DNA of 64,000 nucleotides from Bradyrhizobium arachidis (GTDB taxonomy: Bacteria; Pseudomonadota; Alphaproteobacteria; Rhizobiales; Xanthobacteraceae). Below the pieces are notes generated by a model that made no database searches, was not told where the DNA came from, and saw nothing but the letters and a program-made list of their open reading frames with translations. Below are positions 1-64,000 of the stretch, in pieces. The position numbers and the translations under genes were made by a program. Each line of letters opens with the position of its first letter. Position 1 is the stretch's first letter. The DNA lies in the NCBI RefSeq assembly GCF_024758505.1, contig NZ_CP077970.1, forward strand, positions 5,828,001-5,892,000. Reading direction: 5' to 3'.

Positions 1-250
1 TGGACGGCCGGACGGCATTGCAAAGACACGTTGCAGGAGCCCTTCGAACAGCCAATCCCACGCAACCTTGCGCGGAACAGGTCATCCGACATCGCGAGGG
101 TGGCCGAACAGGGTTCGACGTCCTCGCCAGAGGGGCCCGGATTCTGTCGTTGTGAGAGATAAAGTGCAGGCAGACGGAATCAAGACGGCGGGGCTGCGAC
201 CAGCAGCCGCGGGAACTCGTTCCACACTAACATGCAGGAAACCAGGCTGA
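1..250. other. left edge, no gene supported
   Basis: No convincing coding region is seen. Short open frames exist on both strands, but their arginine/proline-rich translations look like GC-rich noise. The TetR gene on the minus strand ends at 251, so this stretch is its 3' flank. A small inverted repeat, GGAAC-TC-GTTCC, lies near 214-225; I assign it no role. Confidence 0.5.
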
Positions 251-898
251 TCAACGCAGCTTCGTTGCGTCCCCTGCCCGTGCATCCCGCTTCGACTCTT
301 TCTCCAGCATCAGCCGCATGGCATCGGTCCACGCGGAAATCAGGCGCTCGCGGCGTGCAGCCGAGCTTCGCAAATTCTCGGAGACCGCCAATCCGCGCAC
401 GAAGTGCTGGGTCAGCGCGACCATGTCGTCATAGGAGTGCGATACGGCCCATGGCTTGAACAGATCCGCCGACACGCGATCGCTCTCTCCCCGCGCCGCA
501 CGCTCGGCCGAGATCAAGGCTTGCTTCAGGGGCCGGTCCGTCCGCGAAACGGTCCACAGCTCCAATTCGGCGAGATGCGCGGGCTGCCGGCCAGCGTAGG
601 CCAGCGCGCTCACCGCCGCGCGAAGCGGATCGTCAAGTTCCGAGCCAACGGCTCGCGAGGATGCGACGGCGCGTTCATTGCGCTTGACGAGTTCGGCGAC
701 ACTCGCCGCAAGCAGCGCGGCATGGGTGGGAAAGTGATGCAGCAGCGCACCGCGGCTCACGCCCGTGCGACGCTGGACCGCCAGCGTCGTCGTTCCGGCG
801 ACGCCGAGCTCGATCAGGCATTCGACGGCCGCGTCGAGCAGCCGCTGGCGCATCGCGGGGCCGTCCCGGTCGGCCCGGGCCTGTCGTTTCGGTCTCAT
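251..898 (-). CDS. TetR/AcrR family transcriptional regulator
   Basis: 215 aa, the normal length for a TetR repressor. The N-terminal DNA-binding domain shows a helix-turn-helix at about residues 35-57 (TTTLAVQRRTGVSRGALLHHF); the rest is the helical ligand/dimer domain, too variable to name a ligand. The basic start RPKRQARADRDG is typical of the family. It is divergent from a crotonase-family gene that starts 83 bp away. The gap holds two copies of one inverted repeat (911-928 and 942-963), so the likely role is repression of its own and the neighbouring promoter in response to an acyl-CoA or related ligand. The regulatory target is inferred from position only. Confidence 0.85.
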   Translation of the reverse strand: MRPKRQARADRDGPAMRQRLLDAAVECLIELGVAGTTTLAVQRRTGVSRGALLHHFPTHAALLAASVAELVKRNERAVASSRAVGSELDDPLRAAVSALAYAGRQPAHLAELELWTVSRTDRPLKQALISAERAARGESDRVSADLFKPWAVSHSYDDMVALTQHFVRGLAVSENLRSSAARRERLISAWTDAMRLMLEKESKRDARAGDATKLR

Positions 899-910
899 CG
901 GCGCTCTCCA

Positions 911-928
911 ACAGTCAGCGTTGACTGT
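911..928. promoter_or_regulatory. putative TetR operator 1
   Basis: Perfect inverted repeat with arms ACAGTCA and TGACTGT around a 4-base spacer. It starts 12 bp upstream of the TetR start codon. The same arms recur at 942-963, with centres 33 bp apart (about three helical turns). Binding by the adjacent TetR protein is inferred. Confidence 0.7.
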
Positions 929-941
929 AGCAGGCGGGATG

Positions 942-963
942 TTACCGTCAACTCTGACTGTAA
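942..963. promoter_or_regulatory. putative TetR operator 2
   Basis: Inverted repeat with arms TTACCGTCA and TGACTGTAA (8 of 9 positions symmetric) around a 4-base spacer. It matches the arms of operator 1 and ends 18 bp before the ATG of the crotonase gene. A repressor bound here would overlap that gene's promoter or start region. Confidence 0.7.
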
Positions 964-981
964 CGAACCGAGGACCGAGCC

Positions 982-1878
982 ATGCCCGATTTTTCGACCC
1001 TGACGATCGCGCCCGATGCCAAAGCTCCGCGCGTGGCGCGGCTGCTCCTCAACCGGCCGGAAAGGTTGAACGCCATCAACAACCAGACGCCGCGCGAAAT
1101 CCGCGCCGCGATCGAATGGGTCCAGGACAATGACGATATCCACGTGATCGTCATCGAAGGCGCCGGCAAGGGATTTTGCGGCGGCTACGACCTCGTCGCC
1201 TCAGCGGAAAGCATGACCGACCATCCATGCCAGCAGGAGCGCTTTCCCTGGGACCCGCTCGTCGACTATGCGGCGATGAAGCGCAACACCGAGGACTTCA
1301 TGAGCCTGTGGCGTTGCTCCAAGCCGACAATCGCCAAGATTCACGGCCACGCGGTGGCCGGAGGCAGCGACATCGCGCTGTGCTGCGACCTCATCGTGAT
1401 GGCCGACGATGCCAAGATCGGCTACATGCCGACGCGGGTGTGGGGATGTCCGACAACGGCAATGTGGACGTTCCGGCTGGGACCAACCCGCGCCAAGCAG
1501 TTGATGTTCACCGGCGACGTTATCGACGGCCGCACAGCCGCGGAATGGGGGCTCGCCAATCAGGCGGTCCCTCTCGCCGAGCTCGAGGCTGCCGCCATGA
1601 AGCTCGCACAACGCATCGCCGGCGTGCCGCGAAGCCACCTCGCCATGCACAAGATGGTGGTCAACCAGGTGATGCTCAACATGGGGCTGGAGCAGACGCA
1701 GATGCTGGCCACCGTGTTTGACGGCATCTCACGCCACAATCCGGAAGGATTGTGGTTCCGCCGCTATGCGCAGGCAAATGGTTTCAAGGCCGCGGTCGAA
1801 TGGCGTGACAGCGGACGGCCCATTCCCGAGGGCGACGAGGCACGCGAGGAAATCCGCAGGCTGGGCGGGGCAACGTAA
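982..1878 (+). CDS. crotonase / enoyl-CoA hydratase family protein
   Basis: 298 aa crotonase fold. The CoA/oxyanion-hole motifs are visible: [10 protein letters not shown] at about residues 62-71 and [17 protein letters not shown] at about 120-136. The segment after the second motif reads [17 protein letters not shown], where a classical hydratase has a catalytic glutamate; neither of the two usual glutamates is obvious. The reaction may therefore not be simple enoyl-CoA hydration; isomerases, decarboxylases and hydrolases share this fold. It stands alone, divergent from the TetR gene, and its promoter region carries that regulator's presumed operators. Acyl-CoA chemistry in the cytoplasm is likely; the substrate is unknown. 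Confidence 0.85.
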
Positions 1879-1891
1879 GAGCTGCGCTGTC

Positions 1892-3280
1892 CTACTCCGC
1901 CGCCTGACGCACGTGACGCGCGGTCGGGGTGCGCATGGTGACGAGCTCTTCGGCTGCGGTCGGATGCAGCGCGACGGTGGCGTCGAAATCGGCCTTGGTC
2001 GCCTTCATCTTCACAGCGATCGCGACCGCCTGGACGATCTCGGCGGCGGCATCGCCGACGATGTGACAGCCGAGCACGCGGTCAGAGGCGCCGTCGACGA
2101 CGAGCTTCATCAGCACCCGCGTGTCGCGGCCGGACATCGTCGCCTTGATGGGGCGGAACGTCGCCTTGTAGATGTCGACGCGATCGTATTTCGCGCGCGC
2201 CTCGGTCTCGGTCAGGCCGACGGTGCCAATCTCGGGCTGCGAGAACACGGCGGTCGGGATATCGGCATGGTCCACCCTCACCTCGCGCTTGCCGAACACG
2301 GTGTCGGCGAAGGCATGGCCCTCACGGATCGCGACCGGTGTGAGATTGTGACGGTGGGTGACGTCGCCGATGGCATAGATGCTGTCGACCGAGCTCTTCG
2401 AGAAGCCGTCGACGGCGACACCGCCGTTCTTCGGATTGATGGCGACGCCGGCCTTCTCCAGGCCGAGATTGGCCACCGCCGGGTGGCGCCCGATCGCGAA
2501 CATCACCTGGTCGGAGGCAATGCTCGATCCATTCGAAAGATGCGTGGTGAAGTCCTCGCCGTGCTTCTCGACATGGCTCACCGTGCAGCCCGTGAGGATG
2601 GTGATGCCGTTCTTCTCCATCTCACCGCGGACATGGGCGCGGACGTCATCGTCGAAACCGCGCAAAATGTTGTCGCCGCGATAGATCACGGTCACGTCGG
2701 AGCCGTAGCCTGCGAAGATGCCGGCGAACTCCAGCGCGATGTAGCCGCCGCCCTGGATCACGATGCGCTTCGGCAGCTTCTTCAGATGAAAGGCTTCGTT
2801 GGAGGAGATGACGTGCTCGATGCCCGGGATCGCGGCGCCGTGGTTCGGCGCGCCGCCCGTGGCGATCAGGATGTATTTGGCCGTGATCTTCTTGTCGTTA
2901 TCGAGGAGGCGGACGGTGTGGGCATCCTCCAGCACCGCGCGGCTCTTGACGATGCGCGCGCCGGATTTTTCGACGTTGGTCGTATAGGCCGCCTCCAGCC
3001 GCGCGATCTCCTTGTCTTTGTTGGCGATCAGCGTCGACCAGTCGAAGGTGGCGGGCGGAATGGTCCAGCCGAAGCCCGCGGCGTCCTCGATCTCGTGACG
3101 GACATGCGAGCCGATCACGAACAGTTTTTTCGGCACGCATCCGCGGATCACGCAGGTGCCGCCCATGCGATATTCTTCCGCGAGCATGACACGGGCGCCA
3201 TAGCCGGCGGCGATGCGCGCGGCGCGGACGCCGCCCGAGCCACCGCCGATGACGAAGAGGTCGACGTCGAATTCAGCCAT
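1892..3280 (-). CDS. gor: glutathione-disulfide reductase
   Basis: 462 aa flavoprotein that reduces glutathione disulfide with NADPH in the cytoplasm. The FAD dinucleotide-binding motif IGGGSGGVRAA is at residues 11-21. The redox-active disulfide lies in GTCVIRGCVPKK (Cys43 and Cys48), the glutathione reductase form of the motif rather than the lipoamide dehydrogenase form. A second Rossmann motif GGGYIALEFAG is central, followed by basic residues expected for NADPH. The C-terminal HPTAAEEL supplies the catalytic His. Length matches alphaproteobacterial Gor. It is the last of three minus-strand genes (rpiA, DUF2059, gor). Its 3' end faces the crotonase gene 13 bp away. Confidence 0.95.
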   Translation of the reverse strand: MAEFDVDLFVIGGGSGGVRAARIAAGYGARVMLAEEYRMGGTCVIRGCVPKKLFVIGSHVRHEIEDAAGFGWTIPPATFDWSTLIANKDKEIARLEAAYTTNVEKSGARIVKSRAVLEDAHTVRLLDNDKKITAKYILIATGGAPNHGAAIPGIEHVISSNEAFHLKKLPKRIVIQGGGYIALEFAGIFAGYGSDVTVIYRGDNILRGFDDDVRAHVRGEMEKNGITILTGCTVSHVEKHGEDFTTHLSNGSSIASDQVMFAIGRHPAVANLGLEKAGVAINPKNGGVAVDGFSKSSVDSIYAIGDVTHRHNLTPVAIREGHAFADTVFGKREVRVDHADIPTAVFSQPEIGTVGLTETEARAKYDRVDIYKATFRPIKATMSGRDTRVLMKLVVDGASDRVLGCHIVGDAAAEIVQAVAIAVKMKATKADFDATVALHPTAAEELVTMRTPTARHVRQAAE

Positions 3281-3304
3281 TCTATCCCTCGACCTCTCTC
3301 GCTC

Positions 3305-3326
3305 GACCGGCCGTCGCTGGCCGGTC
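3305..3326. other. intercistronic stem-loop
   Basis: Perfect inverted repeat with arms GACCGGCC and GGCCGGTC and a 6-base loop, between the DUF2059 stop and the gor start. There is no T-run on the minus strand, so it is a poor intrinsic terminator. It may protect or separate the upstream message. Confidence 0.45.
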
Positions 3327-3340
3327 CAATCAGACTCTCG

Positions 3341-3859
3341 TTAGATTTCCTTGCCGCGCTTCTTCATCTCGGCGCGGAACGCGCTCGCGACGATCTCGGA
3401 GAAGTTCTGCGCCCATGAGTTCGTGAAGGCCATGCCCTGTTCGATCGCGCGCGGCTCTGCGGCGATCAGCTTCTGCCCCAGCGGAGACTTGTAGAACGCC
3501 ACGAGATCCTTGAGCTCCTGGTCGGTGAACTGGCCGGCATAGGCCTGCGCCATGCCGTCGCCGATCTCCTTCTCGCGGCCGGCGAGTTGCTGCGCCACCA
3601 CCGGTGCCAGCTCGTTGAGGTCCTTCTGGTAGTTGAGGTTCTGCGCGATCAGCCTGTTCTTGACCTGCTCTACCGTGCCCGGAACGGCGTTCGCATACAT
3701 CTTGTCGGCGCTCTTCATGGTCAGGATTTCCTTGGCGGCCGCGATCGCCGCGGGCGAGGCCTTGGGCGCCGCCGCCTGCTGTGCCGTTGCCGGGACGGCG
3801 CCAAAAACCAGTCCCAGGGCAATTCCGGCCACGGGCAGCATCTTCAAAACGCTCTTCAT
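3341..3859 (-). CDS. DUF2059 domain-containing exported protein
   Basis: 172 aa with an N-terminal signal peptide (basic MKSVLKMLP, hydrophobic core, cleavage near ATAQQA). The mature part matches the DUF2059 pattern: a helical segment with MKSADKMYANAVPGTVEQ and a conserved ELKDLVAFYKSPLGQKLI block near the C-terminus. The family is common in alphaproteobacteria and periplasmic; no biochemical function is established. It sits between rpiA and gor in the same orientation, 21 bp from rpiA, and probably shares its transcript. A ribosome-binding site (GGAG) precedes the ATG. Confidence 0.85.
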   Translation of the reverse strand: MKSVLKMLPVAGIALGLVFGAVPATAQQAAAPKASPAAIAAAKEILTMKSADKMYANAVPGTVEQVKNRLIAQNLNYQKDLNELAPVVAQQLAGREKEIGDGMAQAYAGQFTDQELKDLVAFYKSPLGQKLIAAEPRAIEQGMAFTNSWAQNFSEIVASAFRAEMKKRGKEI

Positions 3860-3880
3860 TCCTAGTCTCCTTTCGGCGGC

Positions 3881-4579
3881 TCAGCGCCGTTCAATCACGC
3901 GTATTCCGCCCCCGCCCGCCAGAACAACCGAGCTGGCCAGGCCGATGAACAGTCCATGCTCCACCACGCCGGGGATCGCGCTCAATGCCTTGGCGAGCCG
4001 CGGGGGGTCTTCAATCCGACCAAGATGGGCATCCAGGATCCAGTGGCCACCATCGGTGACGAAAACGTGGCCGTCCTTGGCCTTGCGGACCGCCATTTGC
4101 CCGGAAACGCCGCAATCTGCAAATGCCTTCTCGATCGCCCGCCGCGTCGCGCCGAGCCCGAACGGGATCACTTCCACCGGCAGGGGAAAGCGGCCGAGGG
4201 TTGCGACCCATTTGGTGTCGTCGGCAATCACGATCATGCGATCCGAGGCCGCTGCTACGATCTTCTCCCGCAGGAGCGCCCCGCCGCCGCCCTTGATCAG
4301 GTTGAACGCGGGGTCGATCTCGTCGGCGCCGTCGACGGTCAGGTCGAGATGATCGATGTCGTCGAGTGTCGTCAGCGGCACGCCGCAGCGCTCCGCGTCC
4401 ATGCGGGTTGCTTCCGACGTCGGCACGCCGATGACCTTGAGGCCCGCGCGCACGCGCTCGCCGAGCAGTTCGACAAAATGTTTTGCGGTCGAACCGGTGC
4501 CGAGGCCGAGTTGCATGCCGTCGCGCACCTCTTCCAGGGCACGTGCCGCCGCCTGCCGCTTCAGTTGATCCATGTTCAC
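3881..4579 (-). CDS. rpiA: ribose-5-phosphate isomerase A
   Basis: About 232 aa. It interconverts ribose 5-phosphate and ribulose 5-phosphate in the pentose phosphate pathway. Family motifs are clear: GLGTGSTA (phosphate/substrate binding), DGADEID (catalytic aspartates), and [11 protein letters not shown] (catalytic Lys/Glu region). An upstream in-frame ATG at 4615 would add a lysine/arginine-rich, non-homologous tail. I prefer the GTG at 4579, which has an AGGG about 10 bases upstream; the ATG at 4573 is a close alternative. Divergent from gph across about 140 bp. First gene of the rpiA-DUF2059-gor group. Confidence 0.93.
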
Positions 4580-4720
4580 GTTACGCTTGCCCTTTTTGGG
4601 ATCCCGCCGAAACAAGTCCTTTTCGGCGGCCTGTCTAGCCTCGTTTTGCGCCCGGGAACAGAGCTATAAGCGGATCTTATGGCGGCTCCGCTTGCGCCGG
4701 CGGCGCCGGACCGGTAGCGC

Positions 4721-5431
4721 ATGCACATGACCTCCCCCCGTACCACCACCTTTCCCCACACCATCGTCTTCGATCTCGACGGCACGCTCGTCGATACGGC
4801 GCCCGACCTGATCGCCGCGCTCAATCACGTGCTCGACCGCGAAGGACTGCCGCCGGTGCCGATGCAGTCGGCCCGCAACATGATCGGGGCGGGCGCGCGC
4901 AAGCTGATCGAACGTGGGCTCGAGGCCGAGGGCCGGACGGTGACCGTCGAGGATATGAACCGCATGACGGCGGATTTCATCGCCTATTATGCCGACCACA
5001 TCGCCGTGGAATCGCGCCCGTTCGAGGGGCTGGAGGCGGCGCTCGACGATCTCTCGGCCCGCGGTCACCGCCTCGCGGTCTGCACCAACAAGCTGGAATG
5101 GCTGTCGAAGCGGCTTCTCGACCAGTTGGGCCTGACCCCGCGTTTCGCCGCAATCTGCGGCGCCGACACATTTGGGGTCCAGAAGCCCGACCCGACCATT
5201 TTCCGCGAGACCGTGGCCCGGGCCGGCGGCCAAGTGGCGGCCAGCATCATGGTCGGGGACGCCGGAACCGACGTCGGCGTCGCCCGGCGGGCCGGGGTTC
5301 CCGTCATTGGCGTGAGCTTCGGCTACACGGATGTGCCGATCGCGGAACTCAAGCCGGACCGGCTGATCCATCACATGCGCGACCTGCCGGAGGCCGCAAG
5401 CAGCCTGATGCCGCCGAGGCCACCTCAGTAA
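4721..5431 (+). CDS. gph: phosphoglycolate phosphatase (HAD superfamily)
   Basis: 236 aa HAD-family hydrolase that removes phosphate from 2-phosphoglycolate, a product of DNA repair and of Rubisco oxygenation. Motif I is FDLDGTLVDTAPD (nucleophile Asp), followed by a cap domain, motif II (CTNK), motif III with QKPDP, and motif IV MVGDAGTDV with Mg-binding aspartates. Length and motif spacing fit Gph. A second in-frame ATG two codons on (4727) is also possible. Divergent from rpiA, a plausible central-carbon pairing. Confidence 0.9.
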   Translation: MHMTSPRTTTFPHTIVFDLDGTLVDTAPDLIAALNHVLDREGLPPVPMQSARNMIGAGARKLIERGLEAEGRTVTVEDMNRMTADFIAYYADHIAVESRPFEGLEAALDDLSARGHRLAVCTNKLEWLSKRLLDQLGLTPRFAAICGADTFGVQKPDPTIFRETVARAGGQVAASIMVGDAGTDVGVARRAGVPVIGVSFGYTDVPIAELKPDRLIHHMRDLPEAASSLMPPRPPQ

Positions 5432-5470
5432 ATATCTGATAATACATATAAATTATCGCCGCCCCCGACG

Positions 5471-5486
5471 TTAACCATCGATTAAC
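5471..5486. promoter_or_regulatory. CtrA-type box upstream of the lipoprotein gene
   Basis: Exact match to TTAA-N7-TTAAC, the full-site consensus of the alphaproteobacterial cell-cycle regulator CtrA. It lies in an AT-rich intergenic stretch 92 bp upstream of the lipoprotein start. A second exact match occurs at 19794-19809. CtrA binding is inferred from the consensus alone. Confidence 0.6.
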
Positions 5487-5577
5487 CATACGGGCACGGC
5501 GCGTTGCGCGGCTGAACCGAGCCTCCTATGGTCAGGCCCGGGGATTGTGGCGGTTCGTCGCAGGTGAGTGGATGGTC

Positions 5578-6054
5578 ATGCGTCGTGTGATCGCGAGCGC
5601 CATTGCAGCAGTCAGCCTCGCCGGCTGTTCCTCGGTATCGTGGGACATGTTCAAGTCGACTCCCCCACCCGTCCAGGTCCAGCTCGAATCGAGCCCGCCA
5701 GGCGCCGACGCCGTCACCTCGCTCGGCCCGGGCTGCAAAACACCTTGCTCGGTGACGATACCCGCGCCGGATGCCCCTTTCACGGTGAGCTACGCCTTGA
5801 ACAAGCACCAGCCGGCCAGCGTGCCTGTGAACGTCATCAAAAATCCCGGCGACTTCTCGACGCCCGCGACCGTCACCACCGACCCGAATCCGGTTTTTGC
5901 GCAACTGGCGCCCGCCGCCCCGCCGAAACCGGTCAAGAAACCGCACCGGCCGAAGCCGAAGAAGCCGAAGCCGACGGCTGCCGCGCCAGCCGCCTCGCCT
6001 TTCCCCGATCCGAACGCGGCACCTCCGCCGCCCACGGCTGCTCCTCAACGCTAA
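5578..6054 (+). CDS. PEGA-like lipoprotein with Pro/Lys-rich tail
   Basis: 158 aa from the ATG at 5578, which has GGTGAG about 9 bases upstream; an ATG two codons earlier is less well spaced. The signal peptide ends in the lipobox LAGC (Cys17), so the product is a predicted lipoprotein. A PEGA-like beta domain follows (residues about 30-95: SSPPGADA, GCKTPCSVTIPAPDAPFTVSYALNKHQPASVPV). The C-terminus is low-complexity, with lysine/proline repeats (KPVKKPHRPKPKKPKP) that could contact peptidoglycan or nucleic acid. The upstream CtrA box suggests cell-cycle-timed expression. Specific function unknown. Confidence 0.75.
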   Translation: MRRVIASAIAAVSLAGCSSVSWDMFKSTPPPVQVQLESSPPGADAVTSLGPGCKTPCSVTIPAPDAPFTVSYALNKHQPASVPVNVIKNPGDFSTPATVTTDPNPVFAQLAPAAPPKPVKKPHRPKPKKPKPTAAAPAASPFPDPNAAPPPPTAAPQR

Positions 6055-6151
6055 CTGCGTGCAGCGCAAGATTGTCCTTGCAATCGGCGATGCTTAGATT
6101 GCCTTTAAAGTATTCCAGCTGCACAAGCGGCACGTGACAAGGCGTTGTCGA

Positions 6152-7186
6152 ATGAACGGACCAGCCGTGAGTCCCCTCTCCTCGCTGACAGGACCGATGA
6201 CCGACCCGTTCGGCCGGACCATCACCTATTTGCGAGTGTCCGTCACCGATCGCTGCGATCTGCGCTGCTTCTATTGCATGTCCGAAGACATGACGTTCCT
6301 GCCCAAGGCGGATCTGCTGACGCTTGAAGAACTCGACCGGCTCTGCTCCGCCTTCATCGCCAAGGGCGTGAAGAAGCTGCGATTGACCGGCGGCGAGCCG
6401 CTGGTCCGCCGCAACGTAATGTCGCTGGTGCGGTCGCTGTCGCGCCACCTCGAAAGCGGCGCGCTGCGCGAACTGACGCTGACGACCAACGGCACGCAGC
6501 TTGCGAAACATGCCAAGGAGCTCGCCGAATGCGGCGTCCGCCGCATCAACGTCTCGCTCGATACCCTCGATCCCCAGAAGTTCCGCGCCATCACCCGCTG
6601 GGGCGAGATCGACAAGGTGCTGGAGGGCATCGAAGCAGCCCGTTCCGCCGGTCTTGCCGTGAAGATCAACGCGGTGGCGCTGAAGAACCTCAACGAGGAG
6701 GAGATTCCAGCGCTGATGCAATGGGCTCACGGCAAGGGCATGGGCCTGACGCTGATCGAGGTGATGCCGATGGGCGAGATCGGCACCGGCCGGATCGACC
6801 AATATCTGCCGCTGTCGCTGGTCCGCGCACGCCTCGCCCAGCAGTTCACGCTGACAGACTTAGAGGAGAGCACCGGCGGCCCGGCACGTTACGTCAGCGT
6901 CAGCGAGACTGGCGGCAAGCTCGGCTTCATCACGCCTATGACCCATAATTTCTGCGAGTCCTGCAATCGGGTGCGCATTACATGCACCGGCACGCTGCAC
7001 ACCTGCCTCGGGCACGAGGATGCCTCCGACTTGCGCAAACCGCTGCGCGCATCGAGCGAGGATGCACTACTTTCGGCTGCGATCGACCGCGCGATCGGCC
7101 TGAAGCCGAAGGGCCACGACTTCATCATCGACCGCCGCCACAACCGCCCGAGCGTCAGCCGGCACATGAGCGTCACCGGCGGCTAA
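6152..7186 (+). CDS. moaA: GTP 3',8-cyclase MoaA (molybdenum cofactor synthesis)
   Basis: 344 aa radical SAM enzyme that catalyses the first step of molybdopterin synthesis, GTP to 3',8-cyclo-7,8-dihydro-GTP. The N-terminal cluster motif CDLRCFYC binds the SAM-cleaving 4Fe-4S cluster; [13 protein letters not shown] is the SAM/GTP region. The C-terminal cluster is supplied by [20 protein letters not shown]. The last residues, MSVTGG, end in the conserved Gly-Gly. The ATG at 6152 with AAGG 9 bases upstream is preferred over the GTG at 6134. It stands alone between the lipoprotein and the TRAP genes; no other moa gene is in the window. Confidence 0.95.
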
Positions 7187-7481
7187 GAATCGCACACGCC
7201 GTCCGCGCTAACCTAAGCCGCTGACCGCGCGTCAATTTGTCCATTTTCCGATTGACGGCGCCGCAACCCGCTGAAATGGTGCAGGCGCCTTTGCATGCCC
7301 GGCAGCAATAAGCCGGCGCGCCCGTTTATGGGCGTGGACAAGACGGCTGGGCACGAGGGGAGGACTGTCGCTGCAATCGCTCCGGACGACTGTTCGTCAA
7401 TGCCGCGTGCATCTCGCACGGCGGTCGAGCGATGCGCGCAAATGCGCCCCATGAAGTCAGGCCGCGGCGGAGACAAGTAAG
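7187..7481. other. intergenic leader of the TRAP permease operon
   Basis: 295 bp without a supported gene between moaA and the TRAP small permease. It should hold the promoter of the permease operon. I see no recognisable sigma-54 site, riboswitch or strong terminator. A GGAG lies upstream of the ATG at 7482. Confidence 0.5.
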
Positions 7482-8021
7482 ATGCGTCCATTGTTGGCGG
7501 TGAGTAACGCCATCGACGTTCTCAACGAGAAGATAGGGTACGTCTGTAACCTGCTCGTGCTCCTGTCGTGCCTGGTCAGCGCGGCTAATGCGATGATCCG
7601 CTACGCGTTCAGCTACTCATCCAATGGCTGGCTGGAGCTGCAATGGTACATGTTCGCGGTCCTCGTGATGTTCGGGGCGTCGTACACCTTCAAGCGCAAC
7701 GAGCACGTGCGCGTCGAAATCCTCTATCTGATGCTGTCCGAGCGCGGCCAACTGTGGCTCGACCTGATCGGCACCCTCTTCTTCCTGATTCCCTCCTGCC
7801 TCCTGCTCGCCTATCTGTCCTGGCCGTTCTTCATGCAGGCCTATCATGTCAGCGAAATGTCCGGAAATGCGGGCGGCCTGGTCCGTTGGCCCATCAAGTT
7901 CGTGATCCCCGCCGGCTTCGTCATGCTGGCGCTGCAGGGGGTCTCTGAAGTCATCAAGCGTGTTGCTGCTCTCAGGGGCGAAACGACCATCGACGCCAAG
8001 TATGAGAGGCCGACGCAATGA
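7482..8021 (+). CDS. TRAP transporter small permease (DctQ/TakQ type)
   Basis: 179 aa integral membrane protein with four hydrophobic segments (about residues 15-40, 50-70, 90-120 and 140-160), as in DctQ-family subunits. LELQWYMFAVLVMFGASYTFKRNEHVRVEI is the family signature around the second helix. It pairs with the large permease to move a periplasmic-protein-delivered organic acid with sodium ions. The stop overlaps the start of the large permease by 4 bases (ATGA), indicating coupled translation. The matching binding proteins are probably the TakP-like genes at 13.2-15.6 kb on the other strand. Confidence 0.9.
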   Translation: MRPLLAVSNAIDVLNEKIGYVCNLLVLLSCLVSAANAMIRYAFSYSSNGWLELQWYMFAVLVMFGASYTFKRNEHVRVEILYLMLSERGQLWLDLIGTLFFLIPSCLLLAYLSWPFFMQAYHVSEMSGNAGGLVRWPIKFVIPAGFVMLALQGVSEVIKRVAALRGETTIDAKYERPTQ

Positions 8022-9622
8022 CCATTACGCTGGAAATGATGCCGCCGTTAATGTTCGGCGGTCTCGTCGTAAGCATGCTGATCGGCTATCCCGTCGCCTT
8101 CACGCTGGCGGCACTCGGGCTCTCGTTCGGCTTCCTGGCCATCCACCTCGGCTTCTTCGATCTGAACTTCCTCCAGGCCATTCCAGGCCGCATGTTCGGC
8201 AGCGTGCTCGCCAACGAGCTGCTGCTTGCGATCCCCTTCTTCACCTTCATGGGATCGGTGCTCGAGCGATGCGGCCTTGCCGAGGACATGCTGGACTCCA
8301 TGGGCCAGTTGTTCGGTCCGATCCGCGGCGGTCTCGGCTACTCCGTCATCATCGTCGGCTTCATCCTCGGCGCCATCACCGGCACCGTGGCGGCCCAGGT
8401 CATCGCCATGGCGCTGATCTCGATGCCGGTAATGATCCGTTACGGCTACAACATCCGCTACATAACCGGCGTGCTCGCAGCCTCCGGGACGATCACGCAG
8501 TTGGTCCCGCCCTCGCTGGTGCTGATCGTGCTCGCCGACCAGCTCGGCAAGTCTGTCGGCGATATGTATCTCGGCGCCTGGGGGCCGTCGGTCCTCCAGA
8601 TCATCCTATTTGCCGGCTATACGTTCCTCCTGGGCATCTTCAAACCGAGTCATGTGCCGGCGGTCCCGAAGGAGGCACGCACCCTGACCGGCTGGGCGCT
8701 CTGGAAAAAGTGCTTGCTGGGCATTATTCCGTCCGCGGTTCTGATCTTCGTGGTGCTCGGCACCATGATGCTCGGCCTTGCCACTCCGACCGAAGCCGGC
8801 GCGATGGGCGCGGTCGGCGCTATCGTGCTCGCGGCTATCCACCACAAGGACTTCAGCTCGACCAGCCAGAAAATCTTGATCGCCGGCATCGTTGCCACCG
8901 GCGTCGGCATCATCGTCGCCATCCTCTACAGCGAGAATATCGTCTTCAAGATTGCCTTTGCGATCGCCTATCTCGCAGTGGTCTGGGTCTGCCTCCAGGC
9001 GGTGCGCATTCCGGACCTGCGCGACCTGATCAAGCAGGGCTATGAGTCGACCATGCGCATCACCTGCATGGTGATCTTCATCCTGATCGGATCGACCTGC
9101 TTCTCGATCGTGTTCCTCGGCTGCAATGGCGGCGTCTGGCTTGAGCACCTGCTCACTTCGCTGCCCGGTGGCGTCTGGGGCTTCCTGATCTTCATCAACG
9201 TCTTCATCTTCTTCGTTGCGTTCTTCCTCGACTTCTTCGAGATCGCCTTCATCATCCTGCCGATGATTGCGCCGATCGCACAGAAGGTGCTGGCGCCAGT
9301 TGTCGGTCCCGATGCCGCGCTGATCTGGTTCGGCGTCATGCTCTGCGTCAACATGCAGACATCGTTCCTGCATCCGCCGTTCGGCTTCGCGTTGTTCTAT
9401 CTCCGCGGCGTGGCTCCGCGCTCGGTGAAGAGCTCCGATATTTATTGGGGGGCCATCCCCTGGATCGGGTTGCAGCTCATCATGGTGGCCTTGGTGATCG
9501 CCTTCCCGTCGGTGGTCACGGGCCTGCTCGACAAGCCGATCAACGTCGATCTCGACAAGGTCAAGATCGAGGTTCCGCAGATCGAGCTGCCGCCGCTGGA
9601 TCTCGGACCACCGCAGAAGTAG
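8018..9622 (+). CDS. TRAP transporter large permease (DctM/TakM type)
   Basis: 534 aa, about 100 residues longer than the standard DctM. Many transmembrane helices; the extra length is a hydrophobic stretch in the middle (about residues 265-340), the form found with long TakM-type permeases. Family hallmarks include LLAIPFFTFMGSVLERCGLAEDMLDSM, GAITGTVAAQVIAMALISMPVM, ASGTITQLVPPSLVLIVLADQ and FFLDFFEIAFIILPM. The C-terminal tail is charged and cytosolic or periplasmic. It catalyses sodium-coupled uptake together with the small subunit. Confidence 0.92.
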   Translation: MTITLEMMPPLMFGGLVVSMLIGYPVAFTLAALGLSFGFLAIHLGFFDLNFLQAIPGRMFGSVLANELLLAIPFFTFMGSVLERCGLAEDMLDSMGQLFGPIRGGLGYSVIIVGFILGAITGTVAAQVIAMALISMPVMIRYGYNIRYITGVLAASGTITQLVPPSLVLIVLADQLGKSVGDMYLGAWGPSVLQIILFAGYTFLLGIFKPSHVPAVPKEARTLTGWALWKKCLLGIIPSAVLIFVVLGTMMLGLATPTEAGAMGAVGAIVLAAIHHKDFSSTSQKILIAGIVATGVGIIVAILYSENIVFKIAFAIAYLAVVWVCLQAVRIPDLRDLIKQGYESTMRITCMVIFILIGSTCFSIVFLGCNGGVWLEHLLTSLPGGVWGFLIFINVFIFFVAFFLDFFEIAFIILPMIAPIAQKVLAPVVGPDAALIWFGVMLCVNMQTSFLHPPFGFALFYLRGVAPRSVKSSDIYWGAIPWIGLQLIMVALVIAFPSVVTGLLDKPINVDLDKVKIEVPQIELPPLDLGPPQK

Positions 9623-9643
9623 CGACCACGCCCCTCCCCGTCA

Positions 9644-9663
9644 TGTTCCGCCTAGGCGGAACA
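9644..9663. repeat. 20-bp perfect palindrome
   Basis: Spacerless perfect palindrome with half-site TGTTCCGCCT, 22 bp after the TRAP large-permease stop and 80 bp before the peptidase start. The arms GTTCCGCC/GGCGGAAC recur at 17479-17500 with a 6-base spacer. It could be a weak terminator, an operator, or a member of a dispersed intergenic repeat family. Confidence 0.6.
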
Positions 9664-9743
9664 CGCCGCGTGCGCGGACGCGGGTGACAAGCGCCGGAAA
9701 CACAGGCATACCGGAGCATCCTCCAACCTGTGGACCGCTGCGC

Positions 9744-11033
9744 ATGCCCCGATCGCACCCTGCTCCATCGTTTCTTCGCCCGTTGATCGCATCGCTCTGG
9801 CTGACATGTGCGGCAACCGTGGCGCATGCCGAGCCGGTGGCCGATGTCCATGCGCTGGCGCAGAAGGAGCAGCAGCCACTGCTCGACACGCTGCGCGATC
9901 TCGTCAGCATCGAATCCGGCAGCCAGGACATCGAAGGCCTGAACCAGATCGCCGAGCGCGTCGCCGGCCAGCTCAAGCAACTCGGCGGCGCCGTAGAGAT
10001 CCTGCAACCCACCGACATCTATCGCCTCGACGACACGCCCGAGAAGATCGGCCCGGCCGTCCACGCCGTCTTCAAGGGCACCGGCAACAAGAAGATCATG
10101 CTGATCGCCCACATGGACACGGTGTACCTGAAGGGCATGCTGAAGGACCAACCGTTTCGCATCGACGGCGACAAGGCCTATGGCCTTGGCATTGCCGACG
10201 ACAAGCAGGGCGTCGCGCTCATTCTCCATACCGTGGCGTTGCTGCAGAAGCTGAACTTCAGGGATTACGGCACACTCACGGTGCTCACCAATGGCGACGA
10301 GGAAATCAGCTCGCCCGGCTGGCGCAACACCATCACCCGCCTCGCCTCGGATCAGGACGTGGTGTTCTCGTTTGAAGGCGGCGGCACCGACGGCACGCTG
10401 CGCCTCGCCACCAGCGGCATCGGCTCGGCCTATCTCACAGTGCAGGGCAAGTCGTCACATGCAGGCGCAAGGCCCGAGGGCGGTATCAATGCGCTCTACG
10501 AGCTCTCGCACCAGGTGCTGCAGATGAAGGACCTGTCCAAACCCGAGCAGGGCCTGAAGCTGAACTGGACGGTCTCCAAGTCCGGCACCAACCGCAATGT
10601 GATCCCCGCCGACGCCACCGCGCAGGCCGACGCGCGCGCCCTCAAAGTGTCTGACTTCGACGAGCTGGAGAAGACGCTGCAGGACAAGATCAAAAATCGC
10701 CTACTGCCCGACTCCAAGGTCGCTCTGAAATTCGAGGTGCGGCGACCACCGCTCGAAGCCAACGAGACCTCACACCGCGTGGCCGCCTACGGCAAGTCGA
10801 TCTATCAGGAGCTCGGAATGTCCCTCAAGGTCGACGAGAAGGCGACCGGCGGCGGCACCGACGCCGCGTTTGCCGCACTCAAGACGAAGGGAGCCGTGGT
10901 GGAAGGCATGGGCCTCTCCGGCTTCGGCGCGCACTCCAACGATGCTGAATATGTGCAGCTCAACAGCATCGTGCCGCGTCTTTATCTAGCCACACGCATG
11001 ATCATGGACTTGTCCACCGGCAAGCTGAAATAG
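9744..11033 (+). CDS. exported M20 family metallopeptidase (glutamate carboxypeptidase type)
   Basis: 429 aa from the ATG at 9744, which gives a proper signal peptide (RSHPAPSFLRPLIASLWL core, cleavage near VAHAEP); earlier in-frame starts would spoil it. M20 di-zinc motifs are present: AHMDTVY (first metal His and Asp), GIADDKQG (bridging Asp), NGDEEISS (catalytic and metal Glu pair), dimerisation-domain KSSHAGARPEGGINAL, and C-terminal GFGAHSNDAEYV (metal His). The sequence resembles carboxypeptidase G2, which removes C-terminal glutamate from folates and N-acyl amino acids in the periplasm. Exact substrate unknown. Confidence 0.88.
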   Translation: MPRSHPAPSFLRPLIASLWLTCAATVAHAEPVADVHALAQKEQQPLLDTLRDLVSIESGSQDIEGLNQIAERVAGQLKQLGGAVEILQPTDIYRLDDTPEKIGPAVHAVFKGTGNKKIMLIAHMDTVYLKGMLKDQPFRIDGDKAYGLGIADDKQGVALILHTVALLQKLNFRDYGTLTVLTNGDEEISSPGWRNTITRLASDQDVVFSFEGGGTDGTLRLATSGIGSAYLTVQGKSSHAGARPEGGINALYELSHQVLQMKDLSKPEQGLKLNWTVSKSGTNRNVIPADATAQADARALKVSDFDELEKTLQDKIKNRLLPDSKVALKFEVRRPPLEANETSHRVAAYGKSIYQELGMSLKVDEKATGGGTDAAFAALKTKGAVVEGMGLSGFGAHSNDAEYVQLNSIVPRLYLATRMIMDLSTGKLK

Positions 11034-11061
11034 CCGGACCCTCGCTGCCTTTGCTCGGCGA

Positions 11062-12420
11062 TCAGCTTTGACCAGGGGAAGGTGAACCGACCGCTCCTTC
11101 CGCCAACCTGAACCGCAGCGTGAACTGGGCGCCGCCGTCCGGGAGATTCTCGACCGCCACCGTCGCAGCGTGGTCATCGGCAACGCCGCGCACGATCGAG
11201 AGCCCGAGCCCGGCGCCGTCCGACCGCTGACGGTCGGCACGCCAGAAGCGCTGGAAGATCAATTCGTGCTCGGCTTCCGCAATGCCGGGACCGCAGTCGC
11301 GCACGCGCACCGAACCGTCGTCGCACACCTCGACGTCGACGGCGGTGCCACGCGCCGTGAACTTGATGGCGTTCTCCGCGAGATTGAAGATCGCCCGCTG
11401 CAGCATCTCGGAATTGCCGCGGATGTTGACGGCAGCGTCCGTGCCCCTGAGCGCGATGTCCTTGTGCTGGGCGAGCGCAAGCGGCGCGATCGATCCGATC
11501 ACCTCGGCGCAGACCGCACGCAAATCGGCGGTCTCGCCGGGATCGAGTACCAGCATGTCGAGCTCGGCGATCTCCAGGAGCTGAGCGACGATCCGGCTCA
11601 TGCCTTCGATGTCGGTGAGCAGCGCCGTTCTCGCCGCGCCGTCACCTAGCGTCTCGACCCTGGAGCGAAGGATCGCCAGCGGCGTGCGCAGTTGATGGGC
11701 GGCGTCGGCCGTGAACTGGCGCTGCACGCGAAAGCCGTCCTCGAGCCGGTCGAGCGCCTGGTTGACGGCCGTGACCAACGGCATGATCTCGCGCGGAATC
11801 TGCTCGGTCGGCAGGCGGATGTGGGTACGCGCCGGGCCGATATTGCTCGCCTCCTCCGAGGCTTTCACGAGCGGGGCGATCGCGCGGCGGAAGATGATGA
11901 TGTCGGTGGCGAGCAGGACGAGCAGGATCGGAATCGTAATCCAGCCGACGCGGCGGAAGAAGTTGGCGACGATGTCGTCGATGATGACGTCGCGGTGGGA
12001 GAGGTCCTCGGCGACGCGGATCCGTAGCGTCCTGCCGTCGATCGTGCGGCTGACGCTGGCGCCGGAGATCGCTTCCGACCGCGTGACCGGCGTGCCGGAC
12101 TTGCGATGCGAGGAGAACAGCACGCGGCCATCGGCATCGCGAATGTCGTATTGGTAGCGGCCATAAGCTTCCGAATAGAGGTCCTTGAGGCTCTCCGGCA
12201 GGTTCAGCGTCATGGTGCCGTCCGCCTGAACCGCGATCCGCTCGGCCAGGGCCTCTGCCTGCGCGCCCATGGCGTCGCGGTGCAGCTGTGCGATCTCCGA
12301 GTTGAGCAGCCAGAACAGGACGAGCGGCAGGAAGATCGCGACGACCGCCACCGCGACGATGTGAAGGAACACGATCCGCGAGATCAGCGATTTGAAGGTC
12401 GGCGACCGCGGATTGGACAC
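11062..12420 (-). CDS. sensor histidine kinase, TctE-like
   Basis: 452 aa from the GTG at 12420, one base after the response regulator's stop, so the pair is co-transcribed and probably coupled. An N-terminal helix (about residues 20-40), a periplasmic region, and a second helix (VGWITIPILLVLLATDIII) are followed by the kinase core. The H-box ADAAHQLRTPLAILRSRVE carries the phosphorylated His; then an N-box (NLAENAIKF), G1 (VRDCGPGIAEAE) and G2 (GAGLGLSIVRGVADDH). Domain layout fits the TctE group, which senses tri- and dicarboxylates. Located beside the TakP-like genes, it is a good candidate for controlling organic-acid uptake; this is inference. Confidence 0.88.
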   Translation of the reverse strand: MSNPRSPTFKSLISRIVFLHIVAVAVVAIFLPLVLFWLLNSEIAQLHRDAMGAQAEALAERIAVQADGTMTLNLPESLKDLYSEAYGRYQYDIRDADGRVLFSSHRKSGTPVTRSEAISGASVSRTIDGRTLRIRVAEDLSHRDVIIDDIVANFFRRVGWITIPILLVLLATDIIIFRRAIAPLVKASEEASNIGPARTHIRLPTEQIPREIMPLVTAVNQALDRLEDGFRVQRQFTADAAHQLRTPLAILRSRVETLGDGAARTALLTDIEGMSRIVAQLLEIAELDMLVLDPGETADLRAVCAEVIGSIAPLALAQHKDIALRGTDAAVNIRGNSEMLQRAIFNLAENAIKFTARGTAVDVEVCDDGSVRVRDCGPGIAEAEHELIFQRFWRADRQRSDGAGLGLSIVRGVADDHAATVAVENLPDGGAQFTLRFRLAEGAVGSPSPGQS

Positions 12421-12421
12421 G

Positions 12422-13096
12422 CTATTTCTCCTCGGCCATGAGATAGCCGACACCGCGGATGGTATGGATCACGACCTTTGCGCCACACTCCGCAAGCTGC
12501 TTGCGCAGGCGCGAGATGTAGACCTCGACCGCGTTGGAGGCGACCTCGCCTTCCAGCCCGAAGATGTGGTCCTCGACGTTCTTCTTCGGCACCACCCTGC
12601 CCTGCCGGCGCAGCAAGATCTCCAGCACGGAGGTCTCGCGCGACGAGATGATCCGCGGTTCGTCGTCGACGAAGATCTGCCGGCTCTCGGTGTCGTAGAC
12701 GAGGTTGGCCAGGCGCAGCGAGCGGCCGAGCAACTGGCCGGGACGGCGCAGGATGGCTTCCAGCCGCGCCACCAATTCCTCCAGCGCGAACGGTTTTGCC
12801 AGATAGTCGTCGGCGCCGCTGCGCAGACCGTTGACGCGGTCCTGCAGGCCGCCGCGCGCCGTGAGCACCAGAACCGGCAGCGGATCGGCGTGCCGGCGCA
12901 GCTCGCGCAGCACCGACAGGCCGTCGCCGTCCGGCAGGCCGAGATCGAGGACCATGGCAGCATAGCTGACATTGCGCGCGGCATCGCGCGCCTCCGCCGC
13001 ACTGCTCACAACGTCGCTCTCATAACCCGCCGCCATCAGGCCGTTCGCGACGAGCTGCGACAGCTCGATATTGTCCTCAACGATCAGAAGGCGCAT
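12422..13096 (-). CDS. OmpR-family response regulator, TctD-like
   Basis: 224 aa. The receiver domain (residues 1-115) shows the acidic pocket after MRLLIVEDN, the phospho-acceptor Asp in MVLDLGLPDGDGL, and the conserved Lys in YLAKPFALEEL. The C-terminal winged-helix DNA-binding domain runs from about 125 to 220 (TSVLEILLRRQGRVVPKK, VEVYISRLRKQL). Directly upstream of its kinase. Likely target promoters are the TRAP/TakP genes on either side. Confidence 0.92.
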   Translation of the reverse strand: MRLLIVEDNIELSQLVANGLMAAGYESDVVSSAAEARDAARNVSYAAMVLDLGLPDGDGLSVLRELRRHADPLPVLVLTARGGLQDRVNGLRSGADDYLAKPFALEELVARLEAILRRPGQLLGRSLRLANLVYDTESRQIFVDDEPRIISSRETSVLEILLRRQGRVVPKKNVEDHIFGLEGEVASNAVEVYISRLRKQLAECGAKVVIHTIRGVGYLMAEEK

Positions 13097-13166
13097 GTCA
13101 CTTCAAGTCCGGATGATTCCGATAGAGCGGGAAATCGTGACCCGCGGATCGGACGGGTTCAAGGCA

Positions 13167-13196
13167 AAAGCCCCGGAGTTTTCGCTCCGGGGCTTT
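13167..13196 (-). terminator. intrinsic terminator after the first TakP gene
   Basis: Perfect 12-bp stem (arms AAAGCCCCGGAG and CTCCGGGGCTTT) with a 6-base loop. On the minus strand it ends in a TTTT run. It lies 22 bp beyond the stop of the TakP-like gene at 13218. Confidence 0.88.
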
Positions 13197-13217
13197 CCGT
13201 CTCGTGGCTTGCGGCGG

Positions 13218-14306
13218 TCAGGTCTGCGGATTGCGCGCCATGAAGCTGTCGTAGCCAAGCTCGGCGACCTGGAACCACTGGTATCCGTTGGCCGTGAAGC
13301 CGTTCAGGGAATCCAGCACCTTCTTGAAGCCTGGATTGGTCGCCGCCGTCTCGCTGTACAGTTCCCTCGTTGCCTTGAGCGATGCCTGCATGATCGGCGC
13401 CGAGAAGGCATGGAGCTTAGTGCCGCTGACGAGCAGCTTGCGCATCGCTTGCGGATTGGCCTGATCATATTTCGCCATCATCCAGCTATTGGCCTGCGCG
13501 CCGGCGAGCTCGATCACGTTCTGATAGTATTTTGGCAGCGCATTCCACTTGTCGAGATTGATGAAGGCCAGCAGCATCGGGCCGCCCTCCCACCAGCCGG
13601 GATAGTAGTAGTGCGGCGCGACCTTGTAGAAGCCGAGCTTCTCGTCGTCGTAAGGGCCGACCCATTCGGCGGCATCGATCGTACCCTTCTCGAGTGCCGG
13701 ATAGATGTCGCCGCCGGCCAGTTGCTGCGGCACGACGCCGAGCTTCTGCATGACGCGGCCGGCGAAACCGCCGATACGCATCTTCAGACCCTTGAGATCG
13801 TCGACGGTGTTGATCTCCTTGCGGAACCAGCCGCCCATCTGGCAGCCGGTATTTCCTGCCAGCACCGAGACGACGTTGTAGCCCTTGTAGAACTCGTTCA
13901 GGGCCTCCTTGCCGCCGCCGAGCATGTACCATGCCTGGTTGAGGCGCTGGTTCGGTCCGAACGGCACGGCGGTGCCGAACGCAAACGTCGGGTCCTTGCC
14001 GAAATAGTAGTAGGACGCGGTATGCCCCATCTCGACGGTGGCGTTCTGGACGGCATCGAGCACCTGCAGACCGGGGACGATCTCGCCCGCGGCGAAGATC
14101 TGGATCTGGAATTTGTTGTCGGTGGCCTCGCCGACAGCCTTGGCCATCAGTTCCGCCGCGCCATACAGTGTGTCTAGCGATTTCGGCCAGCTCACCGTCA
14201 TGCGCCATTTGATCTCGGGCATCGACTGTGCGATGGCGGGAGCTGCGATCGTCGTCGCGCCGGCAGCCCCGAGCCCGGCGACCTTGATGAAGTCTCTTCT
14301 CTTCAT
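13218..14306 (-). CDS. takP: TRAP transporter substrate-binding protein, TakP-like (copy 1)
   Basis: 362 aa periplasmic DctP-family protein. It starts with a twin-arginine signal (KRRDFIKVAGLGAAG, cleavage near AIAQS). The core closely follows the alpha-keto-acid-binding protein Tak[60 protein letters not shown]. It should bind a 2-oxo acid or similar carboxylate for the TRAP permease. A closely similar paralogue lies 160 bp upstream in the same orientation, but each gene has its own terminator, so they are probably separate transcripts. No permease is adjacent; the nearest pair is at 7.5-9.6 kb on the plus strand. Confidence 0.9.
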   Translation of the reverse strand: MKRRDFIKVAGLGAAGATTIAAPAIAQSMPEIKWRMTVSWPKSLDTLYGAAELMAKAVGEATDNKFQIQIFAAGEIVPGLQVLDAVQNATVEMGHTASYYYFGKDPTFAFGTAVPFGPNQRLNQAWYMLGGGKEALNEFYKGYNVVSVLAGNTGCQMGGWFRKEINTVDDLKGLKMRIGGFAGRVMQKLGVVPQQLAGGDIYPALEKGTIDAAEWVGPYDDEKLGFYKVAPHYYYPGWWEGGPMLLAFINLDKWNALPKYYQNVIELAGAQANSWMMAKYDQANPQAMRKLLVSGTKLHAFSAPIMQASLKATRELYSETAATNPGFKKVLDSLNGFTANGYQWFQVAELGYDSFMARNPQT

Positions 14307-14397
14307 GATTCCTACCCTGTGGTTGTGACTGCGTTCGCCTTCTTGGTGAGGCTTCGACCGGGAGAATGGAACATCCGGTTCCCGATTGCCATACGCA

Positions 14398-14429
14398 AAA
14401 ACCCGGCCTCGCTGACGAGGCCGGGTTTT
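14398..14429 (-). terminator. intrinsic terminator after the second TakP gene
   Basis: Perfect 14-bp stem (arms AAAACCCGGCCTCG and CGAGGCCGGGTTTT) with a 4-base loop, followed by a T-run on the minus strand. It sits 38 bp past the stop of the gene at 14467 and separates the two tandem TakP-like genes. Confidence 0.9.
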
Positions 14430-14466
14430 CCGGTCTTACGACTTAGGTAGACAGCCTAGATTTTGA

Positions 14467-15688
<1,222 letters not shown>

Positions 15689-15750
15689 TTACGAAACGCG
15701 ACAATGGCATGACTGGACCGTACGAAAGTCGCATGCCCCGCCGGGCCGGT

Positions 15751-16884
15751 TCAGGCCACCGAGATCGCGCCTTTGAGCTGGTCGCGGACCCCTCCGGCAA
15801 TGGCGCGGTAGATGGCCGCATGGGGGCCATCGGGCTCGCTGTCGACCACCGGATTCCCGGCGTCCGAGGTCGAGCGAATCGCCATGTGCAGCGGGATTTC
15901 GCCCAGGAAGGGCACGCCGAGCTTATCGGCCTCGTGCCGCGCTCCGCCATGGCCGAAAATGTCCGACTTTGTGCCGCAATGGGGGCACTGGAAATAGCTC
16001 ATGTTCTCGACGATGCCGAGCACGGGCACGTTGACCTTCTTGAACATGGCAAGGCCCCGCCGCGCATCGATCAGGGACAGGTCCTGCGGGGTGGAAACGA
16101 TCACCGCGCCCTTGAGGGGGACGTTCTGGGCGAGCGTGAGCTGGGCGTCGCCCGTGCCGGGCGGCATGTCGACGACGAGCACGTCGAGCTTGCCCCAGTC
16201 GACGTCGCGGAGCATCTGCGTCACCGCCGACATCACCATCGGGCCGCGCCAGATCATCGCGGTCTCTTCCTCGACGAGGAAGCCGATCGACATGATGGCG
16301 AGACCGAAACGCCGGAGCGGAATCATCTTGCGCTCGGCGTTCAGCTCCGGCTTGTCGCGCAGGCCGGTCAGGCGCGGGACCGAGGGGCCGTAAATGTCGG
16401 CATCGAGCAACCCGACCTTCAGGCCGAGGTCGCGCAGGCCCAACGCCAGATTGAGCGCGGTCGTGGACTTGCCGACCCCGCCTTTGCCGGAGGCAACCGC
16501 GATGACGGCGGCAACGCCGGTGATCTCCGCCTGGCGCGACATCGGCGAGGCTGCACCCGGCGGATGAGGGTGCTTATGGGCGGCGGCCGGTTGGACACCC
16601 TGTGTGCGGCCTGCGGCCGGTGGTGGTGCAGCCCCCGGCTTGCGCTCGGCGGTGAGCGCCACCATGGCGGTGGTTACCCCGGGCATGGCGCGGACGGCGG
16701 CTTCGGCCTCGGCGCGCACGGACTCCCAGGCCCGTGCCTCGGCGGCGTCGACATTGATCGAGAAGAAGACCTTGCCGTCGGAGGCGCTGATCACGCTCAG
16801 CACATCGGCATTTGTGAGCGCGACCCCGCGCGGCGATTTGATCCGGCCGAGGACGTCGAGAACCTGCTGCTGCGTCACGCTCAA
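15751..16884 (-). CDS. apbC: Mrp/ApbC family iron-sulfur cluster carrier ATPase
   Basis: 377 aa. An N-terminal MIP18/DUF59 domain (about residues 1-90) is followed by a linker rich in Ala/Pro/His and a P-loop ATPase domain. The deviant Walker A GKGGVGKST is near residue 135, and DMPPGTGDAQLT provides Walker B and switch residues. The C-terminal YFQCPHCG has the paired cysteines that hold the bridging cluster. It delivers Fe-S clusters to apo-proteins in the cytoplasm. The start is TTG at 16884 with GGAG 8 bases upstream; a GTG two codons on is a lesser alternative. It appears to be a single-gene unit. Confidence 0.92.
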   Translation of the reverse strand: MSVTQQQVLDVLGRIKSPRGVALTNADVLSVISASDGKVFFSINVDAAEARAWESVRAEAEAAVRAMPGVTTAMVALTAERKPGAAPPPAAGRTQGVQPAAAHKHPHPPGAASPMSRQAEITGVAAVIAVASGKGGVGKSTTALNLALGLRDLGLKVGLLDADIYGPSVPRLTGLRDKPELNAERKMIPLRRFGLAIMSIGFLVEEETAMIWRGPMVMSAVTQMLRDVDWGKLDVLVVDMPPGTGDAQLTLAQNVPLKGAVIVSTPQDLSLIDARRGLAMFKKVNVPVLGIVENMSYFQCPHCGTKSDIFGHGGARHEADKLGVPFLGEIPLHMAIRSTSDAGNPVVDSEPDGPHAAIYRAIAGGVRDQLKGAISVA

Positions 16885-16940
16885 GGGCGCATCTCCTGAC
16901 AGTCTTGATGCGCCCCATTAGGACGGAAACGCCGAAAAGG

Positions 16941-17375
16941 CTACTGCCTCCCGATATCCCCGGCATTCTCCGTAGGCGCAGCTCCCTGCTCCTTGGCCGC
17001 CTCGTAGTTCAGCTCGATCATCACCCCGTTGGGGTCGTGCACGAAGATCTGCCAGAGGTCACCGCCGGGCACCTGCCGGGAGTCGAAAGCCATGCCCTTG
17101 GAGCTCAGCCGCCGCTTCATGCCGTCAAACCCCTGGCTCACGAAGGCGACGTGATGGACAACGCCGGAATCGGGCTTTTGGGCCTCATCGGTCACGGAAA
17201 TATCGACCAGGTGCACCACCGCTTTGCCCTCGCTGTACATCCAGGCGCCCGGAAAGGCGAAATTTGGCCGCGCGCCCTTCTCGAGCCCCAGCACGTCCTC
17301 GTAGAAGCGGACGGTCTCGGCGAGTTTCCGGGTCCTGATGTTGAAATGATCGAGGATGCCCACGCTCACACCCAT
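16941..17375 (-). CDS. VOC family (glyoxalase/dioxygenase fold) protein
   Basis: 144 aa from the ATG at 17375, which has GGGAG about 9 bases upstream. One vicinal-oxygen-chelate unit: the start DHFNIRTRKLAETVRFYEDVLGL supplies the first metal-ligand His; VVHHVAFV is central; FVHDPNGVMIELNY near the end carries the last His and Glu ligands. The family covers glyoxalase I, fosfomycin-resistance enzymes and extradiol dioxygenases; nothing here picks one. It precedes mrp on the same strand by about 55 bp. Confidence 0.82.
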   Translation of the reverse strand: MGVSVGILDHFNIRTRKLAETVRFYEDVLGLEKGARPNFAFPGAWMYSEGKAVVHLVDISVTDEAQKPDSGVVHHVAFVSQGFDGMKRRLSSKGMAFDSRQVPGGDLWQIFVHDPNGVMIELNYEAAKEQGAAPTENAGDIGRQ

Positions 17376-17478
17376 GTCGTTCACTCCCTTTTTTTGAAAT
17401 CCTTGTCCTTGCATCCTAACACAGGAGGTCACCAAACGAAGCCGTTGCCCTCCTCGCTCTAGGGTTTATGGTGCGCCC

Positions 17479-17500
17479 GTTCCGCCCGGCGCGGCGGAAC
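17479..17500. repeat. inverted repeat sharing arms with the palindrome at 9644
   Basis: Arms GTTCCGCC and GGCGGAAC around a 6-base spacer, upstream of the 3-hydroxyisobutyrate dehydrogenase family gene. Its right arm runs into a 17-bp tandem duplication. Confidence 0.55.
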
Positions 17501-17530
17501 CCCTCTGAAAGAAGAACCCCTCTGAAAGAA
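17497..17530. repeat. perfect 17-bp tandem duplication
   Basis: Two head-to-tail copies of GAACCCCTCTGAAAGAA (17497-17513 and 17514-17530) in the leader of the gene that starts at 17596. A slippage-type duplication; each copy contains a possible purine-rich GAAAGAA stretch. Confidence 0.8.
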
Positions 17531-17595
17531 CTGGCCCGGCTGGCTCCAGGCCCGGCAAAACCGCAAAATCCCAGGGTCAAAACAAGGTTACAAAC

Positions 17596-18468
17596 ATGGC
17601 TAAAGTCGCTTTCCTCGGTCTCGGCGTGATGGGCTTCCCGATGGCGGGTCACCTCGTGAAAAAGGGCGGCCATGAGGTCACCGTCTACAACCGCACCGCG
17701 GCCAAGGCGAAGGAATGGGCCGACAAGTTCGGCGGCAAGACCGCGGCCACGCCGAAGGCCGCCGCCGAAGGCCAGGATTTTGTGATGTGCTGCGTCGGCA
17801 ACGACAACGATCTGCGCGCGGTGACGATCGGCGCGGACGGCGCCTTTGCCGGCATGAAGAAGGGCGCGACCTTCGTCGACCACACCACAGCTTCGGCTGA
17901 AGTCGCGCGCGAGCTCGATGCCGCCGCCACCAAGGCCGGCTTCAAATTCGTCGATGCCCCGGTCTCCGGTGGCCAGGCCGGCGCGGAGAACGGCGTGCTC
18001 ACGGTGATGTGCGGCGGCGCGGCGGACGCCTATGCCGGCGCCGAGCCGATCATCACAGGCGCCTATGCGCGGATGTGTAAACTGCTCGGGCCCGCCGGCT
18101 CCGGCCAGCTGACCAAGATGGTCAACCAGATCTGCATTGCCGGTCTCGTGCAGGGGCTCTCCGAAGGCATCCACTTCGCCAAGAAGTCGGGCCTCGACGT
18201 CGCGGCCGTTATCGAAACCATCTCGAAGGGCGCCGCGCAGTCCTGGCAGATGGAGAACCGCTACAAGACCATGAACGAGAACAAGTACGATTTCGGCTTT
18301 GCCGTCGAATGGATGCGCAAGGACCTCTCGATCTCGCTGGCCGAAGCCCGCCGCAACGGCGCCAATCTGCCGGTGACCGCGCTGGTCGACCAGTTCTATG
18401 CCGAGGTCGAGAAGATGGGCGGCAAGCGCTGGGATACGTCGAGCCTGCTCGCGCGCTTGTCGCGCTGA
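17596..18468 (+). CDS. NAD(P)-dependent 3-hydroxyisobutyrate dehydrogenase family oxidoreductase
   Basis: 290 aa beta-hydroxyacid dehydrogenase. N-terminal Rossmann motif FLGLGVMGFPMAGHL; substrate-binding motif FVDAPVSGGQAGAENG around residues 117-132; the catalytic Lys region GQLTKMVNQICIAG at about 172-185; a helical C-terminal dimer domain follows. Relatives oxidise 3-hydroxyisobutyrate, tartronate semialdehyde or glyoxylate-type substrates; sequence alone does not decide. The leader contains an inverted repeat and a 17-bp tandem repeat. The next gene (nhaD) begins shortly after its stop in the same orientation. Confidence 0.88.
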   Translation: MAKVAFLGLGVMGFPMAGHLVKKGGHEVTVYNRTAAKAKEWADKFGGKTAATPKAAAEGQDFVMCCVGNDNDLRAVTIGADGAFAGMKKGATFVDHTTASAEVARELDAAATKAGFKFVDAPVSGGQAGAENGVLTVMCGGAADAYAGAEPIITGAYARMCKLLGPAGSGQLTKMVNQICIAGLVQGLSEGIHFAKKSGLDVAAVIETISKGAAQSWQMENRYKTMNENKYDFGFAVEWMRKDLSISLAEARRNGANLPVTALVDQFYAEVEKMGGKRWDTSSLLARLSR

Positions 18469-18490
18469 CCCCGAAAGCTCCGGCCGCATC

Positions 18491-19768
18491 TTGCTCATCG
18501 CGATCGCCGCCATCTTCGTTCTGGCCTATGCGGCGATCGCGCTCGAACATCCGCTCGGTGTCAACAAGAGCGCCACCGCGCTGATCGGCGCGGGGCTGCT
18601 GTGGGCCGTCTATGCGATCATGATCGGCGACCACGCCATGGTCGGCCGCCAGATCGATGAATCCGTCGCCTCCACCGCGCAGATCGTATTCTTCCTGATC
18701 GGCGCGATGACGATCGTCGAAGTGGTCGACGCGCATGACGGATTCGAGGTCATCACCTCCCGCATGAACACGACGAGCCAAGTCCGGCTGATGTGGCTGG
18801 TCGGCTTCGTCGCGTTCTTCCTGAGCGCCGTCCTGGACAATCTCACGACGACCATCGTGATGGTCTCGTTGATCCAGCGGTTGCTCGCAAGGCGAGACGA
18901 CCGCCTGCTGTTCGCGTCCGTGATCGTCATTGCTGCGAATGCGGGCGGCGCCTGGACCGTGATCGGCGATGTCACCACGACGATGCTGTGGATCGGCGGA
19001 CAGATCACGCCGCTGAACATCATGGGCGCCGTGTTCCTCCCCTCGCTGGTCAACCTGCTGGTGCCGCTGGCGTTCATCAGCTTCTCCCTCCAGGGCAAGA
19101 CCATCGCGCCTGCCCCGAAGGAAGACAGGCTGCACGGCGTCGAGCTGCTTGAACGCAACCTGATGTTCTACCTCGGGCTCGGCACGCTGATCGCCGTGCC
19201 CGCCTTCAAGACGATCACGCATCTGCCGCCCTTCATGGGCGTGCTGCTCGGGCTCGGCATCGTCTGGCTGGTCGGCGAGCTCGTTCATCGCAACAAGGAC
19301 GAGCATGTCCGCCGCCCTCTTACGCTGGCGCATGCGCTGACCCGGATCGACATGAGCGCGATCGTGTTCTTCGTCGGCATCCTGCTCGCGGTCGCCTGCC
19401 TCGACCATGCCGGCCTCCTGACGATGCTCGCCCGATGGCTCGAGGCGACCGTGGGCCGGCAGGACGTCATCGTGATCCTGCTGGGGCTGCTCAGCGCCGT
19501 GATCGACAACGTGCCGCTGGTCGCCGCGACGATGGGCATGTACGACCTCGCGCATTATCCGCCCGACAGCTTCATCTGGGAGTTCATTGCCTACTGCGCC
19601 GGCACCGGCGGATCGATCCTGATCATCGGCTCGGCGGCGGGCGTCGCCGCGATGGGGCTCGAGAAGATCGAGTTCCTCTGGTACGCCCGCCGCATCGGTG
19701 GGCTAGCGCTGCTTGGCTATCTGGCCGGAGCGGGCGTCTACGTCGCGCAATACGCGCTGATGCCTTGA
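18491..19768 (+). CDS. nhaD: NhaD-type Na+/H+ antiporter
   Basis: About 425 aa with some 12-13 hydrophobic helices. NhaD/arsenite-permease fold features are seen: LSAVLDNLTTTIVMVSL and LSAVIDNVPLVAATMGMYDL (paired Asp-Asn discontinuous helices for cation binding) and GGAWTVIGDVTTTMLWI. Exchanges sodium or lithium for protons at the inner membrane. The only ATG upstream (18398) lies inside the preceding gene, and its N-terminal extension is arginine/cysteine-rich noise. The TTG at 18491 places the start directly on the first membrane helix, though its ribosome-binding site is weak. Confidence 0.88.
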   Translation: MLIAIAAIFVLAYAAIALEHPLGVNKSATALIGAGLLWAVYAIMIGDHAMVGRQIDESVASTAQIVFFLIGAMTIVEVVDAHDGFEVITSRMNTTSQVRLMWLVGFVAFFLSAVLDNLTTTIVMVSLIQRLLARRDDRLLFASVIVIAANAGGAWTVIGDVTTTMLWIGGQITPLNIMGAVFLPSLVNLLVPLAFISFSLQGKTIAPAPKEDRLHGVELLERNLMFYLGLGTLIAVPAFKTITHLPPFMGVLLGLGIVWLVGELVHRNKDEHVRRPLTLAHALTRIDMSAIVFFVGILLAVACLDHAGLLTMLARWLEATVGRQDVIVILLGLLSAVIDNVPLVAATMGMYDLAHYPPDSFIWEFIAYCAGTGGSILIIGSAAGVAAMGLEKIEFLWYARRIGGLALLGYLAGAGVYVAQYALMP

Positions 19769-19793
19769 GCCGAGCCATGGCGGCCTGCTCAAA

Positions 19794-19809
19794 TTAACTC
19801 CCCGTTAAC
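19794..19809. promoter_or_regulatory. CtrA-type box upstream of the histidine kinase
   Basis: Exact TTAA-N7-TTAAC match 99 bp before the start of a PleC/DivJ/PdhS-like kinase. Since kinases of this group act on the DivK-CtrA pathway, the site suggests feedback control. Binding is inferred. Confidence 0.65.
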
Positions 19810-19822
19810 GTAATTCTTTAGC

Positions 19823-19844
19823 TCCTTAAGTCAGCTCTTAAGGA
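19823..19844. promoter_or_regulatory. inverted repeat in the kinase promoter
   Basis: Perfect arms TCCTTAAG and CTTAAGGA around a 6-base spacer, 14 bp downstream of the CtrA-type box. Each arm contains TTAA. It could be an operator for another dimeric regulator or a leader hairpin. Confidence 0.5.
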
Positions 19845-19907
19845 TTTGTTGCCAGAGATAGACAATGCAAAAGGCCCGTCTCGCGCGGGCAGGAATTGTG
19901 TTGTTTC

Positions 19908-21503
<1,596 letters not shown>

Positions 21504-21546
21504 GAGATGCTTGCAGACCTGCCCGATCATCCGTCACTATGTCTAA

Positions 21547-21744
21547 ATGAGCAAAGACACGCCGTGCATCGCCGTCTGTATGATCGATCCCAAGACCAAG
21601 CTGTGCTTCGGCTGCGGCCGCACGCTGCCCGAGATCGCGCGTTGGCATGCGATGGAGCGCAGCGAACGGCTCACGGTCATGACGCTGTTGCCCGCGCGCA
21701 TGGCGGAGGCCGGGCTTCAGCCGCTGGCGGGTTCCAAGGCCTGA
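21547..21744 (+). CDS. DUF1289 domain-containing small protein
   Basis: 65 aa. The conserved cysteine arrangement of DUF1289 is present: PCIAVCMIDPKTKLCFGCGRTLPEIARW, four cysteines that probably bind a metal or Fe-S cluster. Members are small cytosolic proteins of unknown function. It sits between the kinase and the aspartic protease gene, 43 bp and 25 bp away, in the same orientation. Confidence 0.88.
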   Translation: MSKDTPCIAVCMIDPKTKLCFGCGRTLPEIARWHAMERSERLTVMTLLPARMAEAGLQPLAGSKA

Positions 21745-21769
21745 CGGTGCAGACCTTTGGAGGCGCCCG

Positions 21770-22282
21770 ATGAGCCGCCTCATCCTGGTGATCCTGCTTC
21801 TGATGGCAACCGTGGGCGCGGTCGTCGCCTACAACGATCCGGAGCAGGTCGCGCGCGCCAGCGACACTGTGTCCGATTTCCTGCGCAAGCGCACCACCGT
21901 CAAGACCCAGGCCGTCGAAATCCAGCGCGGCCGCGGCGGCGAGTTCGCGTTGCTGGCGCGGATCAACGGCGTCAATGCTCCGATGGTGGTCGACACCGGT
22001 GCGACCTCCGTGGTGCTCACCTACGAGACCGCGAAAGCCGCCGGCCTGCCGCTGGAACTATTGGACTACAACGTCGACGTCGAGACCGCGGGCGGCCACA
22101 CCAAGGCGGCGCGGCTCACACTCGATCGCCTCGCGATCGGCAAGCTGGTCGAGCGCTCGGTGCCCGCATTGGTGGTGCCGCACGGCACGATGAAGACCAA
22201 TCTGCTCGGCATGAGTTTTCTCGACCGGCTGGAGCGCCTTGAAGTGCGCGCCGACCGGCTGAAGCTGCACGGTTATCAGTAA
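21770..22282 (+). CDS. TIGR02281-type retropepsin-like aspartic protease
   Basis: 170 aa. One N-terminal hydrophobic helix (LILVILLLMATVGAVVAY) anchors or exports it, then a single retropepsin lobe. The catalytic motif VVDTGATSVVL is near residue 80, and the later GMSFLDRLERLEV matches the clan AA flap/hydrophobic-glycine region. Such proteins must dimerise, since each chain gives one catalytic Asp. Periplasmic-side location is likely. Substrate unknown. It probably shares a transcript with the DUF1289 gene. Confidence 0.88.
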   Translation: MSRLILVILLLMATVGAVVAYNDPEQVARASDTVSDFLRKRTTVKTQAVEIQRGRGGEFALLARINGVNAPMVVDTGATSVVLTYETAKAAGLPLELLDYNVDVETAGGHTKAARLTLDRLAIGKLVERSVPALVVPHGTMKTNLLGMSFLDRLERLEVRADRLKLHGYQ

Positions 22283-22287
22283 ACGAT

Positions 22288-23331
22288 TTATGCCGCGGCC
22301 TCGGCCGGCACGCGCTGGGTGACGCACGCGATCGCATCGCGCAACACGTCGATGCCCGATCCCGGCTTGACGCCATTCTCCGCCAGATGACGGCGGAACG
22401 CGCGCGCGCCCGGCACAGCATGGAACGCGCCGACGAAGTGCCGCGTGACGGCATGTAGCCGCGTTCCCTGCGCGAGCTGCGCCTCAATATAGGGCATCAT
22501 CGCCTCGAACGCGTCCTGCATCGTCGCGTGCGGCGCGGCTTTGCCAAAGATCTCGGGATCGACCGCGAGCAGCCGCCACGGCTCCTGATAGGCGGCGCGG
22601 CCGAGCATCACGCCGTCGACATGCGCGAGATGCGCCTTCGCTTCATCGATGCTCAAAATGCCGCCATTGATGATGATGGGCACCTGCGGCATCGCGCGCT
22701 TGAGGCGGTAGACGCGATCGTAGTCGAGCGGCGGGATGTCGCGGTTCTCCTTCGGCGACAGCCCATTGAGCCAGGCCTTGCGCGCGTGAACGATGAGAGC
22801 ATCGCTGCCCGCCGCCACCACGCCGCGCGCCAGCGCATCGAGTGCGACCTCCGGATCCTGGTCGTCGATGCCGATGCGGCATTTCACGGTAACGGGAACA
22901 CGCACTGCGCGTTTCATCGCGTCGACGCAAGATGCAACGAGCTCCGGCTCGGCCATCAGGCAGGCGCCGAAGCGGCCGTCCTTCACGCGGTCCGACGGGC
23001 AACCGACGTTGAGATTGATCTCGTCGTAGCCAAACCCTTCGCCGATCTTCGCGGCTTCCGCAAGGTCGCGCGGATCGGAACCGCCGAGCTGCAGCGCCAC
23101 CGGATGCTCGCTCGGATCGAACCCGAGCAGCCGCGCCCGGTCGCCATGAATGACGGCGCCGGTGGTCAGCATCTCCGTGTAGAGCAGCGCGCGACGCGTG
23201 AGATGACGATGGAAGACGCGGCACTGCCGGTCGGTCCAGTCCATCATGGGCGCCACGGAAAAACGATAATTATGCAATCTCAATGGTTTACCTATGCGAG
23301 ACCGCTTTCGATTTGAACGTGTTACTCGCAC
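22288..23331 (-). CDS. dusA: tRNA-dihydrouridine(20/20a) synthase DusA
   Basis: About 347 aa flavoenzyme that reduces uridine to dihydrouridine in the tRNA D-loop. RFSVAPMMDWTDRQCRVFHR is the FMN-binding start of the DusA family; ALQLGGSDPRDL, NLNVGCPSDRVKDGRFGACLM (catalytic Cys), VTVKCRIGIDD and HARKAWLNGLSPKENR follow. The start is uncertain. The GTG at 23331 has GGAG directly against it, while TTG codons at 23283 and 23277 have an AGG at usable spacing and begin just before the conserved region. The 22 residues before RFSVAP are unlike the rest. The dusA 5' end is a documented integration site for islands and prophages. Confidence 0.92.
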   Translation of the reverse strand: MRVTRSNRKRSRIGKPLRLHNYRFSVAPMMDWTDRQCRVFHRHLTRRALLYTEMLTTGAVIHGDRARLLGFDPSEHPVALQLGGSDPRDLAEAAKIGEGFGYDEINLNVGCPSDRVKDGRFGACLMAEPELVASCVDAMKRAVRVPVTVKCRIGIDDQDPEVALDALARGVVAAGSDALIVHARKAWLNGLSPKENRDIPPLDYDRVYRLKRAMPQVPIIINGGILSIDEAKAHLAHVDGVMLGRAAYQEPWRLLAVDPEIFGKAAPHATMQDAFEAMMPYIEAQLAQGTRLHAVTRHFVGAFHAVPGARAFRRHLAENGVKPGSGIDVLRDAIACVTQRVPAEAAA

Positions 23332-23788
23332 CTCCTAGCGCTTCGTAACATAATCCTCAAGATCGCGCTTTCGCGCAATCGTTTGAAGATCGCAGCCAGC
23401 AAGAGAGAGCATACCGATCACAAATGCTGCAACTGGAAGAAGCTTCATCCCGCCCACAGCACAGTTCATCCAACACGTCAACAGATGGTGAGCAGCCGGC
23501 TCACATTGAATAAAGGTTCAATTGGGCTGCTCGACAAAATCCACAATCCAGGCCAATGGGCTCCGACCGCTACCGTCAGGAGTACAAAATCGCAGCGGAT
23601 CGTCGATTGGCGTAAGAGATCGTAGCCCGTGGTTGCGGGGCCCCTACATCTTAAACCCAGCATATCGACGCGCTGGTTTCGTATCACCGCGCTGTCTAGA
23701 TTAAATCGCCTGGCTCCATCTCCATGGCCCACCGGGAGCCGCGGCTCATGGCAATGCGTCGCCCTATCTGGTCGAGCGCGGGTGGCCA
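23332..23788. other. AT-richer gap between dusA and the GntR gene
   Basis: 457 bp with no supported gene; base composition is lower in GC than the flanks. Short open frames on both strands give no family match I recognise. A small inverted repeat (GTGAGC / GCTCAC, 23488-23504) is present. It marks the switch from conserved core genes to accessory catabolic modules and could hold decayed island-end sequence, but no integrase remnant or attachment repeat was identified. Confidence 0.5.
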
Positions 23789-24505
23789 TCAGCCAATCGC
23801 GCCAAGCTTGCGCATGATGCTGAGCTTGATATTTTCAATGTGGGTGTCGACGCCAGCACGAATTGCCGCAGGATCTTTGGCTCGCAACGCGGCGATGATA
23901 GCCAGGTGCTCGTTATGGACGGGAATGAAGCGCTCCGGCAGTCGGCTGAGATTGAACATCTGGGTCTTCAGGCGCAGATCGCGGATCAAGCCGGCGAGAA
24001 CTGCATTGCCGCTGTTTTCGGCGAGCAGCGCGTGGAATCGCCTGTCGACTTCACGATTCTCCGGCGTATTCGGATCGCCGCGTTCGCGCAGGCGCAGGAT
24101 CTGCGCCTCCACATCATCGAGCTCCGGCGACGCAATGCGACCGATCGACAGCACCGCCGCCTCTGCCTCGAGCACCCGGCGGACCTGCAGGATCTCGATG
24201 AACTCCTGGAGAGAGAATTCCTTGACGATCAGGCTGTTGCCGGGCGCACGCGCCACCAGCCCCTCGGTTTCCAGGCGATAGAGCGCCTCGCGGATCGGCG
24301 TGCGCGAGATGTCGAGAAACTCGGCAAGCCGCCGTTCTTGCATCACCGTGCCGGCCGGTAGCTCGCGCTTCACCAATAGGTCCAGGATTCGCTCATAGGC
24401 GAGCTGGCTCAGGCTCTTCTCGGACGGCGCGAGCAGAACGGACACGTCGGACGAGGGCTGATGTCGGCTGGACGGCTTCCTCGCTGTAGTCGGCCTGCGC
24501 GTCAT
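23789..24505 (-). CDS. GntR family regulator with FCD ligand domain
   Basis: 238 aa. The N-terminal winged helix (about residues 35-95) includes LPAGTVMQERRLAEFLDISRTPIREALYRLETEGLV, the GntR signature. The C-terminal all-helical FCD domain (about 100-230) shows the metal/ligand pattern with Asp and His residues (DRRFHALLAE, HNEHLAIIAAL, DTHIENI). FCD regulators typically bind carboxylic-acid metabolites. It is the last gene of the minus-strand group that starts with the ABC ATPase. The ATG at 24505 has AAGGA upstream; a GTG at 24523 is possible. Likely operator: TGGTATACCA at 27047-27056. Confidence 0.88.
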   Translation of the reverse strand: MTRRPTTARKPSSRHQPSSDVSVLLAPSEKSLSQLAYERILDLLVKRELPAGTVMQERRLAEFLDISRTPIREALYRLETEGLVARAPGNSLIVKEFSLQEFIEILQVRRVLEAEAAVLSIGRIASPELDDVEAQILRLRERGDPNTPENREVDRRFHALLAENSGNAVLAGLIRDLRLKTQMFNLSRLPERFIPVHNEHLAIIAALRAKDPAAIRAGVDTHIENIKLSIMRKLGAIG

Positions 24506-24595
24506 GTCATCACATTCCTTCACTGCGCCGCCCGGCTGCCTCCGAAACCACCGGGGCAGCCGGGCGAAATTGATTCGACGTTCGCGGCAACGGAC

Positions 24596-25384
24596 TCAGA
24601 GTTCGCTGCGGATCGGCTCCTTGGGGTGAGGGTCGAAACCGATCAAATCCGTCGTCAGCCTGGCGTAGGTTCCGTCTGCAATCATATCCGCCAAGGCGCC
24701 ATTGATAGCCTTCGTGAGATTCGGCTTGCCCTTCTGGATGGCGAATCCCTTCTGAACCTGGCTCAGTGTGCCCTCGCCCGTGACCAGCGGCAACTTCCTG
24801 GCCTTGATCGCGTAGTTGGCGGCGACCGCATCGGTGACGACGGCGTCGAGATTGTCGTTGACGAGATCCTGCACGGCATCGACCTCGGCCTTGTAGCTCT
24901 TGAGCGTCGCGCCGCTCTGCTCAGCAATCTTGCCGAAGGTCGAGGCCGCCACGGCGCCGACATTCTTGCCCTTCAGGTCGTCGCCGGTGCGGATGCCGGT
25001 CGTCTTGCGGGTGAGGATCATCGCTCCTGATGCGAGCCAGCCATCGGCGAAGGTCACCTGCTTCTGGCGCGCCGCCGTAATGTCCATCGAGACACTGGTC
25101 ATGTCGTATTGGCCGGAGAGAAGGCCGACGAGAGCGGCATCGAACTGGGTGATGACGGGCGTGTATTCAAGCTTGAGACGACGCGCGATCTCCTTGACGA
25201 CGCGGATCTCGAGACCATCGAGCTCGCCATCCGGCCCGCGCATTGAAAAAGGAGCGAACGTGCCCTGCGTCGCCACCAGCAGCTTGCCTGGCTGAATCAG
25301 CTCGAAATCGGCGGCGGATGCGGGAGCTGCGAGCGTCAGGCCGATGCCGACTGCCAGGAGGGAGAATTGCCGTCGCGAAATCAT
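24596..25384 (-). CDS. polar amino-acid ABC transporter substrate-binding protein
   Basis: 262 aa from the ATG at 25384, with AAGGA about 7 bases upstream. A signal peptide (SRRQFSLLAVGIGLTLAAPASA) is followed by a family 3 solute-binding fold: GKLLVATQGTFAPFSMRGPDGELDGLEIRVVKEIARRL and DAALVGLLSGQYDMTSVSMDITAARQKQVTFAD are characteristic. The family binds amino acids and opine-like compounds in the periplasm. It is downstream of its permease and ATPase in one operon. The neighbouring amidase and oxoprolinase genes suggest a cyclic or N-acyl amino acid ligand. Confidence 0.9.
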   Translation of the reverse strand: MISRRQFSLLAVGIGLTLAAPASAADFELIQPGKLLVATQGTFAPFSMRGPDGELDGLEIRVVKEIARRLKLEYTPVITQFDAALVGLLSGQYDMTSVSMDITAARQKQVTFADGWLASGAMILTRKTTGIRTGDDLKGKNVGAVAASTFGKIAEQSGATLKSYKAEVDAVQDLVNDNLDAVVTDAVAANYAIKARKLPLVTGEGTLSQVQKGFAIQKGKPNLTKAINGALADMIADGTYARLTTDLIGFDPHPKEPIRSEL

Positions 25385-25442
25385 TACAGGTCCTTTCGGG
25401 GTTGTGGTTTGCAGGTCCGTGAATCGTTTCGTCCTCAAGAGG

Positions 25443-26114
25443 TCAGTAACGCAGCGCGTAGCGCCGCTCGAGCCAGTGCGCGAGCCTGGAGAGCAGAGAT
25501 GTCATGACGAGGTAGATGAACGCGCTGGCGATGTAGAAGTCGAAGGGCCGGAAGGTGCTCGCGATCAGGAGCTGCGAATAGAGCGTCAGCTCGACCACCG
25601 TGATGGTCGACAACAGCGAGGTGTTCTTCAGCGCCGCGATCGCCTCGTTGGTGAGCGAGGGAAGAATGATGCGGAACACCTGCGGCAGGATGATGCGCTG
25701 CATCGCGCCGGCGCGGCTCATGCCGAGTGCCAGCGCCGATTCCATCTGGCCCTTGGGGATCGCGGTGAGGCCGGCGCGGATGGTCTCGGCGACATAGGCG
25801 CCGCTGGAAATGCCGAGCGCGAGCGTGCCGGCGACGAACGGCGACAGTTTCAGGCCCAGCTGCGGAAAGCCGAAATAGACGATGAACACCTGGACCAGCG
25901 TCGGCGTGCCGCGGATGAACCAGACATAGAAGGACGCGGCGGAACGGACGAACTTCAGTCGCGACTGCTTGCCGAGCGCGGCGATCAGACCGCAGATCCA
26001 GCTCACCCCGATGATCAGCAGCGTCAGGACGAGAACGATCCCTGCGGCCTTCGCGAAGCCCGGCAGATAGGCCGCGAAGTCGACGATCCACTCGTTGATG
26101 TTCGTCAGGTTCAT
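25443..26114 (-). CDS. amino-acid ABC transporter permease
   Basis: 223 aa from the ATG at 26114; an earlier frame opening adds only non-homologous sequence. It has about five membrane helices and the polar amino-acid permease signature: FVWFIRGTPTLVQVFIVYFGFPQLG upstream and the EAA loop (VAETIRAGLTAIPKGQMESALALGMSRAGAMQRIILPQVFRI), which contacts the ATPase. Only one permease gene is present, so the channel is probably a homodimer. It lies between the ATPase and binding-protein genes. Confidence 0.92.
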   Translation of the reverse strand: MNLTNINEWIVDFAAYLPGFAKAAGIVLVLTLLIIGVSWICGLIAALGKQSRLKFVRSAASFYVWFIRGTPTLVQVFIVYFGFPQLGLKLSPFVAGTLALGISSGAYVAETIRAGLTAIPKGQMESALALGMSRAGAMQRIILPQVFRIILPSLTNEAIAALKNTSLLSTITVVELTLYSQLLIASTFRPFDFYIASAFIYLVMTSLLSRLAHWLERRYALRY

Positions 26115-26148
26115 CGTCGTCAGATCCAATGAAACAATGCAGCAAAAT

Positions 26149-26940
26149 TCATCCGGCCACGCCCTGATGCAGCACACGCCTGAGGAACTGGCGCAATCGA
26201 TCGCTCCTGGGATCGGCAAGGACGTCGCCAGGCGCACCCGCCTCGGCAATGACGCCCTGATCGAAGAAGACGACGCGCGAGGACACGTCGCGTGCAAACG
26301 CAATCTCATGGGTGACGAGCAGCATGGTCATGCCGTCGGCGGCGAGCGACCCCATCAGCTCCAGCACCTCGCCGACGAGTTCGGGATCGAGCGCGGAGGT
26401 CACCTCGTCAAACAGCATAACCTCCGGCTTCATGGCGAGCGCCCGCACGATCGCCACGCGCTGCTGCTGTCCGCCGGACAGTTTTGAGGGATAGGCGCCG
26501 CGCTTCTCGTACAAACCGATGCGCTGAAGCAGCGCCTCCGCCTGTTCGACCGCTTCCTTGCGCGGCACCTTCTTGACCCGCACCGGTGCCTCGATGACGT
26601 TTTCGAGCACCGTCATGTGTGGCCACAGATTGTAGCTCTGGAACACCATCCCGATCTGCGCGCGCAGCTCGCGGAGCTGGAGCGGCGTCGGCTGGCGCCG
26701 CGCCCCCTCGATGTAGTCGAAGGAGAAACGGCCGAAATCCATGAAGCCTTCGTCCGGGATCTCCATCAGGTTGACGCAGCGCAAGAACGTGCTCTTGCCA
26801 GAGCCGCTGGCGCCGATGATGGAGATCACTTCGCCGGCGGCAACGTCGAGCGATACGCCCTTCAGCACCTCGTTCGCATCGAAGCGCTTGCGGATGTCCT
26901 TCAGTCTCAGGATCGGCGCATCGGCTGGCGTCGCAGTCAC
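26149..26940 (-). CDS. amino-acid ABC transporter ATP-binding protein
   Basis: 263 aa from the GTG at 26940, which has GGGAG 6 bases upstream; upstream in-frame starts lack this and add a basic tail. Walker [11 protein letters not shown]-loop [18 protein letters not shown], signature [15 protein letters not shown], Walker [18 protein letters not shown], and the switch His in [10 protein letters not shown] are all intact. It is the HisP/GlnQ type that energises polar amino-acid import. First gene of the minus-strand operon, divergent from the 2-hydroxyacid dehydrogenase gene. Confidence 0.92.
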
Positions 26941-27046
26941 GAAGATCTCCCGACGAATGCCACCTTCTGTCTCCATCTCGCCGGCGCCGCACCGCTTTTT
27001 GCGAAGCCGAATTTTCAACGCTTGAAAAAATCCACTTAGATGTTAG

Positions 27047-27056
27047 TGGTATACCA
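27047..27056. promoter_or_regulatory. putative GntR/FCD operator
   Basis: Perfect palindrome TGGTATACCA in the 165-bp divergent promoter between the ABC operon and the dehydrogenase-amidase genes. Its size and symmetry fit FCD-type GntR sites. The regulator encoded at the end of the ABC operon is the obvious candidate to bind it. Inferred. Confidence 0.55.
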
Positions 27057-27105
27057 TTGGAGTGCAAGTGGCATTTTTTGGGCTCCGAATGCACAGGAAA
27101 TGAGC

Positions 27106-28098
27106 ATGGTTGAGACTTCGCGAACCTGCCTGATCGTTCAGCCGATCCATCAGGCCGGGCTGGATCTTCTCGCGCGAGGCGGGCTCATGCTGCGCCATCT
27201 CAAGCAGGCGGATGCACAAACGCTCGTCCGGGAGGCTAGCGACTGCGTCGCCGTCGTGACGCGCAGCGCCGGCTTTCCGGCCGCTGCGATCGAGGTCGCG
27301 CCGGCGCTCCGGGTGATCGGCTCCCATGGCGTCGGCGTCGACGCGATCGACGTTCCGCTCGCAACCGCACGCGGCATCGCCGTCGTCAATGCACCGCACA
27401 GCAATGTGCGCGCGGTCGCCGAACATGCGATTGCACTGATCTTCGCGCTGGCCAAGTCACTGGCTGCAGCTGACCGCGCCACGCGCGCCGGCGATTTCGG
27501 CTTCAAATATCGCACCCGGCTCGTGGAGCTCGAGGGGCTGACGCTCGGCATTGTCGGCTTCGGCAGCATCGGCCGCCAGACCGCGGTGCTCGCGAAGGCG
27601 CTCGGGCTGAAGGTGATTGCCCATTCGCTGGAGACCGCGCTGGAGATCTATGCGGAGATCGGCGTCGAGCCCGTGGCGGATCTTCATGAACTGCTTTCGC
27701 GCTCCGATATCGTCTCGCTGCATTTGCCGCTGACCGCATCCACCAAGGAGCTGATCGGCGCGGCGGAACTTGCGGCGATGCGGCCGGGCTCCTTTCTGGT
27801 GAACACCGGCCGTGGCGGTGTCGTGGACGAGATGGCGCTCATCGATGCGCTCGACAACAGTCCTCTTGCCGGTGCCGGTCTCGATGTCTTCGCAAGCGAA
27901 CACATGCCGGCGGATCACCCTCTGCTGCACCACCCGCGGCTGCTGCTGACGCCGCACATCGCCGGCTCGACCGAAGCGAGCCTTGCCCGCACCGCGGAGG
28001 ACGTTGCCCGCGGCGTCCTGGCGCTGCTCGCCGGCGAACGGCCCCGTTTCCTCGTCAACCCGGCGGTCTGGCCGCAACGCCGCGGAGCACGCACATGA
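27106..28098 (+). CDS. D-isomer specific 2-hydroxyacid dehydrogenase
   Basis: 330 aa from the ATG at 27106 (AGGA 7 bases upstream). Catalytic residues of the family are present: Arg in VNTGRGGVVDEMAL, Glu in GLDVFASEHMP, and His in LLTPHIAGST. The NAD-binding motif is GIVGFGSIGRQTAV. It interconverts a 2-hydroxy acid and a 2-oxo acid. The stop overlaps the next start by 4 bases (ATGA), so it is coupled to the amidase. Its presence suggests that the imported compound yields a hydroxy- or keto-acid intermediate. Confidence 0.9.
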   Translation: MVETSRTCLIVQPIHQAGLDLLARGGLMLRHLKQADAQTLVREASDCVAVVTRSAGFPAAAIEVAPALRVIGSHGVGVDAIDVPLATARGIAVVNAPHSNVRAVAEHAIALIFALAKSLAAADRATRAGDFGFKYRTRLVELEGLTLGIVGFGSIGRQTAVLAKALGLKVIAHSLETALEIYAEIGVEPVADLHELLSRSDIVSLHLPLTASTKELIGAAELAAMRPGSFLVNTGRGGVVDEMALIDALDNSPLAGAGLDVFASEHMPADHPLLHHPRLLLTPHIAGSTEASLARTAEDVARGVLALLAGERPRFLVNPAVWPQRRGART

Positions 28099-29357
28099 CC
28101 ATTCACCCACGGCTCAGCGCGGACCGCGAGCTTGCGATTCGCCTCTTCGATCAATTGGCGGAACAGAGTCGCGACGAGCCCGGTGTGACCCGCGATGCCT
28201 ATGGCGCCGGCGAGCAGCGCGCGCATGATCTCATCAGCGAGGAGGCCGCCGAGCTCGGTTTCATTCGCGCCGTCGACGCTGCCGGCAATCTTTTGCTCAC
28301 TCTGCCGGGAACGGAGCCCGGTCTTCCGGCCTGGGTCGTCGGCTCGCATCTCGACTCCGTGCCGCATGGCGGCAACTTTGACGGGGCCGCCGGCGTCATC
28401 GCCGGGCTTGCCGCGGTTGCAGGACTGAAGCGTGCGGGCCGGCTGCCGCGACGCCCGGTCATTGTCGTCGCCACGCGCGCCGAGGAGAGCAACTGGTTTC
28501 CTGCCTCTTATATCGGCAGCCGCACCCTGCTCGGCCTGCTGCCCCCCGAGTTACTCGACCTGCCTCGCTCCGATACCGGCCGCCCGCTGCGCGACCACAT
28601 GCGCGAGCTCGGATTGTCGCCTGAAGGCGTCGCCAAGGGCGAGCGGCTGCTCGCCCCCGAGCGCGTCCACGGGTTCGTCGAAACGCATATCGAACAGGGA
28701 CCGGCGCTCGAAGCCGAGAAGATTCCACTGGGCCTCGTCACCGGCATCAGCGGCAGTTTTCGCTATCGCAAGGCACGTTGCCTCGGCAGCTACGGGCATT
28801 CCGGCGCGGTGCCGCGCCGGCATCGTCAAGACGCAGTGTTCGCCGTCTCGGATCTGATCCAGTCACTCGACCGGCTCTGGAGCGAGCTCGACGGCGCCGG
28901 CCGAGCCGCGACCATCACGTTCGGCGAGGTCTTCACCGACGCGAGCCAGCACGGCTTCAGCAAGATCCCGGGCGAACTCAATTTCTGCCTCGACGTGCGC
29001 AGCGCTGATCGCGATCTCCTGGATGACATCCACGCGCGGCTAATGGCCTTCGTCGCCGAGATCGAGACCAGACGCGGCGTCCGCTTCGCGCTCGGCGAGC
29101 GAACCGGGAGCCAGCCGGCCGTAATGAGCGCAGAGTTGTTGCGGCAGCTCGGCAGCATCGCCGATCGCCTTGGCATCCCGCATCTGTCGATGCCGAGCGG
29201 TGCGGGCCACGATGCGGCGGTGTTCGCCAATGCCAGCATTCCCAGCATCATGCTGTTCGTGCGCAACCAGAATGGCAGCCACAATCCGCATGAAGCGATG
29301 CGGATCGAGGATTTTCACGCCGTGGCCACCGTCCTCACCCATCTGATACTGGAATGA
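28095..29357 (+). CDS. M20 family Zn-dependent N-carbamoyl-amino-acid hydrolase / amidohydrolase
   Basis: 420 aa. The hydantoinase/carbamoylase subfamily of M20 is shown by GSHLDSVPHGGNFDGAAGV (metal His/Asp), TRAEESNWFPASYIGSR (metal Glu), HIEQGPALEAEKIPLG, GHSGAVPRRHRQDAV, and SGAGHDAAVFAN with QNGSHNPHEAM (C-terminal His ligands). Relatives cleave N-carbamoyl-L-amino acids, allantoate or ureidoglycolate, releasing ammonia and CO2. No hydantoinase gene is adjacent; the 5-oxoprolinase genes are. Cytoplasmic. Exact substrate open. Confidence 0.88.
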   Translation: MTIHPRLSADRELAIRLFDQLAEQSRDEPGVTRDAYGAGEQRAHDLISEEAAELGFIRAVDAAGNLLLTLPGTEPGLPAWVVGSHLDSVPHGGNFDGAAGVIAGLAAVAGLKRAGRLPRRPVIVVATRAEESNWFPASYIGSRTLLGLLPPELLDLPRSDTGRPLRDHMRELGLSPEGVAKGERLLAPERVHGFVETHIEQGPALEAEKIPLGLVTGISGSFRYRKARCLGSYGHSGAVPRRHRQDAVFAVSDLIQSLDRLWSELDGAGRAATITFGEVFTDASQHGFSKIPGELNFCLDVRSADRDLLDDIHARLMAFVAEIETRRGVRFALGERTGSQPAVMSAELLRQLGSIADRLGIPHLSMPSGAGHDAAVFANASIPSIMLFVRNQNGSHNPHEAMRIEDFHAVATVLTHLILE

Positions 29358-29383
29358 GCAACCATGATCGACTGCGCTCGAAA

Positions 29384-30160
29384 TCAGGCGGCGATGACCT
29401 GCGACATCGGGGCAAGGGTGATGCCGGCGGCAGCGAGCCGCTCGCGCAGGCGCTGCGCCATCGCGACCGCGCCCGGCGTATCGCCGTGGACGCAGACGCT
29501 GTCGATCCGGGTCGGCAGCCGCGTTCCCGACAGACAGGTGATGGCGCGATCCTCAACCATGCGAATGACCCGTTCAGAGGCGACCTCCGCATCATGAATC
29601 ACGGCGCCCGCAAGACGACGCGACACCAGATTGCCGTTGTCGGCATAGGCGCGATCGGCATAGATCTCGCGCACCAGCGGCAGGCCGAATCTCTCGCCGG
29701 CTCGCTCGGTCTCCTGACCGGGCATGACCACGAAGATCAGGTTGCGATCGATGGTGCGGATTGCCCGCGCCACCGCTTCGGCGAGATCGCGGTCCTCGGC
29801 GGCGATGTTGCCGAGCGCGCCGTGCGTCTTGACGTGGCGAATGGCGTGACCGGCATCGGATGCAAGCGCCATAAGCGCGCCCACCTGATAGAGCACGATC
29901 TTCTCGATGTCGGCGGGACGCTCGCCTTGGATCGGCCTGCGGCCAAAACCCCAGAGATCGAGGAAGCCGGGATGCGCACCGGCCTGCACGCCGTTGGCCT
30001 TCGCATCCGTCAAGGTGCGATGCATGACCAGGGGATCACCGGCATGGAAGCCGCAGGCGATGTTCGCAGAGGTGACGGTTCGCAGCATCTCTGCGTCATC
30101 GCCGAGCGTGTAGACACCAAAACCTTCGCCCATGTCGCAGTTCATATCGATCAGAGTCAT
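29384..30160 (-). CDS. pxpA: 5-oxoprolinase subunit PxpA (LamB/YcsF family)
   Basis: 258 aa from the ATG at 30160 (GAGG upstream). The family start MTLIDMNCDMGEGFG and the blocks SANIACGFHAGDPLVM, GAHPGFLDLWGFGRR and VKTHGALGN are all diagnostic. PxpA, B and C together hydrolyse 5-oxo-L-proline to glutamate with ATP. Here pxpA is on the opposite strand from pxpBC, with an 86-bp divergent gap, and faces the amidase gene tail-to-tail. In many bacteria the three are in one operon, so the split is notable. Confidence 0.93.
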   Translation of the reverse strand: MTLIDMNCDMGEGFGVYTLGDDAEMLRTVTSANIACGFHAGDPLVMHRTLTDAKANGVQAGAHPGFLDLWGFGRRPIQGERPADIEKIVLYQVGALMALASDAGHAIRHVKTHGALGNIAAEDRDLAEAVARAIRTIDRNLIFVVMPGQETERAGERFGLPLVREIYADRAYADNGNLVSRRLAGAVIHDAEVASERVIRMVEDRAITCLSGTRLPTRIDSVCVHGDTPGAVAMAQRLRERLAAAGITLAPMSQVIAA

Positions 30161-30246
30161 CGTTGTCCTCGTTTCGCCCGTGTCCGTTATAGACATGGCG
30201 TGCCGCAGAGGTCACGAAGAAATCTCATGACGAGCGATCCACCAGC

Positions 30247-30996
30247 ATGACATCTGACTCACTCTACGCCCTACCGCGTTTCTGCCGGTCCGGCGACGCG
30301 GCGCTGACGATCGAGGTCGGAGACGGCATCGACGCGGACGTCAATGCGCGTGTCGTCGATCTCGACCGCGCCCTGACCGGGCGTGCACTGCCCGGCATCG
30401 TGGAAATCGTGCCGACCTACCGCACGCTGCTGGTCTGCTTCGATCCGACCGTGCTGTCACGGCGCACCGTCGAGGCCGAGGTGATGTCGCTGTGGCCGCC
30501 GGTTAAGCCAAAAGGACAGATTCACCGGCGCTGGACCGTTCCTGTCGCCTATGGCGGCGACAACGGGATGGATCTCGACTGGCTCGCAGAGCGTCTCGAC
30601 ACGACGACCGACGACATCGTGGCGCGGCACAGCGCGGCCGAGTATCGCGTCTACATGATCGGCTTCATGCCGGGATTTGCCTATCTCGGCGGGCTCGACC
30701 CGCGGCTTCATGTCGATCGACGCCCGGAGCCCAGGCTGGTGACACCGCCTTGCAGCGTCTCCGTCGGAGGCCAGCAGGCGGCGATCGCGCCTCCGCTCGC
30801 CGCTCCCAGCGGGTGGCACATGCTGGGACGCACACCGGTGCGCTCCTATGATCCCCGTCGCACGCACGAAGCCTTCCTGTTCTGCGCCGGCGATCTCATT
30901 CGCTTCCGCCCTATCGGTGTTGCGGAATTTGCCGCGCTCGAGCGCGCCGCGGACGCCGGCGAGATCATCGCTGAGAAGGAAGAAGTCGAGGTTTGA
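30247..30996 (+). CDS. pxpB: 5-oxoprolinase subunit PxpB (KipI family)
   Basis: 249 aa. KipI/allophanate-hydrolase-subunit-1 features: LPRFCRSGDAALTIEVGD at the start, VEIVPTYRTLLVCFDP, and the core YRVYMIGFMPGFAYLGGLDP with RLVTPPCSVSVGGQQAAI. It forms a complex with PxpC and acts with PxpA in 5-oxoproline hydrolysis in the cytoplasm. Essentially contiguous with pxpC; the pxpB stop lies 8 bp before the preferred pxpC start. Confidence 0.92.
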   Translation: MTSDSLYALPRFCRSGDAALTIEVGDGIDADVNARVVDLDRALTGRALPGIVEIVPTYRTLLVCFDPTVLSRRTVEAEVMSLWPPVKPKGQIHRRWTVPVAYGGDNGMDLDWLAERLDTTTDDIVARHSAAEYRVYMIGFMPGFAYLGGLDPRLHVDRRPEPRLVTPPCSVSVGGQQAAIAPPLAAPSGWHMLGRTPVRSYDPRRTHEAFLFCAGDLIRFRPIGVAEFAALERAADAGEIIAEKEEVEV

Positions 30997-31004
30997 GCAG
31001 CGCA

Positions 31005-32069
31005 ATGTCTGCCCATCTTGAAATCATCGAGCCCGGCCTTGCGACGACCATCCAGGATCTCGGCCGCCGCGGCCTGCAACGCTTCGGCATCTCGGCGTCC
31101 GGCGTGATGGATCCGATTGCGCTTGCCACGGCGAATGCGCTGGTCGGCAACGCTACCGATACCGCCGCGCTCGAAATCACGCTGGCGGGACCGGTGCTCA
31201 CCTCCGTCGGGGCCGACATCCGCGTCGCGCTCGCCGGCGCGGATTTCTCGATCAGCATCGACGGCCGGCCGGTGACCTCCCACGAGTCGCACGATCTGAT
31301 GGCGGGTCAGCGTCTCGCGATCGGGACGGCGCGGGACGGCGCGCGGTCCGTTCTTGCCGTCTCCGGCGGCTTTGCGATCGCACCGATGCTCGGCAGCCTC
31401 TCCACCCATTCGCGCAGCCAGCTTGGCGGCCTCAACGGCGGTCCGTTACGCAAGAGCGACAGGTTGCCGCTCGCGGTCCCTCGCCTGCCGGCGAGTCCGC
31501 ACCTGATGGTGTCCCCTGCACATCGCCGCCGTGCGCAGGGACCCGTTCGCGTCCTGCTCGGACCGCAGGATGACGCTTTTGGCGCAGAAGGCCTCGCCAC
31601 CTTCTTCGGTTCCGAGTACGCCGTCACGGCGCTGTCCGATCGCATGGGCTGCCGGCTCGAAGGGCCCCGGATTCAGCATGCCGGCGCTGTCGGTATTGTG
31701 TCCGACGGCACGGTGTTCGGCAGCATCCAGATTCCCGGCAACGGCCAGCCGATCATCCTGCTCGCCGATCGCCAGACGACCGGCGGCTATCCGAAAATTG
31801 CCACCGTCATCTCAGCAGATCTTCCCCGCCTGGCTCAGCTTCGCCCTGGCGAGCACCTCCGTTTTCAAGCAATCGAGGAAGACGACGCCGTCAAGCTCGC
31901 ACGTGCGGTGCGACAACAGATCGATCGCATCGGCGATGCATTGATCGAGGTTCACGGCGGCGGTCTCACAAGTGAGCATCTCCTGGCCAGCAATCTCATC
32001 AGCGGCGTGATCTCTGCTCTCGAATGGATTCAAGCCGATGCCGCGACCTGCGGCCCACCAGCCACCTGA
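31005..32069 (+). CDS. pxpC: 5-oxoprolinase subunit PxpC (KipA family)
   Basis: 354 aa from the ATG at 31005; a TTG at 30993 overlapping the pxpB stop is an alternative. Typical KipA/biotin-dependent carboxyltransferase-like fold: LEIIEPGLATTIQDLGRRGLQRFGISASGVMD at the start, VRVLLGPQDD centrally, and IPGNGQPIILLADRQTTGGYPKIATV near the end. Partner of PxpB. Followed 17 bp later by the DapA-like gene, so the two functions are probably co-expressed. Confidence 0.92.
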   Translation: MSAHLEIIEPGLATTIQDLGRRGLQRFGISASGVMDPIALATANALVGNATDTAALEITLAGPVLTSVGADIRVALAGADFSISIDGRPVTSHESHDLMAGQRLAIGTARDGARSVLAVSGGFAIAPMLGSLSTHSRSQLGGLNGGPLRKSDRLPLAVPRLPASPHLMVSPAHRRRAQGPVRVLLGPQDDAFGAEGLATFFGSEYAVTALSDRMGCRLEGPRIQHAGAVGIVSDGTVFGSIQIPGNGQPIILLADRQTTGGYPKIATVISADLPRLAQLRPGEHLRFQAIEEDDAVKLARAVRQQIDRIGDALIEVHGGGLTSEHLLASNLISGVISALEWIQADAATCGPPAT

Positions 32070-32086
32070 AGACAAGGAAACAATCC

Positions 32087-33016
32087 ATGGCTTTGCTCAA
32101 CGAAACCGCGAACGGCGTCTACGTGATCGCGGTAACCCCGTTCACCGAGACAGGAGCGCTCGACCTCGACAGCACCGACCGCATGGTCGACTTCTATCTG
32201 GAGAAGGGCGCAACCGGGCTCACTTTACTCGGCATGATGGGCGAAGCGCCCAAGCTCACAGCGGACGAGTCCCGGCGACTGGTTCGCCACGTCCTCAAGC
32301 GCACCGCCGGTCGCGTGCCGATCGTCGTTGGTGTATCGGGGCCCGGTCTGGCCGCGATGGCCGAGCTCACCCACGCGGTGATGGACGATGGCGCCGCAGG
32401 TGTCATGGTGGCGCCGCCCTCCTCGCTGCGCACCGACGATCAGATCGTCGGCTATTATGACATGGTCGGCGAGGCGATCGCCGGCGCGCCGCTCGTGCTC
32501 CAAGATTTCCCGCTGACCACTCAAGTGCAGTTCACGCCCAAGGTGATCCTGACCATCGTCGAGCGGCTCAGCAATCTCGTGATGCTCAAGCATGAGGATT
32601 GGCCGGGCCTTGCAAAACTGTCCGCGCTGCGTGCGGCCAGTGATGCCGGAAAAACCCGGCGGATCTCGATCCTGGTCGGCAACGGTGGCGTCTTCCTGCC
32701 AGAGGAGCTCAGCCGCGGCGCCGACGGTGCCATGACCGGCTTCGCCTATCCGGAGATGATGGTAGACGTCTGGCGCGCCCATACGGCTGGCAACATCGAT
32801 CGCGCCCACGACCTGTTCGATGCCTATCTGCCGCTGGCTCGTTACGAGCAACAGCCCGGCCCTGGTCTTGCCATTCGCAAACATGTTCTGGCCAGGCGTG
32901 GTGTCATTGCATCCGCAACCCTGCGCAAGCCAAGCGCAGTGCTGTCGGCCGCCGACATTGCCGATATCGAGCGGCTGATTGCGCGTCAGACCCGCCGCCT
33001 CAAAGAACTCGGCTGA
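32087..33016 (+). CDS. dihydrodipicolinate synthase (DapA) family protein, atypical active site
   Basis: 309 aa (beta/alpha)8 barrel protein. The Schiff-base lysine is retained (Lys168, in VMLKHEDW). The catalytic triad of DapA is not: the position of Tyr133 reads Gln139 (VLQDFP), the Thr-Thr of GTTGE is Met-Met (residues 50-51, GMMGE), and the YYNRP loop is PSSLR. It should still form enamines with a keto acid, but proton relay must differ, so it is probably not a DapA or a standard aldolase. AAGGA precedes the ATG at 32087. Last gene of the pxpBC strand; likely acts on a product of the imported compound. Confidence 0.88.
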   Translation: MALLNETANGVYVIAVTPFTETGALDLDSTDRMVDFYLEKGATGLTLLGMMGEAPKLTADESRRLVRHVLKRTAGRVPIVVGVSGPGLAAMAELTHAVMDDGAAGVMVAPPSSLRTDDQIVGYYDMVGEAIAGAPLVLQDFPLTTQVQFTPKVILTIVERLSNLVMLKHEDWPGLAKLSALRAASDAGKTRRISILVGNGGVFLPEELSRGADGAMTGFAYPEMMVDVWRAHTAGNIDRAHDLFDAYLPLARYEQQPGPGLAIRKHVLARRGVIASATLRKPSAVLSAADIADIERLIARQTRRLKELG

Positions 33017-33138
33017 TGGAAACGCCAACAGCCAATGCCGGCGCAAGGTATCCGGTCGCCCTCGATACGTGAGTAATACGAGTTCTGCACAATTGGTATA
33101 ACTCCCTGGCTCGTAGTGTTCGCGAACCGCTATCGGCG
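33017..33138. other. convergent gap between modules
   Basis: 122 bp between the 3' ends of the DapA-like and LysR genes. It is AT-richer than the flanks. No clear terminator hairpin was found. Confidence 0.4.
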
Positions 33139-34023
33139 TCAGTTCAACTCGAAAGAGAGCCTAGCTGCTTTCGCCGACGCGGCGATGAAGCGATAGACCT
33201 CTTGGACCCTTCGCGCCTCGTGCGTGTCGGGGTGCGAGGTAAGCCAATAACTTCGAATGAATCTCACGTCTGGAAGAAGACGCTTGAGCTGTGGATAGCG
33301 CTGTGCCGCATAGTCGTGCAATATTCCGATGCCGTGGCCGGAGCGGACGGCTTCAATCTGAGCGACCACGCTTCCGCACTCGTAGCGGCGCGACATGAGG
33401 CGCCCAAGAGCCGACGCATAGTCCAATGCCTGGCTGTAAACGAAATCCTCGACATGCGTGACGAAAAGGCGCCCCGCCAAATCGGCGCTGCTGCCGATCG
33501 GCCCTTCGCGCGCGAGGTAGCTGTCTGCCGCGTAGACGCTGAGCGTGTAGTTGGTCAGTTTTGACATGATCAAACGGCCCTGCTTCGGCCGATCGAGGGT
33601 GATCGCTATGTCCGCTTCGCGGCGCGGCAAGGAGAAGGTGCGCGGTAGCGGTACGAGCTGAATGATGAGTCCGGGATATCTCGATGCAAGCACTCCGAGA
33701 CGATCGGCCAGGAAATAGTTGCCAAGCCCGTCCGGTGCTCCGACACGCACGGTGCCGGTGATCGCCTCGACGTCTCCGATATTCGAGCCAACCTTGAGAA
33801 ACTCGCTCTCCGCGCGTTCCGCAGCTGCAAGCAAGACCTCGCCCGCGGCCGTCAGCGTGCAACCCGACACACCTCGCTCGAGCAGCTTGGCGTTGAGGCT
33901 GTTCTCCAGTGAAGTTAGCTGGCGAGCGACAGTCGTGTGATTTAGCCGCAGACGTTTCGAGGCCTTCGAGATCTGCCCGGCGCGCGCAACTTCAAGGAAT
34001 ATACGGACACGTTCCCAATCCAT
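33139..34023 (-). CDS. LysR family transcriptional regulator
   Basis: 294 aa. The N-terminal winged helix (residues 1-60: [41 protein letters not shown]) is unusual in reading NHTTVARQL where many LysR proteins have QPAVSRQI. It is of the group that lacks strict tandem-promoter conservation. The effector domain (about 90-290) is intact. It is the last gene of a minus-strand run and is separated from the metallo-hydrolase by 31 bp, so it may be co-transcribed with the operon it regulates. Confidence 0.88.
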
Positions 34024-34054
34024 CGCCTACAAGGTTCGCTTTCATAGACGCTTC

Positions 34055-35095
34055 TTAGCCGCCCAATTTACCCTGCGAGTAATTCAAGGGCACATACGTG
34101 TACGCTTTCTCGCCGTTGCGACGGACGTGGCCCAGCCCAGGAAACGATATGTGCGCGCCACCGACCAGATAGCCGTTCTCCGCGGCATCTGCGAAGGCGA
34201 GCTCGTGGACGTGTTCGGCCTCAACTGCATCCACATCGTAACCGATTGTGACGGATGGGTCCGCGAATTGCACGGCGGCGACATGCACGACATCACCCCA
34301 CAGAACCAGCTTTTCCCCCCGGCTCTCGACCACGTACATGGTGTGTCCGGGCGTGTGCCCATAGGCTGTTTGCGCGCGCACGCCAGAAATCAGCTCGGCA
34401 TTTCCATCGAAAACGACGAGCTTGCCAGCCTCCATGTACGGGGTGATCGAAACCAAGGCAGCCTGAAAGAACCGCTTCGCTTCAGCGGGGGCGGCGCGCA
34501 TGTTTGCCTCGCTGAGCCAGAAATCGGTATCCCGCTTGCTGACATGTATAGTCGCGTTGGGAAAGGCGCGTTGCCCCTCAGCCACGAGTCCGCCGATGTG
34601 ATCAGCATGCAGATGCGTGAGATAGATCTCGTCGATCTGCTCCGGTCTATGGCCCGCGGCGCGAAGATTGCTTAGGAGATGGCCGCTATTGGGTCCCAAG
34701 AGTGAGCCGGCGCCTGCGTCGATCAACACCAGCTTACTGCCGGTGTTCACCAGAAACGAATTATGCGACGTCTCGACGAGGGCGCCAAGGTAGTTGCGTC
34801 TCAGTGCTTCCTCAAGCCGAGCAGGGTCGCCCCGCAGCAACTTCGTAGCCGGGAGCATGTTGGTGCCGTCGGACAGAACCACCACTTCGAAATCCCCGAG
34901 CATCAATCGATAGAACGCAGGTGCTTGGCCTTTGGCCATAGGCGCATCGGCAAACGATGCCGTCGGCAGCCCGCACCCCAGGCAAAGGCAGCCGGCGGCC
35001 AGGAACGAACGGCGGCTCAGATCGACGGCGCTGTTGTTTGCCAGCTTCTGCCGGCCGGAGCGTTTCGCACTATCAAACAAACGGTCGAGCATCAT
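34055..35095 (-). CDS. exported metallo-beta-lactamase-fold hydrolase
   Basis: 346 aa from the ATG at 35095, one base after the RidA stop. A twin-arginine-type signal (LSRRSFLAAGCLCLGCGL, cleavage near SFADA) directs it to the periplasm. Metal motif HLHADHIGG, with further ligands in GHTPGHTMYVV (His), LWGDVVHVAA (Asp) and GAHISFPGLGH (His), gives a complete di-metal site. Relatives include lactonases and aryl hydrolases. Export sets it apart from the cytosolic enzymes of the same operon: it may act on the substrate before uptake by the MFS protein. Confidence 0.85.
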   Translation of the reverse strand: MMLDRLFDSAKRSGRQKLANNSAVDLSRRSFLAAGCLCLGCGLPTASFADAPMAKGQAPAFYRLMLGDFEVVVLSDGTNMLPATKLLRGDPARLEEALRRNYLGALVETSHNSFLVNTGSKLVLIDAGAGSLLGPNSGHLLSNLRAAGHRPEQIDEIYLTHLHADHIGGLVAEGQRAFPNATIHVSKRDTDFWLSEANMRAAPAEAKRFFQAALVSITPYMEAGKLVVFDGNAELISGVRAQTAYGHTPGHTMYVVESRGEKLVLWGDVVHVAAVQFADPSVTIGYDVDAVEAEHVHELAFADAAENGYLVGGAHISFPGLGHVRRNGEKAYTYVPLNYSQGKLGG

Positions 35096-35096
35096 G

Positions 35097-35489
35097 CTAT
35101 TGGCGCTCCTCGATGACGGCCATGAAGTCACAGAGCACCAAGGCAGGTCCCTCCACCTGAAGTGGCTGAGCGTGTCGGGCTGGGCGGGACTCGGGATCGG
35201 GAAACATGCGCAGCCACTCCACGTTCAGCGGTTCGCGGTTATTTCGATCCCGTATGAATACATTCACTTTGATAATGTCCTCGGTCGTTCCGCCAGCCGC
35301 TTCGATCACCGCTTTCAGGTTCTTGAACATGTTCGCGCATTGAGCGGCCAGGTCATCGGGGATGGCACGTGTGGCGGGGTCCGTTGGTTGGATCGCACCC
35401 GAGACGACGATGTTGGCAATACGACAAGCGTTTGGCACCGGAAGTTTGTGCGCTATCTCCGGAACTGTAATGCTCTTGCGGCCAGACAT
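35097..35489 (-). CDS. RidA family protein
   Basis: 130 aa from the ATG at 35489 (GAGGAG 7 bases upstream). Characteristic RidA/YjgF features: VSGAIQPTDPATRAIPDDLAAQCANMFKNLKAVIEAAGGTTEDIIKVNVFI. Canonical RidA has an Arg that binds the carboxylate of 2-aminoacrylate; here the equivalent region reads FIRDRNNREPLN. Roles include imine/enamine deamination or catabolic hydrolase steps. The stop lies one base before the metallo-hydrolase start. Confidence 0.85.
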   Translation of the reverse strand: MSGRKSITVPEIAHKLPVPNACRIANIVVSGAIQPTDPATRAIPDDLAAQCANMFKNLKAVIEAAGGTTEDIIKVNVFIRDRNNREPLNVEWLRMFPDPESRPARHAQPLQVEGPALVLCDFMAVIEERQ

Positions 35490-35518
35490 GGCAGAACTCC
35501 TCATTGTCGCGATATCGG

Positions 35519-36826
35519 TCACGGGGTTGCGGGACCTGGTTGAGCGACCGCCAGATCTTTGCGCGTGTCGGGCCTGATCTCACCCTCGAGGCCAGGCGTC
35601 AGGCTGATGCCCTTTGTTTCGGGGAGGAGGAGCGTGGCGACCAGGGCGATGGCATATCCGATCAGGGCGACGAGCCCGATCGCCTCAGCCAGCGTGATCC
35701 ACTGGGCGAGCACACCAATGCAGGAAACCGCCGCCGCGCCGACTGCCTTGCCGAAATTGTAGGCGAAGCTTTGGCCGTTTGCGCGGATCGCTGTCGGGAA
35801 CAGCTCTGTGAAGAACGGCCCCAGCACCGCATAGTTGCCGATGGTGAAGAAACCGAAGGGCACTCCGAGCAGGATCAGCGTCCAACCTGATAGCGGCAGG
35901 AACATGTAGACGACAGTCACGATCCAGGAGCAGACCAGGAACAGCTGAAACGTCCGCCGGCGGCCAAGCCGATCCGACAGATAGGCGCTCACCAGGAAAC
36001 CAGCGAAAGAGCCGCCCGTCACGAAGAACACGTAGTATCCGGATTCACTTGGTGACAATTGACGAATGGTCTTCATGAAGGTGGGCAGCCAGTTGACGAT
36101 GGCTCCGCCAACGCCGATCACACCGAAGGCTAGGAGTGACGACAGGACGGTCGTTGGAAGAATGGCGGGCCGGAATATGGCGGCGAGGCCAGGCAGTTCG
36201 TTGGCCGCTGCGAGAGCGGCGCGCGTATTCATGTACACGTCTGGCTCTGTGAGGCCGCGACGCAAATAGAGAACAAGAAGTCCGGGCAAGACGCCGATCA
36301 TCAGCAGTATGCGCCAGCCATAATCGTGCGGAATGAGCGCGAGAACGACACCAGCCAGAACTGCGGCCATGCTCCAGCCGATTCCGAAACCGCTTTGGAC
36401 ACAACCGACGGCCTTGCCCCGATGCGCCGGCCGGATGATCTCGCCCATCAGAACGGCCCCTGCGGCCCATTCGCCGCCGAATCCCAATCCCTGCAGCACG
36501 CGCACCAAGATGAGTTGATCGAAATCTTGCGTGAAGCCCGCGATGAACGTGAACAGCGAAAACCAGAGGATCGTAAATTGCATCACCCGGACTCGGCCGA
36601 ACCGGTCAGCCAAATATCCGCAGGCCCAGCCACCAATCGCTGCAGAGAGGAGCGTGGCCGTCGCGAGATAGCCGGCCTGTGCCGTGCTCATCCCCCAGGC
36701 GGCAATAAGTACGGGAAGCGCGAAGCTGAAGAGCTGAGCATCCATGGCGTCCACGGCCCAGCCTGCGAAACAGCTCCAAAACGTACTGCGCTCGCGGTCA
36801 GTCAACTCCCGATACCAACCGAACAT
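35519..36826 (-). CDS. MFS transporter, carboxylate/aromatic-acid type
   Basis: 435 aa with 12 predicted helices. MFS signature GYLADRFGRVRVM between helices 2 and 3 and its repeat YLSDRLGRRRTF in the second half. VDAMDAQLFSFALPVL in helix 1 and GEWAAGAVLMGEII in helix 4 resemble the sialate/lactate and aromatic acid:proton symporter groups, so the cargo is likely an organic acid. It is flanked by SDR and RidA genes in one operon, giving the module its own uptake system. Confidence 0.88.
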   Translation of the reverse strand: MFGWYRELTDRERSTFWSCFAGWAVDAMDAQLFSFALPVLIAAWGMSTAQAGYLATATLLSAAIGGWACGYLADRFGRVRVMQFTILWFSLFTFIAGFTQDFDQLILVRVLQGLGFGGEWAAGAVLMGEIIRPAHRGKAVGCVQSGFGIGWSMAAVLAGVVLALIPHDYGWRILLMIGVLPGLLVLYLRRGLTEPDVYMNTRAALAAANELPGLAAIFRPAILPTTVLSSLLAFGVIGVGGAIVNWLPTFMKTIRQLSPSESGYYVFFVTGGSFAGFLVSAYLSDRLGRRRTFQLFLVCSWIVTVVYMFLPLSGWTLILLGVPFGFFTIGNYAVLGPFFTELFPTAIRANGQSFAYNFGKAVGAAAVSCIGVLAQWITLAEAIGLVALIGYAIALVATLLLPETKGISLTPGLEGEIRPDTRKDLAVAQPGPATP

Positions 36827-36868
36827 CTGATCCGTCCCTGATTTGATCTTATTGATTTACCGCGCTTC

Positions 36869-37657
36869 TTAGACGACGAGTGGTGTCAAACCTCCGTCCA
36901 TCGTCAATGAGGCGCCGGTTACGTACGAAGCCCGGGCGCTGGCGAGGTACAGCACCGCGTCGGCCACCTCTTCTGGATTGGCGTAACGGCCGAGCGGAAT
37001 TCGCTGCTGATTCAGTTGGAGCAATTCCTCGGGCGGCTTGCCCGTCAGCCGGGATTCAGCCTCGAGCGACATCTGCACACGGTCGGTGAGAGTGGCGCCG
37101 GGGTTGACTACGTTGATGCGAACGCCGGCATGCCCCCAGGCCGCCGCAAGTCCAGCAGAGGCGAGCATGAGCGCCGCGTTGGCGGCTCCGCCCGGGAGGT
37201 GGATCGGGGACGCGATCTTGCCGCCGGTGCCGACGATGTTGACGATCGCGCCGGCCCCGCGCGCGACCATTCCCGGCAAGACGAAGTCGATCACATTCAT
37301 GTAGGAGAAGAACTTCGCGTCCATGGCAATCCGCCATTTCTCCGGCGTCAACTCCGCCGGGGGAACGCGTTTGGCGCCTCCGGCAGAGTTGACGAGAATG
37401 GCGAGAGGACCAACCTGCTCCTCAACCTCTGCGACCACCTTCTTGGCATCCGATGAATTGGACAAATCCGCAGCGAAGCAGGCGACAGCAAGGTGGTCCT
37501 GGGCGAGCGTGGCCCGCGCTTGCTCAAGATTGCTCTCGTTGCGCGACACAATCGCCACGCGCGCGCCTTCTCGTCCGAACGCACGGGCGCAAGCGAGGCC
37601 GATACCCTTGCTGCCGCCGGTGATCAGGACGACTCTTCCATCCAGTTCGAGCCTCAT
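36869..37657 (-). CDS. short-chain dehydrogenase/reductase (SDR)
   Basis: 262 aa from the ATG at 37657, which overlaps the upstream dehydrogenase stop by 4 bases (ATGA). [16 protein letters not shown] binds the NAD(P) cofactor; [11 protein letters not shown] is the NNAG-like motif. At the catalytic site the usual Ser and YxxxK are not evident: the segment reads [29 protein letters not shown], with no tyrosine. Activity is therefore doubtful or non-standard. C-terminal [15 protein letters not shown] is the normal SDR ending. Confidence 0.85.
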
Positions 37658-38646
37658 GTGCACGCTTCCTGTTTGAGCACGGCTGGGTTGCGAACGTTGA
37701 TTGGTGTACGGCGCGCGAATGCCGCGATCTGATCGAAGGCGTTGCCGTAACCGAACTCGTAATTGTCACGCTCGACATAGCCGAGATGCGGCGTGCACAG
37801 AGCATTTGGGAGCAAACGGAGCGGGTCGTCGGCATCCGTGAGCGGCTCACGCTCGAAGACGTCCACGGCCGCCTTGCCCGGCCGACCTTGTTTTAGGGCC
37901 GCAACAAGAGCTCCCGGCGCAATCAGCTCCGCCCGGCTGGTATTCACGATCAGCGCGGTGGGCTTCATCCGCGCGAGGTCATCCGGCCCGATCAATCCTG
38001 TTGTATCGGCGTTCAGGCGCAGGTGCAGGCTGAGCACGTCCGATTGCTCGAACAGTTCCTGCCTGCTCGTCGCCACGTAGTAGCCGGCGGCCGACGCCCG
38101 ATCGAGCGAGCCCTGCCGACCCCATACCAGCAGGTTCATTCCGAAAGCGACGCCGATTTCCGCCACGAGGGCCCCGAGCTTGCCGAAGCCATAAATACCG
38201 AGCGTACGCCCCCGCAATCCTAACCCGATCGTCGATTGCCACCGACCCGACCGCAAAGCCTCGCTTTCGAAGGGGATGTTGCGCATGGCAGCCAGGATGA
38301 GGCCCCAGGTCAACTCAACGGTGCAGTAGGATGGCTTCCCGCCGGAGGCTGAGCAAACGACCACCCCATGATGCGTGCAGGCCTCCAGATCGATGTGCGG
38401 CACGTGCCCGTTTTGGCTGATCAGCTTGAGCTTTGGCAAGCGGCTGAGCAGCGCCGCATCCACCTTTGTGCGCTCTCGCATCAGCACGAGCGCATCGGCG
38501 TCAGCCAGACGCTCGGTCAACGCGTCGAGATCGTCGACATGGTCGTTCCAAATCGTGACCTCGTGACCCCGTAGTGTCGCGAAACAGTCGAGGGTCCGGA
38601 CAACATCCTGATAGTCATCGATGATGGCAACGCGCAGCCGTTGCAT
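37654..38646 (-). CDS. D-isomer specific 2-hydroxyacid dehydrogenase
   Basis: 330 aa. Catalytic Arg in [11 protein letters not shown], Glu in [10 protein letters not shown], and His in [12 protein letters not shown] motif [14 protein letters not shown]. The N-terminal catalytic-domain part starts [20 protein letters not shown], a form common in rhizobial catabolic clusters. Second gene of the RraA operon (15 bp after RraA) and coupled to the SDR. Reaction: reversible reduction of a 2-oxo acid; substrate unknown. Confidence 0.9.
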
Positions 38647-38661
38647 GTGAATGCTCCTGGC

Positions 38662-39408
38662 TCAGGCGTTTGTCGGAAGGTCGGCGACGGAAACCCCAGC
38701 ATCGATCGCGTCACATTTCCGAGTCTCGGACGACGCCTTCTCGAGTGCGCGCGCCAGCACCTCCGGTGCCCGCTCGAGCGGGATGAAGCACACACCCGTC
38801 TCATCGGCGACGACGATATCGCCCGGCGAGACGCGCACGCCGGCAATCTGAATGTCGCCGTTGATCTCGATGGTCTCGATTCGCCATTTGCCGGTCACGG
38901 GCGTGATCTCGGTGGCCCAGATGGGATAGCCGACACGCCGGGAGTGACCTACATCGCGGACCCCACCCTGCACGATAGCGCCGACCTCACCCTGTCGCTT
39001 GCCAGTTTGCGCCGAAATGCCGCCCATGTTCGAAATGCCGGCAACACCGTCGATCACCACCACGTCGCCCGGAAGTGCGAGGTTGTGCGCTTCGAATTCC
39101 GCCATCCGGTTCACGTGCCCGCGAGCGGTTTCATAGACGTGCTCTCGCTGAACAATGTTGCGCACCGTCAGCGCCGGTCCAACCATCGTCGAGCCCGCGA
39201 TGGTCGGCTTCAGCACCGACGCACCGGTCGCGCCGGTGATGCCCATCTCATCCATGATGTCCGAAATCACGCTGCTGGCATCCACGATCGATTTGAAGCC
39301 CTCGACGAGACCGTGAGGCGGACGCGGAGTACGGGTCATGAGAATACGATCGGGAGCTATTTTCCCGGTCAATTTCGGCGGCAGGTCGACAGCAACAACG
39401 GGGGTCAT
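38662..39408 (-). CDS. RraA-like aldolase / demethylmenaquinone methyltransferase family protein
   Basis: 248 aa, longer at the N-terminus than the RNase E inhibitor RraA. GATGASVLKPTIAGSTMVGPALTVR and PGDVVVIDGVAGISNMGGISA (Asp) are the family blocks; the last section PGDIVVADETGVCFIPLERAPEVLARA is typical. Rhizobial relatives with this length are 4-hydroxy-4-methyl-2-oxoglutarate-type aldolases. First gene of the operon, divergent from a LysR gene. An aldolase with hydroxyacid dehydrogenase partners would split or process a hydroxy-oxo diacid. Confidence 0.85.
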   Translation of the reverse strand: MTPVVAVDLPPKLTGKIAPDRILMTRTPRPPHGLVEGFKSIVDASSVISDIMDEMGITGATGASVLKPTIAGSTMVGPALTVRNIVQREHVYETARGHVNRMAEFEAHNLALPGDVVVIDGVAGISNMGGISAQTGKRQGEVGAIVQGGVRDVGHSRRVGYPIWATEITPVTGKWRIETIEINGDIQIAGVRVSPGDIVVADETGVCFIPLERAPEVLARALEKASSETRKCDAIDAGVSVADLPTNA

Positions 39409-39524
39409 GGGTCGGGGTTTCCTCAGGTGCGGACTGGGTGCGTGCGCCGCCGGTCCTTGGTTTATAAGTTGCGCAAATCATCGTCCGGGTCCAATTTAGA
39501 TCTGGATGCATCATCATCACTTGG
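39409..39524. promoter_or_regulatory. divergent promoter region between RraA operon and LysR gene
   Basis: 116 bp, AT-richer than its surroundings. It contains the palindrome TTGCGCAA (39469-39476) and ATC/GAT-rich repeats further on. It should carry both promoters and the LysR binding site, though no clear T-N11-A box stands out. Confidence 0.45.
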
Positions 39525-40466
39525 ATGAATAACGTGCGGTTTGACTTGAACCTGGCTGCGGTGCTCGAAGCCATCATGATGGAGCGGAACGTCACGCGGG
39601 CGGCAGCCGCCCTCGGCATGAGCCAGCCGGCCGTGAGCAACGCGCTGCGACGTGCTCGTGCCTTGGCGGGCGACCGGCTGTTCCTGAAAGTCGCTGCCGG
39701 GATGCAACCCACAGCAAGAATGCTGGCAATCTGGCCGGAGCTTCACCGCTCACTCGGGATGATCCGGGCTTCGATCACACCGCACCATTTCGATCCACGC
39801 ACGGAAACGACCACCTTCCGCCTTGCGGTGACGGACAGCCTAGCCGTCGAAGCCGTCTCCGCCATCACCATGAGGTTGAGAGCTGCGGCGCCGCTGTCCC
39901 GTATCGCTTTTTCCATTCACACCAATGCAAATTCCCTGGCAGGCGTTGAGCGCGGGACCTTGGACTGCGCGGTCGGCATGTTCCCCGCCCTTCCCCGGCA
40001 CATGCATGTCCAGGGGGTTCGCACGGACCAGTACATTTGCGTCATGCGCCGAGACCACGAATTCGCCCAGCGCTTGACTTTGGAGCGGTTCGTCGCAGCT
40101 AATCATGTTCTGGTCACGCCATCCGGCAATGAACTGGGCGTGGTCGATGGATGGCTCAGCTTGCAGGGCCACGCACGATCGATCGTTGCGGTGGTCAATC
40201 ACTTCGCCGATGCTCTGCGAATTGTTGCGGAAAGCGACCTGCTCACCTGCGTGCCCCAGAGCTATGTCGAGGGTTACGGCCGAGCTCTCACCGTGAAGCA
40301 CGGGCTCGTGACCTGTGCATTACCCTTCGAAACCGAGCGAATACTTCACAAGATGATCTGGCACGAGCGCCTTCACACTCATCCCGCGCACCAGTGGTTT
40401 CGCGCGTTGGTAGCCGATGTTTGTGAGCTTCCTGCAGCCTTCGGTGATGAAGCTGTCGAAACTTAG
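39525..40466 (+). CDS. LysR family transcriptional regulator, NodD-like
   Basis: 313 aa. Winged helix in residues 1-65 (FDLNLAAVLEAIMMERNVTRAAAALGMSQPAVSNALRRARAL), very close to the NodD/NahR/LinR subgroup, whose members respond to aromatic or phenolic compounds. Effector-domain region follows. It is transcribed away from the RraA operon and probably controls it. The aromatic-type subgroup fits an aromatic or plant-derived inducer. Confidence 0.9.
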   Translation: MNNVRFDLNLAAVLEAIMMERNVTRAAAALGMSQPAVSNALRRARALAGDRLFLKVAAGMQPTARMLAIWPELHRSLGMIRASITPHHFDPRTETTTFRLAVTDSLAVEAVSAITMRLRAAAPLSRIAFSIHTNANSLAGVERGTLDCAVGMFPALPRHMHVQGVRTDQYICVMRRDHEFAQRLTLERFVAANHVLVTPSGNELGVVDGWLSLQGHARSIVAVVNHFADALRIVAESDLLTCVPQSYVEGYGRALTVKHGLVTCALPFETERILHKMIWHERLHTHPAHQWFRALVADVCELPAAFGDEAVET

Positions 40467-40731
40467 TCAGTTCCATTGGATCATGTACGCATGGATGAGC
40501 CCGTGCGAGCAATTGCATCTGACGTCGTCGATCGACCAAGGACGGAGCTCAGCAAAGCCATACGATCGCGATCTTGATCCCCCGCAACGCCTTTCCCTCT
40601 TCCAGGCAGCATATCTCGTTGCCCATCAGCGAACGCTGCTCGGCCGGATGATGCTTTGCGCCCAAAGCCGCACTCCTCGAGATCACTTGCTGGCCCGACG
40701 CTGATCCACCCACCGTGGAAAATCAGATGCG
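40467..40731. other. gap between LysR and GMC genes
   Basis: 265 bp where two convergent genes end. No hairpin terminator with T-run and no supported gene were found. Confidence 0.4.
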
Positions 40732-42417
40732 CTACAACACAGCCCACTTCATCGAGATTTTCGGGCTGAGCCGTTCGTTCGACGTGTTAGGTTCCATGTT
40801 TGCCGAGTGCGGTGCGGCGAACGTCGTCTTCCCGAGAATCAGGTCTGCCGCCTTCTCCGCTATCATGATGGTGGGTGCGTTCGTATTGGATGACGTGATG
40901 CGCGGCATCACGGAAGCGTCGCAAATCCGCAGACCATCGACTCCACGAAGTCTCAGCGACGGATCGACCACCGCCAGTTGGTCAGTGCCCATTCGGCAGG
41001 TGCCTACAGGGTGATGATCGGTCTTGCAGGTCCTGAACGCATAGTCGACGAGAGCGGCCTCGCTTGTGGCCGCAACACCGGGCATCCGCTCGACCATGAC
41101 GAATGGCTCGAGCGCGGGTTGCCGGAGAATCTCACGGGCCATCTTCAGCCCCTCGATCGCTGTCGAGCGATCGCGCGCGTCAGACCAGTAGTTCGGGTCA
41201 ATCATGGGCATCGCGAAGGGATCGCCGCTTGCGAGCCGCACGGTGCCGCGTGAGCCCGGCCGCAAGAATGCCGAATTGAGCGTGACACCCGCGTTGCGGA
41301 GCTTCTCCACGCCCGCCTCGATTCCTGAGCCGAGCCCGAGATGGAATTGCACGTCCGGCCATTCCTGCGCCCTCGCCGCCGGCTCGACGTACCAGAAGCC
41401 CCCTGTCTCAAATAGGGTGGACGCGACCGGTCCGCGCTTGAACAGCAGATATTCCAGGCCCGCCCAGATCGTGCGGTGCAGCTTCACATAGCTGTCGTAG
41501 GTAAAGTCGCCCCTGCACTCCGCAATCGCATAGAGGTCGAGGTGGTCCTGAAGATTCTCGCCCACACCGGGTAAATCGTGGATCGGCTTGATGCCGACTG
41601 AACTCAGATGGTCGGCCGGACCGATCCCCGATAGGAGCAGAAGGCGAGGCGATCCGATGGCGCCGGACGCAAGGATGACCTCCCGCTCGGCGCGAACGAT
41701 CTCCCGCTGCCCTTGACGCATCATCTCCAGTCCGACAGCACGCCCATTCTCGACCACGATCCGCGTGCTGTAGGCGCTGGTAAGGACGGTGAGATTCGGT
41801 CGGCCGTGGATTGGCTTCAGATAGGCGGTAGCGGTCGAGCACCGCCGCGCATCGCGCACCGTCACCTGATAGTGGCCGACGCCCTCTTGCCGCGCACCGT
41901 TGAAATCGGGATTGTAGGGAATTCCGTATTCCTGCCCGGCTCGCAGAAAAGCCTCGCTGATTGGCAAGGGGTTGACGGGCACCGAGACGCCCAGGGGGCC
42001 ACCACGCGCATGGTAGGCATCGACGAAGCGCTGGTTATCTTCGGCGCGCTTGAAATACGGCAAGACATCCGCGTAGCTCCAACCTGTCGCGCCGTCCTCC
42101 GCCCAGCCATCATAGTCGCGGACGTTTCCACGGGTGTAGACTTGCGCGTTGATGCTGGAACCGCCGCCGAGCACCTTCGCCTGCGTATAGCGCAGCACCC
42201 GGCCCCCAAGGTGGCGCTGGGGCACCGTCGAGTATCCCCAGGAGGCGATGCCCTTGGTCATCTTGGCAAAACCCGCCGGCATGCTGAACAGCGGGTTGTT
42301 GTCGCTGCTGCCAGCCTCGAGCAGGAGCACCCGGATCGACGGATCGGCACTCAGGCGGTTGGCGAGAACGCAGCCGGCGGAGCCGGCGCCGACGACGATG
42401 TAATCGTAAACCGTCAT
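40732..42417 (-). CDS. GMC oxidoreductase, choline dehydrogenase-like
   Basis: 561 aa FAD flavoenzyme. N-terminal FAD motif DYIVVGAGSAGCVLANRL; GMC signature 1 LGGGSSINAQVYTRG; signature 2 GAIGSPRLLLLSGIGP; catalytic His in DHHPVGTCRMG and Asn in SSNTNAPTIMIAE near the end. It oxidises an alcohol to an aldehyde or ketone. A C-terminal tail of about 30 residues beyond the usual end looks unstructured. The start overlaps the stop of the second GMC gene by 4 bases (ATGA). Last gene of the sugar-importer operon. Confidence 0.92.
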   Translation of the reverse strand: MTVYDYIVVGAGSAGCVLANRLSADPSIRVLLLEAGSSDNNPLFSMPAGFAKMTKGIASWGYSTVPQRHLGGRVLRYTQAKVLGGGSSINAQVYTRGNVRDYDGWAEDGATGWSYADVLPYFKRAEDNQRFVDAYHARGGPLGVSVPVNPLPISEAFLRAGQEYGIPYNPDFNGARQEGVGHYQVTVRDARRCSTATAYLKPIHGRPNLTVLTSAYSTRIVVENGRAVGLEMMRQGQREIVRAEREVILASGAIGSPRLLLLSGIGPADHLSSVGIKPIHDLPGVGENLQDHLDLYAIAECRGDFTYDSYVKLHRTIWAGLEYLLFKRGPVASTLFETGGFWYVEPAARAQEWPDVQFHLGLGSGIEAGVEKLRNAGVTLNSAFLRPGSRGTVRLASGDPFAMPMIDPNYWSDARDRSTAIEGLKMAREILRQPALEPFVMVERMPGVAATSEAALVDYAFRTCKTDHHPVGTCRMGTDQLAVVDPSLRLRGVDGLRICDASVMPRITSSNTNAPTIMIAEKAADLILGKTTFAAPHSANMEPNTSNERLSPKISMKWAVL

Positions 42418-43931
42418 CTCATGTCCCCATGAGTTCGAAGATCGGTCCTCGCAACATGATCCGCGACGCGCAACGCCTGGGCCGCGATTGTCAGCGACGG
42501 GTTCACCGCCGCCGAGGTCGGCAGGAACGACGCATCGACAACGAACAGATTGGGGTGATCAAAGGCACGGCAGAACGGATCAAGCGGTGATGTCGCGGGA
42601 TCGAGGCCGATGCGCACCGTCCCGCACTGATGCGAGGGTGTGCGCCGATCAAACGCCTTTGACAGGACGATCGGGTAGCCCGCGGCACGCAGCCGTTCCT
42701 TCAACGTCGCCACCAGCGCCAGATGGGTCGTCCAGTTCGAACGCCGCCAGTCGAGCCGGATACTCGCACCATCGACCGTCACACGGCTCTCGGCGCTCGG
42801 CAGATCCTCGCTCATCGCGTACCAGTCGACCGCATGCCGGCTCATCAGCCCAAGCGCCAATTCCGGTGCGAGCGGCATGTTGGCCTTGAGAATCGGCGCG
42901 GTGACCCGTCCAAGCAACTGGATGTTGCCGAGGGGCGGTCCGCCGTGCCCGTCATCAAGATAGAAATCGTTGATGCCGATCGTCTTCTGGTAGATCGAGT
43001 CGTTCACGACGCGCGGGTCGATCGCCAGCACCGCCGAGGAATTGTGGTTCATGAAATAGCGGCCGACCGCATCGGAACGGTTCGCGATGCTGGCCTGTGA
43101 CGAGCGCAGAAGCAGTGCGGCAGAATTGACGGCGCCTGCCGCGAGCACGACGATGCCGGCGCCGATCGTCGTCCGCTCACCGGCCTGGATAACCTCAACG
43201 CCGGCGATGCGTTTGCCGTCCGGCTCGACGACCAGCCGCTCGACCTGCGCACCTTCGCGCAGTTCGACATTGTCATGGGCGAGAGCACAGGCAAGCCCAC
43301 AGGATTCGGCATCCATCTTGCCGTGCCCGGCGTCCGGGAATGCATCCCAGGGCGTCTTGGCACGTCTGAGCCATGTCTCGATATCGATGCCGAGCGGCAG
43401 TGAAAACGGCTTGAGCCCGATCTTTTTGAGCCGCTGCCGTACCGCTGATATCGCTGGCTCGTCCGGCACCGGACCGAACGGATAGGGCCCCGAGTGAAAC
43501 GGCTCCGAGGAATCGTCTCCGAGCGCGCCGCGCACGTTATAGAGCTGCTCCGCGCGGGTATACCACGGCTCCAGTTCGCCATAGCTGAACGGCCAGCCCG
43601 GCGTCGTTCCGTCGCGATGCACGATGGGAGCGAAGTCTTCCGCGCGGTAGCGGATCAGGACCGCCCCGTAGAGCTTGGTATTGCCGCCGACGTAATAGTA
43701 GTTGCCGGGGTTGAAGGCCTTCCCGGCCCCATCAAGCCAGGACTCCTGGGGCCGGAACACTCCGCGCTGAAAGATCGCCCTCGCGTCCCGCGCGGCCTCG
43801 CAGTCGTGCAGACGCTGGCCGCGCTCGAGGATCAGAATACTTGCGCCCGTAGGCGCCAGACCCGCGGCAAAGGTCGCACCGCCCATTCCCGATCCGATGA
43901 CGAGGACATCGGCCGTCTCCGTGATCTTCAT
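42414..43931 (-). CDS. GMC oxidoreductase, sugar/glucoside dehydrogenase type
   Basis: 505 aa. FAD motif DVLVIGSGMGGATFAAGL; VGGNTKLYGAVLIRYR around residues 82-97; C-terminal active site HQCGTVRIGLDP (catalytic His) and SAAVNPSLTIAAQALRVAD (Asn). The HQ-GT-R-G form and the length resemble pyranose oxidase, gluconate dehydrogenase and FAD glucoside 3-dehydrogenase proteins rather than choline dehydrogenases. No export signal is seen. Downstream of the sugar ABC importer, it may oxidise the imported sugar, for example at C3, which fits the nearby Gfo/Idh/MocA enzyme. The precise activity is inferred. Confidence 0.88.
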   Translation of the reverse strand: MKITETADVLVIGSGMGGATFAAGLAPTGASILILERGQRLHDCEAARDARAIFQRGVFRPQESWLDGAGKAFNPGNYYYVGGNTKLYGAVLIRYRAEDFAPIVHRDGTTPGWPFSYGELEPWYTRAEQLYNVRGALGDDSSEPFHSGPYPFGPVPDEPAISAVRQRLKKIGLKPFSLPLGIDIETWLRRAKTPWDAFPDAGHGKMDAESCGLACALAHDNVELREGAQVERLVVEPDGKRIAGVEVIQAGERTTIGAGIVVLAAGAVNSAALLLRSSQASIANRSDAVGRYFMNHNSSAVLAIDPRVVNDSIYQKTIGINDFYLDDGHGGPPLGNIQLLGRVTAPILKANMPLAPELALGLMSRHAVDWYAMSEDLPSAESRVTVDGASIRLDWRRSNWTTHLALVATLKERLRAAGYPIVLSKAFDRRTPSHQCGTVRIGLDPATSPLDPFCRAFDHPNLFVVDASFLPTSAAVNPSLTIAAQALRVADHVARTDLRTHGDMR

Positions 43932-43951
43932 GCAGCTCTCGCAGCGCTCGT

Positions 43952-45064
43952 TCAGATACGGTGCGTGGTCGTTGGGTCGAACAGCACCGCCTTGTCGAGG
44001 TTGAACGCAAATGTGTGCGGTTCGCCGAGCCGAACGTCAGCATCGGCACGCATGCGGGCAGTCACCTCCTTGCCCGCGACCTGGATGACGACATAGGTGT
44101 CCGATCCGGCAGGCTCGATGATCTCCACGCGCGCATTGAACCTGACAACCGATCTGGCGTTGCGGTCCATGCTCTCGTCGTCATTCACTGCCTCTGGGCG
44201 AATGCCGAAGATCACCCTGGCACCGTCCTTGAGCCCGGTAGCATCGGCACTCGCCGGCACGGGCAGCATGATCGGTGACCCATCCTTGCGCACGAGCGCG
44301 ATCCGCTGCTGGCCATCCGCCTGCACAACGGTGCCCTCGAGCAGGTTCATCGCCGGCGATCCCATGAAGTCCGCAACGAACATATTGGCGGGACGATTAT
44401 AGATCTCGCTCGGGCTTCCCACCTGCTGCAGTTCGCCATTCTTCAGCACGGCGATCTTCGTCGCCAGCGTCATGGCCTCGATCTGGTCGTGCGTGACATA
44501 CACGATCGTCGTGCCGGTCGTCTGATGCAGACGCTTGATCTCGACCCGCATGTCGACGCGCAGCTTGGCATCGAGGTTCGACAACGGCTCGTCGAACAGA
44601 AAGACACTGGGGCGTCTGACGAGCGCCCGTCCCATGGCGACCCGCTGTCTCTGTCCGCCGGAAAGCTGGCTCGGCCGGCGCGACAAGAGATGTTCGATCT
44701 GCAAGGTCTTCGCGACCGAAGCGACCGCTTTGTCGCGCTCCGCTCTCGGAACACCACGCATTTCCATGCCGAACCCGATGTTCTCGGCGACCGACATGTT
44801 CGGGTAGAGCGCATAGGACTGGAAAACCATTGCGATGTCCCGCTTTGACGGGTGCAGGTCGTTGACAACAGCGCCGCCGATGCGGATCTCGCCCGAAGAG
44901 ATCCCCTCCAGGCCCGCAATGGTGTTGAGCAGGGTCGATTTACCGCAGCCCGACGGACCGACCAGCACCAGAAAGCCGCCTTTCTCGAGGGTGATGTCGA
45001 TCCCCTTCAAAACCTCGATCGTCCCGAAGCGTTTGCGGAGCGAGCTGATCTCGAGCGTGGCCAT
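43952..45064 (-). CDS. sugar ABC transporter ATP-binding protein (MalK/UgpC type)
   Basis: 370 aa. Walker [11 protein letters not shown]-loop [18 protein letters not shown], signature [19 protein letters not shown], Walker [17 protein letters not shown], and switch THDQIEAM. The C-terminal regulatory OB-type domain (about residues 240-370) is complete. It energises the carbohydrate importer encoded just upstream. Located 4 bp after the second permease gene. Confidence 0.93.
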
Positions 45065-45068
45065 CTCT

Positions 45069-46016
45069 TCATCCCTTTACGGCGCCAGCCATCAGGCCGC
45101 GGACAAAATATCGACCGGCAATGACATAGACGAGCAGCGTCGGCGCGGCGGCGATGATCGCAGCCGCCATGTTGACGTTGTATTCGACCACGCCCGTCGA
45201 GGTGTTGACGAGATTGTTCAGCGCGACCGTCATCGGCGCGGTGTCGCCGGCCGCAAAGGTCGAGCCGAACAGGAAATCGTTCCAGATATTGGTGAACTGA
45301 TAGATCACGGTGACGATGATGATCGGCGTGGAGTTCGGCAGCAGGATCCGGCGGAAGATCTGGAAGAAACTCGCACCGTCGATCATGGCGGCCTTGACGA
45401 GTTCGGACGGAAACGCCGCGTAATAGTTGCGGAAGAACAGGGTGGTGAATCCCAACCCATAGATGACGTGCACAATCACCAGATTGACGGTCGCGTTGCC
45501 GAGACCGAACGACCAGCCGGTCAAGTCAGCGAGATTGACTCCGATGCGGCCGAGCATGCCAAGGATCACGGCCATCGGGATGATGACCGACTGGAACGGG
45601 ATGAAGCAGGCGAACAGCATCATCCCGAACACAAGCTTGTGGCCGGGAAAGCTCCACTTGGTCAGGACGTAGCCGTTCAATGCACCGAGCAGAGTCGAGA
45701 TCAGAACTGCCGGAACGACCATTTTGACCGAGTTGAAGAAATAGCCGCTGATCCCGCGCGTGTCCGACACTCCGATGCGTGCCTCGCCCCATGCCATGGA
45801 CCAGGGCGCGAACGTCAGGTGCCGCGGAAGAGCGAACATGTTGCCGCCGGTGACCTCGTCTAGCGGCTTGAGCGACGTCATCACCATGACCAGCAGCGGC
45901 ACGAGATAGACGAGCGCAAAAAGAAACAGCAGGCCATAGATGACGATCCGCGTCGTCCGAGAATGGCCCGGACGGCGGCGCGATGGCGCTGACGTGACCA
46001 GATCCGCGGCGCTCAT
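45069..46016 (-). CDS. carbohydrate ABC transporter permease (MalG/GtsC type)
   Basis: 315 aa with six helices. The EAA loop VKAAMIDGASFFQIFRRILLPNSTPI is present, with the MalG-type arrangement. A positively charged, Arg-rich N-terminus precedes helix 1. The start overlaps the stop of the other permease by 4 bases (ATGA), so the two are translated together and form the heterodimeric channel. Confidence 0.92.
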   Translation of the reverse strand: MSAADLVTSAPSRRRPGHSRTTRIVIYGLLFLFALVYLVPLLVMVMTSLKPLDEVTGGNMFALPRHLTFAPWSMAWGEARIGVSDTRGISGYFFNSVKMVVPAVLISTLLGALNGYVLTKWSFPGHKLVFGMMLFACFIPFQSVIIPMAVILGMLGRIGVNLADLTGWSFGLGNATVNLVIVHVIYGLGFTTLFFRNYYAAFPSELVKAAMIDGASFFQIFRRILLPNSTPIIIVTVIYQFTNIWNDFLFGSTFAAGDTAPMTVALNNLVNTSTGVVEYNVNMAAAIIAAAPTLLVYVIAGRYFVRGLMAGAVKG

Positions 46017-46969
46017 CGGTTCTGCTCCCTGGTTTCCGAGTAGATGTAGGGAACCATGATCGCCGCGATCGTCATCAGCATGATCACCGCGCTGGCCGAT
46101 CCGATCGCCATCTGGTTGCGGGTGAACGTATAGGAGTACATGAAAGTTGACGGCAGCTCCGCGGCCCCGCCGGGGTTCTTGCCAGTCACCGACAGCACGA
46201 GGTCATAGGACTTGATCGCCATGTGGGCCAGCACGATCAAGGCCGAGAAGAAGACCGGGCGTATGATCGGAATGACGATGCGGCGATAGGTCTGGTAGGT
46301 CGAGGCACCGTCGATCTGCGCAGCCTTGAGGATTTCGCCGTCGACACCGCGAAGCCCGGCGAGAAACATCGCCATGACGAAGCCCGAGCTCTGCCAGATG
46401 CCCGCGATCGCGACGCAATAGATCATCATCTTCGGATCGACCACCCAGTCGAAATGGAAGCTGGTCCATCCCCAGTCGTGCAAGGCGTTTTCGAGCCCGA
46501 TGCGCGGATCCAGGAACAGCTTCCAGGCCGTGCCGGTAACGATGAACGACAGCGCCAATGGATAGAGATAGATCGGCCGCAAGATGCCTTCGCCGCGAAT
46601 CTTCTGATCAAGCAGGATCGCCAGCAGCAGGCCGAGGAAAAGGCAGAAGAAGATGTAGAGCCCGCCGAACAGACCCATGTTGACGAGGGCGGTGTACCAG
46701 TTCGACGGCGGATCGGTCTCGAAGGTCCAGTTCCACAGCCTCACATAGTTGGTAAAGCCGATGAGGTTGGTGGTTGGAAACGCCTTCGAATTCGTAAACG
46801 ACAGAAACAGGGTCCAGAGATTGAAGCCGTAGACGAAGACCAGCACGAGCAGGAATGACGGCGCCAGCACGAGCCGTGGCAGCCAGTCCTGGAAATACCC
46901 GCGCAGAGACGGGCCGAGCTTCCGCCGGGTCATCGCGGTTGCCGCCTCGCGTTCGGTCATCGCGGTCAT
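46013..46969 (-). CDS. carbohydrate ABC transporter permease (MalF/GtsB type)
   Basis: 318 aa. LVLAPSFLLVLVFVYGFNLWTLFLSFTNSKAFP at the start matches the glucose/mannose GtsB group; the EAA loop KAAQIDGASTYQTYRRIVIPIIRPVF is intact. Six helices. Preceded by a 133-bp gap from the binding-protein gene that contains a strong hairpin (47054-47089). Confidence 0.92.
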   Translation of the reverse strand: MTAMTEREAATAMTRRKLGPSLRGYFQDWLPRLVLAPSFLLVLVFVYGFNLWTLFLSFTNSKAFPTTNLIGFTNYVRLWNWTFETDPPSNWYTALVNMGLFGGLYIFFCLFLGLLLAILLDQKIRGEGILRPIYLYPLALSFIVTGTAWKLFLDPRIGLENALHDWGWTSFHFDWVVDPKMMIYCVAIAGIWQSSGFVMAMFLAGLRGVDGEILKAAQIDGASTYQTYRRIVIPIIRPVFFSALIVLAHMAIKSYDLVLSVTGKNPGGAAELPSTFMYSYTFTRNQMAIGSASAVIMLMTIAAIMVPYIYSETREQNR

Positions 46970-47053
46970 GATGATCCTCCGAAAGCCACGCCCCGTCGCC
47001 GCGACGAGCCCTGGACGGCGACGCAGGCATGGCGATGACTTCGATTTCGACAG

Positions 47054-47089
47054 CCTCTCCCGTTTGCAGAGCAGTGCAAACGGGAGAGG
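47054..47089. other. 15-bp perfect stem-loop between binding-protein and permease genes
   Basis: Arms CCTCTCCCGTTTGCA and TGCAAACGGGAGAGG with a 6-base loop, 14 bp past the binding-protein stop. There is no T-run on the minus strand, so it should not fully terminate. Such intercistronic hairpins usually stabilise the upstream mRNA and keep binding protein in excess over permease. Confidence 0.7.
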
Positions 47090-47102
47090 AGCCGCCGAGC
47101 CA

Positions 47103-48368
47103 CTACTTGGCTGCGTTGATTGCCTTCACGAGCTCGGTCACGGCAATGTCCGACGTCTTGATCCCGCCGTGCATGAACTTCGTCACGACATCGTAGTACG
47201 CCGTGGCGATGGCCGGCGGCTGGGCGTAGTTCTGGGCGAGCGAGCCGAAGAACGTTCCCTTTGCGTTGGCCGCCTTGACGTCCGCGATGCCCTTCTTGCC
47301 GCATATATCGAAGGCAGCGTCGGAAACGTCCGTTCTCGCCGGGACGGAGCCCTTGATGACGTTGAACGCCGACTGGACGTCGGGGTTCATCGTCACCTGG
47401 GCCAGTGCAAGCTGCGCCGCCTGGCGATCCGCCGGGACCTTGAAGAAGGCGAACATGTCGGAGTTATAGAACACCGAGCCGTCCGTGCCCGGGAAGCGGT
47501 AGCAAAGGTAGTCCTTTCCCGCCTCTTTGTGCGCGGCCGCGAACTCGCCCTTGGCCCAGTCGCCCATCACCTGCACGAGCGCGTCGCCCTTGATCACCAT
47601 GGCGGTCGCGAGATTCCAATCGCGTCCGGTGTAGTTCGGGTCGACGTAGTCGCGCAGCTTGGCAAGGTTGTCGAACGCCTTCTTCATCGTGTCGGACTTG
47701 AGCGCGCCCTCGTCGAGGTCCACGAAAGCCTTCTTGTAGAAGTCGGTGCCGCCGGTCGAGGCGACGATCGAATCGAACATCGTCGCCTCCTGCCAGGGTT
47801 GGCCGCCAAGTGCGAGCGGAATGACGCCTGCCTTCTTTGCCTTGTCGAGCAGCGCGACAAACTCATCGAAGCTCTTCGGCTCCGTACCGCCGATCTTCTC
47901 CATCACGGCCTTATTTAGCCAGATCCAGTTGACGGAATGAATGTTGATCGGAACGGCACCCCACTTGCCGTTTGTCTTGGCAAACTTCTGCAGTGCAGCC
48001 GGCACGACCTTGTCCCAGCCGTCCTTGTCCGCAAGCGACGAAATGTTGGCGAGCGAGCCCTGTTCGGCATACTCGAGCGCGTAGTAGCCGAGGATCTGCG
48101 ACGCCGTCGGCGGGTTGCCCGCGGCGACATTGGCCTTCAGCGTGGTCATTGCCGCACCACCGCCGCCGCCGGCGACCGGCACGTCCTTCCAGGCAAATCC
48201 CTGCTTGGCGACGGCCTGCTTGATGACGTCGAGCGCGGCCGCCTCGCCGCCTGACGTCCACCAATGCAGCATCTGCACTTCCTTGACGTCCGCCGCGTGC
48301 GCCAGCGTCCCATAGCTGATGGTGACGGCAGTCAAAGCCGTCGAGATCAGAAATGCGCGGAACTTCAT
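47103..48368 (-). CDS. sugar ABC transporter substrate-binding protein (GtsA-like)
   Basis: 421 aa family 1 solute-binding protein. Signal peptide MKFRAFLISTALTAVTISYGTLAHA. The mature start VQMLHWWTSGGEAAALDVIKQ, then WKDVPVAGGGGGAAMTTLKANVAAGNPP, closely resembles glucose/mannose-binding GtsA proteins. Further blocks: IPLALGGQPWQEATMFDSI and VMGDWAKGEF. The ligand is probably a hexose or glycoside-like sugar, but its place in a CoA- and flavoenzyme-containing operon may mean a modified sugar. A 155-bp gap upstream could hold an extra promoter. Confidence 0.9.
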   Translation of the reverse strand: MKFRAFLISTALTAVTISYGTLAHAADVKEVQMLHWWTSGGEAAALDVIKQAVAKQGFAWKDVPVAGGGGGAAMTTLKANVAAGNPPTASQILGYYALEYAEQGSLANISSLADKDGWDKVVPAALQKFAKTNGKWGAVPINIHSVNWIWLNKAVMEKIGGTEPKSFDEFVALLDKAKKAGVIPLALGGQPWQEATMFDSIVASTGGTDFYKKAFVDLDEGALKSDTMKKAFDNLAKLRDYVDPNYTGRDWNLATAMVIKGDALVQVMGDWAKGEFAAAHKEAGKDYLCYRFPGTDGSVFYNSDMFAFFKVPADRQAAQLALAQVTMNPDVQSAFNVIKGSVPARTDVSDAAFDICGKKGIADVKAANAKGTFFGSLAQNYAQPPAIATAYYDVVTKFMHGGIKTSDIAVTELVKAINAAK

Positions 48369-48401
48369 ACGCGTGTCCCTTCCCTTTTTTTGGTCGTTTC
48401 C

Positions 48402-48463
48402 TGCCGGAAACGGTCCGGCACCGTTTCGAGAGGCCTATTCGAGAGGCTCTAGAATTTTATTCT
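48402..48463. promoter_or_regulatory. repeat-rich leader of the sugar importer
   Basis: Upstream of the binding-protein gene: inverted repeat TGCCGGA-N5-TCCGGCA (48402-48420); a 10-bp direct repeat TTCGAGAGGC at 48425 and 48438 (13-bp period); and palindrome AGAAT-TTT-ATTCT (48451-48463). It may form an internal promoter or operator; the regulator is not evident. Confidence 0.4.
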
Positions 48464-48523
48464 CGTTGTCGTCCGCGGTTGCCGCCGAACCCATTGGAGC
48501 GGCCCGCCTTCAAAGCTCCTTTC

Positions 48524-49297
48524 CTAGTGTCCAACAAAACGGGGGGCGCGCTTGCCCCTGAAGGCGGCAACGCCCTCGGCGAGATCATCGGTCGTGGCGG
48601 TGAGCGCACCGGCAAGCCCTTCGATGGGGGCATCACTGTCCTCCCCTTCGGCCGCATTGATCATGGCCTTGACGATCTGCACGGCAAGCGGGCCGCGCGC
48701 GGCAACATCGGACGCCAGGCTTTCAGCGCGCGTCAGTGCCTGGCCGCCGTCGGTCACTTCGTCGACCAGCCCGATCTCGCAGCCTTCTTCGGCCGTGAAC
48801 AGATAGCCCGTGAGCGCCATGCGACGCACCACGGAGGCGCCGAAGCGACGAACCAGGCGCTGCGTCCCCGACCAGCCCGGCGCCATGCCCAATCCCGTCT
48901 CCGGAAGTCCGAGCTTGATGCCGCGCTCGGCGATGCGCACGTCCGCCACCGCGGCGAGCTCCAGTCCGCCGCCGAAGGCGTGGCCGGTGAGCGCCGCAAT
49001 GAGTGGCACGCGCAGGCGCGCCAGCGCCTCGAAGGCGCGATGACCTGCGCGCGTCCAATCGCGCCACATGTCAAGTGGGGGCAAATCGCCCCAGGCCGCA
49101 ATATCGCCGCCGGCGCAAAATGTCTTGCCTTCGCCGAACAGGATCGCCACGCGGGTCTCGCGTGAGGCCTCGATGGCCCGCGCCGCCTCGCCGAGCGCCT
49201 CGACCATGTCGCGGTCAAGCGCATTGAGCTTTTCGGGGCGCTTGAGGCCGAGGCGGGCGATCGATCCCTGGAAGGTCAATTCGACAAACGGGCTCAA
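48524..49297 (-). CDS. enoyl-CoA hydratase/isomerase (crotonase) family protein
   Basis: 257 aa. The CoA-binding motif is FGEGKTFCAGGDIAAWGD, and ALTGHAFGGGLELAAVADVRIAE is the second signature. KLGLPETGLGMAPGWSGTQRLVR includes a glutamate at the usual catalytic position, but the second active-site acid is less clear. The start is TTG at 49297, overlapping the upstream CoA-transferase stop by 4 bases (TTGA) with GGAGGG 4 bases away. Acts on a CoA ester made by the transferase. Confidence 0.88.
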   Translation of the reverse strand: MSPFVELTFQGSIARLGLKRPEKLNALDRDMVEALGEAARAIEASRETRVAILFGEGKTFCAGGDIAAWGDLPPLDMWRDWTRAGHRAFEALARLRVPLIAALTGHAFGGGLELAAVADVRIAERGIKLGLPETGLGMAPGWSGTQRLVRRFGASVVRRMALTGYLFTAEEGCEIGLVDEVTDGGQALTRAESLASDVAARGPLAVQIVKAMINAAEGEDSDAPIEGLAGALTATTDDLAEGVAAFRGKRAPRFVGH

Positions 49298-50883
49298 GCT
49301 GCCCTCCGCAATTCGAGGCCAATCGGTTCGGGACGGAACAGCATGGCCGGCATCAACTTCAGATTGCCTGCCACTCGCAGCGGGAACTCTGATTGTGCAA
49401 GCACGTCGCGCTGCAAGTCAACACCGGGCGCGATCTCAACGACGGTGACCCCCTCGGGCTCGAGCCTCAGGACGCAGCGTTCGGTGACGTAGACGATCTC
49501 CTGCCCCTGCGCGACCGCCCGCCTACCCGAGAAGGACACCTGCTCGACCTCGTTGACGAGCTTCCTGACCTTCCCTTCCCTTGTAATCCGCAATGAGCCG
49601 TCGGCGATCTCAAGCCCTGCTCCCGCGGTGAAGTAACCCGAGAACACGATGCGCCTGGCTCGCGCCGTGATGTCGACAAAGCCGCCAGCCCCGGCCGTCA
49701 CATGGGGACGGAGGCCGAGCTTCGAAACGTTGACCGAGCCTGAGCGGTCGATCTGCAGAAACGAGAGCAGCGACATGTCGAAGCCACCGCCTTGGAAATA
49801 GGTGAATTGATGCGGCGACTGGACGATAGCCTCGGCATTGGACGCGCAGCCGAACTGGAAGTCGAGCAGCGGAATGCCGCCGATGGCGCCCTGCTCGATC
49901 ACCCAGGTGACCGCACCGTGCCGCCCTTCCTCGATCAGAATACGCGGGACGTTGGCCGAAATGCCGAATCCGATGTTGACGGCGTCGCCGTCGCGAAGCT
50001 CCATCGCGACGCGCCGCGCGATGGCTTTGCTGACGTCGAATTTTGGCGTCTCAAACGAGGCGATTGGCCGAAAGATCTCGCCGGAAATCGCGGGCTCATA
50101 GGGCGTGTTCGTGGTCTGCAGCTGGTCCGGGGCTACGACGATCGCGTCGACGAGCACGCCGGGCACGACGACGTCGTGAGGGCGCAATGTGCCGGCAGCC
50201 GCGAGGCGCTTGACCTGGGCGATCACGAGACCACCATTGTTGCGCACGCTCAGCGCCTGGTCGAGCGGCCCGAGAATGCCGCCTTCGTGTTCATAGGACA
50301 GGTTGCCGCGCTCATCCGCGGTCGTGGCGCGAATGATCGCGACTTGCGGAATGATGCTCGGGAAAAACAGCCAGTCCTCACCGGCGAAATTCACACGACT
50401 GACGATCGGCTCGGCGGCAGCCTTGGCGTTCATCGCGCAGCCTTCTCGCATCGGGTCGACGAAGGTGTCCATGCCGACCTTGGTCAGCACGCCCGGGCGC
50501 TTCGCGGCGGCTTCACGATGCATGTCAAACAGGATGCCCGACGGCACGTTGTAGGCGGGAATGGTGTCTCCCGAAATCATCTCCCAGATCACCGGGGGAG
50601 AAGCCGAGGAAGGGCCGGATGGATAAGAGCCGGCCAGAACCTTCTTGAGGCATCCGGGCTTTGCGATGTGATCGATGCCTTTGATACCCCACATGTCGCC
50701 GGCAGCGATCGGATGCAGCGTCGTCAGGTTGCGCGGGTGGCCTTCGGCATCAAATCTTGCGCCGATGGCGGCGAGCACCGCATCCGGACAGCCCAGCCCG
50801 GACGACGAAGAGACCGTCACGACGGCGCCGTCGGGGATCAGATGGGCCGCCTCCGAAGCGGTCAAGACCTTCGTTCGTGCCAT
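49294..50883 (-). CDS. fused acyl-CoA:acid CoA-transferase (family I)
   Basis: 529 aa, alpha and beta domains on one chain (about residues 1-260 and 275-520), like acetate/3-oxoacid CoA-transferases of the YdiF group. The glycine-rich N-terminal part (VVTVSSSSGLGCPDAVL) and the second-domain catalytic Glu in VIEQGAIGGIPLLDFQFG are visible. It moves CoA to a carboxylic acid, activating it for the crotonase encoded next. Position directly after the Gfo/Idh/MocA gene (7-bp gap) shows co-transcription. Confidence 0.9.
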   Translation of the reverse strand: MARTKVLTASEAAHLIPDGAVVTVSSSSGLGCPDAVLAAIGARFDAEGHPRNLTTLHPIAAGDMWGIKGIDHIAKPGCLKKVLAGSYPSGPSSASPPVIWEMISGDTIPAYNVPSGILFDMHREAAAKRPGVLTKVGMDTFVDPMREGCAMNAKAAAEPIVSRVNFAGEDWLFFPSIIPQVAIIRATTADERGNLSYEHEGGILGPLDQALSVRNNGGLVIAQVKRLAAAGTLRPHDVVVPGVLVDAIVVAPDQLQTTNTPYEPAISGEIFRPIASFETPKFDVSKAIARRVAMELRDGDAVNIGFGISANVPRILIEEGRHGAVTWVIEQGAIGGIPLLDFQFGCASNAEAIVQSPHQFTYFQGGGFDMSLLSFLQIDRSGSVNVSKLGLRPHVTAGAGGFVDITARARRIVFSGYFTAGAGLEIADGSLRITREGKVRKLVNEVEQVSFSGRRAVAQGQEIVYVTERCVLRLEPEGVTVVEIAPGVDLQRDVLAQSEFPLRVAGNLKLMPAMLFRPEPIGLELRRAA

Positions 50884-50890
50884 GTCCGCC

Positions 50891-52938
<2,048 letters not shown>

Positions 52939-52961
52939 GCCCTTCGCGAGCCTCCCGAAAT

Positions 52962-52975
52962 TTGGAACGTTCCAA
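52962..52975. promoter_or_regulatory. putative LacI operator 1
   Basis: Perfect 14-bp palindrome TTGGAACGTTCCAA, 23 bp upstream of the LacI start. It shares the GAACGTTC core with operator 2, typical of LacI-family sites with a central CG. Confidence 0.72.
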
Positions 52976-53058
52976 TACTCCCATTCCTCTCGATGCGCAA
53001 GGGCTCAAAATTGCGACGAATGTGGAATCTTGGCCTGGAACGTCAGAGCTTCCATATT

Positions 53059-53072
53059 ATAGAACGTTCCAA
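53059..53072. promoter_or_regulatory. putative LacI operator 2
   Basis: ATAGAACGTTCCAA, 12 of 14 identical to operator 1. It ends 49 bp before the SDR start, in the expected promoter position. Centres of the two sites are 97 bp apart, which would allow looping. Confidence 0.68.
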
Positions 53073-53121
53073 ATCAGACCCCCTCGTTCGCTTGGGCTCG
53101 AGCGCATGAAAGGAGACCGAT

Positions 53122-53895
53122 ATGGACGATCAGCAACGACCTCGCGCTTTGGTGACGGGAGCGGGACGCGGCATCGGCCGCGCCATCGCGCTCGCGCTAT
53201 CGCGAGCCGGCTTTTCGATCATCGTGAATGATCTTCCTGGCTCGAAAGATCTCGACGAGACGGTGGCAGCCATCCGCGAAACAGACGGGGATGCAAATGC
53301 CATCGCGCTGGATATTTCGCAGGTCGAACAGCACCATCAATTCGTGGACGAAGCCTGGAACGCCTTTGGCGGCATCGACTGCCTCGTCAACAATGCTGGT
53401 GTATCCGTTAGCGTCCGCGATGATCTCTTGAACATGACGCCGGAGAGCTATGACCGCGTCATGAGGATCAACCTGCGCGGTCCCCTCTTCCTCACCCAGG
53501 AGGTCGCACGGCGGATGATCGACGCGCAATCGCACCACTTTCGCAGTATCATCACGATCTCGTCGATCAATGCCGAATTCGCCTCGATTGACCGCGGCGA
53601 GTACTGCGTCTCCAAGACGGGCTTGTCCATGATGGCTCGGCTTTTCGCTATCCGGCTTGCCGATCACGGCATCGGGTCCTACGAGCTTCGGCCCGGAATC
53701 ATCCGAACGCAAATGACCGCAGTCGCCAAGGATAAGTACGACCGACTCATCGGCGAGGGTCTCACGCCTATCAAGCGCTGGGGTGAGCCTGAGGACATCG
53801 GAAAGGCCGTCGCTACCCTGGCGACAGGCCAGTTCAGCTATTCGACGGGAGATGTCATCCACGTCGATGGCGGTCTGGCGCTCCGGAAGCTCTGA
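53122..53895 (+). CDS. short-chain dehydrogenase/reductase
   Basis: 257 aa. Cofactor motif VTGAGRGIGRAIALAL; NNAG in CLVNNAGVSV; catalytic Ser in ITISSINAE and YCVSKTG (Tyr-Lys); C-terminal STGDVIHVDGGLAL. The usual classical SDR set is complete. It is divergent from the LacI gene with an operator in its promoter, so it belongs to the sugar module rather than the rhamnose locus, although it meets rhaI tail-to-tail 20 bp away. AAAGGAG is found 8 bases before the ATG. Confidence 0.9.
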   Translation: MDDQQRPRALVTGAGRGIGRAIALALSRAGFSIIVNDLPGSKDLDETVAAIRETDGDANAIALDISQVEQHHQFVDEAWNAFGGIDCLVNNAGVSVSVRDDLLNMTPESYDRVMRINLRGPLFLTQEVARRMIDAQSHHFRSIITISSINAEFASIDRGEYCVSKTGLSMMARLFAIRLADHGIGSYELRPGIIRTQMTAVAKDKYDRLIGEGLTPIKRWGEPEDIGKAVATLATGQFSYSTGDVIHVDGGLALRKL

Positions 53896-53915
53896 CGCGG
53901 AAGCAGGCCCCTCGC

Positions 53916-55214
53916 CTAGACAATTCCTGCCGACATCCCGCCGATGGCGGGACGCTCTATCGCCTTTTGCGCGCGATAATGGGATGCGCGATAGGCTGCG
54001 ATCGGCGCGATCGCACCGCCGGCGCGCAGGCGGGCAATGGCGAGCAGCGGCGAGACGTCGGTCGTGAAGGCGCGTTTCAATTCGAGATGCGCACCGAGCG
54101 CGTCATTGGCCTCTTGCGCCGCCTCGAGCGCCGCGCGGTCGACGATCAGAGCCTGCGCATAGGCGCGCTGCAACTCGATCGCCGATTGCATCAGGCTCTC
54201 GATCGGATCGGTCACGTTATGCGACTGGTCAATCATATAAGCGGGCGCGAAGCCTTCCACCTTGCGGCGCTCGGCGTCGATCAGCTCATTGAAGACGAGA
54301 AACAGCCGGAACGGCTCGACCGAGCCGCTGTCGAGATCGTCGTCGCCATATTTTGAATCGTTGAAATGGAAGCCCGCGAGCTTCCCGAAGCGAACGAGCC
54401 TGGCGACGATCTGCTCGATATTCACGTTCGGCGCATGATGGCCGAGATCGACGAGACAATAGGCCTTGGGCCCAAGCTCATGCGCGACCGCGAAGCTCGT
54501 ACCCCAATCCGAGATCACGGTCGAGTAGAACGCCGGCTCGTAGAGCTTGTGCTCGAGGAACACTCGCCAGTCGGCAGGCAGCGCGGTGACGATCTCGCAC
54601 ATCGCGTCGATATAGCGGTCGAGTGCCTTGCTCAGATTCGATTGGCCGGCAAAGTTCGAGCCATCAGCGATCCAGACGGTCAGCGCCTTCGAACCGAGCT
54701 TCCGCCCGATCTCGATGCATTTGATGTTGTGGGCGATGGCCTGTGCGCGCACACGCGCATCAGTATGCGACAACGAACCAAACTTGTACGAAAGCTCCTG
54801 TCCCGGCTGATCCTGGAACGTGTTGGAATTGACCGCGTCGAAGGCAAGGCCGTGCGTCGCGGCCTGCTCGCGCAAGGCAGCATAGTCGTCGACCTTGTCC
54901 CACGGAATGTGCGGCGAGATGGTCGGAGTCGCCCGCGCCAATCGCTGGATCACCGCGCAATCGTCGATCTTCTCGAAGACATTGCGCGGCTCACCCGGCC
55001 CCGGAAAGCGGGCGAAACGCGTGCCCCCTGTACCGACACCCCAGGTCGGAATGGCGACACCGAAGGCCATGACCTTCTGCACCAGGGCTTCCGCGTCGAT
55101 CCCGTGCCGCGCCAGCGCGCGCTTCAGGGCGTCATAGTCCTCGGTGGTCGCGTCTTCGAGCCGCGCATTGTGCTCGGCAATGAAATCGGCGCTGATCGAG
55201 AACGGCGTGCTCAT
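53916..55214 (-). CDS. rhaI: L-rhamnose isomerase, rhizobial type
   Basis: 432 aa from the ATG at 55214; a longer frame exists upstream but lies within rhaD. It converts L-rhamnose to L-rhamnulose. TIM-barrel features: FGVAIPTWGVGTGGTRFARFP, VFLEHKLYEPAFYSTVISDWGT (metal Glu), LVDLGHHAPNVNIE (metal Asp/His), GFHFNDSKYGDDDLDSGSV (His, Asp). It resembles the Pseudomonas/rhizobial RhaI rather than E. coli RhaA. The start overlaps the rhaD stop by 4 bases (ATGA). Confidence 0.93.
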   Translation of the reverse strand: MSTPFSISADFIAEHNARLEDATTEDYDALKRALARHGIDAEALVQKVMAFGVAIPTWGVGTGGTRFARFPGPGEPRNVFEKIDDCAVIQRLARATPTISPHIPWDKVDDYAALREQAATHGLAFDAVNSNTFQDQPGQELSYKFGSLSHTDARVRAQAIAHNIKCIEIGRKLGSKALTVWIADGSNFAGQSNLSKALDRYIDAMCEIVTALPADWRVFLEHKLYEPAFYSTVISDWGTSFAVAHELGPKAYCLVDLGHHAPNVNIEQIVARLVRFGKLAGFHFNDSKYGDDDLDSGSVEPFRLFLVFNELIDAERRKVEGFAPAYMIDQSHNVTDPIESLMQSAIELQRAYAQALIVDRAALEAAQEANDALGAHLELKRAFTTDVSPLLAIARLRAGGAIAPIAAYRASHYRAQKAIERPAIGGMSAGIV

Positions 55215-57307
55215 CGCGTGAAGGCCTGGGCGTTGCCGGCGTCGACATTGAGGATATTGCCGGTCGATTTGGCCGATAGGTCGGATGCAAAGAAGTAGAC
55301 ACCCTCCGCGATATCCTCCGGGAAAACCGACAGCTTGAGCATCGAGCGCTGGCGGTAGACTTCCTCGAGCTGGTCTTCCGTGACCTTGTTGGACGCCGCG
55401 CGCTGCTGGCGCCATTCGCCTTCCCAGATCTTCGAACCCCGCAGCACCGCGTCCGGATTGACCGTGTTGACGCGGATGCCATGCGTAGCGCCTTCCAGCG
55501 CCAGGCAGCGGGCGAGATGGATCTCCGACGCCTTGGCGGCGCAATAGGCCGAAGCGCCTGCCGAAGCGGCAAGGCCGTTCTTCGAGGCGACGAAGATGAT
55601 GGCGCCGCCCATGTTCTGACGCTGCATCAGCCGGAACGCCTCGCGCGAGACGAGAAAATAGCCGGTGGCGAGAATGTCCATGTTCTTCTGCCAAAGCCCG
55701 AGACTCGTGTCCTCGACCGGCGAGGCCGAGGCGATCCCGGCATTCGAGACGACGATGTCGACACCGCCAAAGGCGCGCGCGGCTTCATCGAACGAAGCGA
55801 CCACCGCCGCCTCGTCGGTTACATCGAGCTTCACACCGATCGCCGCGTCGCGGCCATGGCGCTTCGTGATCGCCGCAACGCGCTCGTTCAACGCCTTCTC
55901 GTCGATATCCGCAATGACGAGGCACGCGCCTTCACCGAGTAGCCGCTGCGCGGTCGCCCCGCCAATGCCGCCGGCACCGCCGGTCACATAGGCGATCCGC
56001 CCGGCAAGCGATTTCGGCTTGGGCATGCGCTGGAGCTTGGCCTCTTCCAACAGCCAATATTCGATATTGAAGGCCTCCTGCTCGGCGAGACCGACATAGG
56101 CGCTGACGCCCGAGGCGCCGCGCATGACGTTGATCGCGTTGACGTAGAACTCGGCCGCAACGCGCGCCGTCGCCTTGTCCTTGGCAAACGTGAACATGCC
56201 GATTCCCGGCACGAGATACACGACCGCGTTGGGATCGCGCATGGCCGGCGAGTCCGGATGCTTGCAGCGCCCGTAATAGGCGGCGTAGTCGCGCCGGTAA
56301 GCGGCGAGAACGTCGTCGAGGCCGGCGATCACCTCGTCGAGATTGTCGCGCACGGGATCGTAGGGCAGCAGCAACGGCCGGATCTTGGTACGAAGAAAGT
56401 GATCCGGACAGGAGGTGCCAAGCGGCGCCAGCTTCGTCAGCGCGCTGGAGTTGACGAACTCCAGAACCTCCGGGGCATCGGTAAAATGCCCGATCTTGCG
56501 CTCGTCCGCGGAGATCTTGCCGCGGATCAACGGCATCAGCCTTGCCGCGATCGCGCGGCGCTTTTCCGGCGAAGCCGTTTCGACCTTGACACCGCCGAAA
56601 GCCGGCTTCTGCTCATGCGCGGCAAGCCAATCGGCGGCCTGCTGAATCACGCGCAAGGTCATCTCGTAACAGGCTTTCGACGTCTCAGCCCAGGTGAAGA
56701 GCCCGTGGCCGCCGAGGACCACGCCGACATAGTCGGGATGGCGCGCGGCCATGTCGCCGAGCTTCAGGCCAAGATCGAAACCCGGCCGCTGCCAAGGCAG
56801 AAACCCGAGCTTGCCGCCGAAAACCTCGCGCGTCAGACGCTCGGCGTCGGCCGAGGCGGCGATGGCGATGACCGCGTCGGCATGGACGTGATCGACATGC
56901 CGGTGCGGCACGAAGGCGTGCAAGGGCGTATCGATCGAAGTCGCGCGCGGATTGAGATCGAAGGTGCAGTGATTGAACAATGCGACCATCTCGTCCTCAT
57001 GGGCGAGGCCGCGATAGAGACCTTTCAGGCTCTCGAGCTTGTCGAGGTACAGCGTCGAAAAGCCGTCGCGCTTCATCGAGCCGAGATCGCCGCCTGACCC
57101 TTTGACCCAGAGCACGCGTACGTTCGCGCGCGTCAGCGGATCCTTCATCTCGATCTTGGCCGAGGTGTTACCGCCGCCGAAATTGGTGATGCGCAGATCG
57201 GCCCCGAGCAGGTTCGAGCGGTACAGCAATTGACCTGCCTCATCGAGCCCGGCGGCGAGCGCATCGTCCCAGAGATTTGGCAGGGGCGTGGCCGCGACCT
57301 CGCTCAT
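55211..57307 (-). CDS. rhaD: bifunctional rhamnulose-1-phosphate aldolase / short-chain dehydrogenase
   Basis: 698 aa from the ATG at 57307. An N-terminal class II aldolase domain (about 1-400) has HVDHVHADAVIAIA (zinc His residues) and VVLGGHGLFTWAET; it cleaves rhamnulose 1-phosphate to DHAP and lactaldehyde. A C-terminal SDR domain (about 430-698) has VTGGAGGIGGATAQRL, SNAGIASASPVED and YCAAKASEIHLA (Tyr-Lys), and probably oxidises lactaldehyde to lactate. The fusion is the rhizobial RhaD form. First gene of rhaD-rhaI, divergent from rhaR. Confidence 0.94.
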   Translation of the reverse strand: MSEVAATPLPNLWDDALAAGLDEAGQLLYRSNLLGADLRITNFGGGNTSAKIEMKDPLTRANVRVLWVKGSGGDLGSMKRDGFSTLYLDKLESLKGLYRGLAHEDEMVALFNHCTFDLNPRATSIDTPLHAFVPHRHVDHVHADAVIAIAASADAERLTREVFGGKLGFLPWQRPGFDLGLKLGDMAARHPDYVGVVLGGHGLFTWAETSKACYEMTLRVIQQAADWLAAHEQKPAFGGVKVETASPEKRRAIAARLMPLIRGKISADERKIGHFTDAPEVLEFVNSSALTKLAPLGTSCPDHFLRTKIRPLLLPYDPVRDNLDEVIAGLDDVLAAYRRDYAAYYGRCKHPDSPAMRDPNAVVYLVPGIGMFTFAKDKATARVAAEFYVNAINVMRGASGVSAYVGLAEQEAFNIEYWLLEEAKLQRMPKPKSLAGRIAYVTGGAGGIGGATAQRLLGEGACLVIADIDEKALNERVAAITKRHGRDAAIGVKLDVTDEAAVVASFDEAARAFGGVDIVVSNAGIASASPVEDTSLGLWQKNMDILATGYFLVSREAFRLMQRQNMGGAIIFVASKNGLAASAGASAYCAAKASEIHLARCLALEGATHGIRVNTVNPDAVLRGSKIWEGEWRQQRAASNKVTEDQLEEVYRQRSMLKLSVFPEDIAEGVYFFASDLSAKSTGNILNVDAGNAQAFTR

Positions 57308-57491
57308 TAGGCATTCTCCCTGTACTTGATCTCCGAGCAGCTTAGGCCACGGATTCAATCAAGGTCAATCACCGACACTCAACACCGCGACGCGACATGA
57401 TTGATGCAGCGCGATATTGAGCGAATTTGACGGTTTGCAGTTGACCACTGGTCGAGAGCGTGACCTATTTACGGGCAAAAGGGAGGGCGAC
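57308..57491. promoter_or_regulatory. divergent rhaD / rhaR control region with repeated heptamers
   Basis: 184 bp. TCAATCA occurs at 57355-57361 and 57365-57371, spaced 10 bp, and inverted as TGATTGA at 57398-57404. More TTGA motifs follow near 57417. DeoR-family regulators bind such repeated short boxes, so RhaR is the likely ligand. GGGAGGG precedes the GTG of rhaR. Confidence 0.55.
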
Positions 57492-58304
57492 GTGCACGAG
57501 CGGGAACGCTGGCAGGTCATCAAGGCACTCTTGCGTGAGCGGTCGCTGGTGCGCATCGCCGACGCTTGTCGCGCGACCGGCGTCTCCGAAGCCTCGATAC
57601 GGCGCGATTTCGCCAGGCTCGCCGAGCAAGGCGTCGCGATACGGGTGCACGGCGGACTCGAAGCCCTGCCGGAAACCGCCAACGCACCGGGCGACGTCCT
57701 CTCCCTTGCCACCCGCTCCTTCGACGTCAGCCAGACGCTCAATATCGACGCCAAGCGCGCCATTGCGAAAGCGGCAGTCGCCCTCTGCGCCGATGGCGAG
57801 ACGATCATCATCAATGGCGGCACGACCACGTACCAGATGGGCGAATATCTGCGCGAGCGCCGTCTGAAGGTGTTGACCAATTCCTATCTGCTCGCCGACG
57901 CGCTGATCCACACGTCGAAATGCCGCGTCGCCTTGCCGGGCGGCGAGGTTTATCGTGAGCAGGGCATGATCGTTTCGCCCTTTGAAGAGGACGCGATCCA
58001 GCATTATTCGGCCACACGGATGTTCATGAGTGCGATTTCGATCGGCCCGCTCGGCGTGATCGAGGGTGATCCCCTGCTCGCCCGCGCCGAATCCAAACTG
58101 CTGAAGCGAGCCGACAAGCTGATCGTGCTGGCCGATTCCTCGAAATTCGTCTCGCGCGGCAGCCTTGTCGTCTGCCCGCTCTCGCGCATCGATACGCTGA
58201 TCACCGATTCCGATGCGCCGAGCGACGCACTCGACATGCTACGCGCGAACGGTGCCCGCGTCGTCGTCGTCGACGCAGGCGCTCAAACCAATGCGGCGGC
58301 GTGA
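57492..58304 (+). CDS. rhaR: DeoR family regulator of rhamnose catabolism
   Basis: 270 aa from the GTG at 57492 with GGGAGGG 5 bases upstream; upstream in-frame codons give non-homologous sequence. N-terminal HTH (ERERWQVIKALLRERSLVRIADACRATGVSEASIRRDFARLAEQG) and a sugar-phosphate sensor domain (INGGTTTYQMGEYL, LADSSKFVSRGSLVVC). A repressor that senses a rhamnose-pathway phosphate. Its stop overlaps the next start by 4 bases (GTGA), so it is the first gene of the transport operon. Confidence 0.9.
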   Translation: MHERERWQVIKALLRERSLVRIADACRATGVSEASIRRDFARLAEQGVAIRVHGGLEALPETANAPGDVLSLATRSFDVSQTLNIDAKRAIAKAAVALCADGETIIINGGTTTYQMGEYLRERRLKVLTNSYLLADALIHTSKCRVALPGGEVYREQGMIVSPFEEDAIQHYSATRMFMSAISIGPLGVIEGDPLLARAESKLLKRADKLIVLADSSKFVSRGSLVVCPLSRIDTLITDSDAPSDALDMLRANGARVVVVDAGAQTNAAA

Positions 58305-59848
58305 CCATGACAACGGACGCGCACAGTGAGACCCCCGCAGCGCCGCTTCTGTCGGTGCGCGCGATCGAGAAATCCTTTCCAGGCGTGCGAGCGCTATCCG
58401 GCGTCTCGTTCGACGCCGCCAGGGGCGAAGTCCACGCCTTGCTCGGCGAGAACGGCGCCGGCAAGTCAACGCTGATCAAGATCGTTTCCGGAGTGTTCCC
58501 GCCCGATTGCGGCGAGGTGCTCGTGGACGGCAAGGCGGTCGACCTCGCGCGGCCGGACGATGCAAGGCGCGCCGGCATCGCCACGATCTATCAAGAGCTG
58601 CTGCTGTTTCCGGAGCTCACCGTCGCTGAAAATATCTTCATGGGGCATGCGCCGCGCGCTGGCCTCCGCCGGATCGACTGGCGAGCGATGCACGAGAAGA
58701 CGAATGCACTGCTCGCCTCGCTCGAGATTCACGATCTGCAAGCCGACCGCATCGTCGGTTCGCTCAGCGTCGGCAATCGCCAGCGCGTCGAAATCCTGCG
58801 CGCGCTGTCGCAGGACGCGCGCATCCTGATCATGGACGAGCCGACCGCGGCCCTGACCGAATACGACGTGGCGCGGCTCTTCGACATCGTGCGCAAGCTG
58901 AAAGCCCGCGGCGTCGCCGTGATCTATATCAGCCATCGGCTCGATGAGATTTTCGCGATCGCCGATCGTGTCACAGTGCTGCGCGACGGAGCACATGTCA
59001 CGACCAAGCGCGTCGCGAACACGGACGCACCAGAGCTCGTGCAACTGATGGTCGGCCGCAGGATCGAAAGCCTGTTCCCGAAGATCACGGTTCCGATCGG
59101 CAAGCCGGTGCTGGAGGTAAAGGACCTCGAACGGCGGCCGCTGACGAGGAGCGTCTCGCTCACGGTGCGCGCCGGCGAGATCGTCGGCCTTGCCGGCCTC
59201 GTCGGCTCGGGTCGCAGCGAGCTGGCGCAAACCATTTTCGGCGTCACGCCGGCCGAGAACGGCGAAATCCGGATCGCCGGACACAAGGTCGATATCCGCT
59301 CGCCGGCGCAGGCCCGGTCTTTGGGCGTCGGCTATGTTCCCGAGGATCGCGGCACCCAAGGCCTGGTGCGGCCGATGACGGTGCGTGAGAATTTCAGCCT
59401 CGCCGCGCTTGGCAAGGTCGCATTCGGCGGCTTCATCAATCGCGGCGCCGAGCGCAAGCTGGCCGGCGACGGTATCAGGCGCTTTGCGGTCAAGACGAGC
59501 TCACTCGAGCAGATCTCGGGCAAGCTCTCCGGCGGCAATCAACAGAAGATCGTGCTCGGCAAATGGCTCGCCAACGCGCCCAAGCTGCTGATCCTCGACG
59601 AGCCGACGCGCGGCATCGATGTGGGCGCCAAGGCGGAGATCCATCGGCTGATGGGCGAGCTTGCGGCTCAGGGGCTCGCCATCCTGATGATTTCGAGCGA
59701 GCTGCCAGAGGTGCTCGGCATGAGCGACCGCGTGCTCGTGATGCGCGAAGGCCGTATCGTTGCCGAATTCGCGCGTGAAGAAGCAACCCAGGAGTCGATC
59801 GGCGCCGCGATGATGGGCAGCCACGAAAACGCGGAGGAAGCGGCATGA
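58301..59848 (+). CDS. rhaT: rhamnose ABC transporter ATP-binding protein
   Basis: 515 aa with two fused ABC domains, as in ribose-type (CUT2) importers. The first has Walker [11 protein letters not shown], signature [12 protein letters not shown] and Walker [13 protein letters not shown]. The second has a degenerate Walker A ([10 protein letters not shown]), signature [15 protein letters not shown] and Walker [14 protein letters not shown]. Powers L-rhamnose import with RhaP, RhaQ and RhaS. The GTG at 58301 overlaps the rhaR stop; ATG at 58307 is an alternative. The rhaP start overlaps by 4 bases. Confidence 0.93.
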
Positions 59849-60831
59849 CGGCGGTGACCTTAGCCGGTGCCGAGGCTGATCCGCGGCGGTGGCTGAAGGT
59901 GTTCGCCTCGCAGGAGGCTTTGCTCGCGATCGCGGTGATCGGGCTCGCCATCGCGGTCGGCCTTTACAATCCGCGCTTTCTGGCGGCGCGCAATCTTTCC
60001 GACGTGCTGCTAGGCAACGCCTATATCGCCGTCGCCGCAGTCGGCATGTCGATGGTGATTGTTTCCGGCAACATCGATATTTCCGTCGGCGCGCTGATCG
60101 GCGTCCTGGCGACGATCAGCGGCACTCTGGCAGTGAACGGCGCGCCGATTGTGGTCGCCTGGCTGGCGGCGCTCGTTGCTGGTATCCTCGTGATGGCCTT
60201 GCAGGGCGTCATCATCGCCTATCTGCGCATTCCGGCGATCGTGGTTACGCTCGGCATGCTGTCGATCCTCAAAGGCGGCCTGATCAGCGTCACCGGGGGC
60301 AAATGGATCACCGACCTGCCCGACAGTTTCCATCTCGCCGATATCGAACTCTTCGGTGTGCTGCCGTTTCCGGTTTTTCTCATGATCCTGGTGACGATCC
60401 TGGCAGCGTTGTGGATGCGCTATTCGGCCTCGGGCCGCGCGATCTACGCCGTCGGTGGCAACGCGGAAGCGGCGCGGCTCTGCGGTATTTCGCAGCCGCG
60501 TACGATCGTGATGGTCTTCGCGCTGCACGGCCTCTTCGCCGGGGCGGCCGCCCTGCTCTACGCGACGCAGTTGCGCGTCATCCAGTCGACCGTGCCGCCC
60601 AATCTCGAGCTGACGATCATCACCGCGTCGGTCGTCGGAGGCGTCAGCATCCTCGGCGGCGTCGGCACGGTGGTCGGCTCGACGCTTGCTGCCGTGCTGA
60701 TCGCCGAGATCGCCAGCGCGCTGGTCTTCATCGACGTGTCGCCCTACTGGATCCGCGCGGTCCAGGGCGTGCTCATCCTCGTGACCGTGATCGCCGACAT
60801 TCTGCGGCGCCGGCGCATGGCCGGAGTCTGA
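59845..60831 (+). CDS. rhaP: rhamnose ABC transporter permease
   Basis: 328 aa, about nine or ten helices of the CUT2 (RbsC) family. [27 protein letters not shown] and [22 protein letters not shown] are family signatures; the loop [19 protein letters not shown] closes the channel. It overlaps rhaT by 4 bases. Half of the RhaPQ permease pair. Confidence 0.92.
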
Positions 60832-60836
60832 GCGCC

Positions 60837-61820
60837 ATGAGCGAAATCCCTCTCCCCCACCGCGCCAAGCGTGTCGTGCCCTGGTGGCTGCTGCGCCACG
60901 AGACCATGCTCGCGGTGATCCTGCTCATTGCGTTGATCGTGCTCGGGGGCCTGAACAGCCGGTTCCTCACGCTCGACAATCTGCTCAATCAAGGCAGGCT
61001 GACGACCGAGGTCGGACTGATCGCGCTGCCGATGACATTCATCATCATCACCGGCGGCATCGATCTCTCGGTCGGCTCGATCGTCGGGCTCTGCGCCATC
61101 CTGCTCGGCTATTCCTGGAAGGTTTTCGGCTTTCCCTTACCGCTGGCGATCTGCTTCTCGCTGCTCGTCGGCGCCGCGGCGGGCTTTCTCAACGGGATCG
61201 TCATCACCAGGGTGAAAGTACCGCCGCTGATTATGACGATCGCGACGCTCGCCCTCTACCGCGGGCTCGCCGAGGGGATCAGCCAGGCGCGTTCGGTGCG
61301 CGGCTACCCGGAATGGTTCTACTTCATCGGACAGGAGAACCTCTTCGGCGTGCCGGCGCAGCTCTGGCTCCTGCTGATCGCGATCGTGATCTCGGCTATC
61401 GTTCTAGACCGTACCATTTTCGGTCGGACGCTCTATGCGATCGGCAACAACGAGACCGCCGCGCGCTTCTCCGGTTTGCCGGTCGATCGCGTCAAGCTGA
61501 TCATCTACACGCTATCGGGCCTCATGGCCGGCCTTTCCGCTTGTGTTCTCGTCTCGCGCGTGACCACGACCCGCTCGGACATGGGGATCGGCTATGAGCT
61601 CGACGTGATCGCGGCGGTGGTGCTCGGCGGCACCAGCATATTCGGAGGCGTCGGCACGATCTGGGGCACGGTGGTCGGCTTGGCGATGATCCAGCTCTTG
61701 AAAAACGGGCTGGCCCTGACCGGCGTCAAGGGTGACGCGACGATCGTGGTCATCGGCACGGTGCTCATCCTTTCAACTCTTGTGGCGAGTTCGCTCCAGC
61801 GGCGACGTGAGGGCGTTTGA
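60837..61820 (+). CDS. rhaQ: rhamnose ABC transporter permease
   Basis: 327 aa from the ATG at 60837, 5 bases after the rhaP stop. A longer in-frame reading begins inside rhaP and is rejected. Family blocks: LPMTFIIITGGIDLSVGSIVGLCAILLG, TIFGRTLYAIGNNETAARFSGL, AAVVLGGTSIFGGVGTIWGTVVG. It pairs with RhaP. The rhaS start follows after a 50-bp gap. Confidence 0.92.
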   Translation: MSEIPLPHRAKRVVPWWLLRHETMLAVILLIALIVLGGLNSRFLTLDNLLNQGRLTTEVGLIALPMTFIIITGGIDLSVGSIVGLCAILLGYSWKVFGFPLPLAICFSLLVGAAAGFLNGIVITRVKVPPLIMTIATLALYRGLAEGISQARSVRGYPEWFYFIGQENLFGVPAQLWLLLIAIVISAIVLDRTIFGRTLYAIGNNETAARFSGLPVDRVKLIIYTLSGLMAGLSACVLVSRVTTTRSDMGIGYELDVIAAVVLGGTSIFGGVGTIWGTVVGLAMIQLLKNGLALTGVKGDATIVVIGTVLILSTLVASSLQRRREGV

Positions 61821-61870
61821 TGCAGTGACTGGCCGCGAAAAGAGCGGCTTCAACATGGGAGGAAAACAAA

Positions 61871-62986
61871 ATGAAGCTCGGATTTTCTGCTGCATTCCTC
61901 AGCGCGGCGCTGCTGGCCGGAACGGCCTCGGCGGCGGACAAGAGATGGGACGGCGCGGACGACCTGCCGGTCAATCCGCTTGCCTGTTCGGCTGGCGAGG
62001 CCAACGCCGCGCCCGCGGCCAAGCCTTATGACGGCGGCCGGCCAACCAATGCGGCCGACAAGGCCGGCAAACCGATCACGCTCGTCGACGTGCCGAAGCT
62101 AATCGGCATCGGCTATTTCAACGCAACGTCGAAAGGCATGCAGGACGCCGCCAAGGCGCTCGGCAATGTCACGGTGAAGACCGACGGCCCGACCGAAGCC
62201 AAGATCGACGAGCAGATCAAGTTCATCGACAACTACATCACCAGCGGCGTCGACGGCATTCTCTTCGCCGCCAACGATCCGGTGGCTATCGCGCCGGTCC
62301 TGAAGAAGGCCCTGTCGAAGGGCATCCATGTCGTCGGCTATGACGCCAACTCGGCGCCGGATGCGCGCGAATGGTTCGTCAACCAGGCCGAGTTCAACGG
62401 CATCGCCAAGGCGATGATCGACTCGATGGCCAAGGAGGCTGGCGAGGACAAGAGCTTCGCGATCGTCACCTCGACCTTCACGACGCCGAACCAGGCACGC
62501 TGGATCGCCGAGATGTGGGCCTATGCGCAGAAGTGTCACCCCAAGCTGAAATGGCTGGAAACGGTCGAGGCGCAGGAGGACAATAACCTGTCCTTCAACC
62601 AGGCGACGACGCTGATCAACAAACACGGCGACAAGCTCGCTGGCCTGTTCGGCATGACCTCGGTCGCGACACCCGCTTCGGCGGAAGCGGTGACCAAGGC
62701 CAAGCTCTGCGGCAAGGTGGCGGTGGTCGGCCTTGCCACGCCCAATGCGATGAAGCCGTATGTCAACGCGGACTGCGTCAAGTCGGTCGTGCTGTGGAAT
62801 CCGGTCGATCTCGGCTATGCCGCGACCTACGTGATGCGTGCCGTGGTCGACGGCAGCCTGAAGCCAGGCGCGACCTCAGTGGACGCGGGCAAGCTCGGCA
62901 AGCTGAACGTGGTCAACGGCAGCGAGATCCTGCTTGGCTCGCCCTTCATCTTCACGAAGCAGAACATCAAGGACTTCGATTTCTGA
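61871..62986 (+). CDS. rhaS: rhamnose ABC transporter substrate-binding protein
   Basis: 371 aa. Signal peptide MKLGFSAAFLSAALLAGTASA. The mature region is a ribose-binding-type fold: PKLIGIGYFNATSKGMQDAAKAL, VDGILFAANDPVAIAPVLKKAL, and IHVVGYDANSAPDAREWFVNQAEF. Periplasmic receptor for L-rhamnose. In the characterised R. leguminosarum locus rhaS lies second; here it lies after rhaQ. A GGAGG lies a few bases upstream of the ATG. Confidence 0.92.
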   Translation: MKLGFSAAFLSAALLAGTASAADKRWDGADDLPVNPLACSAGEANAAPAAKPYDGGRPTNAADKAGKPITLVDVPKLIGIGYFNATSKGMQDAAKALGNVTVKTDGPTEAKIDEQIKFIDNYITSGVDGILFAANDPVAIAPVLKKALSKGIHVVGYDANSAPDAREWFVNQAEFNGIAKAMIDSMAKEAGEDKSFAIVTSTFTTPNQARWIAEMWAYAQKCHPKLKWLETVEAQEDNNLSFNQATTLINKHGDKLAGLFGMTSVATPASAEAVTKAKLCGKVAVVGLATPNAMKPYVNADCVKSVVLWNPVDLGYAATYVMRAVVDGSLKPGATSVDAGKLGKLNVVNGSEILLGSPFIFTKQNIKDFDF

Positions 62987-62994
62987 TCTGGACT

Positions 62995-63027
62995 CGTCGC
63001 CCGGCCACAGAACGCTCGCGGGCGACG
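62995..63027. other. stem-loop after rhaS
   Basis: Arms CGTCGCCCG and CGGGCGACG with a 15-base loop, 9 bp past the rhaS stop and followed by a short T-run (CACTTTT). It could act as a partial terminator or protect the rhaS message. Confidence 0.5.
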
Positions 63028-63043
63028 CACTTTTGGCCTCCGC

Positions 63044-63072
63044 TGTCATGGCCGTAACAAGCGGCCATGACA
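63044..63072. other. 11-bp perfect stem-loop before rhaK
   Basis: Arms TGTCATGGCCG and CGGCCATGACA with a 7-base loop. With the preceding hairpin it separates rhaS from rhaK and may reduce kinase expression relative to binding protein. Confidence 0.6.
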
Positions 63073-63119
63073 CGGTGGTGATGTTGCTTGTCGAGATTCC
63101 ACCTGCCTTGAGCTTGACG

Positions 63120-64000
63120 ATGAGCCAGACGGTCGCAGTCCTTGACATCGGCAAGACCAACGTAAAGCTTGCCTTGTTCGATGACGGCCGGCTTCTCTGG
63201 GAAAAGTCGGCGCCCAACCGTGTCCTACCGGGCCCGCCCTATCCGCACGAAGATGTTGAGAGCGCTTGGAACTTCTTCCTCGATGCGCTTCGTGAGGCCG
63301 CACGCACGCATCAGATCAGCGCGATCGTTCCGACCGCGCATGGCGCAGCCGGCGCTTTGGTCGGCGAGAACGAACTCGCCGCTCCGGTGATGGATTACGA
63401 ATTCACGGGCGTAGAAGCGATCGAGCCCGACTATGCCAGGCTGCGGCCGCCCTTTTCGGAGAGCCTGTCGCCGAAGGTGCCAGCCGGCCTCAATCTCGGC
63501 CGGCAACTCGCCTATCAGAAGTGGCGTTGTCCGGACCTCTTCGCCAAAGCAAGGCACTTCGTTGGCTATCCGCAATATTGGACCTGGCGCCTGACCGGCG
63601 TCGCGGTCTCTGAAGTCACTGCCCTCGGCGCCCATACCGATCTCTGGGCGCCGCGGCAGGGACAGGTCTCGAGCCTCGTCGAAGCTCTTGGCGTCGACCA
63701 CCTGCTGCCGTCGCTGCGCCGCGCCTTCGATTCGCTCGGTCCGATTCAGCCTGAAATCGCCGCAATGACCGCGCTCGCGCCTGAAACGCAGGTCTTTTGC
63801 GGTATCCACGATTCCAACGCTTCACTTCTGCCCTATCTCGTCTCGCGCCAGGCGCCGTTCACCGTGTTGTCGACCGGCACCTGGGTGATCCTGATGTGCG
63901 TGGGCCTTTCACTCGATCAGCTCGATCCTCGCGACGACACGCTCGCCAACGTCGACGCGCTCGGCCGTCCCATCGCCTGCGGGCGTTTCATGGGCGGACG
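63120..64000 (+). CDS. rhaK: L-rhamnulokinase (FGGY family), 3' end beyond window
   Basis: About 293 residues visible; the frame runs off the window. FGGY/actin-fold start VAVLDIGKTNVKLALFDDG (phosphate-1 motif), then AIVPTAHGAAGALVGENEL, YWTWRLTGVAVSEVTALGAHTDLW, and the FGGY-type IHDSNASLLPYL with VLSTGTWVI (adenosine/phosphate-2 region). It phosphorylates rhamnulose, feeding RhaD. The ATG at 63120 is used; an in-frame ATG at 63081 is possible. In R. leguminosarum rhaK is also needed for rhamnose transport. Confidence 0.9.
   Translation, partial: MSQTVAVLDIGKTNVKLALFDDGRLLWEKSAPNRVLPGPPYPHEDVESAWNFFLDALREAARTHQISAIVPTAHGAAGALVGENELAAPVMDYEFTGVEAIEPDYARLRPPFSESLSPKVPAGLNLGRQLAYQKWRCPDLFAKARHFVGYPQYWTWRLTGVAVSEVTALGAHTDLWAPRQGQVSSLVEALGVDHLLPSLRRAFDSLGPIQPEIAAMTALAPETQVFCGIHDSNASLLPYLVSRQAPFTVLSTGTWVILMCVGLSLDQLDPRDDTLANVDALGRPIACGRFMGG

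Follow-up and report, generated by a model that had tools for sequence, protein, structure and literature searches.

A conserved LacI-controlled operon of Bradyrhizobium arachidis that may catabolize a 1,5-anhydro-sugar by way of CoA esters

Introduction

In two inherited neutropenias, a toxic phosphate is formed from the anhydro-sugar 1,5-anhydroglucitol. To lower the level of this sugar in the gut, an enzyme active on it aerobically would be required (PMC12441222). Section 5.1 of that 2025 review describes an aerobic rhizobial route in which the enzyme acting after 1,5-anhydro-D-fructose reductase (AFR) is still unidentified. Citing Kuhn 2006, the section takes anhydromannitol to mannose by a C1 hydroxylation, and it gives no CoA route. 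On the other hand, CoA activation of sugar-derived acids has a precedent. The part of PMC6365646 on deoxyribonate catabolism in Klebsiella michiganensis proposes a CoA-synthetase, a hydroxyacyl-CoA dehydrogenase, a thiolase, a CoA-transferase and a glycerate kinase, and an earlier note on the DNA studied here was thus wrong to say that known sugar routes do not activate their intermediates with CoA.

Here we analyze an operon that combines an AFR-type enzyme with CoA genes. In the portions retrieved of the literature on hamamelose, SMc04396/SMc04400, LacI regulons and anhydroglucitol clusters, we recognized no description of this operon, and the retrieved text of an S. meliloti competitiveness study gives COG-level hits, with no anhydro or GMC term.

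Gene content and layout

The window is the whole stretch of 64,000 nucleotides that was analyzed, and the features of interest in it are as follows.

51892..52938, minus strand: LacI-family regulator (Pfam LacI and Peripla_BP_3)
50891..51928, minus strand, likely start TTG 51895: Gfo/Idh enzyme, predicted 1,5-anhydro-D-fructose reductase type (scores to PDB 4koa and 2glx)
49294..50883, minus strand: CoA-transferase (CoAT), family I, fused, in its own clade (PF01144, YdiF alignment, tree)
48524..49297, minus strand: crotonase (ECH), enoyl-CoA hydratase/dehydratase type (ECH_1; Glu113 and Glu133)
47103..48368, minus strand: CUT1 sugar-binding protein (SBP) (SBP_bac_1; 531 bits to PDB 4r2b)
46013..46969, minus strand: ABC permease 1 (BPD_transp_1)
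45069..46016, minus strand: ABC permease 2 (BPD_transp_1)
43952..45064, minus strand: MalK/UgpC-type ATPase (NF008653, 449 bits against a cut-off of 432)
42414..43931, minus strand: GMC2, FAD sugar-dehydrogenase-like (domain and PDB search; H434 and N477)
40732..42417, minus strand: GMC1, choline-dehydrogenase-like (595.8 bits, below the cut-off of 605)
53122..53895, plus strand: divergent SDR (adh_short_C2; NF009386, 365.5 bits against a cut-off of 250)
52962..52975, no strand: putative operator 1, TTGGAACGTTCCAA (motif scan and conservation)
53060..53071, no strand: putative operator 2, TAGAACGTTCCA (motif scan and conservation)

The gene content, strands and coordinates of the earlier note hold, with a single minus-strand run and a divergent SDR gene on the plus strand. 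Its description of the run as joined by 4-base overlaps is right for three of the nine junctions (CoAT/ECH, permease/permease and GMC2/GMC1) and not for the others; a start of the Gfo/Idh gene at TTG 51895 would make LacI/Gfo-Idh a fourth such overlap (TTGA). The remaining joints are of 7, 4 and 20 bp, and two wider intergenic stretches separate ECH from SBP (155 bp) and SBP from the permease (133 bp). The second of these contains a perfect inverted repeat of 14 bp that lacks a T-run. Internal terminators, which the earlier note had named as something that would separate the CoA genes from the sugar genes, do not stand out: there are 9 terminator-like sites in 40400-54000, and the shuffle mean is 9.0.

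Catalytic residues and family assignments

The Gfo/Idh enzyme scores 451 bits to PDB 4koa and 448 bits to 2glx, both AFR entries, and the next best match scores 100. Among solved Gfo/Idh enzymes it is closest to the AFR entries, and much closer to them than to inositol or glucoside dehydrogenases. A lysine in an EKP motif (K106) and a histidine (H192), which we take to be the catalytic positions of AFR, are kept in the window protein and in 27 of 28 relatives; the exception (L090) reads as truncated. Its sequence places the enzyme in the 1,5-anhydro-D-fructose reductase type, a point that the earlier note overlooked. AFR itself reduces anhydrofructose to anhydromannitol with NADPH.

In an alignment of the CoA-transferase with YdiF, Glu330 falls on Glu333, and we assume it to be the catalytic residue of family I CoA-transferases. 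The window protein has both the PF01144 domain and this glutamate, which is intact in 52/52 CoATs. In the tree, the CoAT rows split from four paralogues with support 100/100 on a branch of 2.29, and an assignment to FadX was rejected (319 bits against the NCBIfam NF052271 cut-off of 750). For the crotonase, the best PDB match is a 3-hydroxypropionyl-CoA dehydratase, with which Glu113 and Glu133 align; these are presumably the two catalytic glutamates of hydratases, and both are kept in 50/50 crotonases. A score of 123 bits against the NF046063 cut-off of 300 excludes it from the alternative oxepin-CoA hydrolases.

The nearest PDB relative of GMC2 is an FAD glucose dehydrogenase at just 112 bits, and its residues H434 and N477 are kept in 29/29. 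Complexes of FAD glucose dehydrogenase and glucoside 3-dehydrogenase have a small (gamma) subunit gene beside that of the GMC subunit. The operon has no such gene beside GMC2, nor room for one (MalK lies at 20 bp and GMC1 at -4 bp, and the largest gap in the operon is 155 bp), and the glucoside 3-dehydrogenase role that had been suggested for the GMC enzymes finds no support. GMC1 fails as a choline dehydrogenase, both for NF002550 (595.8 bits, cut-off 605) and for betA (506 bits, cut-off 732). The SDR passes the cut-off of NF009386, a 3-ketoacyl reductase model.

Conservation and a shared operator

CoAT has 46 matches of at least 63% identity, in 42 of 297 Hyphomicrobiales genomes, and is accompanied by ECH in 50 of 53 loci. 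The gene order is retained in other Bradyrhizobium and in many families. Co-occurrence was counted in the 48 loci that span 17 kb or more, with acyl-CoA dehydrogenase called at a 60% threshold. The AFR gene is present in 27 of these; among those 27, ECH occurs in 27, GMC2 in 27, the same SBP in 26, and acyl-CoA dehydrogenase in 0. With no acyl-CoA dehydrogenase in the AFR loci, the crotonase there is most simply a dehydratase. Many relatives' units also carry an aldehyde dehydrogenase (ALDH), DUF993 and sometimes a glycerate kinase (near CoAT in 8/48 loci), genes that are absent from the window's operon and that the earlier note missed. The pcaF thiolase at one locus (L053) is part of a separate upstream cluster.

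The components do not always travel together. AFR and GMC2, adjacent on all 11 Bradyrhizobium plasmid records having AFR (the region was read in one), look like a pair. Four loci (L068, L074, L076 and L096) have CoAT directly after LacI and no AFR, and a search of their genomes at E<=1e-40 finds none either, so the reductase is dispensable. Conversely, L012 (71% identity), L115 (92%), L117 (47%) and L120 (46%) have an AFR relative with no CoAT in the surrounding DNA; the guess of an importer beside AFR-ECH in L141 proved wrong on inspection. Two long loci, L065 and L072, have no ECH beside CoAT: the L072 genome (G203) has ECH elsewhere, and the L065 genome (G261) has just a 36% relative and no AFR. 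Finally, type B clusters have CoAT and ECH in common with type A, add an acyl-CoA dehydrogenase and ETF, and lack AFR; in the tree they nest within type A rows. This composition and nesting indicate that the CoAT/ECH module is not specific to anhydro-sugars.

The operator region that LacI and the SDR were said to share is real, as both sites lie between the two genes. Across 49 loci the operator TGGAACGTTCCA occurs at 79 sites, whereas control palindromes average 2.3. In the window alone, allowing up to 2 mismatches, it has 3 matches, a number reached by 28/100 shuffles and not rarer than chance, so that support for the operator comes from conservation across loci and not from window statistics. 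Genome G203 has the unit in two parts, and the same operator is found at both, LacI-AFR-ECH and DUF993/CoAT-ALDH-GMC2-SDR-GMC1-GlxK; in L066, L069, L070 and L073 it lies immediately ahead of GMC1. These comparisons support the view that the CoA genes belong with the sugar genes to a single conserved and probably co-regulated unit.

We found no paper on DUF993 in the literature searched. As a DHDPS homologue it fails (hhalign probability 0.2, one 36-column match). It has an invariant lysine (K229, in VDGIKIS), which is suggestive only. In 20 places hand-chosen from its matches away from this CoAT family, a similar Gfo/Idh gene is nearby in 17, an enolase-like gene in 9 (one example scores 23.9 bits, versus a Pfam cut-off of 29.4), and TctA-type carboxylate transporters in 7 (one example identified).

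A proposed pathway and its rivals

We consider it very probable that some cyclic sugar or polyol has in this operon a CoA-dependent pathway of its own. That such a compound is handled partly as a CoA ester, as the earlier note had it, is the most economical reading because the CoA and sugar genes appear to be one co-regulated unit, even if CoA activation is not the novelty that was claimed. As to the compound, a cyclic-ether polyol and most likely a 1,5-anhydro-sugar is our best single answer, at a little under an even chance; 1,5-anhydroglucitol, 1,5-anhydrofructose or 1,5-anhydromannitol would be the most likely candidates.

In the proposed scheme, the CUT1 importer would take up the substrate, and GMC2 and the AFR-type reductase would interconvert anhydroglucitol, anhydrofructose and anhydromannitol at C2. 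GMC1, with the aldehyde dehydrogenase found in relatives' operons, might oxidize the C6 alcohol to a carboxylate. CoAT would then form the CoA ester, acidifying H5, and the crotonase would remove the C4 hydroxyl in a beta-hydroxyacyl-CoA dehydration. The resulting cyclic enol ether would be hydrated and open to 2-keto-3-deoxyhexonate, which in relatives DUF993 may cleave, with glycerate kinase converting the C3 product to 2-phosphoglycerate. Oxepin-CoA is a cyclic enol ether CoA ester. The proposal, in the relevant part of PMC9007349, of a putative enoyl-CoA hydratase as oxepin-CoA hydrolase offers a precedent for such an opening. We infer the substrate, the order of steps and every reaction from what was directly established, namely the gene set, its conservation, the common operator and the catalytic residues, and the detailed chemistry is doubtful.

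GMC2 and Gfo/Idh might instead oxidize an ordinary hexose or glycoside at C3 or C1, in a 3-ketoglycoside-like manner, and the CoA pair would then process either an aglycone acid or a small acid by-product, for example 3-hydroxypropionate. We regard this as rather unlikely. The FAD glucose dehydrogenase nearest to GMC2, the relation of SBP to the glucose-binding protein 2b3b (115 bits), the best PDB match of the crotonase and the dispensability of AFR all fit it, but genes for a glycosidase, a 3-ketoglycoside hydrolase and a small GMC subunit are all missing from the window's operon, and the Gfo/Idh enzyme is far nearer to AFR than to inositol or glucoside dehydrogenases. Distinctly less likely is a beta-oxidation-like route for a deoxy-aldonate, in which CoAT would swap CoA between the acid and glyceryl-CoA, freeing glycerate for glycerate kinase. 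The kinase genes near CoAT, the SDR score, the acyl-CoA dehydrogenase and ETF of type B clusters, and the Klebsiella precedent as far as described (PMC6365646) would suit it; however, it leaves AFR and GMC2 unexplained, and neither the window's operon nor annotated type A operons have a thiolase, a CoA-synthetase or a beta-keto acid cleavage enzyme.

It is also improbable, and more so, that the operon serves the published anhydrofructose route, with AFR followed by C1 hydroxylation to mannose, and that the CoA genes act on another compound under the same regulator. This would agree with Kuhn 2006, as summarized in the section of PMC12441222 cited above, and with the AFR relatives that have no nearby CoAT. 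Yet none of the genome's 18 P450 matches falls in the window (contig positions 5828001-5892000), the operon has no oxygenase-family gene, and in the split case LacI, AFR and ECH stay together under the same operator. As for general acyl-CoA genes that happen to sit in a sugar operon, CoA-transferases and crotonases are indeed common, and the same genome has two paralogues at 41% identity, but an order conserved across many families, a separate clade and a common operator make this reading hardly credible, and we reject it.

To return to the anhydro-sugar scheme, the operon is a small, putatively co-regulated set of candidate genes for the aerobic step after AFR. There is perhaps a minor chance that it is the missing aerobic 1,5-anhydro-sugar route itself, in which a cyclic-ether polyol would be oxidized to a uronate-like acid, a dedicated transferase would put this acid on CoA, and a crotonase would open the ether ring by dehydration and enol ether hydration. 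If so, it would be a CoA-dependent counterpart of polysaccharide-lyase chemistry, and a new CoA-dependent means of opening sugar ring ethers. Even with another substrate, there is a CoAT/crotonase sugar module, with DUF993 linked to it, that many Alphaproteobacteria carry and that also occurs at one Paraburkholderia locus.

Comparison with known systems

The Gfo/Idh enzyme resembles AFR of Sinorhizobium morelense (PDB 2glx) and PDB 4koa in sequence and in the Lys and His positions; the review gives the published AFR route without any CoA step. CoAT has the length, fold family and catalytic Glu of the FadX/YdiF CoA-transferases, in a clade apart from the four paralogues. The alternative oxepin-CoA hydrolase, as far as its proposal goes, is also of the enoyl-CoA hydratase family and acts on a cyclic ether CoA ester, but the window's crotonase is not a member.

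The Klebsiella deoxyribonate route likewise has a sugar-derived acid as CoA ester, a CoA-transferase and a glycerate kinase (the last in relatives of the window's operon), whereas it relies on a CoA-synthetase, a hydroxyacyl-CoA dehydrogenase and a thiolase, and the part of PMC6365646 on it describes no AFR, GMC pair or crotonase. Membership in that pathway was rejected: the window's operon has no thiolase or CoA-synthetase, and every gene in it is of another family. For 1,5-anhydroglucitol, PMC12441222 outlines an anaerobic pathway in E. coli (YbiW, PflD). It has the substrate class proposed here, but it proceeds by phosphorylation and an oxygen-sensitive glycyl-radical cleavage, unlike the route that we propose for the window's operon.

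Gene content of the operon

The genome that holds the window (positions 5828001-5892000) is a single contig of 9.43 Mb, whose nearest named relatives at the operon locus are Bradyrhizobium. The earlier note had described a sugar operon joining GMC flavoenzymes, a CoA-transferase and a crotonase, and its gene calls, coordinates and families proved correct:

40732-52938, minus strand: LacI, Gfo/Idh protein (AFR), CoA-transferase (CoAT), crotonase (ECH), sugar-binding protein (SBP), two permeases, MalK-type ATPase, GMC2, GMC1
53122-53895, divergent (plus strand): SDR

The operon is looser than claimed: joining by 4-base overlaps holds for three joints and possibly a fourth, while the other genes are separated by three short gaps (4 to 20 bp) and two longer ones, of 155 and 133 bp, that flank the SBP gene. 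Internal terminators, named in the earlier note as evidence against a single unit, are not apparent, with 9 terminator-like sites vs 9.0 expected by chance; on inspection of the sequence, no stem with a T-run was seen in the 155- and 133-bp gaps. The gap from SBP to the first permease (46970-47102) has a perfect 14-bp inverted repeat without a T-run. Also in the window, 27040-32069 (plus strand) encodes a 2-hydroxyacid dehydrogenase, an M20 peptidase, a protein of 298 aa with no assigned family and two proteins with carboxyltransferase domains (CT_C_D and CT_A_B).

The Gfo/Idh protein scores 451 and 448 bits against two 1,5-anhydro-D-fructose reductase entries vs 100 for the next entry, and JGI gives that name to many of its metagenome relatives, as annotation and not assay. 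The alignment with YdiF spans the whole CoAT and places Glu330 on YdiF Glu333, the catalytic residue. The nearest PDB relative of ECH is 3-hydroxypropionyl-CoA dehydratase, and ECH retains the two glutamates typical of hydratases. GMC2 is only distantly related to FAD glucose dehydrogenase (112 bits), GMC1 scores slightly below the choline dehydrogenase subfamily cut-off, and SBP matches PDB 4r2b (531 bits), a structure reportedly solved with glucose.

Distribution and variants

Among 297 Hyphomicrobiales genomes, we observe 46 CoAT matches of at least 63% identity, in 42 genomes counting that of the window; the next ones have at most 47%. CoAT is an accessory trait: the 8 other genomes of the genus in this sample have no such match. 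At class level, 7 of 337 genomes, again counting the window's, have a CoAT match at E<=1e-180.

We compared 53 loci: 40 of the 45 non-own CoAT places, named Bradyrhizobium loci and eight plasmid regions. By thresholds that we set, and in stretches that often stop short of GMC1, ECH accompanies CoAT in 50 of the 53 (one of the three exceptions, L095, stops at a contig end), and AFR is present in 27 of the 48 loci that span 17 kb or more, together with ECH (27/27), GMC2 (27/27), SBP (26/27), SDR (23/27), LacI (22/27), ALDH, an aldehyde dehydrogenase (19/27), a GMC1-type enzyme (13/27) and DUF993 (12/27). L007-L009 are near-copies of the window operon; in L008 single-hit coverage is just 55% for SBP and 66% for GMC2.

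Relatives have a fuller operon, LacI-AFR-CoAT-ECH-ALDH-SBP-permease-permease-ATPase-GMC2-SDR-GMC1, with DUF993 divergent and sometimes a glycerate kinase. The window operon is without ALDH, DUF993 and glycerate kinase; other parts of its genome encode a DUF993 protein (57% identity), relatives of glycerate kinase (48 and 47%) and aldehyde dehydrogenases (no more than 41%). In L008, from another Bradyrhizobium, DUF993 adjoins SDR, where the window genome has different genes. That place (53916-62986) holds a PF01261 xylose-isomerase-like protein, a DeoR regulator and a Peripla_BP_4 sugar-binding protein, perhaps a rhamnose-type cluster.

In L112 (8387-13010), the window genome's own DUF993 gene is clustered with genes for a PF01261 protein, a further Gfo/Idh enzyme and an enolase-like protein, and a similar Gfo/Idh gene is present at 17 of the 20 DUF993 loci examined away from the window's CoAT family. 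Two further DUF993 clusters (L139, L137) carry a different CoA-transferase (40-41% identity), which would fit more than one recruitment of the CoA step.

A Paraburkholderia plasmid (L119) has LacI, AFR, CoAT, ECH, ALDH, importer, SDR, GMC1 and DUF993; GMC2 was not found in this stretch. Close to this copy, at 6756-7190, is a predicted VIM beta-lactamase (PLSDB listing).

The operons described above (type A) have a counterpart, type B, which shares CoAT, ECH, a GMC1-like enzyme, ALDH, SDR, DUF993 and glycerate kinase, and differs in a CUT2-type importer, an acyl-CoA dehydrogenase and ETF. The CoAT tree sets both types apart from four paralogues (support 100/100), with type B rows nested within type A.

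Is AFR the centre of this unit? Four loci that keep LacI, CoAT and ECH without AFR, with no AFR elsewhere in their genomes at E<=1e-40, count against it. Some AFR relatives (L012, 71%; L117, 47%; L120, 46%) likewise have no CoAT near them in the DNA compared. AFR and GMC2 look like an upstream pair, since they adjoin in all 11 Bradyrhizobium plasmid records with AFR and, on B. diazoefficiens plasmid pNK6a (L115, 14010-16685), form a two-gene cassette amid transposases, without CoAT in the region read. No CoAT above 80% identity was found in plasmid records. The listed source of the ten records other than pNK6a is soybean.

A shared operator

With at most 1 mismatch, TGGAACGTTCCA has 79 sites in 972 kb from 49 loci, whereas 60 control palindromes of the same composition average 2.3 sites and reach 21 at most. 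Left out of this set are the window, L007 and L009 as its near-copies, L011 as too short, and four plasmid loci of type B, in which no site occurs. A pair within 250 bp occurs in 29 loci, other sites in 7 and none in 13; L010 is the sole AFR carrier among these 13 and shows two weaker sites. The pair separates LacI from the divergent gene or precedes AFR. Additional sites lie between SDR and GMC1 (L066, L069, L070, L073) and, at a locus edge, beside SDR (L098); L087, L088 and a few others have a site within a gene. The window genome has one exact site and nine with at most 1 mismatch vs four for the control pattern, and therefore no wider regulon is evident.

In one genome (G203) the unit is split. 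DUF993 / CoAT-ALDH-GMC2-SDR-GMC1-glycerate kinase (L072) has an operator pair and LacI-AFR-ECH (L141) an exact operator, a link of AFR and ECH with the CoAT genes that does not depend on their being neighbours.

A proposed pathway and known systems

Taken together, the conserved genes point to a C2 redox pair, alcohol oxidation, an ALDH, a CoA-transferase and an acyl-CoA dehydratase, joined in relatives by DUF993 and glycerate kinase. A 1,5-anhydro-sugar lacks an anomeric hydroxyl that could be oxidised, and C6 is its sole primary alcohol. With the C6 acid esterified to CoA, the C4 beta-hydroxyl and the C5 alpha hydrogen form the arrangement that a crotonase dehydrates. Water loss by the crotonase would give a cyclic enol ether, and opening of this ether would yield 2-keto-3-deoxyhexonate. 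We infer this chain, from anhydro-sugar to 2-keto-3-deoxyhexonate, from established chemistry.

Among the open-licence papers listed by our searches, none describes this gene set, an absence that is weak evidence. Section 5.1 of a review (PMC12441222) says that the enzyme following AFR is P450-like and still to be identified; no P450 match falls within the window. For another cyclic ether, oxepin-CoA, hydrolysis has been proposed for an enoyl-CoA hydratase relative (PMC9007349). The earlier note's premise that sugar routes do not use CoA in this way fails because CoA esters in sugar-acid catabolism are already known, from the deoxyribonate route (PMC6365646).
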